64,000 nt of DNA from positions 24,248,501 through 24,312,500 of the forward strand of contig NC_056540.1 of NCBI RefSeq assembly GCF_910596095.1, in the 5' to 3' direction. The notes below the pieces were generated by a model. That model saw nothing but the letters and a program-made list of their open reading frames with translations. It had not been told where the DNA came from and made no database searches. The number at the start of each line of letters is the position of its first letter. Positions within the stretch are counted from its first letter, which is position 1. Of the stretch, positions 1 to 64,000 are shown piece after piece. A program made the translations under genes and the position numbers. The DNA comes from Thunnus maccoyii (taxonomy: Eukaryota > Chordata > Actinopteri > Scombriformes > Scombridae).

Positions 1-141
1 TCTTTCTCACAACATCGTGCCTAACATAGCACTCGTGCATGGTCTTGGCGCTGAGCTTTTCCCGGCTAGCATAGCACGTAGTTGAATGAGGCCGCCCCCC
101 ATCTGCTTCCCTAACGGTGGGAAGAGAGGCAGGGGTGCCAG

Positions 142-170
142 CTGAACGAGTGCTTTCTGCACTCGTTCAG
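142..170. repeat. Perfect 12-bp inverted repeat present only in unit A
   Basis: CTGAACGAGTGC, loop TTTCT, GCACTCGTTCAG. In unit B (about 8438-8452) the second arm and loop are missing. Confidence 0.85.
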
Positions 171-679
171 AGGCTGTGCACTCTTACTCAGCCTCTGTGA
201 TGAGCTGAATGAAGCAGGCTGGGCCGCTATCATCACAGTGTCATGGAGGGCCTGAGAGGTGGTAGAGGGAAGGGTGGAGGATTTTGCTCTTTGATGGAAA
301 ATGTCATTTGTTTTATTAAAACATTTTCAACACAGCAGAACACATGAACATGAACAGTGGTGGGAGGGGCCAGTGAACTCCACTGACACATTCAGGTGGG
401 GCGCTGTTGAACAGAACCCATGCTGATATGATGCTCTCTCCCACTGACAGTCACTTCAGTGCTGCTGCTCTCCCTACATGCAGGGCTTCTGTGTGGGACT
501 GTCGGCATTTTTCATTCTGGCATGGGCCGCTCCACGGTTACGGACAGCAGAGGGAAGGAGGGAACAGAAAGGGGAGGGAAGAGAGATGAAAGGAAGGGAA
601 GGAGTGGCTACCAAGTCAAAGTTGACTTAATCCATATGTACACATGATAATTCACCAATCTCTCTGTCTCCTCTCTCTC

Positions 680-744
680 TTTCTCCCTCCCTCTCTCTCT
701 CTCTCTCTATATATATATACACATATATATATGTGTGTGTGTGA

Positions 745-817
<73 letters not shown>

Positions 818-820
818 CAT
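680..820. repeat. (CT)n/(TA)n microsatellite
   Basis: A (CT)n run to about 708 followed by a (TA)n run to about 810. Unit B has the matching tract at 8962-9123, with an added (TG)n block at 9039-9058. Confidence 0.95.
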
Positions 821-1671
821 TTGGTGTGAATGCAGCCTTACAAAGACAAAAACTAATGACACTTTTCAGTGGTCCTAAACAACAACCAAATATACATAAG
901 CCTATGACAAGTATCAACAGTATGAGCTGGGATGTTTCAACATGGACAACTGACCATCAATGTAGCAGGTTACTGTTAACATATAACTTTAATTATTCTG
1001 TCATAATGTGTTAAAGAAGTTTGTGATGCTATCTATCCAGATATGCTAACTATCCAGGCTGCTTACAAGATTAGTGAAGGTTATTACTTGTTTACCATTA
1101 ACCCTGCAGTGTTTTTTTCAGTACAGTTAATATCAGATTTACCAAGAACCCCCGAACTCTGACCACCTGACCTCAAACAAACGCCTACAGGAATGCAGTT
1201 TCTTTTGCCTGTATTTAGTCATAAGCTCTATTTTCATATTCATATCTCATGGTCACAGGTTGCCATTTGTCATTTGTGATAGGTTGCTAAGCTTCAAGAG
1301 GGCAGGTCTTATCTAATATGTGTCTGTCACATATTAGAGAGCAGACACCAGGAGATGAGAGTAGAGATATGGACGTATGAGAATGGCATGCTACTGTTTG
1401 AAGCAACTTTTGGTCTAGTTTCTGTCTGCGTCTATTTGTTAATCTAAATGAACTGAAACCAACACTGAACTCAGTGCATCAATAGCAACACAGGAAGAGG
1501 GTCACGTAGTCGAGTGAGGCCCAGATCCTGTTGTTGGCAATCAAGGCTTTTAGTATTTTGGAGTGGTAGTAACCGGTACAGCCGTAAGACTTAGCAGTGA
1601 TTGAAACCAAGTATTTGCAGTCTTCACATTATCAGGGATCATCATCATTACCATTGAATTGCATCATACAC

Positions 1672-2080
1672 AATGACTGTTACGCGCATAAAACGAAGGA
1701 AATACTTCCACAGGCAGTTCAAAACCAGTTTGTCTCATATGTTCCGCGACCATGGCTATTGTGAAGTGCCTTTACAGACAAAGTACAAATCTTTTGAGCA
1801 AACACAGTGTGAGCAGCACATTTAGCAGCAGTAGCAGCAGTGAGTCAACTGTTGTGTCTACACAGGAGGCGTTCAGGTACATGGTGGAGTGTAGGTCACG
1901 CGCGTTTTGGAAGCGCTCAGAACACAATACATAATGACTGTAGTTATGCGCCTAAAACAAAGTAAATACTTCCAACGGGCAGTTCAAAACCAGTTTGTCT
2001 CTTATGATCCGAGAATGTGGCGATTGTGGAGCGCCCCGACAGACAAAGCACAAATCTTTGGAGCAAACATACCCACTATG
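1672..2080. repeat. Internal direct repeat of about 135 bp (also in unit B near 9980-10370)
   Basis: 1672-1805 and 1930-2080 share cacaatgact, the aaatacttcca motif and ggcagttcaaaaccagtttg, separated by a serine-codon-like agcagcagtagcagcag stretch. Unit B keeps the structure but a 14-bp indel changes the frame. No protein family recognised. Confidence 0.6.
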
Positions 2081-3001
2081 CCTTCCAGACAGAAAATAGA
2101 AACATTTTAAGAGACCAATACGATTGATCCACTTCATTTTAGGATGCACATTGTTTTATTTTTTAAATGCAGCCCTTATTTTACTTGAAATGAGAAAAGA
2201 ATATCTATTTACTGTCAGAGTATTAATTATTTATAACATCTGTATATAATATAATGTTAGTTCTTTCATGTTGTTGGTGTATATACTCATTCACACCTCA
2301 CATCAACTGTGTTAATTTTTCTATGCTTTGAATTAGCGGCTGGAAGCCAAGCAATCGGCCCGTTCTGAACAGACACTGCACTAGTTCATCATTAAACAAG
2401 ACATTCAGTCAGTCAGTCAAACTTTATTAAACTAGAGGCAAACTACACTGATTGTGATTTTTAAAATAAACACATCATGGCTAAAATTAAGATAGATGAG
2501 AATGTAAAAAAGATGTAAAAAAGTGTTTGGGAAAGAATAGTGCAGTAAAGGTTAAACGTTGTGTTCTTAATTTAATCATTAGTTTGGTATCTGTTGTCAT
2601 AATGTATATTTCTTAATTAAGAAGAAAGCACAGCTACACAACCACCAATTCATTTTAATGCAATACTTTGGCATGGCATTGAAACAGATGTGGGTCATGG
2701 AGGAAATTAATAGACTTAAAAATACGAAATATACACTCTGATAAAAACTCACACAATAAAACAAACATTCATAGATGTGGGACACCTACTCTATAGGTCT
2801 ATCACCAAGAACTCATTTCCTTAAACATATACAGTATATACATGTATAAATGAAATGGCAAAAGTAAATATAATACATGTTGCAGATTATCAACAAAAAA
2901 AAAAAATTCACCAACTCAAGAGCTGAATGTGTACATCAGTATATCTCCCACACAATGTGCCATACAAACATTATATAAGCATCAAATTTGTGTTTAGACT
3001 G

Positions 3002-4652
3002 TTAATTCAACCTGAGAGCACTGGCATCAGTGTAGATGATATCTTCCTCTGCAGTTTTTCTATCCCTTGTCCTGGATTTGCGAGATTTGCTTATGAAGGT
3101 TGGTGCAGAATAAACCAATGAGTCCTCGTCTCTCTGAGTATAATATAAAACATATAAGAAATATATGTCTCAAAAGTGAAATAGAAGATGTCAAAATTTA
3201 TTTAGAGAGAAAAACATATTGATAAGCTTTCCAGCTACATTTTATGCTTGTATACCTTACCTGCCAACTTTGCTGAACACCACTGGCTGCAGTATTTGTG
3301 TGCAGATCAACTGCAGCTGTATTATAAAATAAAAACACAACACTCATAAGAATCATGTGAATCTAATTTTGCCAAATATGTTTGATTAATCAATGTATGA
3401 GTGACTTCTCTTACTGTTACAACAGTCACAAGATTTTTTCTTGATTTTCTTGATTGAATAAATGAGAACGACTATAACAATCAGACTGAGAGCCAGAGCA
3501 GCACACAGCAGAAAGAGAACTGTATTGTCCTTCTGCAAATCACAGATGTTGACTGCTGAAACAGTATGAAAAGGTGCAAATAATGAAAGTTTAGAACGAA
3601 TAAAGGTGTAATTAATTATTTTTTTAAATTATTATTTATGTTATTTAATAAGATGTTAAAGTACATTAAGGATACAAACTAGACATAAATAGGGTAATTC
3701 CCACATTAGATAGAAATATTGTTTGATGCAGTTACCTTCAGTGTTGAGTTTTGTTCCATTTCTACTCAGTGTCTCCCCACATGTGGTCACAGCACAGTAG
3801 TGAGTCCCAGTATCAGAGCTGCTGACATTGTTCCTGGAGAAGTCGTAGACGCATTTCTGTAAAGACTGAATGTCAAGACTCTTCTCACTTCGATCATTAC
3901 TGTTTTCATGAGTATAAATAAAGCTGGCGTTAAATTTATCCAAACTGGCACTGAACCAGTAAACACTGTGTTCTTCTAGACATGTTTTGTTTGCCGAGAG
4001 GACTGAACACTGGAGAGTCACAGAGTCTCCTGGACGCACTGGCTCAGATGGAGGGACTGTGGTGATATCTGTATCTGGTCTTGGTCCTTGGAAATTGAAA
4101 AAAGGATAAAAACTTCAAAGATTAATTTATATGTTCAAGTCTGGAAATTTTATGTAAATTACGATAGACGCTTTGATGTATTTACCTTCAACTTTTAGAT
4201 GTGTTCCTCTCAAAAATATCAACTCTTGTTGTGGTGTTGTCACACAATAGTAAACTCCAGTATCACTAAGCTTTGCTTGAGTAATACGCAGAACAAATTT
4301 TCCAGATTCTCGTTTGGCTGTAATGCGAGGATCATCCTCAGAGCCATATGGTCTTCCGAAGACCTGAGGCACATTTCCAGAAACAAGTTTGATCCAAAGC
4401 AAGGTTTCAGCGAACTTGCGGGGACATGTCATTGTCACATAACGTCTAACACCAACAGTCTGTGTCTCATAGATCCAATCGTCTGCACATCCTGAGAAGA
4501 CATTAAACAAGAATCATATACACTGTCTCCTAAGTTACTGTAAGAAGATGACAATACTTTAAATATACTGTATATCTGGAGTAAATCTGACCTTTCTACA
4601 TATACTTACGCCCAACTCTGTGCATTAGCAGTAAATAAAGTATGATCAGCAT
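3002..4652 (-). CDS. NITR-like receptor 1 (V + I Ig domains, TM, degenerate ITIM tail)
   Basis: Six exons on the minus strand: 4652-4610 signal peptide, 4491-4186 V-type Ig, 4086-3736 I-type Ig, 3555-3415 transmembrane, 3316-3261 and 3133-3002 tail. All introns are GT-AG, phases 1,1,1,1,0, giving 342 aa with no internal stop. Residues 15-116 form the V domain (TCPR cysteine, LLWIKL tryptophan, DTGVYYC). Residues 117-233 are the I domain, with extra cysteines (KTC, KCVY, TTC) and CAVTTCGE, a NITR hallmark. The J-like F-G of the I domain is replaced (SRNGTKL). The TM (FLLCAALALSLIVIVVLIY) has no charged residue and is followed by KKKSCDCCN, a possible palmitoylation site. Tail tyrosines LVYSAP and IIYTDA miss the ITIM consensus at +3, so signalling sign is uncertain. 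Family membership is established-knowledge recognition; ligand is unknown. It is the older-position copy of the tandem pair with 11175-12825. Confidence 0.88.
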
Positions 4653-4759
4653 TTTCCTGTTAATCCACTTGAGACTGCAGTTAAATCATACTGTATTAGA
4701 AGAGGATTCGCCTCAATGTAATCATATCAAGTGGGAGGGAACAATTTCAGAGCAACCTG

Positions 4760-4764
4760 ATTGG
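4760..4764 (-). promoter_or_regulatory. CCAAT box of receptor 1
   Basis: CCAAT on the minus strand, about 108-112 bp upstream of the ATG at 4652, in a block conserved at the 11175, 61685 and 46.3-kb copies (gggagggaacaattt next to it). No clear TATA box is visible. Confidence 0.5.
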
Positions 4765-5169
4765 CCTCTAACTACGTTGATGTTTCACTGTACCACAGTG
4801 GAAATAATCTTGACTAGCTTTCAAAACACATGACACAAAACCAGCATGAACCCCTCTCATCTCATATTTGATTCTCATTGTGGGTTTCTATAACTGCCAC
4901 TTACAGTAAACATGACAGATCTTTTGTTTACAATATCTCTGCTGTAAATATAAGGTACAAAAACAAAAGAAAGTTTTTTTTAAATATCATGGCTCTTATT
5001 TCACTTGATCTTGATGTGAAATAATCTCCCACTGTCAATATATAGATGGACTTTTCTGCTGATAGGCTTGTGTGAAAATGCCATCCAAGCTGTTGAAGCC
5101 ACACACAAATATTTCCAACTTAAATATCATTTTATCCTGTGGGGTCATGTATCAAGTATATGTGCCCCA

Positions 5170-5520
5170 TTTCCCTTAAAGGGGAACTCCACCAATTTTA
5201 CACATCAAAGTCTGTTTACATGTGTTGGGGAGTACTACTTCATGAGTGAAAAAAGTTTGTATAAAAAGCGTTTTGTGGCTGCAGGGGATGCTTCACAGAG
5301 TTTCATAAATTACCTCAAGTAATGTCACTTGAGTCAGCATCAGTTGGGGCTGAAGACTACTAGGTTTGAAAATGAAAAAATTCTCAGGCTGTGGAGTTAG
5401 AAAGAAGTGAGTTTACCAGGCCTCTGTAGCCAGCTGCTCATCTCTGCTTGAGCCTAGTGGCTAAAGGCTACATTAACCACTACTTGCATAATGCACCCTG
5501 ATCTGCACAGTCAAGTGAAT
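5170..5520. repeat. Teleost dispersed repeat pieces (second copy 13345-13690)
   Basis: cccttaaaggggaactccac leads one widely dispersed teleost element; a second block near 5420-5500 (gagcctagtggctaaaggct) looks similarly repetitive. Both recur in unit B because of the tandem duplication. The rest of 4765-7360 holds no gene I can identify. Confidence 0.5.
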
Positions 5521-6376
5521 CAAGTCAATTTGCATTGTGGGTAATGTAGGCATGAGGTTTTGACAAGGACGACAAATGTATGGAATAAAAAATACGATAT
5601 CTCTGGTTGTGCTGCATCAATTGTCATCCTTTTTTTTAACTATCCGTCGAGAGTCTGATAATGTTATGAGTGCAATACTAAATCAATGGATTACTCTTTT
5701 AGCACAATACAGTACATTGTACTGTTTTGTACGTATTGCTCTGTCTCACTGTCATTCACTGTAGCACTACCATATTTATGGGGGGATGTGACCTGGTTTC
5801 TAAAATCCCTGAAATAGATTGTCTGAATTTATTGTCTTGATTTTGAGTCTTTTCACAAACACCCAAGATTACATCAATGATGAAGACAATGTTGACTTCA
5901 AATGTTTGATGCCATTTTTTACAGCATAGTTAAGACATGGTTAAGGTGAAGCAACTGCATGTTTTGATCTGAGAGAGGGAGGTGAATCTGGGAGAAAGCC
6001 CAATTAAATTCAGCGAATAAAGAATCAGGGCCGAAATGTGAACTCAAGACCTTGCTGCTGTGAGGCAGCATGTTTATGACAGAGAGACTAGACTAGAAGC
6101 TTTTCACTTAGAGTAAAAATACCAACTTAATTAACATAAAGAAAACCTTGGCTAACTCACTGGTGAACACCCTAGTCAGAACAGGAACACACATTGCTCT
6201 CTCTTTGACCTTACAGTCACCCTGACGCTGCATAAGACAAATACACAGTGAAATACAGAGAGAGTGCACAGAGGAGAAGTAACAGTTACAAAATTCAAAA
6301 GTCCTGTGATGAATACTTTTATGTGCTTTGTGTCCTGCTTTGTACTTTATACTTTACCCTTGCGCACGCATGCACA

Positions 6377-6412
6377 ACCACATACACACACACAAACACA
6401 CAAACACACACG
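6377..6412. repeat. (CA)n microsatellite, conserved in module flanks
   Basis: The same flank carries (CA)n tracts at 14563-14597, 31879-31930 and 43850-43880, so the tract predates the duplications. Confidence 0.85.
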
Positions 6413-7360
6413 CTTAGTTACAGTTTGTTTACTGGAACAATGTATGGAAAGTTTAGTATTATTGTGGTTCCTCTTTTAAAATAAGTTGTGAATTCAAAAG
6501 GGGCTCTTCTTCCTGTCCCACTCTCAGTCTGAAGTCTGAGCACAACTGAGCACAACTGTTTGACCTGTTCATCAAGGCAAATGCAATAACATTACATGAT
6601 TGTATCATCACAACCATTTACAGGAGTAGACAGGGGTTTTTGCTTTTTAATGATAGTTGCTGTGAGAAGATGCCACAAGGATCTGGATGAGACCATCATT
6701 CTTTTGAATGAGACAATTGTGAAAGTGCTGACGCAAGTGGTCTGGCAAAAAAGCTGAACCTGGCCAACCTTCCAGGGCTGTAAAATCCTTCATCATTGCA
6801 TCACATTACAAAAATTCTTGTTGCTTACAAAATTGAAGATACATTTAGTTATCACGCATGGGTCGCAAGTATGATGGTGTTTTGATAAGTGAAATGTGTC
6901 CAAATTAAAGAGAGAGGGAATGTTGCAAATTTCAGCTTGCATATTGCACACTTTGTGAAATGAACTCCAGGACTGTATTTCATCATCTCTCTGTTATCTA
7001 AAGCAACACACCTGCACTAACCCCCTGCTTTTTTTAATGCAAGGCTGTTTTCCGTATGAATGCCCACTTACTGGCACATCTTCAATATCAAGCACCTCCA
7101 CTTCACTTACCCTTCATAAAACCATGGAACCAAAAGGTAAAATACACGGTCATAATAACTCTCTGAAGTCAGCGTAATCAGCAAGGCTGTCATCACCAAG
7201 TGTTGTCTCCTAACTCCCAAAAACCCTCATGACAGGAGGAAACAGCTGTTGCATATACTTTAACAGTGGCATGAATCAGCCCCTTTTCAACCAGATATTG
7301 TAGAAAACCTTTCTCACTGCACATGTCAGGAGGTCTAATCTCCTTTACTCATACCAGCGT

Positions 7361-7960
7361 TTGAATCCCAATCACTTTGCTTGTAGCAAGCAATGGTGGA
7401 TCCTGCTCTCCCTGCCTGGACTGGTCTTCACCATCTGTCTGTCAGCCTGTCCCTCTCAGGAGCCAAGTCTCGAGAGATTGGCCCAATGTGGGCAGCGCAC
7501 CTATCAAGCCGGCCTCCTGCGACAGAGCCCCCCAAACTTGAAGGATGGGCCAGGGCTGGGCTGCCAACATCTGGGTCATCTCTGCTTACCACAGCACTGA
7601 ATGGAGTCAGTCCAGGGCTATCAGGATGACTGATAGCTGCTCTTGTCTCACTCTTTCCAACAGAGGGGGAATGAGACAAAGAGGAGTAAAGATGTAAAGC
7701 AGCCTCTCGGCCAAGGCGCACATGCAAACGCATCCACCCCCAGGGATGGATCCTCTTGGAGGAGAACCAGAGCGGGCAGTGGGTGTTGTTTTGACTGGAA
7801 AACAGGTCCACATCCACTCTCCTGAACCGGTTCCAAATTTGCTGCACCACCTCGGGGTGCAGCCCCCACTTGTTTGCCAGAGGGCTGCCTCTTAACGTGA
7901 AGTCGGCACCCCTGAGTGAAACAGACATGACGTCTCCTCTCCTTGGTTTGTGTGCGAGCC
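7361..7960 (-). mobile_element. DIRS-like retroelement fragment (RNase H / start of tyrosine recombinase)
   Basis: Minus-strand translation contains LHPEVVQQIWNRF and VDLFSSQNNTHCPLWFS, which I recognise from the RNase H region of DIRS elements, followed by a degenerate stretch matching the fragment at 18170-18928. Frameshifts and a stop are visible. Sequence from 7960 to 8313 has no recognisable product and may belong to the same element. Its orientation is opposite to the 18-kb fragment. Confidence 0.65.
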
Positions 7961-8961
7961 TGTTGCTTTACTCCTTAAGGGGGAGATAATGCTGCTGGCC
8001 ACGCCATCATTAACCCGAGAAATAAGCTGTGTGTGCTGGTCCCATGAGGGATGACGACAAGATCAGCGGGAGACAATGTTGACACTAAGTAGACATGTAG
8101 TGTCCTCTCCCCGCCCAATGTGTGTGCACAAAGCTTTATTCCTCAGTGAAGAGGTAACATTGCTAGATGCATCATCATTAGATGCATCACCGTTAGACTC
8201 ATCACCATTAGCTGGAGAGATGAGCTGTGCTAGCTGGTCTAATAGATGATGCCAGGGAGCACAGTGAGAGACAGATCTGCTTCTCTGTGTCACTGTGTCG
8301 GGTGGGATGTGTTTCTTTCTCACAACATCGTGCCTAACATAGCACTCGTGCATGGTCTTGGCGCTGAGCTTTTCCCGGCTAGCATAGCACGTAGTTGAAT
8401 GAGGCCGCTCCCCATCTGCAGAGAGGCAGAAGTGCCAGCTGAACGAGTGAGGCTGTGCACTCTTACACAGCCTCTGTGATCAGCTGGATGAAGCAGGCTG
8501 GGCCGCTATCATCACAGTGTCATGGAGGGCCTGAGAGGTGGTAGAGGGAAGGGTGGAGGATTTTGCTCTTTGGTGGAAAATGTCATTTGTTTTATTGAAA
8601 CATTTTCAACACAGCAGAACACATGAACATGAACAGTGGTGGGAGGGGCCAGTGAACTCCACTGACACATTCAGGGGGGTGCTGTTGAACATAACCCGTG
8701 CTGATATGATGCTCTCTCCCACTAACAGTCACTTCAGTGCTGCTGCTCTCCCTACATGCAGGGCTTCTGCGTGGGACTGCCGGCATTTTTCATTCTGGCA
8801 TGGGCCGCTCCACGGTTACGGACAGCAGAGGGAAGGAGGGAACAGAAAGGGGAGGGAAGGGAGATGAAAGGAAGGGAAGGAGTGGCTACCAAGTCAAAGT
8901 TGACTTAATCCATATGTACACATGATAATTCACCAATCTCTCTGTCTACTCTCTCTCTTTC

Positions 8962-9066
8962 TCCCTCTCTCTCTCTCTCTCTCTCTCTGTATATATATAT
9001 ATATATATGTATATATCAAAATTCTCACAGAAATTCACTGTGTGTGTGTGTGTGTGTGAATTTATG

Positions 9067-9123
<57 letters not shown>
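8962..9123. repeat. (CT)n/(TA)n/(TG)n microsatellite
   Basis: Counterpart of 680-820 in unit B. The open frames that cross it are artefacts of repeat translation. Confidence 0.95.
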
Positions 9124-9127
<4 letters not shown>

Positions 9128-11174
9128 TTGGTGTGAATGCAGCCTTACAAAGACAAAAACTAATGACACTTTTCAGTGGTCCTGAACAACAACCAAATAC
9201 ACATAGGCCTATGACAAGTATCAACAGTATGAGCTGGGATGTTTCAACATGGACAACTGACCATCAATGTAGCAGGTTACTGTGAACATATAACTTTAAT
9301 TATTATGTCATAATGTGTTAAAGAAGTTTGTGATGCTATCTATCCAGATATGCTAACTATCCAGGCTGCTTACAAGATTAGTGAAGGTTATTACTTGTTT
9401 ACCATTAACCCTGCAGTGTTTTTTTCAGTACAGTTAATATCAGATTTACCAAGAACCCCCGAACTCTGACCACCCGAACTCAAACAAACGCCTACAGGAA
9501 TGCAGTTTCTTTTGCCTGTATTTAGTCATAAGCTCTATTTTCATATTCATATGTCATGGTCACAGGTTGCCATTTGTCATTTGTGATAGTTGCTAAGCTT
9601 CAAGAGGGCAGGTCTTATCTAATATTTTTCTGTCACATATTAGAGAGCAGACACTAGGACATGAGAGTAGAGGTATGGACGTATGAGAATAGCATGCTAC
9701 TGTTTGAAGCAACTTTTGGTTTAGTTTCTGTCTGCGTCTATTTGTTAATCTAAATGAACTGAAACCAACACTGAACTCAGTGCATCAATAGCGACACAGG
9801 AAGAGGGTCACGTAGTCGAATGAGGCCCAGATCCTGTTGTTGGCAATCAAGGCTTTTAGTATTTTGGAGTGGTAGTAACCGGTACAGCCATAAGACTTAG
9901 CAATGATTGAAACCAAGTATTTGCGGTCTTCACATTATCAGGGATTATCATCATTACCATTGAATTGCATCATACACAATGACTATTACGCGCGTAAAAC
10001 GAAGGAAATACTTCCACAGGCGGTTCAAAACCAGTTTGTCTCATATGTTCCAAGACCGTGGCTATTGTGAAGTGCCTCTACAGACAAAGTACAAATCTTT
10101 TGAGAAAACACAGCGTGAGCAGCACATTTAGCAGCAGTAGCAGCAGTGAGTCAACTGTTGTGTCTACACAGGAGGCGTTCAGGTACATGGTGGAGTATAG
10201 GTCACCGCTCAGAACACAATACATAATGACTGTAGTTATGCGCCTAAAACAAAGTAAATACTTCCAACGGGCAGTTCAAAACCAGTTTGTCTCTTATGAT
10301 CCGAGAATGTGGCGATTGTGGAGCGCCACGACAGACAAAGCACAAACCTTTGGAGCAAACATACCCACTATGCCTTCCAGACAGACAATAGAAACATTTT
10401 AAGAGACCAATACGATTGATCCACTTCATTTTAGGATGCACATTGTTTTATTTTTTAAATGCAGCCCTTATTTTACTTGAAATGAGAAAATTTATTTACT
10501 ATCAGAGCATTAATTATTTATAACATCTGTATATAATATAATGTTAGTTCTTTCATGTTGTTGTTGTCATCATTAAACAAGACATTCAGTCAGTCAGTCA
10601 AACTTTATTAAACTAGAGGCAAACTACACTGATTGTGATTTTTTAAAATAAACACATCATGGCTAAAATTAAGATAGATGAGAATGTAAAAAAGATGTAA
10701 AAAGGTGTTTGGGAAAGAATAGTGCAGTAAAGGTTAAACGTTGTGTTCTTAATTTAATCATTAGTTTGGTATCTGTTGTCATAATGTATATTTCTTAATT
10801 AAGAAGAAAGCACAGCTACACAACCACCAATTCATTTTGATGCAATACTTTGGCATGGCATTGAAACAGATGTGGGTCATGGAGGAAATGAATAGACTTA
10901 AAAATACAAAATATACACTCTGATAAAAACTCACACAGTAAAACAAATATTCATAGATGTGGGACACCTACTCTATAGGTCTATCACCAAGAACTCATTT
11001 CCTTAAACATATACATTATATACTTGTATAAATGAAATGGCAAAAGTAAATATAATACATGTTGCAGGTTATTTAACATTCACCAACTCAAGAGCTGAAA
11101 TGTGTACATCAGTATATCTCCCACACAATGTGCCATACAAACATTATATCAGCATCAAATTTGTGTTTAGACTG

Positions 11175-12825
11175 TTAATTCAACCTGAGAGCACTGGCAT
11201 CAGTGTAGATGATATCTTCCTCTGCAGTTTTTCTATCCCTTGTCCTGGATTTGCATTTCTTGCTTGTGAAGTTTGCTGCAGAATAAACCAATGAGTCCTC
11301 GTCTCTCTGAGTATAATATAAAACATATAAGAAATATATGTGTCAAAAGTGAAATAGAAGATGTCAAAATTTATTTAGAGAGAAAAACATACTGATAAGC
11401 TTTCCAGCTACATTTTATGCTTGTATACCTTACCTGCCAACTTTGCTGAACACCACTGGCTGCAGTATTTGTGTGCAGATCAACTGCAGCTGTATTATAA
11501 AATAAAAACACAACACTCATATGAATCATTTGAATGTAATTTTGCCAAATATGTTTGATTAATCAATGTATGAGTGACTTCTCTTACCGTTACAACAGTC
11601 ACAAGATTTTTTCTTGATTTTCTTGATTGAATAAATGAGAACGACTATAACAATCAGACTGAGAGCCAGAGCAGCACACAGCAGAAAGAGAACTGTATTG
11701 TCCTTCTGCGAATCACAGATGTTGACTGCTGAAACAGTATGAAAAGGTGCAAATAATGAAAGTTTAGAACGAATAAAAGTGTAATTAATTATTTTTTTAA
11801 ATTATTATTTATGTTATTTAATAACATGTTAAAGTACATTAAGGATACAAACTAGACATAAATAGGGTAATTCCCACATTAGATAGAAATATTGTTTGAT
11901 GCAGTTACCTTCAGTGTTGAGTTTTGTTCCATTTCTACTCAGTGTCTCCCCACATGTGGTCACAGCACAGTAGTGAGTCCCAGTATCAGAGCTGCTGACA
12001 TTGTTCCTGGAGAAGTCGTAGACGCATTTCTGTAAAGACTGAATGTCAAGACTCTTCTCACTTCGATCATTACTGTTTTCATGAGTATAAATAAAACTGG
12101 CGTTAAATTTATCCAAACTGGCACTGAACCAGTAAACATTGTGTTCTTCTAGACATGTTTTGTTTGCCGAGAGGACTGAACACTGGAGAGTCACAGAGTC
12201 TCCTGGACGCACTGGATCAGATGGAGGGACTGTAGTGATATCTGTATTTGGTCTTGGTCCTTGGAAATTGAAAAAAGGATAAAAACTTCAAAGATTAATT
12301 TATATGTTCAAGTCTGGAAATTATATGTAAATTACAATAGACGCTTTGATGTATTTACCTTCAACTTTTAGATGTGTTCCTCTCAAAAATATCAACTTTT
12401 GTTGTAGTGTTCTCACACAATAGTAAACTCCAGTATCACTAAGCTTTGCTGGAGTAATACGCAGAACAAATTTTTCAGGTTCTCCTTTGGCTGTAATGCG
12501 AGGATCATTCTCAGAGCCATATAGTCTTCCGAAGACCTGAGGCACATTTTCAGACACAAGTTTGATCCAAAGCAAGGTTTCAGCTAACTTGCGGGGACAT
12601 GTCATTGTCACATAACTTCCAACACCAACAGTCTTTGTCTCATAGATCCAATCGTCTGCACATCCTGAGAAGACATTAAACAAGAATCATATACACTGTC
12701 TCCTAAGTTACTGCAAGAGGATGACAATACTTTAAATATACTGTATATCTGGAGTAAATCTGACCTTTCTACATATACTTACGCCCAACTCTGTGCATCA
12801 GCAGTAAATAAAGTATGATCAGCAT
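11175..12825 (-). CDS. NITR-like receptor 2 (tandem duplicate of receptor 1)
   Basis: Six exons, minus strand: 12825-12783, 12664-12359 (V), 12259-11909 (I), 11728-11588 (TM), 11489-11434 and 11306-11175 (tail). Exon lengths and phases are identical to the gene at 3002-4652; 342 aa, intact. The signal exon reads MLIILYLLLMHRVG. The V domain has TCPR, LLWIKL and DTGVYYC and a short J-like end (LRGTHLKV). The I domain has five cysteines and the same SRNGTKL replacement of F-G-N-G-T-K-L. Relative to its twin it carries 14 amino-acid changes in V but only 3 in I. The tail differs in a cluster (LVYSAANFTSKKCKS), so neither LVYSAA nor IIYTDA fits the ITIM consensus. It is probably a type I membrane receptor of immune cells with unknown ligand. 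Confidence 0.88.
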
Positions 12826-12932
12826 TTTCCTGTTAATCCACTTGAGACTGCAGTTAAATCATACTGTATTAGAAGAGGATTCACCTTAATGTAATCATAT
12901 CAAGTGGGAGGGAACAATTTCAGAGCAACCCG

Positions 12933-12937
12933 ATTGG
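12933..12937 (-). promoter_or_regulatory. CCAAT box of receptor 2
   Basis: CCAAT on the minus strand at the same distance (108-112 bp) from the ATG at 12825 as in the twin gene. Confidence 0.5.
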
Positions 12938-15007
12938 CCTCTCACTACGTTGATGTTTCACTGTACCACAGTGGAAATAATCTTGACTACCTTTCAAAAC
13001 ACGTGACACAAAACCAGCATGAACCCCTCTCATCTCATATTTGATTCTCATTGTGGGTTTCTATAACTGCCGCTTACAGTAAACATGACAGATCTTTTGT
13101 TTACAATACCTCTGCTGTAAATATAAGGTACAAAAACAAAAAAAAGTTTTTTTTTTAAATATCATGGCTCTTATTTCACTTGATCTTGATGTGAAATAAT
13201 CTCCCACTGTCAATATATAGATGGACTTTTCTGCTGATAGGCTTGTGTGAAAATTCCATCCAAGCTGTTGAAGCCACACACAAATATTTCCAACTTAAAT
13301 ATCATTTTATCCTGTGGGGTCATGTATCAAGTATATGTGCCCCATTTCCCTTAAAGGGGAACTCCACCAATTTTACACATCAAAGTCTGTTTACATGTGT
13401 TGGGGGGTACTACTTCATGTGTGAAAAAAAGTTTTTATAAAAAGGATTTTATGGCTGCAGGGGATGCTTCACAGAGTTTCATAAATTACCTCAAGTAATG
13501 TCACTTGAGTCAGCATCAGTTGGGGCTGAAGACTACTAGGTTTGAAAATGAAAAAATTCTCAGGCTGTGGAGTTAGAAAGAAGTGAGTTTACCAGGCCTC
13601 TGTAGCCAGCTGCTCATCTCTGCTTGAGCCTAGTGGCTAAAGGCTACATTAACCACTACTTGCATAATGCACCCTGATCTGCACAGTCAAGTGAATCAAG
13701 TCAATTTGCATCGTGGGTAATGTAGGCATGAGGTTTTGACAAGGACGACAAATGTATGGAATAAAAAATACGATATCTCTGGTTGTGCTGCATCAATTGT
13801 CATCCTTTTTTTAACTATCCATTGAGAGTCTGATAATGTTATGAGTGCAATACTAAATCAGTGGATTACTCTTTTAGCACAATATAGCATATTGTACTGT
13901 TTTGTACATCTTGCTCTGTCTCACTGTCATTCACTGTAGCACTACCATATTTATGGGGGGATGTGACCTGGTTTCTAAAATCCCTGAAATAGATTGTCTA
14001 AATTTATTGTCTTTTCACAAACACCCAAGATTACATCAATGATGAAGACAATGTTGACTTCAAATGTTCGATGCCATTTTTTACAGCATAGTTAAGACGT
14101 GGTTAAGGTGAAGCAACTGCATGTTTTGATCTGAGAGAGGGAGGTGAACCTGGGAGAAAGCCCAATTAAATTCAGCGAATAAAGAATCAGGGCCAAAATG
14201 TGAACTCAAGACCTTGCTGTTGTGAGGCAACATGTTTATGACAGAGAGACTACGACAAAAAAGAAGCTTTTCACTTACAGTAAAAATACCAACTTAATAA
14301 CTTAACATAGCACCCTAGTTAGAACAGAAACAGGAACACACAAGGCTCTCCAGCACAACAACACAAAGAGCTCTGGCATCAAAAAATGACCTTACAGTCA
14401 GATTAAGGATTCCTGGACACTGCATAAGACAAATACACAGTGAAATATACAGAGAGTGCACAGAGGAGAAGTAACAGTTACAAAATTCAAAAGCCCTGTG
14501 ATAAATACTTTTATGTGCTTTGTGTCCTGCTATGTACTTTATACTTTCTCTTTGTGCACGGACACACACGCACACACACGCACACACACGCACACACTTA
14601 GTAACAATCTGTTTACTGAAAGAAACAATGTATGGAAAGTTTAGCATTGTTGTGGGGCTTTAAATATAAGGTGTGAATTCAAAAGGGGCCCTTCTTCCTG
14701 TGTCACTCTCAGTCTGAAGTCTCAGGAAGCTGGGCTTGAGCACAACTGTTTTACATGTTCACCAAAGCAAGTGCAGTAACAATACACGATTGTATCATCA
14801 CAACCATTTACAGAAGTAGACAGAGGTATTTGCTTTTTATTGATAGTTGCTAAGAGAAGGTGGATCTGAGTGAGACCAGTGACCATTATTCTTTTGAATG
14901 GGACCATTGTGAGGGTGCTGATGCAAGTGCTCTGGCAAAAAAGAAGAATCTAGCTCAACCTTCCTGAGCAGTTAATCCTTCATCATATCATGTTACACAA
15001 ATGATTG

Positions 15008-15160
15008 CTCCCTGAGAAGACATTAAACAAGAAACATATATACCTTCTAATGCTATCTCTCTCTTTCTCTCTCTCTCTCTGTCTCGCCCTCTGTTGTAAA
15101 AGGATGACAATACTTTAAATATATATCTGGAGTAAATCTGACCTTTCTACATACTTATGC
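15008..15160 (-). pseudogene. Fossil first intron of a deleted NITR-like gene
   Basis: The stretch from cctgagaagacattaaac to atctgacctttctacatact matches intron 1 of the 3002 and 11175 genes, interrupted by a (CT)n tract near 15055-15080. Both adjoining exons are gone: the V side runs into acaaatgattgctc and the signal exon is replaced by AT-rich sequence. It marks the right edge of the tandem unit. Confidence 0.65.
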
Positions 15161-15718
15161 CATTTTATATCCCATTTTATTGCACTATAAGTTACTGTAG
15201 TTACTGCCTCCAAACCTGAACAAATAAACAACTTGCAGCATAGATGAAGCATTTTAAAGCTGAAGTGACAACATCTGCCTTAAATATTGTGTCTGTTTTT
15301 TGTGTTGCATCCTATATGCTGCAAATTATATGTATATAATTAATATAGAAAGTAGAATGCAATAATGTGAAACAAAAACATTGTAGGCTGTAATCAGCCT
15401 CAACAAGTTTCAAAAATCAACAAATATGTACATTTATTCTTTCATAAAACAATGGACATGGAGTAAATATTTCTAGGACAACACCCCACAATGTAAATAC
15501 ACAACATAGAACATAAAGAGCAATTATGTGAGCATGTATACATTTAGATATGTATATGCATATATGTATAGGCATCTAAATGAAGATATGTGCCTATATG
15601 TATACATGCATAAAGGCATATATATGTATGCTCACTCTCAACAAAGTTAGAAGGAAATCCAATACATTTATTTACATAGACTGTCAAAGGTCAGTCCTGT
15701 TAACCAAACCTCAAGTTG

Positions 15719-17605
15719 TCAGCATTTAACTTGAGCGTAAACACTTTCATCAGTCAACTCTTTTTTCTTCCAACCTCTTGTAGCTTTTGTTTTAGAGAAA
15801 TGCAACCCAGCATAGTTCAGATCATCTCCACCTTCAGTCTGTGCAGAAAATGAAAGCTCATTATAAAGTCACGTTGTTATATAGTGCAGTAATGAAATAG
15901 CACAAGTGACTTGGTGTCATTACTTACAATCTCATGTACTGGTTGTCTCAAGTTGTCATTTCTTGCTTGTGAAGAGGCGCTTTCTATTCCTAATGATGAA
16001 TAAAAACATGAATATTATGTTCCTCATTGTTTACTGTAAAGTGAAAGTTTAATTACACATATTGGCTGTAGATTATTGGTAAACATATTTGCTGCCACAC
16101 TATTAATTAATTGACACAAGGCAAAATTACAGACTTCAGCTGATATCTAGTATATCTCATCAGTTTGATCCAGTCAACAACACTTACCTTTAAACTGTGC
16201 ACACACTGCTCTTGGAGTTCGGTAACAGATGAAAACAATATTTCCTATCAAAGAAATGGCCAAGCAGACTATTGCTATCACCAGTCCAGTAAATTCATAA
16301 CTTGTTGTTTGCTCTAGATGAGAAAGAAAAAAAAGATATATCAATGCCTCTGTAAGAAAAGTCTTATCAGTCATGACGTTAACATATTACCCCCAGTATT
16401 GAACACAAAAATCATACCGATTTGCAATTTAGTTCCATTTCCAAATAATATCTCTCCACATGTGGCCACAGCACAGTGATAAGTCCCAGCGTCAGAGGGG
16501 CTGACGTTTTTAGAGAAGCGATGAACACAGGTCTTTAAACTGTCAGGTCTCTTGTCACATTCATCAGGTCTATTTCCATCAGTGTAGATGAGGTCTGGAT
16601 GAGATCCATCTGATCTGGCTCTGAACCAGTAAACACTGTGTCCTCCAGGACACGTCTTGTTCTCAGAGTCAGAGAGGACTGAACACTGCAAAGTCACAGA
16701 GTCTCCTGAATGGACTGGATCAGATACTGTCGGCCACTGAACAACAGTATAGTTTGATGTTCTTTCAGTGTTTCCTATGAAATACAAAACTATTAGAAGT
16801 TTGGAATCTCCAAGCACTTTTAGATATCTTAAAAGTAGTTCAAAGTTCAAAAGTAAAATAAGCATAACATAGAATGATTTGACATAGTACTCCGAAATAA
16901 TGTCAAATTAGGATTTGTAATATTCATTACATGTGTCCCAGAGGTAAAATAAGAACTGGGTGAAACCTCAATGTGGAAGAAAATTACAATTTGATATTTT
17001 AAGTTACACCACATAATGAAATTGAGATTCTTTCAAAAAATGGTTGATGACATACAGTAAGACAAATCATTTACATAGTGCAGTATGAAGTATTTAAAGC
17101 AATTCCAAAACATTGAAAAAAAAATCACATAATTACCTTTTAATGACAAATAGGTCCCACTCCAAGTATTCTGCAACCAATCCGTGACTGCACAGTGATA
17201 CATTCCCTCGTCTTCTTGAATCGTCCTTAAAATAGTGAGATTGCTAATATTCTTATAATTATTTAACTCTAATCTAGAGGCAACAAACCCTGGTGCATAT
17301 TTAGGTTTTACGTTTTTCAACAGTTTCACAATTAATTTCAGAGTATCTCCGACATTCTGCTTGTACCAGTAGATTTCTTTAATGCCATAATCTTCATCAG
17401 GCAAAACACATGTAAAGGTCACAGGTTCACCAAGTTGAACAGTGATCACTGGTATCAGCGTATCTAGATTAAAGGAAAATATACAATATATGCAACAAAA
17501 ATAAAGGACAATCGGTGTATGATGTAAAAAATCTTGATAATTTGTTATTTGATAACACTTACATCCTTGATGAAGGAGAAGCAATGTAACGCACAACAGG
17601 ATCAT
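15719..17605 (-). CDS. NITR-like receptor 3, inhibitory (two consensus ITIMs)
   Basis: Six exons, minus strand: 17605-17563 signal peptide (MILLCVTLLLLHQG), 17463-17137 V, 16774-16418 I, 16313-16188 TM, 15989-15928 and 15838-15719 tail; phases 1,1,1,1,0; 344 aa. V domain (15-123): FTCVLPDEDY, IYWYKQ, EDEGMYHC, J-like WSGTYLSL. I domain (124-242): six cysteines including TCPG and DEC, YHCAVATCGE, intact FGNGTKL. The TM segment (LVIAIVCLAISLIGNIVFICY) lacks a basic residue. The tail has two textbook ITIMs, LNYAGL and SVYAQV, spaced 26 residues tyrosine to tyrosine, so recruitment of SHP-type phosphatases is expected from family knowledge. The tail resembles canonical teleost NITR inhibitory tails and differs from every other gene here. 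It is the only member without a close copy in the window. Confidence 0.9.
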
Positions 17606-17694
17606 CTTGACATTGCCTGTTATTAGGAAACTTGTTGGTATTTAAGTGAAAGAGGTGAGATGGTCGTGATAAGTCAGACCGTCAAATACATCTG

Positions 17695-17699
17695 ATTGG
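17695..17699 (-). promoter_or_regulatory. CCAAT box of receptor 3
   Basis: GATAACCAATCAGATG on the minus strand, 90-94 bp upstream of the ATG at 17605. The GATAACCAATCA core is shared with the otherwise diverged 27743 and 33364 genes. Confidence 0.5.
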
Positions 17700-18054
17700 T
17701 TATCACAGAATATACAATCAAAGTGCATTTCCTGCCACACTGGTCGTATCTCTCATTCTTATCCATTCACTTAAGTGACTGTTTTTTACTAAAGATTCAT
17801 GTTTATCTGAATTTCATTAACTCTTTAAAGATTTATTCTCAACTTGGAGTGGTTTTCATTTTTTAATTCAACATTTTCAGTTCTTGCTAATATATCCAAC
17901 TGATATTATGCCTAAATCATTCATCAGCTCCACTGGCTTAAAAAAGAAAACAAGACATGTCTACAGCCATGCCATCAGCTCTGTGAGGCTGATGGAAATG
18001 CCATTAGCTTTGCAGGTAATTGGTCACAAAGCAAAGTATTGGACAAAATTAAGT

Positions 18055-18165
18055 TTTGGCCTGATAATGGCCCCAGAGGAAAGGTCAGGGGATGACCTAA
18101 GTTATTACATTTCATCCTGAGGGAGACATGAGTGTGTGTACCAAATGTCATGGCAGTCCATCCTA
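18055..18165 (+). repeat. Teleost dispersed repeat fragment
   Basis: aaggtcaggggatgacctaa, then a block ending ccaaatgtcatggcagtcca, recognisable as a frequent teleost interspersed element. It abuts the DIRS-like fragment. Confidence 0.5.
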
Positions 18166-18169
18166 TGTT

Positions 18170-18928
18170 TAACAGCCCCCACCGGATGTGACCTCCTTCA
18201 TAGTAATGTTCACAGATGCACCCCTGACAGGGTGAAGGGGCACCTGCCTGTAGAGAGTGATAGGTAGTGGGAGGTCTTCAGGGTAAAACTGACATATCAA
18301 CCTTCTCGAACTTCAGGCTGTGCTCTTGGTTCTCCAAGACTGCCTGATGCGGGTTCGGGGAAGTCATGTGTCGGTAAGAACAGACATCTGCACCACGGTT
18401 GACCAAATCAACAGGCAGGGTGGAGTCCGATCCACAGCCCTGTTGAAAATGGCGGAGAACCTGTTGTTGTGGGCTTCAGAACACCTCCTGTCTCTGAGAG
18501 CCCTCCACATTCTGGGTCCAGATAACAGGGGTGCTGACGTCACATTAAGAGGCCCTCTGGCAAATGAGTGGTCTGCACCACGAGGTGGTCATCCTGATAG
18601 CCCTGGACCACTGCTCAGCGCTGTGGTACACAGAGATGGCCTGCATGTTGGTGGCCCAGCTCTGGTCCACCCCTCAAGTTTGGGGGGCCCTGTCCCAGGA
18701 GGCGAGCTTGATAGGCGCACTGCCTACGTTGGGCCAGCCTCTCCAGGCTTGTCTCCTGAGAAGGACAGACTCATGTGGGCTGAACTGTCTGCACAGGTGG
18801 TACAGACCATCCAGGCAGCGAGAGCAGGATCCACCATTGTTTGCTACAAAGCAAAGTAGTTGTGATTCCTATGCTTGTGTGAGGAAAGAAGAGGAAAGAA
18901 CCGGACCCCCTGACGTGCAGTGGGGGAG
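18170..18928 (+). mobile_element. DIRS-like retroelement fragment (RT/RNase H into recombinase)
   Basis: Plus-strand frames read VRTDICTTVDQINRQGG, SLRALHILGPDNRGAD, LHHEVVILIA, and then VVQTIQAARAGSTIVCYKAK, the order RNase H then the N-terminal part of a tyrosine recombinase as in DIRS elements. The frame shifts at about 18570-18600. The fragment ends where flank homologous to 46925 begins. Inactive. Confidence 0.68.
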
Positions 18929-21900
18929 ATTGATGGGATGATATATTGTCCATTTCCATCACAATTTAGCTCACTGTTTGATCTATACTAACCCTTTCAA
19001 ACTCAAACTCAAACCAAAATATGTTCAGAGACATCTTTCCAAACAACATTTTGGTGTTGAGTAATTCTGCAAACCCAAGATTATGTTTAATTGTGGAGAT
19101 TTTACTTCATGAACAGCAAACTACTTCCTGCACTGGAACTGAACATTAGCACTGGATATTTATGTCAGCACATACTGCAGAAATGTCTACATAATACTTA
19201 TATGACTATATACTAAAATGTGCATTTTAGAATGGTAGGATTCATATAAAAATGACAATATTGCCTTTTAATTAGGCGATCCAATAGTTTTGTGCTACAG
19301 CATGGCACTAACATGTCAAGGGATGGGGTTAGGTTGGATTTGATCAAAATATATGTAATTTGCTCTTTCTGTACATCACTGCAGTCTTTTAGTGAAAGTC
19401 AGATGACTCAACAAACAGAGAATAAGATTTACAATAAACATCTGACTAACTAAATGTACATTTTTTAAGGGGGTACTGATGCCTCTTAGCCTTTAAATAT
19501 ATATAGCACATAAAATACTGCACATATTGTGAATATAATGTCTCCTGGTCTGGTGTAAAATCCTGCAACAATGTCTGTAGCATCAGAAATTGTGTACAAT
19601 TTTAAAAAATGTATCCAGCCATTTGCCACACTGACACACAAAGATAGAGGGGCTGTCTTGAATATTGTGGGAGGCAGCCAATCCAGATGTTCCACATCAT
19701 CAATGATGACCCGCCCACTGTGCCTGTCAGTCACATCAGCAGGAAGAGCTGATTATTCTAGTCAGGGGGCTGGTGAAAGGAGAGCAGAGCACAACTCTGT
19801 CACAGCGCTATCACAGAAACTAATTCAGCTGCAGGTAGTTTAGAATTTCTAACTCAACTAACCTGCATGTTTTGATCTGAGGAAGGGGACTTGTGTGAAA
19901 AGGGGAGAAAATCACAAATAAAATAACCCAGCTGAGATTTGAACCCAAGGCTTTGTTGTTGTGAGGCAGCATATTAATCACTGAGAGACAAAAGGGTGTT
20001 TTTTGTAGTAAAGGGAAGTTTTTTCACATGCAGTAAAACAGTAAAAATACCACCTTGCTACCCCATGAACAGTGGTGGACACATTCACAATAACAAGACA
20101 GAACAAGCTGACACTATAATGCAGTCAAGTGCAACACCACAGGCTTTGATATCAAAAAGAAGTAGAAGTTTCTGACACAGCTCTACTTTCTTCTCCTACT
20201 TGCAAGATGTATAGATGTACATATTTGTGGCACACAAACACTATGTGTTTATGGAGTTTCTTCTGGAGTTACTTTCATGTACTTTTGTCCTGTTTTGTAC
20301 TTTCTGCTTTTTTTCCACTCCTAGTAATCGACACACAAACAGACACAGATAAACACGCATTTACAGTCAACACTGGCCAAAAAATGTTGCACGGAAAGTT
20401 AGTCATTATTGTGTTTGCACCTTCAATGTAAGGTGTGAATTCAAAGAGGCTTTTCTTCCTTTCTGCTTAAGCAACAGGAAGCTGGGCTTGCACTGCTCTT
20501 TCACCTCTTTTAAAGGCTAGTTGAATAACATTAAATTATTGTCATGATTATTGTTAACATCACAACATCTTACAGTGTTAGGGTGCAAAAGGGCTGGGGA
20601 GACACAACTTTAGAGTTACCCTATATCTTGACTATTACACTTTTCTGTGATTCAGTGCTTTTCATTGGGAGTACTACTCATTCACTGGTCCCACTCCAGT
20701 CGGTTTGAACCATGATCTTAAATTCAGTTTGCCCGATTATCTGCAAATAGGTTTGACAACCTTGCTAAAGTGTGTTCCAACATGCATCACTAGGCGTAGT
20801 GATGGACTTGTAGTATGTCCAAATGAATGGTGAATGAATCAATACCTTTACATAAAATTATAATAAAATATGAACTTATATAAAGACTGTGTATTGCAGA
20901 TATGACTGTAGGTGTCTATGGTTGCACCTTTAAAAACACAATTTAGAGAAATTATTTGTTCTTAAAATGAGCATTTCAAACAATCATTTCAACTTGTTCA
21001 ATAAAAAATGGTCTGCTGAAGCCTCTTGCAGCTTTTCTCTCCCGCTTTAAACTTACTACATATCCTGTTAAGCCCACAGTCACATCTATTCTGAGTAAAC
21101 AGCCTCAGTGGTTGGTCAAAGGGTGGAGAAATGGCCCACCACAGCTTTTGTCTAACAGTGTAGCTGTTGCATGTGGCTTTGCTCAATTGTTCTCAAGACA
21201 GACATGCAGTATGCATTTGCAAAGTGCTGTGAGACAAGAAAAATGGAGGTGTTAATTTTTTGCAGCTGTCCCCTTACATTTTATACAGCATATTTTAGTA
21301 ATGTTCTTAAAGAAAGGAACATCAACTTAACAGCAAGTTCTCCACATCACTTGACTTCCTGTGTGGTTTTAGCCACATTTCCTCTGGCTTTCCCCTGCAA
21401 CTGCCCCTCAAAACTGCAGGCTACCACCTACTCTGTAGTTAATGTCATTTCAGAAGTCTCTTTTCCTCTTCTTAGGTTGTTGTCATAGTGAAGTTCTAAT
21501 CAGGCTATTTCACAAACAAAACAACACAAACTACAGGTCCAAGATGAGTTTAGCCTAGCTTAGCACAAATACAGAAAGCAAAACAGATAGTGTATACAGA
21601 GAGACGAGAAATACAGCTTTCAGCTCCAACAGTGTCTGGTTTACAGTGTCTTGTTAGCTAGCAAACTGTATACCAGTGCTTCCAGAAACATCATTGGGGT
21701 TTTGTCTTTACTGTGAGGACAGGATGTTTTTGTTGTCTGCAGGCCCAGTTGTCGTGGTTTAGGAAATAGCTCCAATGCGTAAGATTACTTCCCATGAAAA
21801 GCCCTGCACACCCATGGTACACCCACACAGGTGATTTCACTTATTCTGGTTTATTCTCAGATGTGTGTGGGTGTGTACAGGCTGTTTGACTGAAATCTAT

Positions 21901-22231
21901 GTGACTCTATTGTAAGCTTTATTGCATCTGTTTCACCTTTATCATTGTAACTATTTCAAATAATCAAGTGACGTCATGTAGCCTACACTCTGCCATAGCT
22001 TTGCCCACATTCAACCTCAACAGACATCTAACCAGCCAAATGGATTGAAAACACCTTTGTGTGTGGGTTATATTTTCATTGTTTCTCACCAGAACACGTT
22101 GCTTGCTCCTTTGAGGCATACTGTAACTCTTTCCTTTACTTAAAAAATTGAAATCTACATTGTTTACAGCCTTATTTGCTAGCTAGCTATGATCTTCTTT
22201 GTGTAGCAGTGCTATGTCTCTTGCCACACGC

Positions 22232-22287
22232 ATGTACACTCACTGGCCACTTTATTAGGAACACCTGTGCAATCTAATGCAATCCAA
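22232..22287 (+). repeat. Dispersed repeat end at the promoter of receptor 4
   Basis: actcactggccactttatta followed by ggaacacctgtgcaat is a very common teleost interspersed motif. It stops within about 20 bp of the CCAAT box and is absent from the paralogous promoter at 52260-52310. Confidence 0.6.
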
Positions 22288-22307
22288 GTTCATGTTCTAC
22301 ATTTTAG

Positions 22308-22312
22308 CCAAT
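22308..22312 (+). promoter_or_regulatory. CCAAT box of receptor 4
   Basis: GCCAATCACTATG, 101-105 bp upstream of the ATG at 22413, conserved with the 52411 gene. A dispersed repeat end lies immediately 5' of this block. Confidence 0.5.
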
Positions 22313-22412
22313 CACTATGATTTCCCCTCCATAAACCTTTATCACCTTACGACCAAATTTTCCATCTGGGTGGGAGGATATCAGTTGTAGAAGACAAGAG
22401 TGCTATACCACA

Positions 22413-25400
22413 ATGATCCGACGACTGGCTGATTTGATTCTTCTTACTGCAGTGTGTAAGTACAATTCTTATCATGTGTAGGAAACCATGGTCTATACTG
22501 AACAGTCTGTAATAACAATGCATATGAGACAAAGCACTGTAAAAATCTTGACAAATTCTACATTTTTCATTATTTTAGTGCTGTTTTCTAGTAAGTCTCT
22601 TCTGTTTTTCTTCAGCTCTGATTCAGACTGCAGAGGTTCCTCACCTGATCTCACTGACTTTGGTTGAACCTGGTGACAATGTTACTTTTCACTGTCCAGT
22701 CTTTGAGAAGGACAAATTCTTTCACTGGTATAAGCAGCCTCTTGGACATATGGGCCAAGCAGTCGCCTCTGGACTTGTTGGCAAAATAACAGTCAGTGAA
22801 CAATTTAGAGAGTCACGTTTCACATTCACAAGAGAGGATGCTCAGTATTCTCTCATCATCAGAAATGTAAGCAAAGAGGATGAAGCGACATATTTCTGTC
22901 AAAATGGAGCATCATATTCACAGACTTTCGTCAATGGCACATTCTTGGCTGTGAACGGTAAAAATAATCTTAAATGTATCTTATGTCAATGATCATTTTA
23001 GTTTTTAAGTCATTCAAATAATTTAGATTGTGAATTCTTTTTTGTTGCATTTTTAATGTTATTTTTCTAAATCACGCAGACAACAATCAGCGCAAATCAG
23101 TCTATGTGAAACAAAGTCCGGAGACAGCATCAGTCCAGCTGGGAGACGCACTGACTCTCCAATGTTCACTGCTCTCCAAGAACACAACAGAAAACACAGA
23201 TCGGTGTCCAGGTGTACGCAGTGTGTACTGGTTCAGGTATCCTGGATCAGGAGGATTTCATCCAGGCGTTGTTTACACTCACAGGAACAGGAGTGATGAA
23301 CGTGTGGAGAGGAGCTGTGTCTACAGTCTGTCCAAAACTATACAGGACTCCTCTGATACTGGGACTTACTACTGTGCTGTGGTCACATGTGGAGAGATCC
23401 TGTTTGGTGAAGGAACTAAAGTGGACACAAGTATGTATTTACAGTTGTATTTAAAGAGATTTCGCATATGGATTTAGCAAAGTTAAAATATATTAAACTT
23501 ATAGTTTTTTTTATTAAACCGTTGTTTTATTCTAAGTTTAAGACAGTAACTTCAGTAACTTGGTGGTGATAAAAACATGATGCCAATAGTTATCAACAAA
23601 ATTTTTATCCCATTGTGTAAACTACCTTAAACATTTAATATCCAGAAATATTGAAAAAGGAATTAATTCAGTGGTAATAAATACATTGTTTTTTAGGAGA
23701 AGCATACAAACATATGTGCCTCACTCCATCTATGTGGAGTATTTCACCCAAAACTCAATTAAACATTATATTTAAACATCATAATTACTCTAGTAAACAT
23801 ACACATAAAAAGTGAAAGTAAAACTTTAACAGTTTCAGTATTCTATATTTCATTAGCAACAAACAAGGGCTGTGTTCAAAATCACTCACCATATTCACTA
23901 CTCCCTATGTAATAGACACTTAATAGTTTACTCAATAGTGAGCAGTATATCAAGATTTGAGATATTCACTAATCATTGGTGTCATCAACATCAGCTATAA
24001 GTTGTGCCACAGTATTTTCACATCTATAAAATGTGGAGCATTGCTTTGTGGGATTGTTTGCAGAAAGTAGTGTAGGCCTACATGCTATGAACACTACTGT
24101 TTTAATTCCATTGTGGAATTTTTGAGGGCACTACATAGCGGATATATATTTAACACTCTGCATTTGGACACTCAAATGAAATGGCCTAAGGTAAATGTAA
24201 TGCACTATATTGTAAACAGGCAGTAATTTCGGACACAGTCATTAGCTCCAGATAGCTAGTAAAGTGGCTAGCTTTGTTAGCAGTAAGCTGAGGACACTGC
24301 TCCAACAAGGGCATTTAAGAGATAAAAGATGTCTTTGCTTAGTCACAAATCTGATAAAAGGCTGGATGCACATGCATCATATTCACACAGTGGCCATTTT
24401 CCTGACGTCACACTCAGGGTGGGAACCTGTCATGTGAAGCTTGTGTGAGAATGGCGAGATGGTTGTGTGAACTTCATTTTTTATATGTAAAATTGATCTG
24501 ATAAGAGTTACACGGACCCACAGTTGTAATATTATTGACTTTTTAACATTTACATAAGCCAATGGATTCATTTGTCATCTGACTGCTTTAATGGCGCTAA
24601 CATTGACATTAATGTTTATTGCAGACTTCAGGTTTGCTATCCTAACATTACAGTGTTTCCAATGTGGGCCGGGCAGGCTCCGGTCTTACCTTCAACATTG
24701 TGGATGTAAGCTTCAATCCAATTGCTGTATCCTTTTTTTTTTTTTTTTTTTTTTTAAACCCTTTTGGGGATCTTGACAAATCAATTTTTATCAATTTGGT
24801 CAGAGAAAGCGATGGTAGGATTAGGTTTAGTCAAGTCAAGTTTTTCAACCATCTTGACAGGCTTTACTTGACAGTGTTCAAGTCAATCAATCAATCAATC
24901 AATTTTTATTTATATAGTGCCAAATCACAACAAAGGTCATCTCAGGGCACTTTTCACATAGAGCAGGTCTAGACCCTACTCTATAATTTACAGAGACCCA
25001 ACAATTCCCCCATGAGCAAGCACTTGGTGACAGCGGTAAGGAAAAACTCCCCTTTAACGGGTAGGAACCTCAAGCAGAATCTGGCTCTTGGTGGGCGGCC
25101 ATCTGCTTTGACTGGTTGGGTTGAGAGAGTGAGAGTGTGTGAACAAGTATTCTGTAGTGTGTGATGCACCATTATTTTCAAATCTTGTAGTGTGTGCATA
25201 TTTAGAACATCTGTGAAGTTTTTCCTTATGTGCGTGATGCAACCCGATTTCAAAATTGGTTAGGATTTTAAAACTCCTGTAGACTGAGCCCGGCTTTAAG
25301 CGGCACCTACAATAGAGTTGTGCCAGTAGTTATTATTAGCAGCAGAATGTTAAACTGAAACCAACATCAATGTACCAATTTTGCCTGCTGACAAAATGTA

Positions 25401-27236
25401 ATTACTGTGGTTTTTTAAATGTATTTATAGTATATAGCAAATGTTGACAGTCCATTATTTAATATCTCTTTGGATTGTTTTCTGGTTCCAGGATCAGGAT
25501 TGGATCCAGTTGTCCTTGTACTTGGAGCACTGTTGGTCTGCTGTGTGACTGTGATTGCTGTTCTTATTTTCTACATTAACATGAGGAGAGTTTGTGAACG
25601 TTGCAAAGGTATGTTCACTGTATTTTACTTTTTGCTTCAGTTAAAGTCCCCTCAACTCAACGTATTGTTACTTCACTTGGATGTTGGACCTTCACTGTGC
25701 AGAATGATGTACTGTATGTACATGTTTGACTCTCAAACATTGTTTTCATTGTCACAGGGAAACTTTCTCTGTGCCAACGTTAAATCTTTAAAGGCTGTTT
25801 TAAGTTGATTTTCTATAATTTTCTTATTGTCAACAAATCTCATGTGCAGAGCCAAACCAACCATGAATTGATCCTACTTGTCTGTATCCAAAGTCAGTGA
25901 TGCAGACCTCTATAGTTATCCATTTTTTTTTAAACATGTCAGGGAACCACACTGCTGTACTGGGTAACATGTTTATTCATTATGAAGAGTATGGGCACAG
26001 TAGTTCCAAAGACTAATAACAGCAATCACTTCTTCTCAATGTTTCAGTGTCAAAATTACAATTAAAAAGTGTCAAAAATACATTTTTATAGTGATAAAAT
26101 ATTGTAAACCTTTAAGGAGTGAACAATTTTATGACTTCACTATCCTGTATGTTGTTGTTTTTTTTTAAATTATATTAATTTCCCTAAGTAGCAGTAACTT
26201 CTACTGGTTGATGAATGTTCTTTCATCATGTGAATAATGATTGTGTCCTTTTTGTATATTGAACATTTAATTTCAGGTGTTATATGGCATTACAAAGTGT
26301 AGTTTCCCATGAGCAAAACACTTCACCTCTAACTGCTCAGTCCTCTGGTAGACTTGGTCAGGGGCAGCCAAGGGACTGAAGTGAACTGCAGAGACAACTG
26401 TGTAACTAATGTGATCAAAGACTTGATTTGTTTATTTCTGTCTTTTAATGAGACACAAATCACACTGATACAACAGCAGTAAACACACTGAAGGTTTTGC
26501 TTTTATTAACAGGAACAACAGGAGCTTCTCATAATCTTGGACATGACAAGTCAACAGTGGATCAATCAAATGACCCGGTAACTATGCTTCTGGTAAATAT
26601 GTGATGGTGTGTTGCCCTGTTTACACTGGCTAGGTCTAGTGATCTTGATGTAGGAGTGTAATGAATATTTTGCCAACTTTTTCCTTTTTTTCCTTTGTCA
26701 GATCAAGAAGTTACAAGGTAAAATAAAATAAATTCACTGTTAAGTAACATAATGTTTTTGCTATATGATAAATATGGATAAAATCAAGTGGTATGAATAC
26801 AGAACAGATCACTGAGAAATATCATAGGAATATTTTAAAATAATATAGTAACATTAGAAATGACATAAAATAATGTTAATGGTTTTTAAAAGCAGTTCTA
26901 TTCAATAATACAACACATCTGCTGCTTTCATGACAGAGGAATGAATAATCAATAAGACATTTCACATTTAGGCTAATAAAACTGATTAAATAAGCCACCT
27001 AAGAAAGTTACTTTATTTGTTCAGTTAATGATGTTACAGTCATGATCTCTAAATTATTTAATAACACACAAATATATTTTTTGCAGGATGGTGAAGCAAA
27101 GGCAGTAAACTATACAGCGCTGGATTTCTCCACGATGAAAGTGAAAAGAGGGAGTAAAATGAGGAGAGAGAACACACAGTGTGTTTACTCTGTTGTTAGA
27201 TTAGATTACCACACCCAGCAACACTCCTCTCTATAG
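22413..27236 (+). CDS. NITR-like receptor 4, inhibitory (one ITIM), plus strand
   Basis: Six exons: 22413-22455 signal peptide (MIRRLADLILLTAV), 22616-22957 V, 23080-23430 I, 25492-25608 TM, 26513-26577 and 27087-27236 tail; phases 1,1,1,1,0; 355 aa. V domain (15-128): FHCPVF, FHWYKQ, DEATYFC and a J-like FVNGTFL. I domain (129-245): [29 protein letters not shown]; it lacks the DEC cysteine of other members. [25 protein letters not shown], uncharged. The tail has a consensus ITIM VNYTAL plus CVYSVV, which fails the -2 position (its paralogue has CVYSDV). Intron 3 is 2.1 kb and holds a dispersed repeat. The gene converges on the minus gene at 27743, with only 506 bp between stop codons. It is a diverged paralogue of 52411-60939. 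Confidence 0.88.
24880..25130 (+). repeat. Teleost dispersed repeat in intron 3 of receptor 4
   Basis: A (CAAT)n lead, then tttttatttatatagtgcca and the block around aattcccccatgagcaagca and aaggaaaaactcccctttaa, which I recognise as a high-copy element in teleost genomes. It is absent from the paralogous stretch near 37500, where only a short flank remains. Confidence 0.6.
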
Positions 27237-27742
27237 GCAGAGTAGGACCTTTACACTGCTCCCCAACTCTTCGCAGAGGTCTGTGGCTTAGCTTGTTTTA
27301 GAGTGTACAGTATATTATGTGCACAGACAGCGATAGGAGGAAGTTGAACATCAGTCTTCTTGAAATTCTTTGCAAAATTCAAATTTCATGATGCACATTT
27401 GTTTATGTAAAACAAAAGCAGAACATATATACAAAAACTGATGTCTTTTAGTATAATACCTTAATATAGCATTGATAATAGATGTGGGTAAAGGGGGATT
27501 GTTTAAACCTTAAAAATGCAGATCAGATAAAGAAGGCAAATAGGAAATCATCCTCATGAATCAGTTTAAGATGAATGTTTCAAGAAGACAGTTTGGGTGT
27601 CATCACAAGCTTCTTTGTGGAATTTAATTTAAAAAAATCCACAAACATTAAACAAAATGTAAAAGATATGGTATGTTAAAGACTATCCCAAAATGTTTAA
27701 CTATTGAATGTGAATACTTTCACATGATTCATTCCTGATGAT

Positions 27743-29542
27743 TCATTCCTGTTTCTGAAGTAAATAAAAGACATTGGTGTAGACACAATTTTCCTCCTTT
27801 GCTTTTGCATTCCTTTTCCCTGCTTTGCCAGTTGTCTTCTTGGTCGGTGCAGAATAAACCAAATAGTCCTCATATATCTGAGGAAATAAATCATGCATGT
27901 CAATATAAAAAGGTGCAAACAGAAAAAAAACATGCTGATAACTTTTCTCATGATATCTTCTCTTTAAATTCCTTACCTGATGACCACCACTGGTTGTTTC
28001 AGCATGTGTTTGCAGAGCAGCCGCAGCTTTATTATAAATATAATAATAATAATTAAAAACAGAAAATAATGATAAATAATGATCAGCAACACAGGCTTCA
28101 CTGGTTTCACTTTACCAGCGATAAATGGTCCAGTAATCTGACTTATACACAACTCTAATATGAATCTAAAGATTTTACAGCTTTTACCAAATACTGTTTG
28201 ATAGACTGATGTTTGAGTAGTTTCCTTAACTTACCGTTGCAACAATCACAAGATTTTTTCTTAACAACCAGACTTAAAGCCAAAGCAGCACACAGCAGAA
28301 AGATAAGTGTGTTGGCCTTCTGTAAATCCCACCAGCTGACAACTGAAGCATTACGAAAAGAAGGAAATGATTTAACATTAAGAAGTAGTAATTATAATGT
28401 TGGTATTATGATACGATGATGTTTCATGAAGAACAAATGTTTTTGTTAGTTGATCTAAAGGGATTGTACTTGACTCCTGATAAAACACACACATATATGA
28501 TAATTTCACCATTGTATAGAAATTAATTTACCTTCAATGATGAGTTTACTTCCATCTCCAAATAATATCTCTCCACATGTGGCCACAGCACAGTAATAAG
28601 TCCCAGCATCAGAGGAGCTGATGTTTTTAGAGAAGCTGTAGACACAGCTCTTTGGAGACGAGTGAATGCCAGTTTTATTTCTACATTCATCACGGCTACT
28701 TCCGTCAGTGTAGATGATATCTGGGTGAGATGCATTTGATCCGGCTCTGAACCAGTAAACACTGTGTACTCCTGGACACGTCTTGTTCTCGTATTCAGAG
28801 AGGATTGAACACTGGAGAGTCACAGAGTTTCCTGGACGGACTGGATCAGATACTGTCGGCCACTGAACAACAGTATAGTTTGATGTCCTTTCAGTGTTTC
28901 CTATGCAATGCAAAAATGTAAGAATTTTGAGATCACTTTTGAAAATATAAATTTATGTTTTGTGATGAAATTGGGGAATTTAGTGACACTTTAAAGTTAA
29001 AGTAAAATAGATCACATTATCACCTTTAACTAACAAATATGTCCCGCTCCATTCAAGATTATTCCATTCCGTGATTGCACAATGGTACATTCCCTCGTCT
29101 TCTTCGGTTGTACTCAAAATGGTCAGGTTACTAAAATTCTTATCAGTTTGTACGTCCAATCTTGTGGAAGAAAACACATACTGAGGTGTTTTAGATTTAT
29201 ACAGTTGCACAAATAATTTCAGAGTATCACCGGCACTCTGCTTGTACCAGTAAAGACTTTTTCTGCTGAAATCATAATTACGCAAAGCACATGTCAAGTT
29301 TGCAGGTTCACCAGGTTGAACTGTGATCACTGGAATCAGCGCATCTGAATGAAATGAAAATATAGAAAACACATTGTAAATAACAGTTATTGTATGATGT
29401 ACAAAATGTATTATGCACAAAGATGATATTTGAACCTCCAAACATTTTGTTGCAAATTCTTAGTTGTATACAGAATGCACAGAATTAGATGATACTTACA
29501 TCCTTGATGAAGAACAAGCAGTGTTAGCCATAACACGATCAT
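27743..29542 (-). CDS. NITR-like receptor 5 (shortened TM, ITIM lost at +3)
   Basis: Six exons, minus strand: 29542-29500 (MIVLWLTLLVLHQG), 29344-29024 V, 28900-28532 I, 28342-28235 TM, 28026-27977 and 27877-27743 tail; 341 aa. V (15-121): LTCALRNYDF, LYWYKQSAGDTLKL, EDEGMYHC, J-like WSGTYLLV. I (122-244): six cysteines, YYCAVATCGE, FGDGSKL. The TM exon is 108 nt, 24 nt shorter than in the 61685 gene: after LIFLLCAALALSLVV comes KKKSCDCCN directly, leaving about 16-18 hydrophobic residues. The tail begins IYEDYLVYSAP, where proline at +3 breaks the ITIM that siblings keep as LVYSAL. A second tyrosine, CVYTNV, matches the YxN pattern bound by Grb2-type SH2 domains. It lies tail-to-tail with 22413-27236. 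Probably a functional membrane receptor of uncertain signalling. Confidence 0.87.
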
Positions 29543-29645
29543 CTTCACATTGTCTCTTGTTAGGAACCTTTCTGGTATTTCACTGTGTAAAGGAGGTGAT
29601 GTAACGTGGCCACGACACTGAATCTCACACTGAGAAATGCATGTG

Positions 29646-29650
29646 ATTGG
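29646..29650 (-). promoter_or_regulatory. CCAAT box of receptor 5
   Basis: GATAACCAATCACATG on the minus strand, 104-108 bp upstream of the ATG at 29542. Confidence 0.5.
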
Positions 29651-30423
29651 TTATCACAGAATCTAGATTCAAAGTGCACTTCCTGTCACATTGATCTTAT
29701 CCTGGTCTTAGTGAAGCATATTTCACCTCTCATTGTTCACCATTCACTCAGTCATTTAAATGATAATCTCAAAGATTTTTGTTTCTATGAATTTTGGGAA
29801 CTCTTCTATTAATGCTCTCATCTTGTAGCGCTTTTCATCTTTGGTCAGCATGTCAAGCTTCTGTCCTGACTCTGCGTGTAGGTGCACAGCTCTGCAGCGA
29901 GCTAAACACTCTTCCAACTGTGGTTGAAGGCAGGAGTGGCCTGTGAGGATTTTACTGGAACAAACAGTAAAACTGTGAAAACAGTATCAGAGAGAAATTT
30001 AATGATATTGATTGCAAATCAGAAAAAGCTAAGATACCACAAACAAGTGTCAGAATGTATTGTAAAGATGAACTACAGAAACAAGAAAACTGGATTCACA
30101 AAATATTGATAAATATAATTAAATTAGTTACTTGTCCCTCATGTAAGGATGAAACAAAATATAAGTGCAGATCAACATTATAGAGACTATAATTGATACT
30201 TTGATATTGATATTTAAATAGAGGTTTTTTGCACTTATCTGCAGTGGTTTTTATTGATAGTTGCTGAGAGAAGTTATATCTTTGTGGGACCAGTGACCCT
30301 CATTATTTTGAATGGGACCACTGTGAGGATGCTGACGCAAGTGATCTGGCAAAAAAATTTGAACCTGGCTCAACTTTTCTGAGCAATGAAATCCTTCCTC
30401 ATAGCATCACATTACACAAATGA

Positions 30424-30504
30424 TCCTGAGAAGACATTAAACAAGGATCATATACGCCCTCCCCTAAATTACTGTAAAAGGATGACAATACTTTAAATAT
30501 ACAT
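30424..30504 (-). pseudogene. Fossil first-intron fragment
   Basis: Sequence from cctgagaagacattaaac to ctttaaatatac matches the V-proximal part of intron 1 in the 3002-type genes. It is cut on one side by loss of the V exon at the acaaatgat junction and on the other by a Tc1-like insertion that begins at about 30505. Confidence 0.6.
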
Positions 30505-30978
30505 TACTATGCAAAAGTTTTAGGCACCTTAGATGTTTAGACTCTCATCTATTATGCAATACCATCAGAGAGGTGTCTGATTGGTCCCAGTTTTATTCAT
30601 GACATGACAATGACCCCAAGCATACAGCTAGAGTCATAAAGAACTATTTTCAGCAACAAGAAAAATGATAAGTCCTGCTATAGATGGTATGGCCCCCACA
30701 GAGCCCTGATCTCAACATCATGGAGTCAATCTGGGATTAAATGAAAAAGCACCTGAGATGGCCTAAATTGTAAATCCACAGAAGAACATCTTTCTCCAGG
30801 ATGGTTACAACAACCTACCTGCAAGTTACCATGAAAAACAGTGTTAAAGTGAACCGAGGAGAATTGCTGCTGTTTTAAAGGCAAAGCTGCTCACAGCAAA
30901 TATTGATTTCATTTAGGTTTCTGCTGTTTACTCAACTTGGAAGAAGTTAATTGATAAATTAAAACAATTCACAACATC
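30505..30978 (+). mobile_element. Tc1/mariner-like element remnant
   Basis: It begins tactatgcaaaagttttagg, a Tc1-type terminal sequence, and encodes pieces of a transposase: NDPKHTA, VIKNYFQQ, then WPPQSPDLNIMESIWD, with stops between. The insertion is absent from the paralogous positions at about 35945 and 43100, so it arrived after the module was duplicated. The 3' end is set where homology to other copies resumes (gatgtgaactaatctcccaa). Confidence 0.75.
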
Positions 30979-32332
30979 TTGATGTGAACTAATCTCCCAA
31001 TGACAATATTGTGGCTCCTGCTGACAGTCACCATCTCTGGTTGTGCTGCATTAGTTTTCATCCTTTTTTTAAACTATCCATCGTAAGTCTGACAGTGTTA
31101 CAGGAGTGCAATACTAAATCAGTGGATTACTCTTTTAATACAAGACAGCACATTGTATTGTTTTGTACATTTTGTTGTGTCTTGTTGTCTTTCATTGTGG
31201 CACTACCATATTTATGGGAGTTTGTGACCTGGTTTCTAAAATCCCTGAAATAGATTGTCTGAACTTATTGTCTTGATTTTGAGTCTTTCCACAAACACCC
31301 AAGATTACATCAATGATGACGACAATGTTGACTTCAAATGTTCGATGCCATTTTTTACAGCATAGTTAAGACATGGTTAAGGTGAAGCAACTGCATGTTT
31401 TGATCTGAGAGAGGGAGGTGAACCTGGGAGAACAACCCAATTCAATTCCACAAATAAAGAATGAGGGTTGAAATCTGAACTCAAGACCTCGCTGCTGCGA
31501 GGTGGCATGTTTATCACAGAGAGACTATGACAAAACGGTCTTATTTTATAAAAGATGACGCTTTTTACTTGCAGTTAAAATACTAACTTAATTAACATGA
31601 TGAAATCCTCGGATGCCCCCCTGGTGAACACCTTAGTTAGAACAGGAACAGGAACACACAATGTTCTCCAGTACAACAACACAAAGAGCTCTGGCATCAA
31701 AAAATGACCTTACAGTCAAATTAAGGATTCCTGGACACTGCACAAGACAAATACACAGTGAAATATACAGAGAGTGCACGGAAGAGAAGTAACAGTAACA
31801 AAATTCAGAAGCCCTGTGATGAATACTTTTATGTTCTTTGTGTCCTGCTTTGTATTTTATACTTTCTCTTTGCGCATGGACACACGCACACACACAAGTG
31901 TGCGCACACACACACACACACACATACACGTAGTAACAGTCTGTTTACTGAAAGAAACAATGTATGTAAAGTTTAGCCTTGTTGTGGTCGGGCTTTTAAA
32001 ATAAGGTGCAAATTCAAAAGGGGGCCGTTCTTCCTGTCTCACTCTGTCTTAAGTCTCAGGAAGCTGGGCTTGAGCACAACTGTTTTACCTGTTTATCAAG
32101 GCAAGCGCAATAACAACACACGATTCATCACAACCCTTTACAGGAGTAGACAGAGGTTTTGCTTTTTATTGATAGTTGCTGTGAGAAGATGGATCTGGGT
32201 GAGACTAGTGACCATCATGGGACCACTGCGAGGGTGCTGATGCAAGTACTCTGGCAAAAGAGATGAACCTGGCTCAACCTTCCTGAGCAGTAAAATCCTT
32301 CATCATAACATCATGTTACACAAATGATTGCT

Positions 32333-32393
32333 CCCTGAGAAGACATTAAACAAGAATCATATACGCTCCTCCCCTAAATTACTGTAAAAAGAA
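32333..32393 (-). pseudogene. Fossil first-intron fragment fused to orphan tail unit
   Basis: The same relic as at 30424 and 43027 (cctgagaagacattaaac, cctaaattactgtaaaaa) ends abruptly at about 32393. There the sequence changes to that found before tail exon 1 of the 22413 gene (acttgctttgtttatttctg). This is the breakpoint that created the middle repeat unit. Confidence 0.6.
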
Positions 32394-32490
32394 CAAAGAC
32401 TTGCTTTGTTTATTTCTGTCCTTTAATGAGACACAAATCACACTGATACAACAGCAGTAAACACACTGAAGGTTTTGCTTTTATTAACAG

Positions 32491-33219
32491 GAGCAAAGGG
32501 AGCTTCTCATAATCTTGGACATGACAAGTCAACAGTGGATCAATCAAATGACCTGGTGATTATGTGTCTGGTAAATATGTGATGGTGTGTTGCCCTGTTT
32601 ACACTGGTTAGGTCTAGTGATCTTGATGTAGGAGTGTAATGAATATTTTGCCAAATTTTTCCCTTTTTTCCTTTGTCAGATCAAGAAGTTACAAAGTAAA
32701 ATAAAATAAATTCACTGTTAAGTAACATAATGTTTTTGCTATATGATAAACATGGATAAAATCAAGTGGTATGAATACAAAACAGATCATTGAGAAATAT
32801 CATAGGAGTATTTTAAAATAGTATAGTGACATTAGAAATGGCATAAAAGAATATTGTTTGTTTTATAAAAACAGTCCTGTTCAATAATATAACACATCTA
32901 CTGCTTTCATGACAGAGGAATGAATAATCAATAAGACTTTTCACATTTAGGCTAATAAAACTGATTAAATAAGCCACCGAAGAAGAAGAAAATAACTTCA
33001 TTGTTCAGTTAATGATGTTACAGTCATGATCTCTAAATTATTTAATAACACACAAATATATTTTTGCAGGATGGTGAAGCAAAGGCAGTAAACTATACAG
33101 CAGTGGATTTCTCCACGATGAAAGTTAAAAGAGGGAGTAAAATGAGGAGAGAGAACACACAGTGTGTTTACTCTGATGTTAGATTAGATTACCACGCCCA
33201 GCAACACTCCTCTCTATAG
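32491..33219 (+). pseudogene. Orphan cytoplasmic-tail exons of a plus-strand NITR-like gene
   Basis: Two exons homologous to the last two of the 22413 gene: 32491-32555 (GAKGASHNLGHDKSTVDQ) and 33070-33219 (VNYTAV ITIM, CVYSDV, stop TAG). No signal, V, I or TM exon lies upstream on this strand; sequence to the left joins directly to a fossil first-exon region at about 32393. Acceptors (TTATTAACAG, TTTTGCAG) and the intervening donor (G|GTGATT) are intact and the frame is open, so the loss is by deletion of the 5' part and not by decay. It is most likely a pseudogene. Use as an alternative 3' end by another gene would require skipping the convergent gene at 27743. Confidence 0.75.
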
Positions 33220-33363
33220 GCAGAGTAGGACCTTTACACTGCTCCCCAACTCTCTGCAGAGGTCCATAGCTTAGCTTGTTTTAAGGTGTATAGTATATTT
33301 TGTGTACAGACAGCGATAGGAGGAAGTTGAACATCAGTTAAATGTGAATACTTTCATGATGAT

Positions 33364-35153
33364 TCATTCCTGTTTTTGAAGTAAATAAAAGACATTGGTG
33401 TAGACACAATTTTCCTCCTTTGCTTTTGCATTCCTTTTCCCTGCTTTGCCAGTTGTCTTCTTGGTCAGTGCAGAATAAACCAAATAGTCCTCATATATCT
33501 GAGGAAATACATCATGCATGTCAATATAAAAAAGTGCAAACAGACAAAACATGCTGATAACTTTTCTCGTGACATATTCTGTTTAAATTTCTTACCTGCT
33601 GACCACCACTGGCTGTTTCAGCATGTGTTTGCAGAGCAGCGGCAGCTTTATTATAAATATAATGATAATAATTAAAAACAGAAAATAATGATAGATAATG
33701 ATCAACAACAGGCTTCATTGGTTTCACTTTACCAGCGATAAATGGTCCAGTAATCTGACTTTTACACAACTCTACTATGAATCTAAAGATTTTACAGCTT
33801 TTACCAAATACTGTTTGATAGACTAACTTACCGTTGCAACAATCACAAGATTTTTTCTTAACAACCAGACTTATAGCGAAAGCAGCACACAGCAGAAAGA
33901 TAAGTGTGTTGGCCTTCTGTAAATCCCACCAGCTGACAACTGAAGCATTACGAAAAGAAGGAAATGATTTAACATTAAGAAGTAGTAATTAATAATGTTG
34001 GTATTATGATAAGATGATGTTTCATGAAGAACAAATGTTTTTGATAGTTTATCTAAAGGGATTGTACTTGACTCCTGATAAAACACACACATATATGATA
34101 ATCTCACCATTATACAGAAATTAATTTACCTTCAATGATGAGTTTAGTTCCATTTCCAAATAATATCTCTCCACATGTGGCCACAGCACAGTAATAAGTC
34201 CCATCATCAGAGGAGCTGACGTTTTTAGAGAAGCGATAGACACAGCTCTTTGGAGACGAGTGAATGCCAGTTTTCTTTCTACATTCATCACGGCTACTTC
34301 CATCAGCGTAGATGAGGAGGTCTGGATGAGATGCATCTGATCCGGCTCTGAACCAGTAAACACTGTGTACTCCTGGACACGTCTTGTTCTCGTATTCAGA
34401 GAGGATTGAACACTGGAGAGTCACAGAGTCTCCTGGACGGACTGGATCAGATACTGTCGGCCACTGAACAATAGTATAGTCTGATGTCCTTTCAGTGTTT
34501 CCTATGCAATGCAAAAATGTTAAAATTTTTAGATCACTTTTGAAAATATAAATTTATGTTTTGTGATGAAATTAGGAAATTTAGAGACACTTTAAAGTTA
34601 AAGTAAAATAGATCACATTATTACCTTTTACAAACAAATATGTCCCGCTCCATTCATAATCAATCCACTCCACGAATGCACAATGGTACATTCCCTCATC
34701 TTCTTGGGTTGTCGTCAAAATGGTCAGGTTACTAAAATTCTCGTCAGTATGTACGTTCAATCTTGAGGGAGAAAACTCTGGTTCATAATGAGGTTTTGCA
34801 GATCTATACAGTTTAACAATTAATTTCAGAGTATCACCGGCACTCTGCTTGTACCAGTAGAGATTTATTCTGCTGAGATCATAATTACGCAAAGCACATG
34901 TCAAGTTTACAGGTTCACCAAGTTGAACCATGATCACTGGAGTCAGCGTATCTGTATTAAATGAAAATATAGAATACGCATTGTAAATAACAGTTACTGT
35001 ATAATGTGCACAATGTATTATGCAAAAAGATGATTATATGAACCTCCAAACATCTTGTCAAAATGCATTCTTAGTTGTATACAGAATACACAGAATTAGA
35101 TGGCACTTACGTCCTTGATGAAGAACAAGCAGTGTTACCCATAACACGATCAT
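33364..35153 (-). CDS. NITR-like receptor 6, inhibitory (one ITIM, shortened TM)
   Basis: Six exons, minus strand: 35153-35111, 34951-34625 V, 34501-34130 I, 33939-33832 TM, 33645-33596 and 33498-33364 tail; phases as in the family; 344 aa. V (15-123): LTCALRNYDL, LYWYKQSAGDTLKL, EDEGMYHC, WSGTYLFV. I (124-247) has six cysteines, YYCAVATCGE and an intact FGNGTKL; it carries one extra leucine codon (DLLIY) relative to siblings. The TM exon has the same 8-codon deletion as the 27743 and 40194 genes. The tail contains a consensus ITIM, LVYSAL, and CVYTNV. The stop codon is 144 bp from the stop of the orphan plus-strand tail at 32491-33219, the tightest convergent spacing in the window. Start chosen because the 43-nt signal exon and donor match all paralogues. 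Confidence 0.87.
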
Positions 35154-35256
35154 CTTCACATTGTCTCTTGTTAGGAACTTTTCTGGTATTTCACTGAGTA
35201 AAGGAGGTGATGTAATGCGGACACGATACTGTATGTCACACTGAGAAATGCATGTG

Positions 35257-35261
35257 ATTGG
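35257..35261 (-). promoter_or_regulatory. CCAAT box of receptor 6
   Basis: GATAACCAATCACATG on the minus strand, 104-108 bp upstream of the ATG at 35153. Confidence 0.5.
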
Positions 35262-35892
35262 TTATCACAGAATCTAGATTCAAAGACTAACTTCCTGTCA
35301 CATTGATCTTATCCTGTTCTTTGTGAAGCATATATCACCTCTCATTCTTCACCATTCACTCAGTCATTTAAATGATAATCTCAAAGATTTTTGTTTCTAT
35401 GAATTTTGGGAACTCTTCCATTAATGCTCTCATCCTGTAGCGCTTTTCATCTTTGGTCGGCATGTCCAGCTTCTGTCCTCACTCTGCGTGTAGGTGCACA
35501 GCTCTGCAGCGAGCTAAACACACTTTTAACAGTGGTTGAAGACAGGAGTGGCCTGTGAGGATTTTACTGGAATAAACAGTAAAACTGTGAAAACAGTATC
35601 AGAAAGAAATTTAATGATATTGATTACAAATCAGAAAAACTAAGATACCACAAACACGTGTCAGAATGTATTGTAAAGACGAACTACAGAGAACTGGATT
35701 CACAAAATATTGATAAATATAATTAAATTAGTTACTTGTCCCTCATGTAAGGATGAAACAAAATATAAGTACAAATCAAGATTATAGAGACTATAATTGA
35801 TATTTTGATATTGATATTTAAATAGAGGTTTTTTGCACTTATCTGCAGTGGTTTTTATTGATAGTTGCTGAGAGAAGTTGTATCTTTGTGGG

Positions 35893-36029
35893 AATCATAT
35901 ATGTTCCTCCCCTAAATTATTGTAAAAGGATGACAATACTTTAAATATATATCTGGAGTAAATCTGACCTTTCTACATATACTTATCCCCAACTCTGAGC
36001 ATCAGCAGTATATAAAATATAATCAGCAT
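35893..36029 (-). pseudogene. Fossil signal-peptide exon with mutated splice donor
   Basis: 36029-35987 encodes MLIIFYILLMLRVG, as in the 3002-type genes, but the donor GT has become AT (ATAAGT). About 95 bp of the old first intron remains to roughly 35893, and the V exon is absent. It lies upstream (5') of the 33364 gene and is a relic of a second gene once present in each duplicated unit. Confidence 0.75.
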
Positions 36030-37889
36030 TTTCTGGCCAATCTGCTCGAGACTGCAGTTAAATTATAACTATTAGAGGATGATTTGTCATGTAATCAAGG
36101 AATCAAACACCAGACACAGAACCAGCAGTGAGCCCCTGTTATCTTGTATTTGATTCTTGTTGTGGGTTTCTATAACTGACTCTTACAGTAAACATGACAG
36201 ATCTTTTGTTTACAATATCTTTAATCATGATGTAATCTAATCTACCAATGTCAATATTTGGATGGTCTCTCCTGCTGACAGTCACTCCTATGATCATCTG
36301 GCTTATCTGAAAATGTCATCTAAGCTTTTGAAGGCACAGATGAATATCTAATAATAATAATATCTATAATATATAATATTGAAAACAAAAACCCTGTGAA
36401 CAGTACTTCAATGTACTTTGTGTCCTGCTGCATACTTTATTTTTTGTGTTGATGTCTCATTTTTATTGCACGTTATGTTACCGCAGTTATTGCCTCCAAA
36501 CCTGGACAAATAAACAACCTGTAGCATAGCTAAAGTATTTTAAAGCAGAAGTGACTACCTTCGCATGAACTTCATTTTTTATATGTAAAATTGAACTGAT
36601 AAGAGTTGCATGGACCCACATTTGTAATTTGATTTCTTTTTGGACCACAGTTGGAGTTTTCTCAGGCTGGTTAGGAGTTCATCTGTCCGGACTGCTGCTA
36701 ACACAATGCCACTGAACACTGTTAGCTTAGCCTGTTAGCACCTGCTACCGCCAATGTTACTGAGAAAAATAACTTAACATAAAATAGCTTGCAAGCTAAT
36801 TAAATCTATATCTACAGAGCTATTGGTTAATCAGGGATCCAGGAACAAAACCAGCGTAATCAGATGCATAATTGCACATAGGCTGAAAATAAAGCTGCTA
36901 ATATTAGCTAGCCTGATTCACTCAACACTCAACAGTTCATAAATACATCATAAAAACTCATATTTTTATCCCGCTGATTTGGTTGCTAAACTGTCATATT
37001 CACACCAAAATGAAGATTCAGTCTGTCAGTCAAACTGTCAGGTTTTATCATGTTCTGTGAACATCCTGCTCTCAAAAATCGATATTAAATCTCAACATTT
37101 TTGAATGGAATTCTGCACACAACAAGCTGATCTGCTATCATATTACTGTATCTTTGATGCTGGTTGATCATGAAACTATATAATGTTAGTTACTTTTTAA
37201 TATTTGCATAAGCCAATTGATTGATTTGTCATCTGACCGCTTTAGTAGTAGTAGAAGATGTTAATGTTTATTTGCAAACTTCATGTTTGCTATCCTAACG
37301 TACAGTGTTTCCAGTGCAGCCGGGCAGGCTCCGGTCTTACCTTCAACATCGTGAATGTAAGCTTCAGTCCAGTTGATTCAGTCCTTTTTTTTTTTTTTAA
37401 CCCTTTTTGGGATCCTGACAAATCAATTTTATCAAATTGGTCAAAGAAAGTGATGGTAAACAGGTTAAGTTTTTTGACCATCTCGCACAGGCTTCAATTG
37501 ACAGTGTTCAAGTGCGTGAACAAATATCTTGTCGTGTGTGATGCACCATTATTTTCAAATCTTGTAGTGTGTCCATGTTTGACATTATTAAGATTAGAGA
37601 GAAGAACATCTATGAAGTTTTTCCTTATGTGCGTGATGCAACTGGATTTCAAAATTAGTTAGGATTTTAAAACTCCTGTAGTCTGAGCCCGGCTTCAAGC
37701 AGCACCCATGACAAAGTTGTGCCAGTAGTGGTTGTTATTAGCAGCAGAATGTTGAACTGAAACCAACATTAATGTACCAAAGTTGCCTGCTGACAAAACG
37801 TAATTACTGTGGTTTTTTAAATGTGTTTACAGTAGCAAATGTTGACAGTCCATTATTTAATATCTCTTTGGATTGTTTTCTGGTTCCAG

Positions 37890-39699
37890 GATCAGGATTG
37901 GATCCAGTTGTCCTTGTACTTGGAGCACTGTTGGCCTGCTGTGTGACTGTGATTGCTATCCTTATTTTCTACATTAACATGAGGAGAGTTTGTGAACATT
38001 GCAAAGGTATGTTCACTGTATTTTGCTTTCTGTTTCAGTTAAAGTCCCCTCAACTCAATGTATTGTTACTTCACTTAGATGTTGGACCTTCACTGTGCAG
38101 AATGATGTATTGTATGTACATGTTTGACTCTCAAACATTGTTTTCATTAGCACAGGGAAAATTGCTCTCTGCCAACGTTAAATCTTTAAAGGCTGTTTTA
38201 AGTTGATTTTCTATATTTTTCTTATTGTCAACAAATCTCATGTGCAGAGCCAAACCAACCATGAATTGATCCTACTTGTCTGTATCCAAAGTCTGATATA
38301 TCTTACTCCCCTGTGCTGTAGACCTCCATAGATATCCAAAAATTATTAAAAACCTGTCAGTGAACCACACTTTGCATCAGGCGACATGTTTATTCATTAT
38401 GAAGAGTACGGGCACAGTAGTTTGTTTAGAAACAGCTCCAAAGACTAATAACAGCAATCACTTCTTTTAGTGAGTAGTTAGATGGTGGTTTTTCAATGTT
38501 TCAGTGTCAAAATTACAATTAAAAAGTGTAAAAAATACATTTTTATGGTGATAAAATATTGTAAACCTTTAAGGAGTGAACAATTTTATGACTTCACTAT
38601 CCTTGTATGTTTTTTTTTTAGTTTTTTAAAAAAAAATTATATTAATTTCCCTAAGTAGCAGTAACTTCTACTGGTTGATGAATGTTCTTTCATCATGTGA
38701 ATAATGATTGTGTCCTTTTTGTATATTGAACATTTAATTTCAGGTGTTATATGGCATTACAAAGTGTAGTTTCCCATGAGCAAAACAATTCACCTCTAAC
38801 TGCTCAGTCCTCTGGTAGACTTGGTCGAGGGGCAGCCAAGGGACTGAAGTGAACTGCAGAGACAACTGTGTAACTAATGTGAACAGAGACTTGCTTTATT
38901 TATTTCTGTCTTTTAATGAGACACAAATCACACTGATACAACAGCAGTAAACACACTGAAGGTTTTGCTTTTATTAACAGGAACAAAAGGAGCTTCTCAT
39001 AATCTTGGACATGACAAGTCAACAGTGGATCAATCAAATGACCCGGTAACTATGCTTCTGGTAAATATGTGACGGTGTGTTGCCCTGTTTGCACTGGCTA
39101 GGTCTAGTGATCTTGATGTAGGAGTGTAATGAATATTTTGCTAACTTTTTCCTTTTTTTCCTTTGTCAGATCAAGAAGTTACAAAGTAAAATAAAATAAA
39201 TTCACTGTTAAGTAACATAATGTTTTTACTATATGATAAACATGGATAAAATCAAGCAGTATGAATACAAAACAGATCACTGAGAAATATCAAAGGAGTA
39301 TTTTAAAATAATATAGTAACATTAGAAATGACATAAAATAATGTTAAATTTGGTTTTTAAAAGCAGTTCAATTCAATAATATAACACATCTGCTGCTTTC
39401 ATGACAGAGGAATGAATAATCAATAAGACATTTAGGCTAATGAAACTGATTAAATAAGCCACCTAAGAAAATAACTTCATTGTTCAGTTAATGATGTTAC
39501 AGTCATGATCTCTAAATTATTTAATAACACACACATATATTTTTTGCAGGATGGTGAAGCAAAGGCAGTGAACTATACAGCGGTGGATTTCTCCTCGCTG
39601 AAAGTAAAAAGAGGGAGTAAAATGAGGAGAGAGAACACACAGTGTGTGTATTCAGATGTTAGATTAGATTACCATACCCAGCAACACCCCGCTCTATAG
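37890..39699 (+). pseudogene. Orphan TM + cytoplasmic-tail exons of a plus-strand NITR-like gene
   Basis: Three exons match the 3' half of the 22413 gene: 37890-38006 TM ([20 protein letters not shown]), 38981-39045 and 39550-39699 tail (ITIM VNYTAV, CVYSDV, stop). All splice sites look functional and there is no frame damage. The matching segment begins inside what would be intron 3 (about 36563, corresponding to 24467), so the signal, V and I exons were never copied into this unit or were lost. I see no Ig exon on the plus strand between 35.2 and 37.9 kb. It is a partial-duplication pseudogene unless an unseen upstream promoter drives it. Confidence 0.75.
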
Positions 39700-40193
39700 G
39701 CAGAGTAGGACCTTTACACTGCTCCCCAACTCTCTGCAGAGGTCCATAGCTTAGCTCGTTTTAGGGTGTACATTATATTATGTGCACAGACAGCGACAGG
39801 AGGAAGTTGAACATCAGTCTTCTTGAAATCCTTTGCAAAATTCAAATTTCATGATGCACATTTGTTTATGTAAAACAAAAGCAGAACATATATACAAACA
39901 TTAATGTCTTTTAGTACAATACCTTAATATGGCATTGATAATAGATGTGGGTAAAGGGGGATTGTTCAAACCTTAAAAATGCAGATCAGATAAAGAAGGC
40001 AAATAGGAAATCATCCTCATGAATCATTTTAAGATGAATGTTTCAAAAAGACAGTTTGGGTGTCATCACAAGCTTCTTTGATGAATTTAATTTTTTTAAA
40101 AATCCACAAACATTAAACAAAATGTAAAAGATACGGTATGTTAAAGACTATCCCAAAAGGTTTAACTATTAAATGTCAAACTTTCATGATGAT

Positions 40194-42138
40194 TCATTCC
40201 TGTTTTTGAAGTAAATAAAAGACATTGGTGTAGACACAATTTTCCTCCGTTGCTTTTGCATTCCTTTTCCCTGCTTTGCCAGTTGTCTTCTTGGTCAGTG
40301 CAGAATAAACCAAATAGTCCTCATATATCTGAGGAAATACATCATGCATGTCAATATAAAAAGGTACAAACAGAAAAAAAACATGCTGATAACTTTTCTC
40401 GTGACATATTCTGTTTAAATTCCTTACCTGCTGACCACCACTGGCTGTTTCAGTATGTGTTTGCAGAGAAGCGGCAGCTTTATTTTAAATATAATAATGA
40501 TAATTAAAAACAGAAAATAATGATAAATAATGATCAGCAACACAGGCTTCACTGGTTTTACTTTATCTTTGATAAATGGTCCAGCAATCTGACTTATACA
40601 CAACTCTACTATGAATCTAAAGATTTTACAGCTTTTACCAAATACTGTTTGATAGACTGATGTTTGAGTAGTTTCCTTAACTTACCGTTGCAACAATCAC
40701 AAGATTTTTTCTTAACAACCAGACTTATAGCCAATGCAGCACACAGCAGAAAGATAAGTGTGTTGGCCTTCTGTAAATCCCACCAGCTGACAACTGAAGC
40801 ATTACGAAAAGAAGGAAATGATTTAACATTAAGAAGTAGTAATTAATAATGTTGGTATTATGATAAGATGATGTTACTTGAAGAACAAATGTTTTTGTTA
40901 GTTGATCTAAAGGGATTGTACTTGACTCCTGATAAAACACACACATATATGATAATCTCACCATTATATAGAAATTAATTTACCTTCAATGATGAGTTTA
41001 GTTCCATTTCCGAATAATATCTCTCCACATGTGGCCACAGCACAGTAATAAGTCCCAGCATCAGAGGAGCTGACGTTTTTAGAGAAGCGATAGACACAGC
41101 TCTTTGCAGATGAGTGAATGCCAGTTTTCTTTCTACATTCATCACGGCTACTTCCATCAGCGTAGATGATGTCTGGATGAGATGCATCTGACCCGGCTTT
41201 GTACCAGTAAACACTGTGTACTCCTGGACACGTCTTGTTCTCAGAGTCAGAGAGGACTGAACACTGGAGAGTCACAGCGTCTCCCGGACGGACTGGATCA
41301 GATGGAAAGTCTTGAGTGATGGCAGTGATATCAGGTTCTGGTCCTGTGGTATTGAAAATAAAAATATTAAACTTATTTTGTATACTTGAGTGAAATTATG
41401 TAGACATTCATTTATATACAAAAACATTTTCCTATAAATTATCGGCCACTGAACAACAGTATAGTTTGATGTCCTTTCAGTGCTTCCTATGCAATGCAAA
41501 ACTGTTAAAATTTTGAGATCCACATACACATTTTTAAAATAGAAATTTAAGTTTTGTAATGAAATTGGGAAATTTAATGGCACTTTAAAGTTAAAGTAAA
41601 ATAGATCACAGTATTACCTTTAACTAACAAATATGTCCCGCTCCATTCAGTATTCGTCCACTCCATGACTGCACAATGGTACATCCCCTCGTCTTCTTGG
41701 GTTGTCTTCAAAATGGTCAGGTTACTAAAATTTTTATCAGTATTTGTGTCCAATTTTGTGGAAGAAAACTCTGGTTCATACTCAGGTGTTCTAGATTTAA
41801 TCACTTTCACAATTAATTTCAGAGTATCACCGGCACTCTGCTTGTACCAGTAGAGATGTTTTAAGCTGAACTCATCATTAGGGAAAGCACATGTCAAGTT
41901 TACAGGTTCACCAAGTTGAACCGTGATCACTGGAATCAGCGAATCTGAATGAAATGAAAATATAGAATACACAACAATTATAATATAATGTACAAAATGT
42001 ATTACGCAAAAAGATGATATATGACCCTCCAAACATCTTGTCAGCATGCAAATTCTTAGTTGTATACAGAATGCACAGAATTAGATGGCACTTACATCCT
42101 TGATGAAGAACAAGCAGTGTTAGCCATAACATGATCAT
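40194..42138 (-). CDS. NITR-like receptor 7, inhibitory (chimeric I exon)
   Basis: Six exons, minus strand: 42138-42096 (MIMLWLTLLVLHQG), 41944-41618 V, 41343-40984 I, 40793-40686 TM, 40477-40428 and 40328-40194 tail; 340 aa. V (15-123): LTCAFPNDEF, LYWYKQSAGDTLKL, EDEGMYHC, WSGTYLLV. The I exon starts like that of the 61685 gene (PEPDITAITQDFPSDPV) but continues like the 33364 gene (CRKKTGIHSS), with six cysteines and FGNGTKL. A 46-bp piece of the other I-exon start survives just upstream (41441-41486). The TM has the 8-codon deletion. The tail has the ITIM LVYSAL and CVYTNV. It is convergent with the orphan TM+tail at 37890-39699. Exon choice in I is supported by a CACAG acceptor and by phase; use of the fossil acceptor would truncate the protein. 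Confidence 0.85.
41441..41486 (-). pseudogene. Fossil 5' end of an I-domain exon inside intron 2 of the 40194 gene
   Basis: On the minus strand, an intact acceptor (GCATAG) is followed by codons reading GSTERTSNYTVVQWP, the I-exon start used by the 15719, 27743 and 33364 genes. After about 46 bp it switches to intron sequence like that of the 61685 gene. The functional I exon of this gene starts further on, at 41343. It is a recombination scar that still carries a usable-looking acceptor in the right phase. Confidence 0.75.
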
Positions 42139-42241
42139 CTTGACATTGTCTCTTGTTAGGAACCTTTCTGGTATTTCACTGAGTAAAGGAGGTGATGTAA
42201 CGTGGCCACGACACTGAATGTCACTCTAAGAAATTCATGTG

Positions 42242-42246
42242 ATTGG
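42242..42246 (-). promoter_or_regulatory. CCAAT box of receptor 7
   Basis: GACAACCAATCACATG on the minus strand, 104-108 bp upstream of the ATG at 42138. One base of the GATAA element seen in its siblings is changed. Confidence 0.5.
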
Positions 42247-43026
42247 TTGTCACAGATTCAAAGTGCACTTCCTGTCACATTGGTCTTATCTTGGTCATTG
42301 TGAAGCATATTTCACATCTCATTCTTCACCGTTCACTCAGTAATTTTAATGATAATTTCAACGATAATCAATGATAATCTCTTGTTTTTATGAATTTTGG
42401 GAACTCTTCCATTACTGCTCTCATCCTGTAGCGCTTTTCATCTTTGGTTGGCATGTCCAGCTTCTGTCCTCACTCTGTGTGTAGGTGCACAGCTCTGCAG
42501 CGAGCTAAACACACCTCCAACAGTGGTTGAAGGCAGGAGTGGCCTGTGAGAATTTTACTGGAACAAACAGTAAAACTGTGAAAACAGTATCAGAAAGAAA
42601 TTTAATGATATTGATTGCAAATCAGAAAAAGCTAAGATACCACAAACAAGTGTCAGACCAAACGTATTGTAAAGATGAACTACAGAAACAAGAAAACTGG
42701 ATTCACAAAATATTGATAAATATAATTAAATTAGTTTCTTGTCCCTCATGTAAGGATGAAACAAAATATAAATTAAAGACTATTAAAGAGGATATATTGA
42801 TATTTTGATATCGATATTCAAAGAGCAGGTTTTTTTGCACTTATCTGCAGTGGTTTTTATTGATAGTTGCTGAGAGAAGTTGGATCTTTGTGGGACCAGT
42901 GACCCTCATTATTTTGAATGGGACCACTGTGAGGATGCTGATGCAAGTGATCTGGCAAAAAAGTTGAACCTGGCTCAATTTTTCTGAGCATTGAAATCCT
43001 TCTAATAGCATCACATTGCACAAATG

Positions 43027-43179
43027 ATCCTGGGAAGACATTAAACAAAAATCATATACGCCCTCCCCTAAATTACTGTAAAAGGATGACAATACTTTAA
43101 ATATATATATGGAGTAAATCTGACCTTTCTACATATACTTACACCCAAATCTGAGCATCAGTAGTATAAAAAATACCAT
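43027..43179 (-). pseudogene. Fossil signal-peptide exon and first-intron remnant
   Basis: 43179-43143 reads MVFFILLMLRFG, two codons shorter than its relatives, with an intact GT donor. First-intron sequence continues to the old V acceptor region near 43027 (cctgggaagacatt), where the V exon is missing and replaced by generic flank ending acaaatgat. Dead fragment upstream of the 40194 gene. Confidence 0.72.
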
Positions 43180-44163
43180 AATTTTCTGGTTAATCCACTT
43201 GAGACTGTAGTAAATTATAACAATTAAAAGATAATGTAATCAATTGGGAGGGAACAATTTTAGAGCAACCTAATTGGCCTCTCGCTACAGGAAAAAATCT
43301 CAATTATCTTTCCAAACACAAGACACAAAACCAGCAGTGAGCCCCTGTCATCTCGTGTTTCTCTCTATCTCTGTTATAGTAAACATGACAGATCTTTTGT
43401 GTACAATATCTCTGATCTTGATGTGAACTAATCTCCCAATGTCAATATTGTGGATGGACTCTCCTGCTGAGAGTCACTATCTCTGGTTGTGCTGCATCAG
43501 TTCTCATCCTTTTTTTAAACTATCCATTGTGAGTCTGATAATGTTATAAGAGTGCAATAATAAATCAGTGGATTACTTTTTCATCACAAGACAGCACATT
43601 GTACTGTTTTGTACATCTTATTGTGTCTCGTTGTCATTCACTGTAGCACGACCATATTTATCGGGGTTTGTGACCTGGTTTCTAAAATCCCTGAAATAAA
43701 TCGTCTGAACTGCATTAGACAAATACACAGCGAAATATACAGGGATTACACAGAAGAGTTATAGTTGTATAATTCAAAAGTCCTGTGATGAATACTTTTA
43801 TGTTCTTTGTGTCCTGCTTTGTACTTTATACTTTCTCTTTGCGCGCGGACACACATGCACACACACACACACACACACACTTAGTTACAATCTGTTTACT
43901 GAAACAAACGATGTATGGAAAGTTAAGCATTGTTGTGGTTGGGCTTTTAAAATAAGGTGTGAATTCAAAAGGGGCTCTTCTTCCTGTATCACTCTGTATC
44001 AAGTCTCAGGAAGCTGGGCTTGAGCACAACTGTTTTACCTGTTCATCAAGGCAAGTGCAATAACAATACATGATTGTATCATCACAATCATTTACAGGAG
44101 TAGACAGAGGTTTTTGCTTTATATTGATAGTTGCTAAGAGAAGTTGGATCTGGGTGAGACCAG

Positions 44164-45544
44164 TGTTGGGCATCAACCCTGGGGTCAGACAAAGGCAGGC
44201 CTACATGTAAACTCTGAAGTCTGACCACAAGGCTGCCTTTGCACTTTAACCTCTGAAACAAAAGAGCTGTGCCAATATGCTGCTCTCACAGACTATATCT
44301 CCCAGCCTGCTTTTGCAGTTTGCACCTTGGTGTGAAATCTGGGAAACCCCAAACTCTCATCTCCCATTGGCAGAGACTCACTAACACCACTGTGAGTCAT
44401 AGTAACGCAGCCGTGACCTCACTGCAGCTTTAATAAGTGACTGAACAAATTTGACATTGCCTTTCCATTGTAACCGGAAGCTTTGCTTTTTTACTTAAGG
44501 ATGTAACCCTGTGCACCTGTAATTTTCCTCGCCGAGTTTGAAGAGCCTCCTCTCACTGGACGAGCTGGGACTTTGCCCCGTGTTCACCCGAACGCAATCA
44601 CTGTATCCGGGAGACAGACCACTGCTGCAACTCAGCGCTCTCAATTTGCCTGCAAAAGGGAGAAAGGATTTCTTCACAGAGATGAAGGACTGCCTCATCT
44701 TTAACTGAGTCGACTCTGCTGTTTTGTCCGCAATGCCCGCCGAGGATCAGCTGTGGTCAAACTCACCGTCAGAGTGGGAGGACGGCCCCGTCAGCATCCA
44801 AGCAGAGGAACCAAGTCGGACTGGGCTTTCTAAAGCGACCAAGAGGTGTCTGGGCAGAGACAGTGTTAAATTGTGTATTCTTAGCTTTTAGCTTTTTAAG
44901 CTTTATTGCTTGTGTTATTATTGCGTGAATTGACGGACTTCCGAGTCTGTTTGCCTGCTATACTCTGAAGAGTAGTTAAAGTTTGCTGCCTGAGTAGTCT
45001 TGTGTAGTCTTCACCACACTAGACTGCCTTGTTTGTGCCACCTGGGTCTGCTGTTGTGCTACCATAAAAAGTAAGTTGCTTTGTCAGTTAACAAACCAGA
45101 CAACATTCGTACAGACTACCGTTCATACGTGTGCTTTCTGTGGATAAGGCAAAGCGCTGCTATCCCCTCACCGTCGCGGAACTCCACTGAGAGTCAGCTT
45201 TCCCCTTTTCTTTTTTCTCTTGCTACTAACCCACACACACGCGCAAACACATACACAATACACGCACCTCTCTTACACATCTGATGGTCAGATAACATGG
45301 GACACAGCGCCGCTCTGCCCCTTGTCACCTACCATCAGACACGTGTGTTTGATACATTGAATTGAGTGCAGAGATGCTGACCCCCAGGCGGCACCATCTT
45401 TCTATTGTCTAACCAAAACACCGCGGTCACATCCGTTATTTGGTCCTTGTGTGACGTGACTTCCTCCTATAGTCACGTCCAACGTCCACCATCTAAACTC
45501 TTGCGCGACGTTATCACACCAGATCACGTCCACCATCTTGCCAG

Positions 45545-45586
<42 letters not shown>

Positions 45587-46018
45587 GTGTTTTACCATGT
45601 ACAGCTGTTGTTTTATGTATGTTTGCTTAGGTAGAATTAGATTTTAGGATAGTGATTTATTGATCAAAGCATCGGCTAAAGGTTGTTAACTTTGCTATTG
45701 TTTAATAAACACTGTTATACATTTCAAGAGAAGTCTTCTGTGATTATTGTGCTCATTTATGAGCTAATTGAGAGAGTCAGAGCTCGAACTCAAACCTTCT
45801 TTGTTCACCTATAAATGTTGATATCCCTCAGATATTGACATTCTAGATTAACTCATTTATGAAACTACCTCACTGTCTGTTATTGGTTCCGGTATCCAGG
45901 TGGTGCCCTGTTATTATTAATTCATATTAATATTTTTATTAATTTTAATAATTAATAATTATCTGTGATAATTATTAATTATTGCTAAAAAACAGCCATG
46001 CTCCTCCCAGCTCCAACA
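44164..46018 (+). mobile_element. Solo LTR (about 1.85 kb) with 4-bp target duplication
   Basis: Starts TGTTGGGCATCAACC and ends CAGCTCCAACA (TG...CA, with inverted TGTTGG/CCAACA ends), flanked by CCAG at 44160-44163 and 46019-46022. The empty site is seen in paralogous flanks (gagaccagtgacc near 14874). It contains a polyadenylation signal AATAAA at 45704-45709 and a (CA)n tract at 45546-45584. No internal retroelement genes, consistent with LTR-LTR recombination. Superfamily not determined; the 4-bp duplication fits Ty3/gypsy. Confidence 0.7.
45546..45584. repeat. (CA)n microsatellite inside the solo LTR
   Basis: About 19 uninterrupted CA units. Confidence 0.95.
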
Positions 46019-46087
46019 CCAGTGACCATCATTCTTTTGAAAGGGACCACTGTGAGGGTGCTGATGCAAGTGATCTGGCAAAAAAGG

Positions 46088-46327
46088 TTGTTGCTCCAGT
46101 CACATCATCACCAACAGTGTTTGTCATAAAGATCTGATTGTCTGCGCATCCTAAATAAAAAAAAAACAAAACACAAAGCAATAATAAACAACATAGATTC
46201 ATGTATACCTTTTTCTAAATTGCTGCAAGAAGATGACAATATAATTGAAATATATCCAGAGTGAAGATGCCTTTTTATACTTACGCCCAACTCTGAGCAT
46301 GAGCAGGATATAAAATACAAACAGCAT
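46088..46327 (-). pseudogene. NITR-like remnant: signal exon plus truncated V exon
   Basis: 46327-46285 encodes MLFVFYILLMLRVG with an intact GT donor, and 46150 down to about 46088 encodes the start of a V domain (CADNQIFMTNTVGDD) like that of the 61685 gene. The V exon then breaks off and joins unrelated flank (ttttttgccagatcacttgc on the minus strand). The 5' flank including the CCAAT box (46435-46439) is retained and matches the 61685 gene. No I, TM or tail exons follow, so the gene is dead. Confidence 0.8.
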
Positions 46328-47589
46328 TTTCTTGTTAATTCACGTAAGACAGCAGTTAATTTAAACAGGATCAGAAGATGATCTGCCTTAATGTAATCAT
46401 ATGAAATGGGAGGAAACAATTTCGGAACAATCTGATTGGTTGCTTGTTATGTTGGCATTTCCGTGTACTACCACAGTGGAAATAATATCAAACATCTTTC
46501 CAACCTAAACACATGAAACAACACCAACAGCAAGCTTTTGTTTCATGTTTCATGGTGGGTTTCTATTACTGACACTGAGAGTAAACACAAGAGATGATTT
46601 AATTCAATCTTGACGTGAACTACAATAACCTGAAACACTCTTGTTCGTAACATTTTGTCTAGATTTCTACGATATTTGGATGGACTTTTCAGCTGATAGT
46701 TATGGTCAAGTTGTTTAGGACACACACAAAAATCACCATAAACTGGAATTAATTTTATCCTGATGGGGTCATGCATCAAGGAACTTTTGGATGATTTGTC
46801 AGATTTTCATTTGTGGGAAGAAGTGACACTTTTAGAGCATTGTTGTCATTACTACCATGTTTATTGGCCAGTAGCCTGATATCCAGAATCTCTAAAAAAC
46901 ATAGCAGGTGCTTTTTTTTGTGATTGATGGGGTGATATATTGTCCATTTCCAGAATGATTTATCTCAGTGTTTTTTCTATACTAACCCTATAAACTAGAA
47001 ATCAAACCAAAAGATGTTCAGAGACATCTTTCCAAACAAAACCTTGATGTTGAGTAATTCTTCATTATGTTTAATGGTGGAGATTTCAAGTGTTCAATGT
47101 CTTTTATTTTATGTTTTACTGCAACTTAAAGTCCCCCTCCACTCAAAAATGTTTTTTGCTTATTGTTCCTTCAGTTGGATGGTCGGCCTTCACTGTGCAG
47201 AATGATGTGCAGAGTCTGACACTAGAAGGCTGTCTTCACGTTTATCTACTAAAGAGGGAAAGTTTCTCTGTGCCTGTTTAAGAGGTGGGCCTATGTGCAT
47301 GATTTGTGACATCACAAAGATGGAGGGGCCATCTTGAATATTGTAGGAGGCAGCCAATCCAGATGTTCCACATCATCAATGATGACCCGCCCACTGTGCC
47401 TGTCAGTCACATCAGCAGGAAGAGCTGACGACTCTAGTCAGGGGGCTGGTGAAAGGAGAGCAGAGCACAACGCTGTCACAGAAACTAATTCAGCTGCATG
47501 CAGTTTAGAATTCTGACTCAACTAACCTGCATGTTTTGATCTGAGGAAGGGGACTTGTGTGAAAAGGGGAGAAAAATCACAAATAAAAT

Positions 47590-48510
47590 AACATCAAGAT
47601 TTGAACGCAAGACCTTGTTGTTGAGAGGCAGCATGTTAATCATTGAGAGACTATCCCAAAAGGGTGTTTTTTGTAGTAAAAGGAAGTTTTGCACATGCAG
47701 TAAAACAATAAAAATTCCACCTTGCTACCACATGAACAGTGGTGGACACATTCATAATAACAAAACAGAACCAGTTGACATGATAATGCAGTCAAGTGCA
47801 ACACCACAGGCTCTGACAAACGTGGAGGTTTCTAACGCTCTACTTCCTTCACCTACTTGTATGTAGGTGTATTTGTATAGAGAATGAAACTAGATAGACT
47901 GATAATGTAAAGGGTCAAAACTGCAGCAACACTTGTCTGCATTTCTGTTTGTGGTTAAGTCTGACGGTCTGACAAAAAATTGTTCTTACTACTACAAGTG
48001 TTGAACGGCACATCAAAATGACTATACTGTACACAATGCTGTGTAATAAAATAAATAAATAAATAAAATAATCCAGCAGAGATTTGAACCCAAGACCTTG
48101 TTGTTGTGAGGCAGCATGTTAATCACTGACAGACAAAAGGTTGTTTTTTGTAATAAAAGGAAGTTTTTCACATGCAGTAAAACAGTAAAAATACCACCTT
48201 ACTACCCCATGAACAGTGGTGGACACATTCACAATAACAGAACCAGTTGACATGATAATGCAGTCAAGTGCAACACCACAGGCTCTGGTATCAAAAGAAT
48301 ACAACAGTGGAGGTTTCTGACACTCTACTTCCTTCACCTACTTATATGTAAGTGTAGGTGTATAGAGAATAACGTTAGATAAATTGTTAATGTAAAGGGT
48401 CAAAACTGCAGCAAAACTTGCCTGAAGATGCTTTCTGTTTGTGGTTAAGTCTGACAGTCTGACTACTACAAGTGTTGAACAACACATCAAAATTATCGTA
48501 CTGTACAGAT
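47590..48510. repeat. Local tandem duplication, unit about 480 bp
   Basis: 47590-48040 and 48070-48510 are diverged copies: gatttgaac..caagacc, gcatgttaatca, the caagtgcaacaccacaggct block and ctgtttgtggttaagtctga recur with an offset near 481 bp. A short (AAAT)n tract sits between them at about 48045-48066. Confidence 0.75.
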
Positions 48511-49974
48511 AAACCAGTGGTTCCCTGACACAGTGGTGTGTCCAGCAAGGTGGATACAGGAACAGTAACAACTGCAGTAAATACTTTCATGTACTTTGTG
48601 TCCTGCTTTGTACTTTCTGCTTTTTCTTTTTGTGCACAGTACTGCTTGCAACCACAACACAAACAGACACAGATAAACACGTATTCACAGTCAACACTGG
48701 CCAACAAATGATGCATGGAAAGTTAGGCGTTATTGTGGTTGGGCTTTCAATGTAAGGTGTTGTTTTCATTGGTAGTTGCTGTGAGAGAGGGAGTGCTCAT
48801 TCACTGGTCCCTCCCCAGTCGATTTCAACCATGATCTGAAAGTTAAGTTTGCCTGATTATTATTTGACCTCCTTGTTAAAGTCTCTTCATGTGTGTATGG
48901 TTGTACCTTTAAAAACAATTTGTATTTACAGACATTATTTGTCCTTAAAATGAGCATTTCAAACAATAATTTCAATTTGTTCAATAAAAATGAGACTGCC
49001 GAAACCTCTTGCAGCTTGTCTGTCCTGCTTTAACCTCACCACCTACAGTATATCCTGTTGCAGCTCACAGTCAGGTCTGTTCTGAGTAAACAGCCTCAGT
49101 TGTTGGTCAAAGGGCGGAGAAATGGCCCACCACAGCTTTTGTCATTCAGTGTAGCTGTAACATGTGGCTTTGCTCGCCTGTTCTCAAGACAGACGTGCAG
49201 AATGTATTTACAAAGTGCTATGAGACAAGAAAGATGGAGGAGTTTATTCCTTTGAGTAGCTGTCTCCTTACATTTTTATGCTGCATATTTTTAGTAAACA
49301 TTTTCTTTAACAAAGAAACATCAACTTACCTGTGAGTTCTCCACATCTCTTGACTTTCTGTGTAGGTTTGGCCACGTTTCCTCAGGCTTTCCCCTGCAAC
49401 TGCCCCTCAGACCAGCAGGCTACCACTGATGCTGTAGTTAATATTATTTCAAATGTCTTGTTTCCTCCTCTTAAACCTGATTTGAACATCCAAATTCTAC
49501 CGAATACAGGTTTGGAATTAAATTAGTAATGTCCTCATTAGGCTATTCATCTGCTTTAGTGGAGATTACACAAACTGCAGGTTCAAGATGACATTAGCTT
49601 AACTTAATGCAAACACTGAAGCACTCTGTGTGATGCACCAAAAACACTCAGCAGTATAGTAAACATCATGGGACAACGTAGGTCCTGGATGTGCTTGTAA
49701 CAATAAATTTGTAATAACAGTCATATCAATATCACTTATCAGGCAGCAGCTCACTAATGTTTTTCACCTTTCTGGTTTACTTCACTACCTGCGGAGATCT
49801 TGTGATTCCCGTTCCCACTGGAGCAGAGGGAAACCCTGAAAACCCTCTGCATGTAAATGGGAATATTAGTGGAATATTCATTCTCATTAGCCATGTTAAC
49901 AGCTTATTAGGAAAATTGCCAAAAACTGTGTACCCAAAATTATTGGGGTTTTGTCTTTACTCTGTGGACAGGAT

Positions 49975-51508
49975 CATAGGCGCCTGGTTATGTTTTAAAA
50001 TGGGGAAGCAAACTTGGAAAAATAACTAATTGTATGGGGGGGTCTAGGGGAGTTATTCTAAGTAGCACCATTAGCTGATGTAGTTGTAGTTATAGTTGGC
50101 TCTATAAATGGGCATGTAAACACAGTGGCTTAGAGCGAGCAACACAACACAAATCCAGCCAATCAGCATGCTCATGCACCGGACAGGGGGAAGTCATCAG
50201 AGCAGTTGTTTGTGTGAGGAAATGATAGTCTCCCGTCTTCAGCAATTCAATATAGAAAGCATTTTCTCATGGAACAAATATGCTTCCATTTTATTAAATG
50301 TATCGATCCACGCTGAATCCGAGACAGGCTCATGGAAACCCCCCGCGTTTTTTTACACTCTGAGTCTGTCTCTGTTGCGTTTAATGAAGTATAATCTGAG
50401 CAGGCAGCTGCTTAAATTACACAAATGTCATGCTATATATATGTTTTCAACTTATTAACTGTATCAATTTATCAATAAATACAAACTCTGTCAATTTCCT
50501 CCTGTGGAGTCGACATGCAAACTATTTTGGTTCAGTAAATTTCTGTTGTCAGTCAGCCTGGTGAATGCAATTTGTCCTCTCAGCTCCCTGGGAGCTGTAG
50601 CTGACAAACGGCTGCTTCTGTGGACAGAGACACTAAATGCAGGTTAAGTGAGAAGTGGGGAGGCCGCAGAGAGGTGGAGAGTGTGGATGGACTGTTGTGC
50701 TCACATGAGAATTTTTTTTCCCGCTTGAGATAAACTGTGAGAGGAGCAGAAGTGACTCTACAGTGGATGCATCGCCTTGTATTCCACCATATTTCTCTTT
50801 TGGTTGTTGCCATGGTAATGCGCGTCCATGAATTTTGAGGGTGGAGCTTCTGAAGGAGCACGAAGGGAGGGGTGTTTTTGTTTGGGTGTTTAGTTCAAAT
50901 GTCAACAGTCTTTTTCCAGAATGACTGACTATACATTTACCTCTTTTTCTCTAATCTTTTTTTAAAATGAGTCGGGAAGCCAACAGAAAAGTGTAACTTA
51001 ACTTTTAACATTATATAACTTATATAACGTCTTTGGCCATGAGGACCATGGAAGAGTTTACAGCTCTGATCAGTCTGATCTCATCGCACCTCTGACTCTG
51101 GAACACTGGCATGCTATGTAAAAGCACACATAGAGATGGCTTTAAGACGGCTTTTTGTGGATCAGTGTAAAAAAATCAAATGCAGCTCAAAGGCGGATCC
51201 TCTTTATGGCTACAATGCGGGTTCTCCATATAAAAGAGGCTTCTCTCTTCAGGTTGGACTGAACCAACTCAAAGGGTGGTCCAAAATTGTGTGTTTTTTT
51301 ATTACTTGTTTTTGTCAATTGCTGAAAATAGTAAAATGATCATCGATATAAGCTGCTTAAATATAATCACCGGATTGCGGGGACTGTGTGATGATACGTT
51401 TATTTTTAAAAAGACAAAAAGTGGGGTAGCAAAACCATAACTTTGCTCCCCCTAAATGAATAATGGGGATGCATTTTCTCCACTTGCTCCACTGTTGAGG
51501 TGCCTATG
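49975..51508. mobile_element. hAT-like non-autonomous DNA transposon
   Basis: Ends CATAGGCGCC (49975-49984) and GGTGCCTATG (51499-51508), inverted with one mismatch, bounded by 8-bp duplications GACAGGAT (49967-49974) and GACATGAT (51509-51516). The paralogous flank at 21718-21725 has a single GACAGGAT with no insert. An 8-bp duplication is typical of hAT elements. No transposase frame is recognisable in the 1.53 kb. Confidence 0.65.
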
Positions 51509-52309
51509 GACATGATGATATTGTTACATTCAGCCATCGGGCCCAGTTGTTGTGGGTCAGTAAATAGCTCCAATGTGTAAGCTAACTTCCCATTAAAAGC
51601 CCTGCACACCCATGGTACACCCACACAGGGTCAACCTGAGCAGATGCGTAATCAGCCAAAATAACTGAAAGCACCTGTGTGCGTGTGAATAATTTCAAGC
51701 AGTATTACAGTATTGTGTTTGCTATTTCTAGCTCCATTACAGGCACCCCTACACACTTGTGCCAACAGTTTCACACTATTCTACACTCTGTGGTGGTAAT
51801 GTGGCTAGAAACACAGCATTGCTACAGGAAGCGGAAGACTGTTAGCTAGGAAACATAGCTGTAAATAATGCAGGTTTGAAAGTATGAAGTAAATGTTTTT
51901 TGAAATGTTTTGTGAGCAAAGAGTTACAGTATGTCTCAAGGAAGCAAAAAATGTGTTCTGGTAAGAAACAAGGAAAATATAACTTTGTTCAAAAGAAAAT
52001 TACAGTCATCTTCGTGCCTGTGCTGTGTACGTGTGTTGGTAGGTGGCATTATCCAAACATAAAGGTAAAAACATTGCGTCATAGCTCCATCTTTAAATAC
52101 ACTCACACAGTTGTACACACAGTACACAAAACACAGAAACAGGAATTACAGACACAAAGAAATTGAACTTAATTATAGTTCAAGTGGTCAGAATGTAGAG
52201 AATGCTTTGAAAACAATACAAACACAACAATTATGTGCATGTACATCTTGTGTCAATGGAAAATAGATCACTGGTTTGTCTAAGGGGAAGTTCATGTTCT
52301 GCATTTCGG

Positions 52310-52314
52310 CCAAT
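52310..52314 (+). promoter_or_regulatory. CCAAT box of receptor 8
   Basis: GGCCAATCACTATG, 97-101 bp upstream of the ATG at 52411. Confidence 0.5.
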
Positions 52315-52410
52315 CACTATGTTTTCCACTACGTAAACCTTGATCACCTTGTAACCAAACGTTCCATCTGGTTAGAAGACATCAGTTGTGAAGACGAGTG
52401 CTGTACCACA

Positions 52411-55400
52411 ATGATCCGACATCTGGCGGCTTTGATTCTTCTTACTGCAGTGTGTAAGTACAATTCTCATTAGATGTGGGAAACCATTTAGTCTGAGCAG
52501 TCTATGATAGTAATGTGTATGAGACCTTGTAAATAAATTTGAAATGAAAAAAAATTTCATTGTTTTTGTGCTGTTGTCTAATAAGTCTTTTTTGTTTTTC
52601 TTCAGCTCTGATTCAAACTGCAGAGGTTCCTCAGCTGATCTCTTTGACTTTGGTTGAACCTGGTGACAATTTTACTTTTCGATGTCCATTTTCTGACAGC
52701 GACAAATTCTTTACCTGGTATAAGCAGACTCTTGGACATATGGGCCAAACAGTCGCTTCTGGACTCGCTGGCAAAATAACAGTCAGCGAACAATTTAGAG
52801 AGTCACGTTTCACAGTCGCAAAAGGGGATGCTCAGTATTCTCTCATCATCAGAAATGTAAGCAAAGAGGATGAAGCAACATATTTCTGTCAGAAAGGAAC
52901 GTCGTTTTCTCCAACTTTCGTCAATGGCACATTCTTGGCTGTGAACGGTAAAAATAATATGTGCCTTATTGCAACAATCTTTTACATTTTTAAGTCATTC
53001 ATATAATTTAGATTGTGAATTAATTTTGTTACTTTTTTAAATGTTGTTTTACTGAATCACACAGACAACAATCAGCAGAAATCAGTCTATGTGAAACAAA
53101 GTCCGGAGACAGCATTTGTCCAGCTGGGAGACGCACTGACTCTCCAATGTTCACTGCTCTCCAAGAACACAACAGAAAACACAGATCAGTGTCCAGGTGT
53201 ACACAGTGTGTACTGGGTCAGAGCTGGATCAGGAGGATTTCATCCAGGCATCGTTTACACTCACAGGAACAGGAGTGATGAACGTGTGGAAAGGAGATGT
53301 GTCTACAGTCTGTCCAAAACTATACAGAACTCCTCTGATACTGGGATTTACTACTGTGCTGTGGTCACATGTGGAGAAATCCTGTTTGGTGAAGGAACTA
53401 AAGTGGACACAAGTATGTATTTACAGTTGTATTTAAATCATAAATAGATTTTGCATAAATGTATTTAGCCTGGTTAAAATATATTAGATTTCAGCTTTTT
53501 CTTTTTAAAAATGTATTATTAGTTTGTTGCTTTCTCCAAAGTTTTAAGCCCCCATGTATGTGCACTGCACATACAAGTGCCTTTTGCACTTGTATGTGCA
53601 GAAGCACCAAGTGCAAAAAGGCTGGGTGAAGGTGAATAAAGATCAGTTGGTATGATGATTATTAAATACTCTCTCAGCCAGTCACATTCATGGTCTCAGC
53701 TCAGAAACAGCTGTGCCAATCAAAGTTAAGCATGATAATGACAGATGAACAAAGGGAAAGCTTTTCTTTAGGAAATGTCTGCACCAAACCATGAACACAC
53801 ATCACCACAAATCTGTAGTCAAAGACGGCTGGTATAGAATTTTTCATCAGTTAGTTAGGCTACTATAACAATGTTAAAATAAAAAAAATAGAAAAACTTA
53901 ATTTGGTGAAGCCGTTTATATGATTGCATTGGACTGACACTATTTCAGCCATAATTATCATTTATAAATCAAATTTTGTTTATTAGCATTTGTCAAATCC
54001 AAAAGAAGAGGATACTTTTGACTAAATATTATACATGCTCTATGTGTAGAAAGTAAAAGTAAAAAGAGTAAAATACTTAACATCATTCCAACACTAAGTT
54101 AACAGTTATTTAGATTGTTGACAAAATGTAATTAATGCCAGCAAATGATGACTCCTGACAGTCCATTAATAAATAATGTTTAATGTCTCTTTGGAGATTA
54201 TTTGGTTCCAGGATCAGAGTTGGATCCAGTTGTCATTCTACTTGGAGCGCTGTTGGCCTGCTGTGTGACTGTGATTGCCGTCGTCATTTTCTACATTAAT
54301 GGGAGGAGAGTTTTTGAACATTGCAATGGTAGGTTCACCATATCTTACTTTTTGTTTCAGTTGAATCAAATAAAATCAAATCAACTTTATTTATATAGCA
54401 CTTAACACACAACACAGTTGATCCAAAGTGCTTCCTAGTACACAGAGAGGAAGACAAAACAAAACAAAATTAATGCTGCAAGCAGTGTTGGTCAGGACCT
54501 CGCACTCTGGCCTGTTGGGATCAGATCATTTTGCTTTTTAAAAATGAGAGATATTTCTTACAAGTGTGGTGTGCTTTTATTTTGAAAGTTTGATTGACAG
54601 GATGAGAATTTTCTGCAGGGTGAGACATGTCTGTCTTGCTCACCCCTGTGTCATCAAAATTATGCAAGTTTTGGGCCCATTCACTTGAATTTCAATTAGT
54701 AAATTAAAAACTTGCTCTTGATGAGTTTGTGTGTAAAACAAATTATTTTCCTAATTTTCATCAAGTCTATTTTTAGAAAAGGAGACTTTCAACCCACATG
54801 ACCTGGTCAAAGTTTGATTGAAATGTGTACTCTCAGGTGTGTAGAGACAATAAGTAACTGCAGCTGGACAGAAAAATACTCATATATTTGAATGGAGAGT
54901 GTGAGCGAACCCACACCTTTTTGAACGTTTACTGCCTCCACATAGTTTTAGATACAAACTCATCTTTCTTCAAAACTTTAAATGAGTCACAAGACTTTGA
55001 CCTACAAATCTTGAATTTACATGTTTTTTCTATCTTTTATTGTTTTTGAGATATTAGAGTGAGTTTTAAAGTCTTCTCTTGCTCCTTCTGTGATTTTATG
55101 AGTGTGTATTGCGGAGTGTTTCACAGCACTGAGGGAGAGACATCACCAGGAGCAGTTGGAGAGGAGGATTTTAAAGTACACTTTTTGTGAAATCTCCTCA
55201 TAAATCCCATGACTTTGTCCAAATCTTACATTAAAAATCATATTTTTAGAGGAAATTTCATTGCGAATCAATTGATACAGGTTTTGAAAGTGGTCAGACT
55301 TATAGTTTAGACATCAGAAGCCTCTATTTGACGTAAAGTTCATGCCGATAGATTGCCTCCCCATTGTTTTACATTGTAATGTGTGATGTGGCACTGCAAC

Positions 55401-55863
55401 TTTCAGGGCTTATAAAATCCAAACCGTTCGAGTTATTGCAAAGTTTTTAACAACTTTTTTTCAGCATAGTGTCATAAGTCACCTATTAAAGTTTGAAGCC
55501 GATACCATTAATGCCTGCGGAGGAGATAGCGTTTGTTCAGGGGCCAAAATTGGGGCAAAGTCTTATTTTGAAAGGCTAATTGCGGACTTCCTGTTGGATT
55601 TAGGTCAGGGGTGTCAGGTGTATGATTTGTAGGTCTTGATGAGACGAATAATTGAGTTTTGGTTTGATCCCTCTACGACATTCCTACGGGCCATGGCGGC
55701 TATTTTAGTTGCATAGGTGGAGCTAGAGAGCACATTTTGGCACTTAAGGGGTTAATTTTTTCATTTTATCAAATTTTTCACCAGACCCGATGTGCGTGCC
55801 AATGTGGTGTGTTTTTGAGCATGTTTAGGGGGTCAAATATAGGTGTGATGTCCCATAATAATA

Positions 55864-55899
<36 letters not shown>

Positions 55900-58800
55900 A
55901 ACACATGAAAAACAATAGGGTCCTTGCCCTTACCTCGCTCTGTTTTACAGTAGTCCTCTGCCTTTTGGGCTCGGTCCCTAATAACAGAGAAAAGAGAGAA
56001 AGAAGAGACTTACAGAGACTTCAGGAAGAATATCTGACTTGGATTAAGTTAGTCACAGTTAAAGGCGAATGAATATAAGTATGATTTAACATGACACTTA
56101 GTGGGGGAGAATCAGATGGTGGGAGGAAGAGAATTCCATAATTTTGGAGTAATAGACTAAGCCCTGTCCCCATAACACTTTGCCCTGGATCTTTGGACAG
56201 ACAGAAGTCTTTGGTCAGATGATTTCATTCTCTGACAGTGTGCTATGGGTATAGGAGTTCTGTAAGAGAGGGCAAATACATTTAACACCTTGTAAACAAA
56301 CAACAGAATTTTAAAATCAATTCTTTAGCTAACAACCTGATTAATTTGTCAAAATTCAATCCTAAATCAAAAATGACTGAAATTTTTTGCATTTGATTTA
56401 ACAGATGAAACCAATGGGCCAAGAGGAGGAGAAATAATGTTGGTTGAATTCTGTGGTCCAAATAAAATGACCTCAGTTTTATTCTCATTGAGGTGGAGAA
56501 AGTTTGCAGCCATCAAGGATTTGATGTCTTGAAGTCAGTTATTGAGGTCGTTTAGTTTGTTGTAGTTATTGGGCTCTAGGTGGAGGTAGATCTGTGTGTC
56601 ATCCACATAACAGTGAAAAGAAATGTGCTTTTGAATAATATGACCTAGTGGAAGCAAATAGATGGAGAACAGGATTGAACCAAGAATGGAGACTTGAGGG
56701 ACACCACAGGACAAGGGGGCAGAGGAAGAAGATAAGTTGCTAATAGAGACACTGAAGGATCTGTTGGGCAAATATGAAGAAAACCAGTTTAATGCGGGGC
56801 CATAGATCCCCGCCCACTGGCTTAACCTGTGAATGAGAATGGAATGACCTGCAGTGTCAAAGGCTGCAGTTAGGTCTAAGAGCAAAAGGACAGAGCAGTT
56901 ACTTGAGTCACCAGCAAGAAGGAGGTCATTGGTTATTCTCAGTAGTGCAGATTCTGTACTGTGCAGGGGTGTGAAGCCAAATTGGAATCTTTCAAAGATG
57001 CTGTTTTTGAGCCAAGTGGGACAACAGTTGATTAAAAACTACAGTGTCAAGGATTTTAGAAAGATAGGGGAGTTTGTAGATTGTCCTGTAATTATTGAGG
57101 ACTGTAGGGTCTAGATTCTATTTTGTTAAAAGTGGCTTGACACTGGCTGGTTTCCAGGAATCTATTGATAATTGAAAGAATGCTGGGGCCAATGGTGCCA
57201 ATAACGTCTTTGAAGAGTTTAGTTGGAATAATGTTAAGAGAGCAGGTGGAGGTTTTCATAGAAGAGATGATATGATGAAGTTCTGGTAGAGTGATGGAGT
57301 TAAGGGAATTTAGAACTGCGGTGTTCTCAGAGGAGATGGACAGGCTATTTACAAATGGAATGATACTAGCTCTGATGCTAAGTACTTTGTCTTTAAAGAA
57401 CTGTAGGAATCCTCACATTTAGAGACAGATGCCTCTAAATATGAGGTGGGAGTGGAGGAGGTGACAGACTTTAATACACTAAAAAGTACCCTGAGATTAT
57501 GTTTTTGTCAATGAGATTAGAAAAATGTTGAGCCCTAGCATTTTTGACAGCCAGCTGGTATTTCTCCAACAGATCCTTCAGAGTTTGAAATGAGATCTGC
57601 ATTTTATCCCGCTTCCACCTTCGCTCTTCCTTTCTGCATGCTCTCCTTATTTCTCCAATATTATTGTTATTGAGCCATGGTAAGGTCGGAGGCTTTCGTG
57701 TTTTAGTTCTGACTGGTGCAACAGAGTCAGTGGTGGCCGAAACAGTACTGTTAAAAAGTGAGACAAATTCTTCTGTGCTCACATGAGATGCTGCAGTCTC
57801 AATACTGGTGGTGATGGGAGCCCCTCTATAGGCTTCTGCAAACCTAGTGGCAGTGGAAGAATTTAACGAGCAAAGAAATGCAGGGCGGACATGAGAAGCA
57901 TGTAGCAAACTGAGATAAAAAAATGATGGCCCTGTCATCAGAATGGTTAAAATCTTCTATCACAGGGTTGAAGATAGAGAGACCTGAGGAGAGAACTTAG
58001 TCTAGGATGTGTCCTTTAACAGATTACTGGGGACCAAAGGATTCAAAGAAATTCATAAGATCATGGGTCATGGCCTCAGAGGGACAGCAAATGTGAATGT
58101 TGAAATATCCAAGAACGAGAATATTGTCATATTTCGGAGCAATGTGGGAGAGGATATCAGAGAATTCACTGATAAAGTCCATATTGGGCTTAGGGGTCTG
58201 TAGAGTAGTAGGCAGAAGACTGGTGCGGCGCCATCTATCACAAAAGCCAGAGGTTCAAAAGGTGAAACAGGCCCTATGGAGATAATGGAGCACTTGAGGG
58301 CATTTTCGTGAATTACGGCAACCCCACCACCTCGTGTGACCTGGATTGATGAAAATGAGAGTAGCCTGGAGGAGTGGCTTCAATGAGAGGGGAGGGGTCA
58401 TCAGGGGTAAGCCATGTGTCAGTGATGAAAAAACAGTTTTGGGACATAATGACATCTTGACAGATAAATGATTTGTTAGACTCGATCTCACATTCAGCAG
58501 ACCAAATTTGGAGGGAGGGAGGGAGGGAGTGTGTGGCAAGGATGGAATTATAGTGTGTGTAATAGTAATAAGATTGTCATAATTTACTGAACGGGATATG
58601 GTGTCTGAGTGTTAGGCAGATTGGGATGTGATTAACAGGTAGTTCAGCTGAATGTGAGTTTGACGGTCCATGCCCCATGAGTGGTAGGTGTCGATTTGGC
58701 CAGTTGAAATTTCACTCATAACAGGGACCCTGCCAGTAGATTTACGGTGGCAGTGAACATTATTTTGATTACTTTGGCCGTGAGCATTATCTTGATCGTG

Positions 58801-60939
58801 TGCGTGGATTACCTCATGGCGGCATGGACTGTCTCAGACCGTCTGACAGGCATTCTGAAGGTTAACCAATGCATAGTCAATTTTTCCAGAGAGCAATCTT
58901 GCCCCGTGTAGGTTGGATGGAGTCCGTTGGGTCTGTACAGTTGGCTGTGGTTCCAGAGCAGCTCAAAATTATCAATCATGTCCACGTTCATTTGTGCTGC
59001 ACTGGATTCTCATTTCAGCTAGGTGTGCAGTGACAGCAAACGGGAAAACCAGCCATAGCCCTGCCCAAGGGACGGGCTCGGACCAGATATGAGGATGCGT
59101 TTCCCAGTGTCTTGAAGGGCAGAGATGAGCAGTTGGAAGTCAGCATGGAGGATTTCTGACTGTTGTTGGCTGACGTCATTTGATCCCACATGAATAACCA
59201 GGTTGGAGCAGTCTGGATGACATTCAAGGACAAAAGGCAGTTTATCACAAATGTCTCAAACGCGGGCTCCAGGAAAGCAGAACATGTGGGCACCTTTGGC
59301 TCTGATGTTCCTTACCATGGAGCTTCCGATAATCAGTGTTGAGGGGCGAGGCAGAGAAGGGGTTTGTGGCTGTGGTGGTGGCAGATCAGACTGGGGATGT
59401 ACCTTGGTGCTCCAATTATTTTGCCTAGGGAATTCCCAGGCCTAGGCTATCTTTCTCTTACACCTAATCCGAGAGTCTATGGATGTCCTACTTGAGGTTA
59501 GTTATGTTTCTGTTCGCCTTCTGAAGCAGCTGGCAGTCTTCACAGGGCATTGTAGCTCCAGATACAATCAGACTGTTGTGAGGGAGAGGGATGTTAGCCT
59601 CACAAGTGGCAGACCACGACCGAGTCAAAATCCCCCTCAATTCAAAAATGTGTTTCTTTTTCTTATTTCACTTGGATGTTAGACCTTCACTGTGCAGAAT
59701 GATGTATATTTGGAGTTTGACATTCAAACACTGGTTTCACATTAATCTGCTGAAGTGGGAGAGTTTCTCTGTGCTCACTTAAAATTTGAGTTTAAAGGAC
59801 ATGGCTGGCCATTTTCTATATTTGTCTCATTGTCAACAAATCCCATGTGCAGAGACCAAACCAACAGTGAATTAATCCCACTTACAAGTATTGTCTGTAG
59901 TTTCCAATGAGCAAAGCACTTCACCAGTGACTGTTCAGTGCTCAGGGGCCAGCAAGGGACTGAAGCTGGGCACATCACAAGTGTGTAACTTTAAAACCAA
60001 GACCTTATCAATGTGATCATAGTCTTGTTTAGTTCATTTCTGTCTTTTAATGAGACACAAACACACTGATATGACATCAGGAAACATATTCCCACTGTGA
60101 ACACACTCAAGGTTTTGCTTTTATTAACAGGAGCAGCAAGAGCTTCTCATGATCTTGGACATGAAAAATCAACTGTGGAACAATCAAACAACCTGGTAAT
60201 TATGCTTCTGGTAAATATGTGGTGTATTTCCCTGCTTTCACTGGCTAGGTGTAGAGATCTTGATGTCGGAGTGGATATGTATATTTTGCCTACTCTTTCC
60301 CTTTTCCTTAAGTAAAGCAAGGTGAGTTCACTGTTAAGTAACATAACGTTTGTTCCTATGAGATAAACATGGATAAAGTCAAGAGTTATAAATACAAAAT
60401 AGATCACTGAGGAATATCATAGAAATATTTTAAAATAAGTGTGTTAATCTGTCTAAGACAATATAAATAATCAGATATGTCACTATGGAAATATTATAGG
60501 AACATTACAAAGTGCAAGAAATAATAAAATAAATGAACAAGTGCACCGAATGATGAAGTCAGTACTTGTTGATGTTTTTTCCACCTGCATACTGCTCACA
60601 TTTTCAATGCAGTTTTGTTCAATAATATAAGACATCTGTGGAATGAATGATCAATAACACATTTTACATTTAGGCTAATGGCACTGATTAAATAAGCCAC
60701 CTAAGAAAGTAACTTTATTGTTTAGTTAATTATGTTCCAGTCAAATCTCTAAATTATTTAATAACACACAAATATTATATTTCTTGCAGGATGGTGAAGC
60801 AAAGGCAGTGAACTATGCAGCGCTGGATTTCTCCACAATGAAAGTGAGAAGAGGGAATGAAATGAGGAGAGAGAACACAAAGTGTGTTTACTCTGATGTT
60901 AGATCAGATTACCACACCCAGCAACACCCCTCTCTATAG
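52411..60939 (+). CDS. NITR-like receptor 8, inhibitory, with TE-filled intron 4
   Basis: Six exons: 52411-52453 ([14 protein letters not shown]), 52606-52947 V, 53065-53412 I, 54212-54328 TM, 60131-60195 and 60790-60939 tail; phases 1,1,1,1,0; 354 aa. V (15-128): [31 protein letters not shown] (129-244): five cysteines, [17 protein letters not shown], one codon shorter than the 22413 paralogue (YWVRAGSGG). [25 protein letters not shown]. Tail: ITIM VNYAAL and CVYSDV. Intron 4 is 5.8 kb against 0.9 kb in the paralogue because of retroelement insertions, mainly an antisense L2-like LINE. Exon joining across this intron is by homology; splicing efficiency is unknown. A gene finder could wrongly split it into two models. 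Convergent with 61685-63526. Confidence 0.82.
53565..53601. repeat. Perfect 16-bp inverted repeat in intron 3 of receptor 8
   Basis: CTGCACATACAAGTGC and its exact reverse complement flank a 5-base loop (CTTTT). Not seen in intron 3 of the paralogous receptor 4. Confidence 0.9.
54366..56049. repeat. Probable dispersed repeats in intron 4 of receptor 8
   Basis: Sequence paralogous to intron 4 of receptor 4 stops at about 54366 and resumes at about 59627. The first 75 bp contain aactttatttatatagcac, a common teleost repeat tail. The remaining 1.6 kb has no coding content I recognise and ends in a (GAAA)n tract at 55863-55901, just before the LINE. Confidence 0.5.
55863..55901. repeat. (GAAA)n microsatellite
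   Basis: About ten tetranucleotide units at the boundary with the LINE 3' side; possibly the tail of an older insertion. Confidence 0.9.
56050..59625 (-). mobile_element. Degenerate L2-like LINE in intron 4 of receptor 8
   Basis: Reading the minus strand from 59550: an ORF1 with a cysteine-rich start ([16 protein letters not shown]) and an SGNH-esterase-like region ([30 protein letters not shown]). Then endonuclease pieces (58539-58255), the linker ([20 protein letters not shown]) and reverse transcriptase 56885-56535 with [12 protein letters not shown], the YVDD catalytic motif. The C-terminal part (56530-56100) is collapsed by deletion. It is antisense to the host gene. Multiple frameshifts and stops: inactive. 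Confidence 0.78.
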
Positions 60940-61684
60940 GCAGAGCAGGACCTTTACACTGCTCCCCAACTCTCTGCAGAGGTCTGTAGCTTAGCTTGTT
61001 TTAGAGTTACAGTATATTATGTGCACAGACAGCGATAGGAGGACGTTTAGCATCAGTCAGAATGTGTGTTTTCTGAAAAGTGTTGCACCCAGCAGATTTC
61101 CAGACAGACTGCTCTGAAAAGTTGAGAAAGATTTAGTTCTTGAGGAAAACAAACAATCTCAACTGCTTTTCATTTCAAAATATAAATTTCATGATGCATA
61201 TTTGTTTATTTAAAACTAAAGTAAAACATGTACACAAACATCAGTTTCATGGCATTGATAGATAAGCGTCATATGAGATGTTCAAGCCTTAAAAATGCAG
61301 ATCAGATAAAAGTGGCAAATAGGAAACTTTCCTCATGGCTAATTCATTTCAAACCAACTCTTTCAAGATTAATCTTTTAAAAAGCCAGCTTGGGTGTCAT
61401 CACAAGCTTGAGACAATAAACAAGATATAAAAGATATGGTATGCTAAAGACTATTCTAAATGTTTAACTATTAGATGTTATTTTTGCAGCATGATGATTA
61501 ATTTTCTTTTCTGAAATAATGATAAAAACAGAATGATACACAAAACATCTTTTATCCAAAATTGAAAAATCATCATGTTACAGAGTTCAGAGGTGAAAGG
61601 CATGTGCTAGAACAGCTTAAACACTATTTTCACAGATAATGTGACAGAGAAAAACTTAATATTAGAAACAATCTGGTGTGTGAA

Positions 61685-63526
61685 TTAATCTGATCCCTGA
61701 ACCCTGACAGTAGTGTAGACACAATTTTCTTCTGCTGCTTTTGCATTCCTTCTCCCTGCTTTGCCAGCTTTCTTCTTGGTGAAGGTTGGTGCAGAATAAA
61801 CCAATGAGGTCTCACATCTCTGAGGAAATAAATCCCAAAATATTGTGAGATGGTAAGTCAATGTAAGGACGTGCAAACAGATAAAAAATGCTTTTCAAGT
61901 TACATATTATCTTTAAATTCCTTACCTGCTGACTTTGTTGACCACCACTGGCTGTTTCAGCATTTGTTTGCAGAGCAACAGCAACTGTATTATAAAATAA
62001 TAATAATAATAACATGACTTATTCACAGCACTGTTATGAATCTAAAGATGTTATAGCTGTTACTAAATACTTTTTGATAGATTAATGTTTGAGTAATTTC
62101 TCTTACCGTTCCAACAATCACAAGATTTTCTCTTGATGCAATATATGAGGAAGATTGTTACAACCAGACTTATAGCCAAAGCAGCACACAGCAGGTAGAT
62201 AATTGTGTTGGCCTTCTGTAAATTCCACCTGCTGACAACTAAAGCGTCATGAAAATAATAAAATAAAATAAATAATTTGATGTTACAAAGTAGCAATAAC
62301 TAATTTATGGTATGTGAAAAGATAAAATGAAGAAGAATAAATGTTTTTTGATAGTTGATCTAAATGGATTGTACTTGACTCCTAATAAAACACATAGATA
62401 GGATAATTTCACCATTATATAGAAATTAATTTACCTTCAATGTCCAGTTTAGTTCCATTTCCAAATAATATCTCCCCACATGTGGCCACAGCACAGTAGT
62501 AAGTCCCAGCATCAGAGGAGCTGACGTTCTTAGAGAAGCTGTAGAAACATTTCTGTGGAGAGCGAGTCTCAGGACTCTTTTCACATTCATCACCACTGTT
62601 TCCATGAGCATAAATAAAACTGGGATGAGATTCATCTGATCCAGCTCTGAACCAGTACACTCTGTGTTCTTCTGGACACTTTTTATTCTCAGAGTCAGAG
62701 AGCACTGAACACTGGAGAGTCACAGAGTCTCCTGGATGGACTGGATCAGATGGAAAGTCTTGAGTAATGGCAGTGATATCAGGTTCTGGTCCTGGGAAAG
62801 TGAAAATACAAATTATGAACATGTTTTACTCACTTTAATGAAAACAATTACACACATTCATTCATATACGAAGAACACTTTCTTATAAACTATGGAAACA
62901 TTAAAATGTAAATATGTAAACTGCTGTTATAAATGGTGTTGAATGTAAGCAGATAAACTGATGATTACATTAGGGAATATTAAATCTTTGCTTGCTGACT
63001 TTTATTTACCTTTAATCCTCAGAAATGTTCCTTTCAATAATGTCATGTTAAGTTTGTCTACTTTTATACAGTAATAAAGTCCAGCATCGCTTAGCTTAGC
63101 TTTATTTATATGCAGGACAAATGTCCCAGGCTCTTGTTTTGTTGTAATGTGAGTAATCTTATTAACACGATTGTAATCAAAGGCAAATGTGCCTCCCAAG
63201 AATTCAGGTACGTTTCCAGAAACAAGCCTGATCCAGAACAAGGTTGCTTCGTACTCAGCTTTCTGGCGAGTACATGTCAGAGTCACATTATCTCCATCAC
63301 CAACAGTCTTTGTCACAAAAATCTGATTGTCTACGCATCCTAAAAAAAAACAAAAAACAAAAAAAACACTGAGGAGCAAGAAACAACAGATATGGCTTCA
63401 TATATGCTTTCTGCTAAATTGCTGCAAGAAGATGACAATATAATATAAATATATCTGGAGTAAAACTGACTTTATATACTTACGTCCAACTCTGAGCATG
63501 AGCAGGATATAAAATCCAAACAGCAT
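61685..63526 (-). CDS. NITR-like receptor 9 (full-length TM, degenerate ITIM)
   Basis: Six exons, minus strand: 63526-63484 (MLFGFYILLMLRVG), 63339-63010 V, 62791-62435 I, 62238-62107 TM, 61984-61926 and 61819-61685 tail; 351 aa. V (15-124) resembles the 3002/11175 type: LTCTRQKAEY, LFWIRLVSGNVPE, DAGLYYC, LLKGTFLRI. I (125-243): six cysteines, YYCAVATCGE, FGNGTKL. TM exon of 44 codons: IIYLLCAALAISLVVTIFLIYCI followed by KRKSCDCWN, which is the ancestral long form relative to the 27743, 33364 and 40194 genes. Tail tyrosines LVYSAP and CVYTTV both miss the ITIM consensus. It pairs tail-to-tail with 52411-60939. Its 5' flank is duplicated at 46.1-46.8 kb next to a dead gene fragment. Confidence 0.87.
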
Positions 63527-63633
63527 TTTCTTGTTAATTCAGGTAAGACAGCAGTTAATTTAAACAGTATCAGAGGATGATCCGCCTTCATGTAATCATA
63601 TGAAATGGGAGGGAACAATTTCAGAACAGTCTG

Positions 63634-63638
63634 ATTGG
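63634..63638 (-). promoter_or_regulatory. CCAAT box of receptor 9
   Basis: CCAATCAG on the minus strand, 108-112 bp upstream of the ATG at 63526. The same block, with its CCAAT at 46435-46439, is retained at the dead copy near 46.3 kb. Confidence 0.5.
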
Positions 63639-64000
63639 CTGCTTGTTATGTTGACGTTTCCATGTAGTACCACAGTGGAAATAATATCAGACATCTTTCC
63701 AACCTAAACACATGAAACAACACCAACAGCAAGCTTTTGTTTCATGTTTCATGGTGGGTTTCTATTACTGACGCTGAGAGTAAACACAAGAGATGATTTC
63801 ATTCAATCTTGATGTGAACTACAATAATCTCAAACACTTGTTCATAACATTTCATCTAGATTTCTACAATATTTGGATGGACTTTTCAGCTGATAGCTAT
63901 GGTCAAGTTGTTTAGGACAGACACAAAAATCACCATAAATTGGATTTAATTTTATCTTGTTGGGGTCATGTATCAATAAAGGATGATTTGTCAGATTTTC

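Follow-up and report, generated by a model that had tools for sequence, protein, structure and literature searches.

Genes A and B are recent duplicates within a cluster of immune-receptor genes, and their V exons have accumulated amino acid-changing differences well beyond the divergence of the surrounding non-coding sequence. Positive, diversifying selection acting on what these V domains recognise is the likeliest cause, and we consider this explanation probable. The evidence is an excess in rate and in replacements, the placement of the changes in loops of a predicted Ig fold, and the recurrence of the pattern in a second group of genes, E, F and G. On this reading A and B are intact novel immune-type receptor (NITR) genes from a recent tandem duplication inside the gene cluster. 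Since the duplication (non-coding divergence 2.3%), their V domains have gained amino acid changes at nearly three times the neutral rate. These changes fall mostly in loops at the presumed ligand-binding end, namely CDR1-3 and the adjoining D-E loop; silent sites, the transmembrane exon and the I domain remain at or below the neutral rate. Selection of this kind would resemble that in other birth-and-death immune-receptor families. The genes would have to be expressed, the loops to bind ligand, and changing ligands or pathogens would be the presumable driver.

The window, i.e. the whole 64-kb stretch of DNA that was analysed, is a NITR-type immune-receptor gene cluster. Using tblastn and the reading-frame listing, nine gene units were found, each consisting of a V exon and, after it, an I exon. 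Units A, B, C, E, F, G and I lie on the minus strand and units D and H on the plus strand; the letters are labels coined for the present analysis. Non-coding divergence between duplicates of about 2% and of 6-7% indicates tandem clustering with recent expansion. At 46110-46150 a short, truncated V segment belonging to the A/B family (CADNQIFMTNTVGD) is probably a pseudogene.

Gene A spans about 3002-4652 and gene B about 11175-12825, both on the minus strand. Each has six exons: leader (4610..4652 in A, 12783..12825 in B), V (4186..4491 and 12359..12664), I (3736..4086, ends from splice sites, and 11909..12259), transmembrane (3415..3555 in A, ends approximate; the B copy lies at +8173 bases), a first cytoplasmic exon (3261..3316 in A, ends approximate) and a last cytoplasmic exon (3002..3133 and 11175..11306). 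In both genes frames are open and splice sites usable across the six exons, and both look intact. The V exon of gene A matches Pfam V-set (E = 1.3e-16). The last cytoplasmic exon encodes the tyrosine motifs LVYSAP and IIYTDA in A, and LVYSAA and IIYTDA in B. The last residue of an ITIM is usually aliphatic, and the A and B motifs lack such a residue when held against this consensus. No charged residue lies inside the membrane segment of A and B. A comparison of the LVYSA-type motifs (3002-3133, 11175-11306, 27773-27871, 33367-33582, 40197-40484, 61712-61819) shows that the last residue varies by copy: F and G carry LVYSAL, whereas the motif of A, E and I is LVYSAP and that of B is LVYSAA.

By their anatomy, A and B look like NITRs of bony fish. 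According to the medaka study of Desai et al. 2008 (PMC2442602), a J or J-like peptide, FGXGTXLXV, closes the V and/or I domain of NITRs. J-like ends are present in gene A, FLRGTHLKV in V and a degenerate LSRNGTKLN in I, and the I domains of E, F and G end in LFGDGSKL or LFGNGTKL. The same study describes six conserved I-domain cysteines as typical, with two members lacking one. Counted by eye from the translations, E, F and G have six such cysteines and A and B five; the I domains of A, B, D and H (3736-4086, 11909-12259, 23094-23429, 53079-53411) all seem to be without one of the six found in E, F and G.

The duplicated unit of A (1..6000) is about 2-3% different from that of B, at about 8314-14160. 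The copies begin at or before position 1 and at about 8314. Divergence stays at 2-3% up to about 6000, then rises to 12-19%, and the alignment is lost after about 6750. This jump sits within homologous sequence (6000-6755 and 14160-14945), pieces of which recur near 30.2, 31.6, 35.8 and 42.8 kb; it is possibly the recombination point of the tandem duplication.

Between the V exons of A and B we found 15 differences in 306 bases and no indel. In the minus-strand frame 14 of these are replacements and one is silent (GTT/GTG, Val), with no stop in either copy. A sequence-only reading of this DNA had given exactly these counts. Its values of about 2% for the flanking introns (4 of 218 aligned bases) and of 5 in 351 for the I exon (3 replacement, 2 silent) were likewise confirmed. 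As neutral reference we took every alignable non-coding base of the duplicate as far as position 6000, with one microsatellite masked. The two copies differ there at 107 of 4606 bases (2.3%), a rate at which 7.1 differences would be expected in the V exon instead of 15 (P = 0.0065, Poisson; P = 0.008, Fisher). The highest count among 4300 overlapping 306-column non-coding windows was 14, one short of the V exon, and the 15 non-overlapping ones showed no over-dispersion (mean 7.1, variance 4.4). The excess is sharper at replacement sites, with 14 changes seen against 5.3 expected from the non-coding rate (P = 0.0012). V-exon densities are 14 replacements per 228 sites and one silent change per about 75 sites, the latter neutral-like. 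Because silent sites show no elevation, we discarded the idea of a mutational hotspot in the V exon.

Differences in the remaining A/B exons number 1 of 40 in the leader, 1 of 144 in the transmembrane exon, 0 of 57 in the first and 8 of 130 in the last cytoplasmic exon; the masks for these counts are off by a few bases, that of the V exon is exact. The last cytoplasmic exon thus exceeds the V exon per base (P = 0.012 for its 8 differences), and fast change is therefore not unique to the V exon, which counts against the proposed selection. These 8 differences crowd into about 30 bases next to the first tyrosine motif and, on our reading, mostly replace an amino acid. They resemble a single conversion or multi-base event more than a second selected region.

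The 14:1 split alone is borderline and weak evidence. Simulated neutral mutation yields about 10.7 replacements in 15 and at least 14 in 4.1% of runs, or in 5.5% with CpG transitions five times commoner. By the Nei-Gojobori method dN is 0.064 and dS 0.013 (one-sided Fisher P = 0.078). The codon-based dN/dS comparison proposed in the sequence-only reading gave by itself a maximum-likelihood omega of 4.4 that is not significant (two-sided P = 0.081), which counts against selection. So does the comparison of replacement and silent changes between the V and I exons (P = 0.14). Fixing neutral time to the non-coding divergence gives an omega of 2.7 in the V exon (P = 0.0015) and of 0.50 in the I exon (P = 0.17). 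The rate is a better argument than the split, and the two together are stronger.

The gene A V domain was modelled with AlphaFold2, using an alignment of the nine V domains of the window. The model has a V-type fold with a mean pLDDT of 81.5. Residue numbers start at the first Cys of the V exon. CDR limits are those of IMGT numbering, and strand names combine predicted secondary structure with Ig nomenclature. The 14 A/B changes fall at residues 10 (strand A'), 15 and 16 (A'-B turn), 26 (CDR1), 38 (C-C' turn), 47 and 52 (CDR2), 60, 62 and 63 (D-E loop, HV4), 71 (E-F turn) and 84, 86 and 89 (CDR3). CDR1-3 thus contains 6 of the 14 changed residues (P = 0.039). Together with HV4 the count is 9 of 14 (P = 0.0008), residues 60-63 having been delimited as HV4 only after the RESGK/GEPEK cluster was known. 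Five of the 14 lie elsewhere and count against concentration in these loops. Strands are avoided, with 11 of 14 changes in loops (P = 0.01), and 9 of 14 replacements alter charge, compared with 35% expected (P = 0.024). The earlier reading had pointed to a cluster of three close codons and to further changes near the CDR3 end. The latter are indeed in CDR3 of the predicted fold; the cluster is real (codons 60, 62 and 63) and belongs to the D-E loop, not to a CDR.

A second test of the pattern comes from genes E, F and G (V codons 29025..29342, 34626..34949 and 41619..41942, all minus strand), whose V domains form a different family, with 22-25% identity to that of A. Their V exons diverge by 11.7-13.3%, nearby non-coding sequence by 5.6-7.3%, and the excess is significant in all three pairs (P = 0.0001, 0.0031 and 0.0007). 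Fitted with one omega on a three-gene star tree, V omega is 2.07 (P = 0.032), and 1.07 in the I exon of E and F. Across the three pairs pN is 0.24-0.32 and pS 0.02-0.08 in CDR1-3, and pN is 0.075-0.086 and pS 0.079-0.118 in the framework. The corresponding CDR1-3 values for A and B are 0.126 and 0. In E, F and G, 20 of 37 changed columns lie in CDR1-3 (P = 0.0001).

A joint fit to A/B and E/F/G gave a shared V omega of 2.3 (P = 0.0077). With two classes of sites, CDR1-3 has an omega of 5.2 and the framework one of 1.4; two classes fit better than one (P = 2e-7), and the CDR omega is above 1 (P = 5e-7). These two-omega fits were repeated from other starting points, and converged values were used. 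The P value for the shared omega depends on the assumed transition/transversion ratio, being 0.049 at 1.5, 0.0077 at 3 and 0.0017 at 5. The A/B non-coding sequence shows 73 transitions and 34 transversions, corresponding to a ratio of about 4.3.

Genes D and H (V codons 22615..22956 and 52605..52946, plus strand) are older copies and do not follow this pattern. Their V omega is 0.54 and their CDR omega about 0.8, which counts against selection, and no CDR excess of changed residues was found between them (7 of 19, P = 0.17). Once this pair is included in the joint fit, the whole-exon signal disappears (omega 1.3, P = 0.24). The pattern is therefore present in two of three comparisons, replacement rate exceeding silent rate in the presumed ligand-contact loops of A/B and E/F/G and not of D/H. 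The earlier claim of a V domain that changes faster than neutral sequence, and nearly only at the protein level, accordingly holds for A and B, recurs in E, F and G and is concentrated in CDR1-3; as an argument from the single pair and its split it was weak (P about 0.04-0.08). Diversifying selection on V domains, as proposed there, is supported in these two groups and does not extend to D and H, and the faster last cytoplasmic exon qualifies it in A and B themselves.

The direction of change was read against gene I (V codons 63011..63337, minus strand), the nearest V relative of A and B in the window, though only 67-68% identical to them. Gene I agrees with B at residues 10, 15 and 62, and with A at 38, at 63 (amino acid only) and at the silent codon 36; nine other codons are undirected. 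Since the states matching gene I are split between A and B, both copies have changed. For the same reason gene I was rejected as a conversion donor. The 15 differences are evenly spaced (clustering test, P = 0.92), so a single short converted tract is not suggested.

Neutral drift of the V domain after duplication, under relaxed constraint, could let replacements dominate simply since most sites are replacement sites, and the simulated runs show that neutral mutation alone comes near the observed split. Drift cannot, however, outpace the non-coding rate, as both the exon as a whole and its replacement sites do. Intact frames and splice sites, the avoidance of strands and the repetition of the excess in E, F and G also argue against it, and we regard relaxed constraint as unlikely. 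Gene conversion is hardly more attractive, and we rate it marginally lower. It would have raised the divergence of the exon by V sequence or patches from an unseen paralogue, without selection on new mutations. Such clusters do recombine, as the apparently chimeric I exon of gene G and the abrupt change of A/B divergence near 6000 suggest, and the search for donors covered the 64-kb window. Yet a donor should have imported silent changes as well, of which there is a single one in about 75 sites, and neither the even spacing of the changes nor the low identity and split matches of the closest other V in the window fits a transfer.

That the V exon was picked because it looked odd, so that chance and the choice of the most extreme exon explain the result, would agree with the borderline split and with the missing pattern in D and H. 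This we think very improbable: the rate test would withstand a correction for six exons (0.0012 times 6), and E, F and G, which lay outside the original observation, subsequently showed the CDR pattern as well. Recent tandem copies are difficult to assemble, and errors of assembly or sequencing in one copy might mimic divergence. All 15 differences are substitutions, though, with no indel and no stop, and random errors would not prefer loops; we give this explanation almost no credence. A variant that keeps positive selection on the V domain holds that signalling by A and B has decayed, as the absence of a standard ITIM and of a charged membrane residue and the loss of one I-domain cysteine might indicate. 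It is a doubtful proposition, if somewhat less so than relaxed constraint. Were it true, binding alone would be selected, the receptor serving as decoy or adhesion partner, and both tails would have been remodelled meanwhile.

Diversifying selection on V domains agrees with what has been described for this family. Medaka NITRs are V+I type I receptors with ITIM-like tails, in tandem clusters with highly divergent V domains and gene birth and death (Desai et al. 2008, PMC2442602). A and B share with them J-like ends, tyrosine-bearing tails, tandem clustering and the placing of V and I on different exons, which is one of the two arrangements given in that account; they differ in their degenerate tyrosine motifs and in having, by eye, five I-domain cysteines instead of six. 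For the NITR cluster of European sea bass, the title of Ferraresso et al. 2009 (cited in PMC2837037 and PMC11088111) claims positive selection, and by that title alone the two clusters would have positive selection in common. The Discussion of PMC2442602 draws an analogy to mammalian KIR, clustered Ig receptors that evolve fast and come in an activating and an inhibitory form. KIR are a separate family and are likened here by description, not by sequence.

The predicted fold of gene A matches V structures of catfish NITR10 and NITR11 (2qhl, 2qjd, 2qqq, 2qte, 3bdb) at 29-30% identity; these five chains are among the best 50 Foldseek matches listed and have among the highest identities there. 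Many antibody and T-cell-receptor V domains score alike, and the fold alone therefore does not decide the family. A sequence search of solved structures gave 416 matches, of which the best 60 are nearly all antibodies. An NCBIfam search with four exon translations returned no family.

Since V-domain diversity of NITRs is well known (PMC2442602) and Ferraresso et al. 2009 name positive selection in their title, the A/B pattern is a new instance of a known NITR pattern, and the accepted picture of NITR evolution is unaltered. It offers a clean case, within a single stretch, for a direct comparison of neutral sequence, a slow I domain and a fast V domain in recent copies. The changed residues are candidate contact sites for NITRs, whose ligands were still being sought in PMC2442602.

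Plus-strand transmembrane-like stretches occur at 25431-25805, 37742-38203 and 54184-54402, and plus-strand cytoplasmic stretches with ITIM-like VNYTAL or VNYTAV at 27003-27233 and 39475-39696. For those near 37.7-39.7 kb the search detected no plus-strand V or I exon in the vicinity, and they may be remnants carried in the E/F/G duplications. Tandem Repeats Finder reported no repeats at score 150. Two open stretches (56538-58611 and 18293-18856) resemble retroelement remnants, with reverse transcriptase-like and RNase H-like sequence by eye. In gene G (40985-41613) the I exon has a gene I-like start, GPEPDITAITQDFPSDPV, with a remnant of an E/F-type start, STERTSNYTVVQWP, just upstream, and is perhaps a recombinant.
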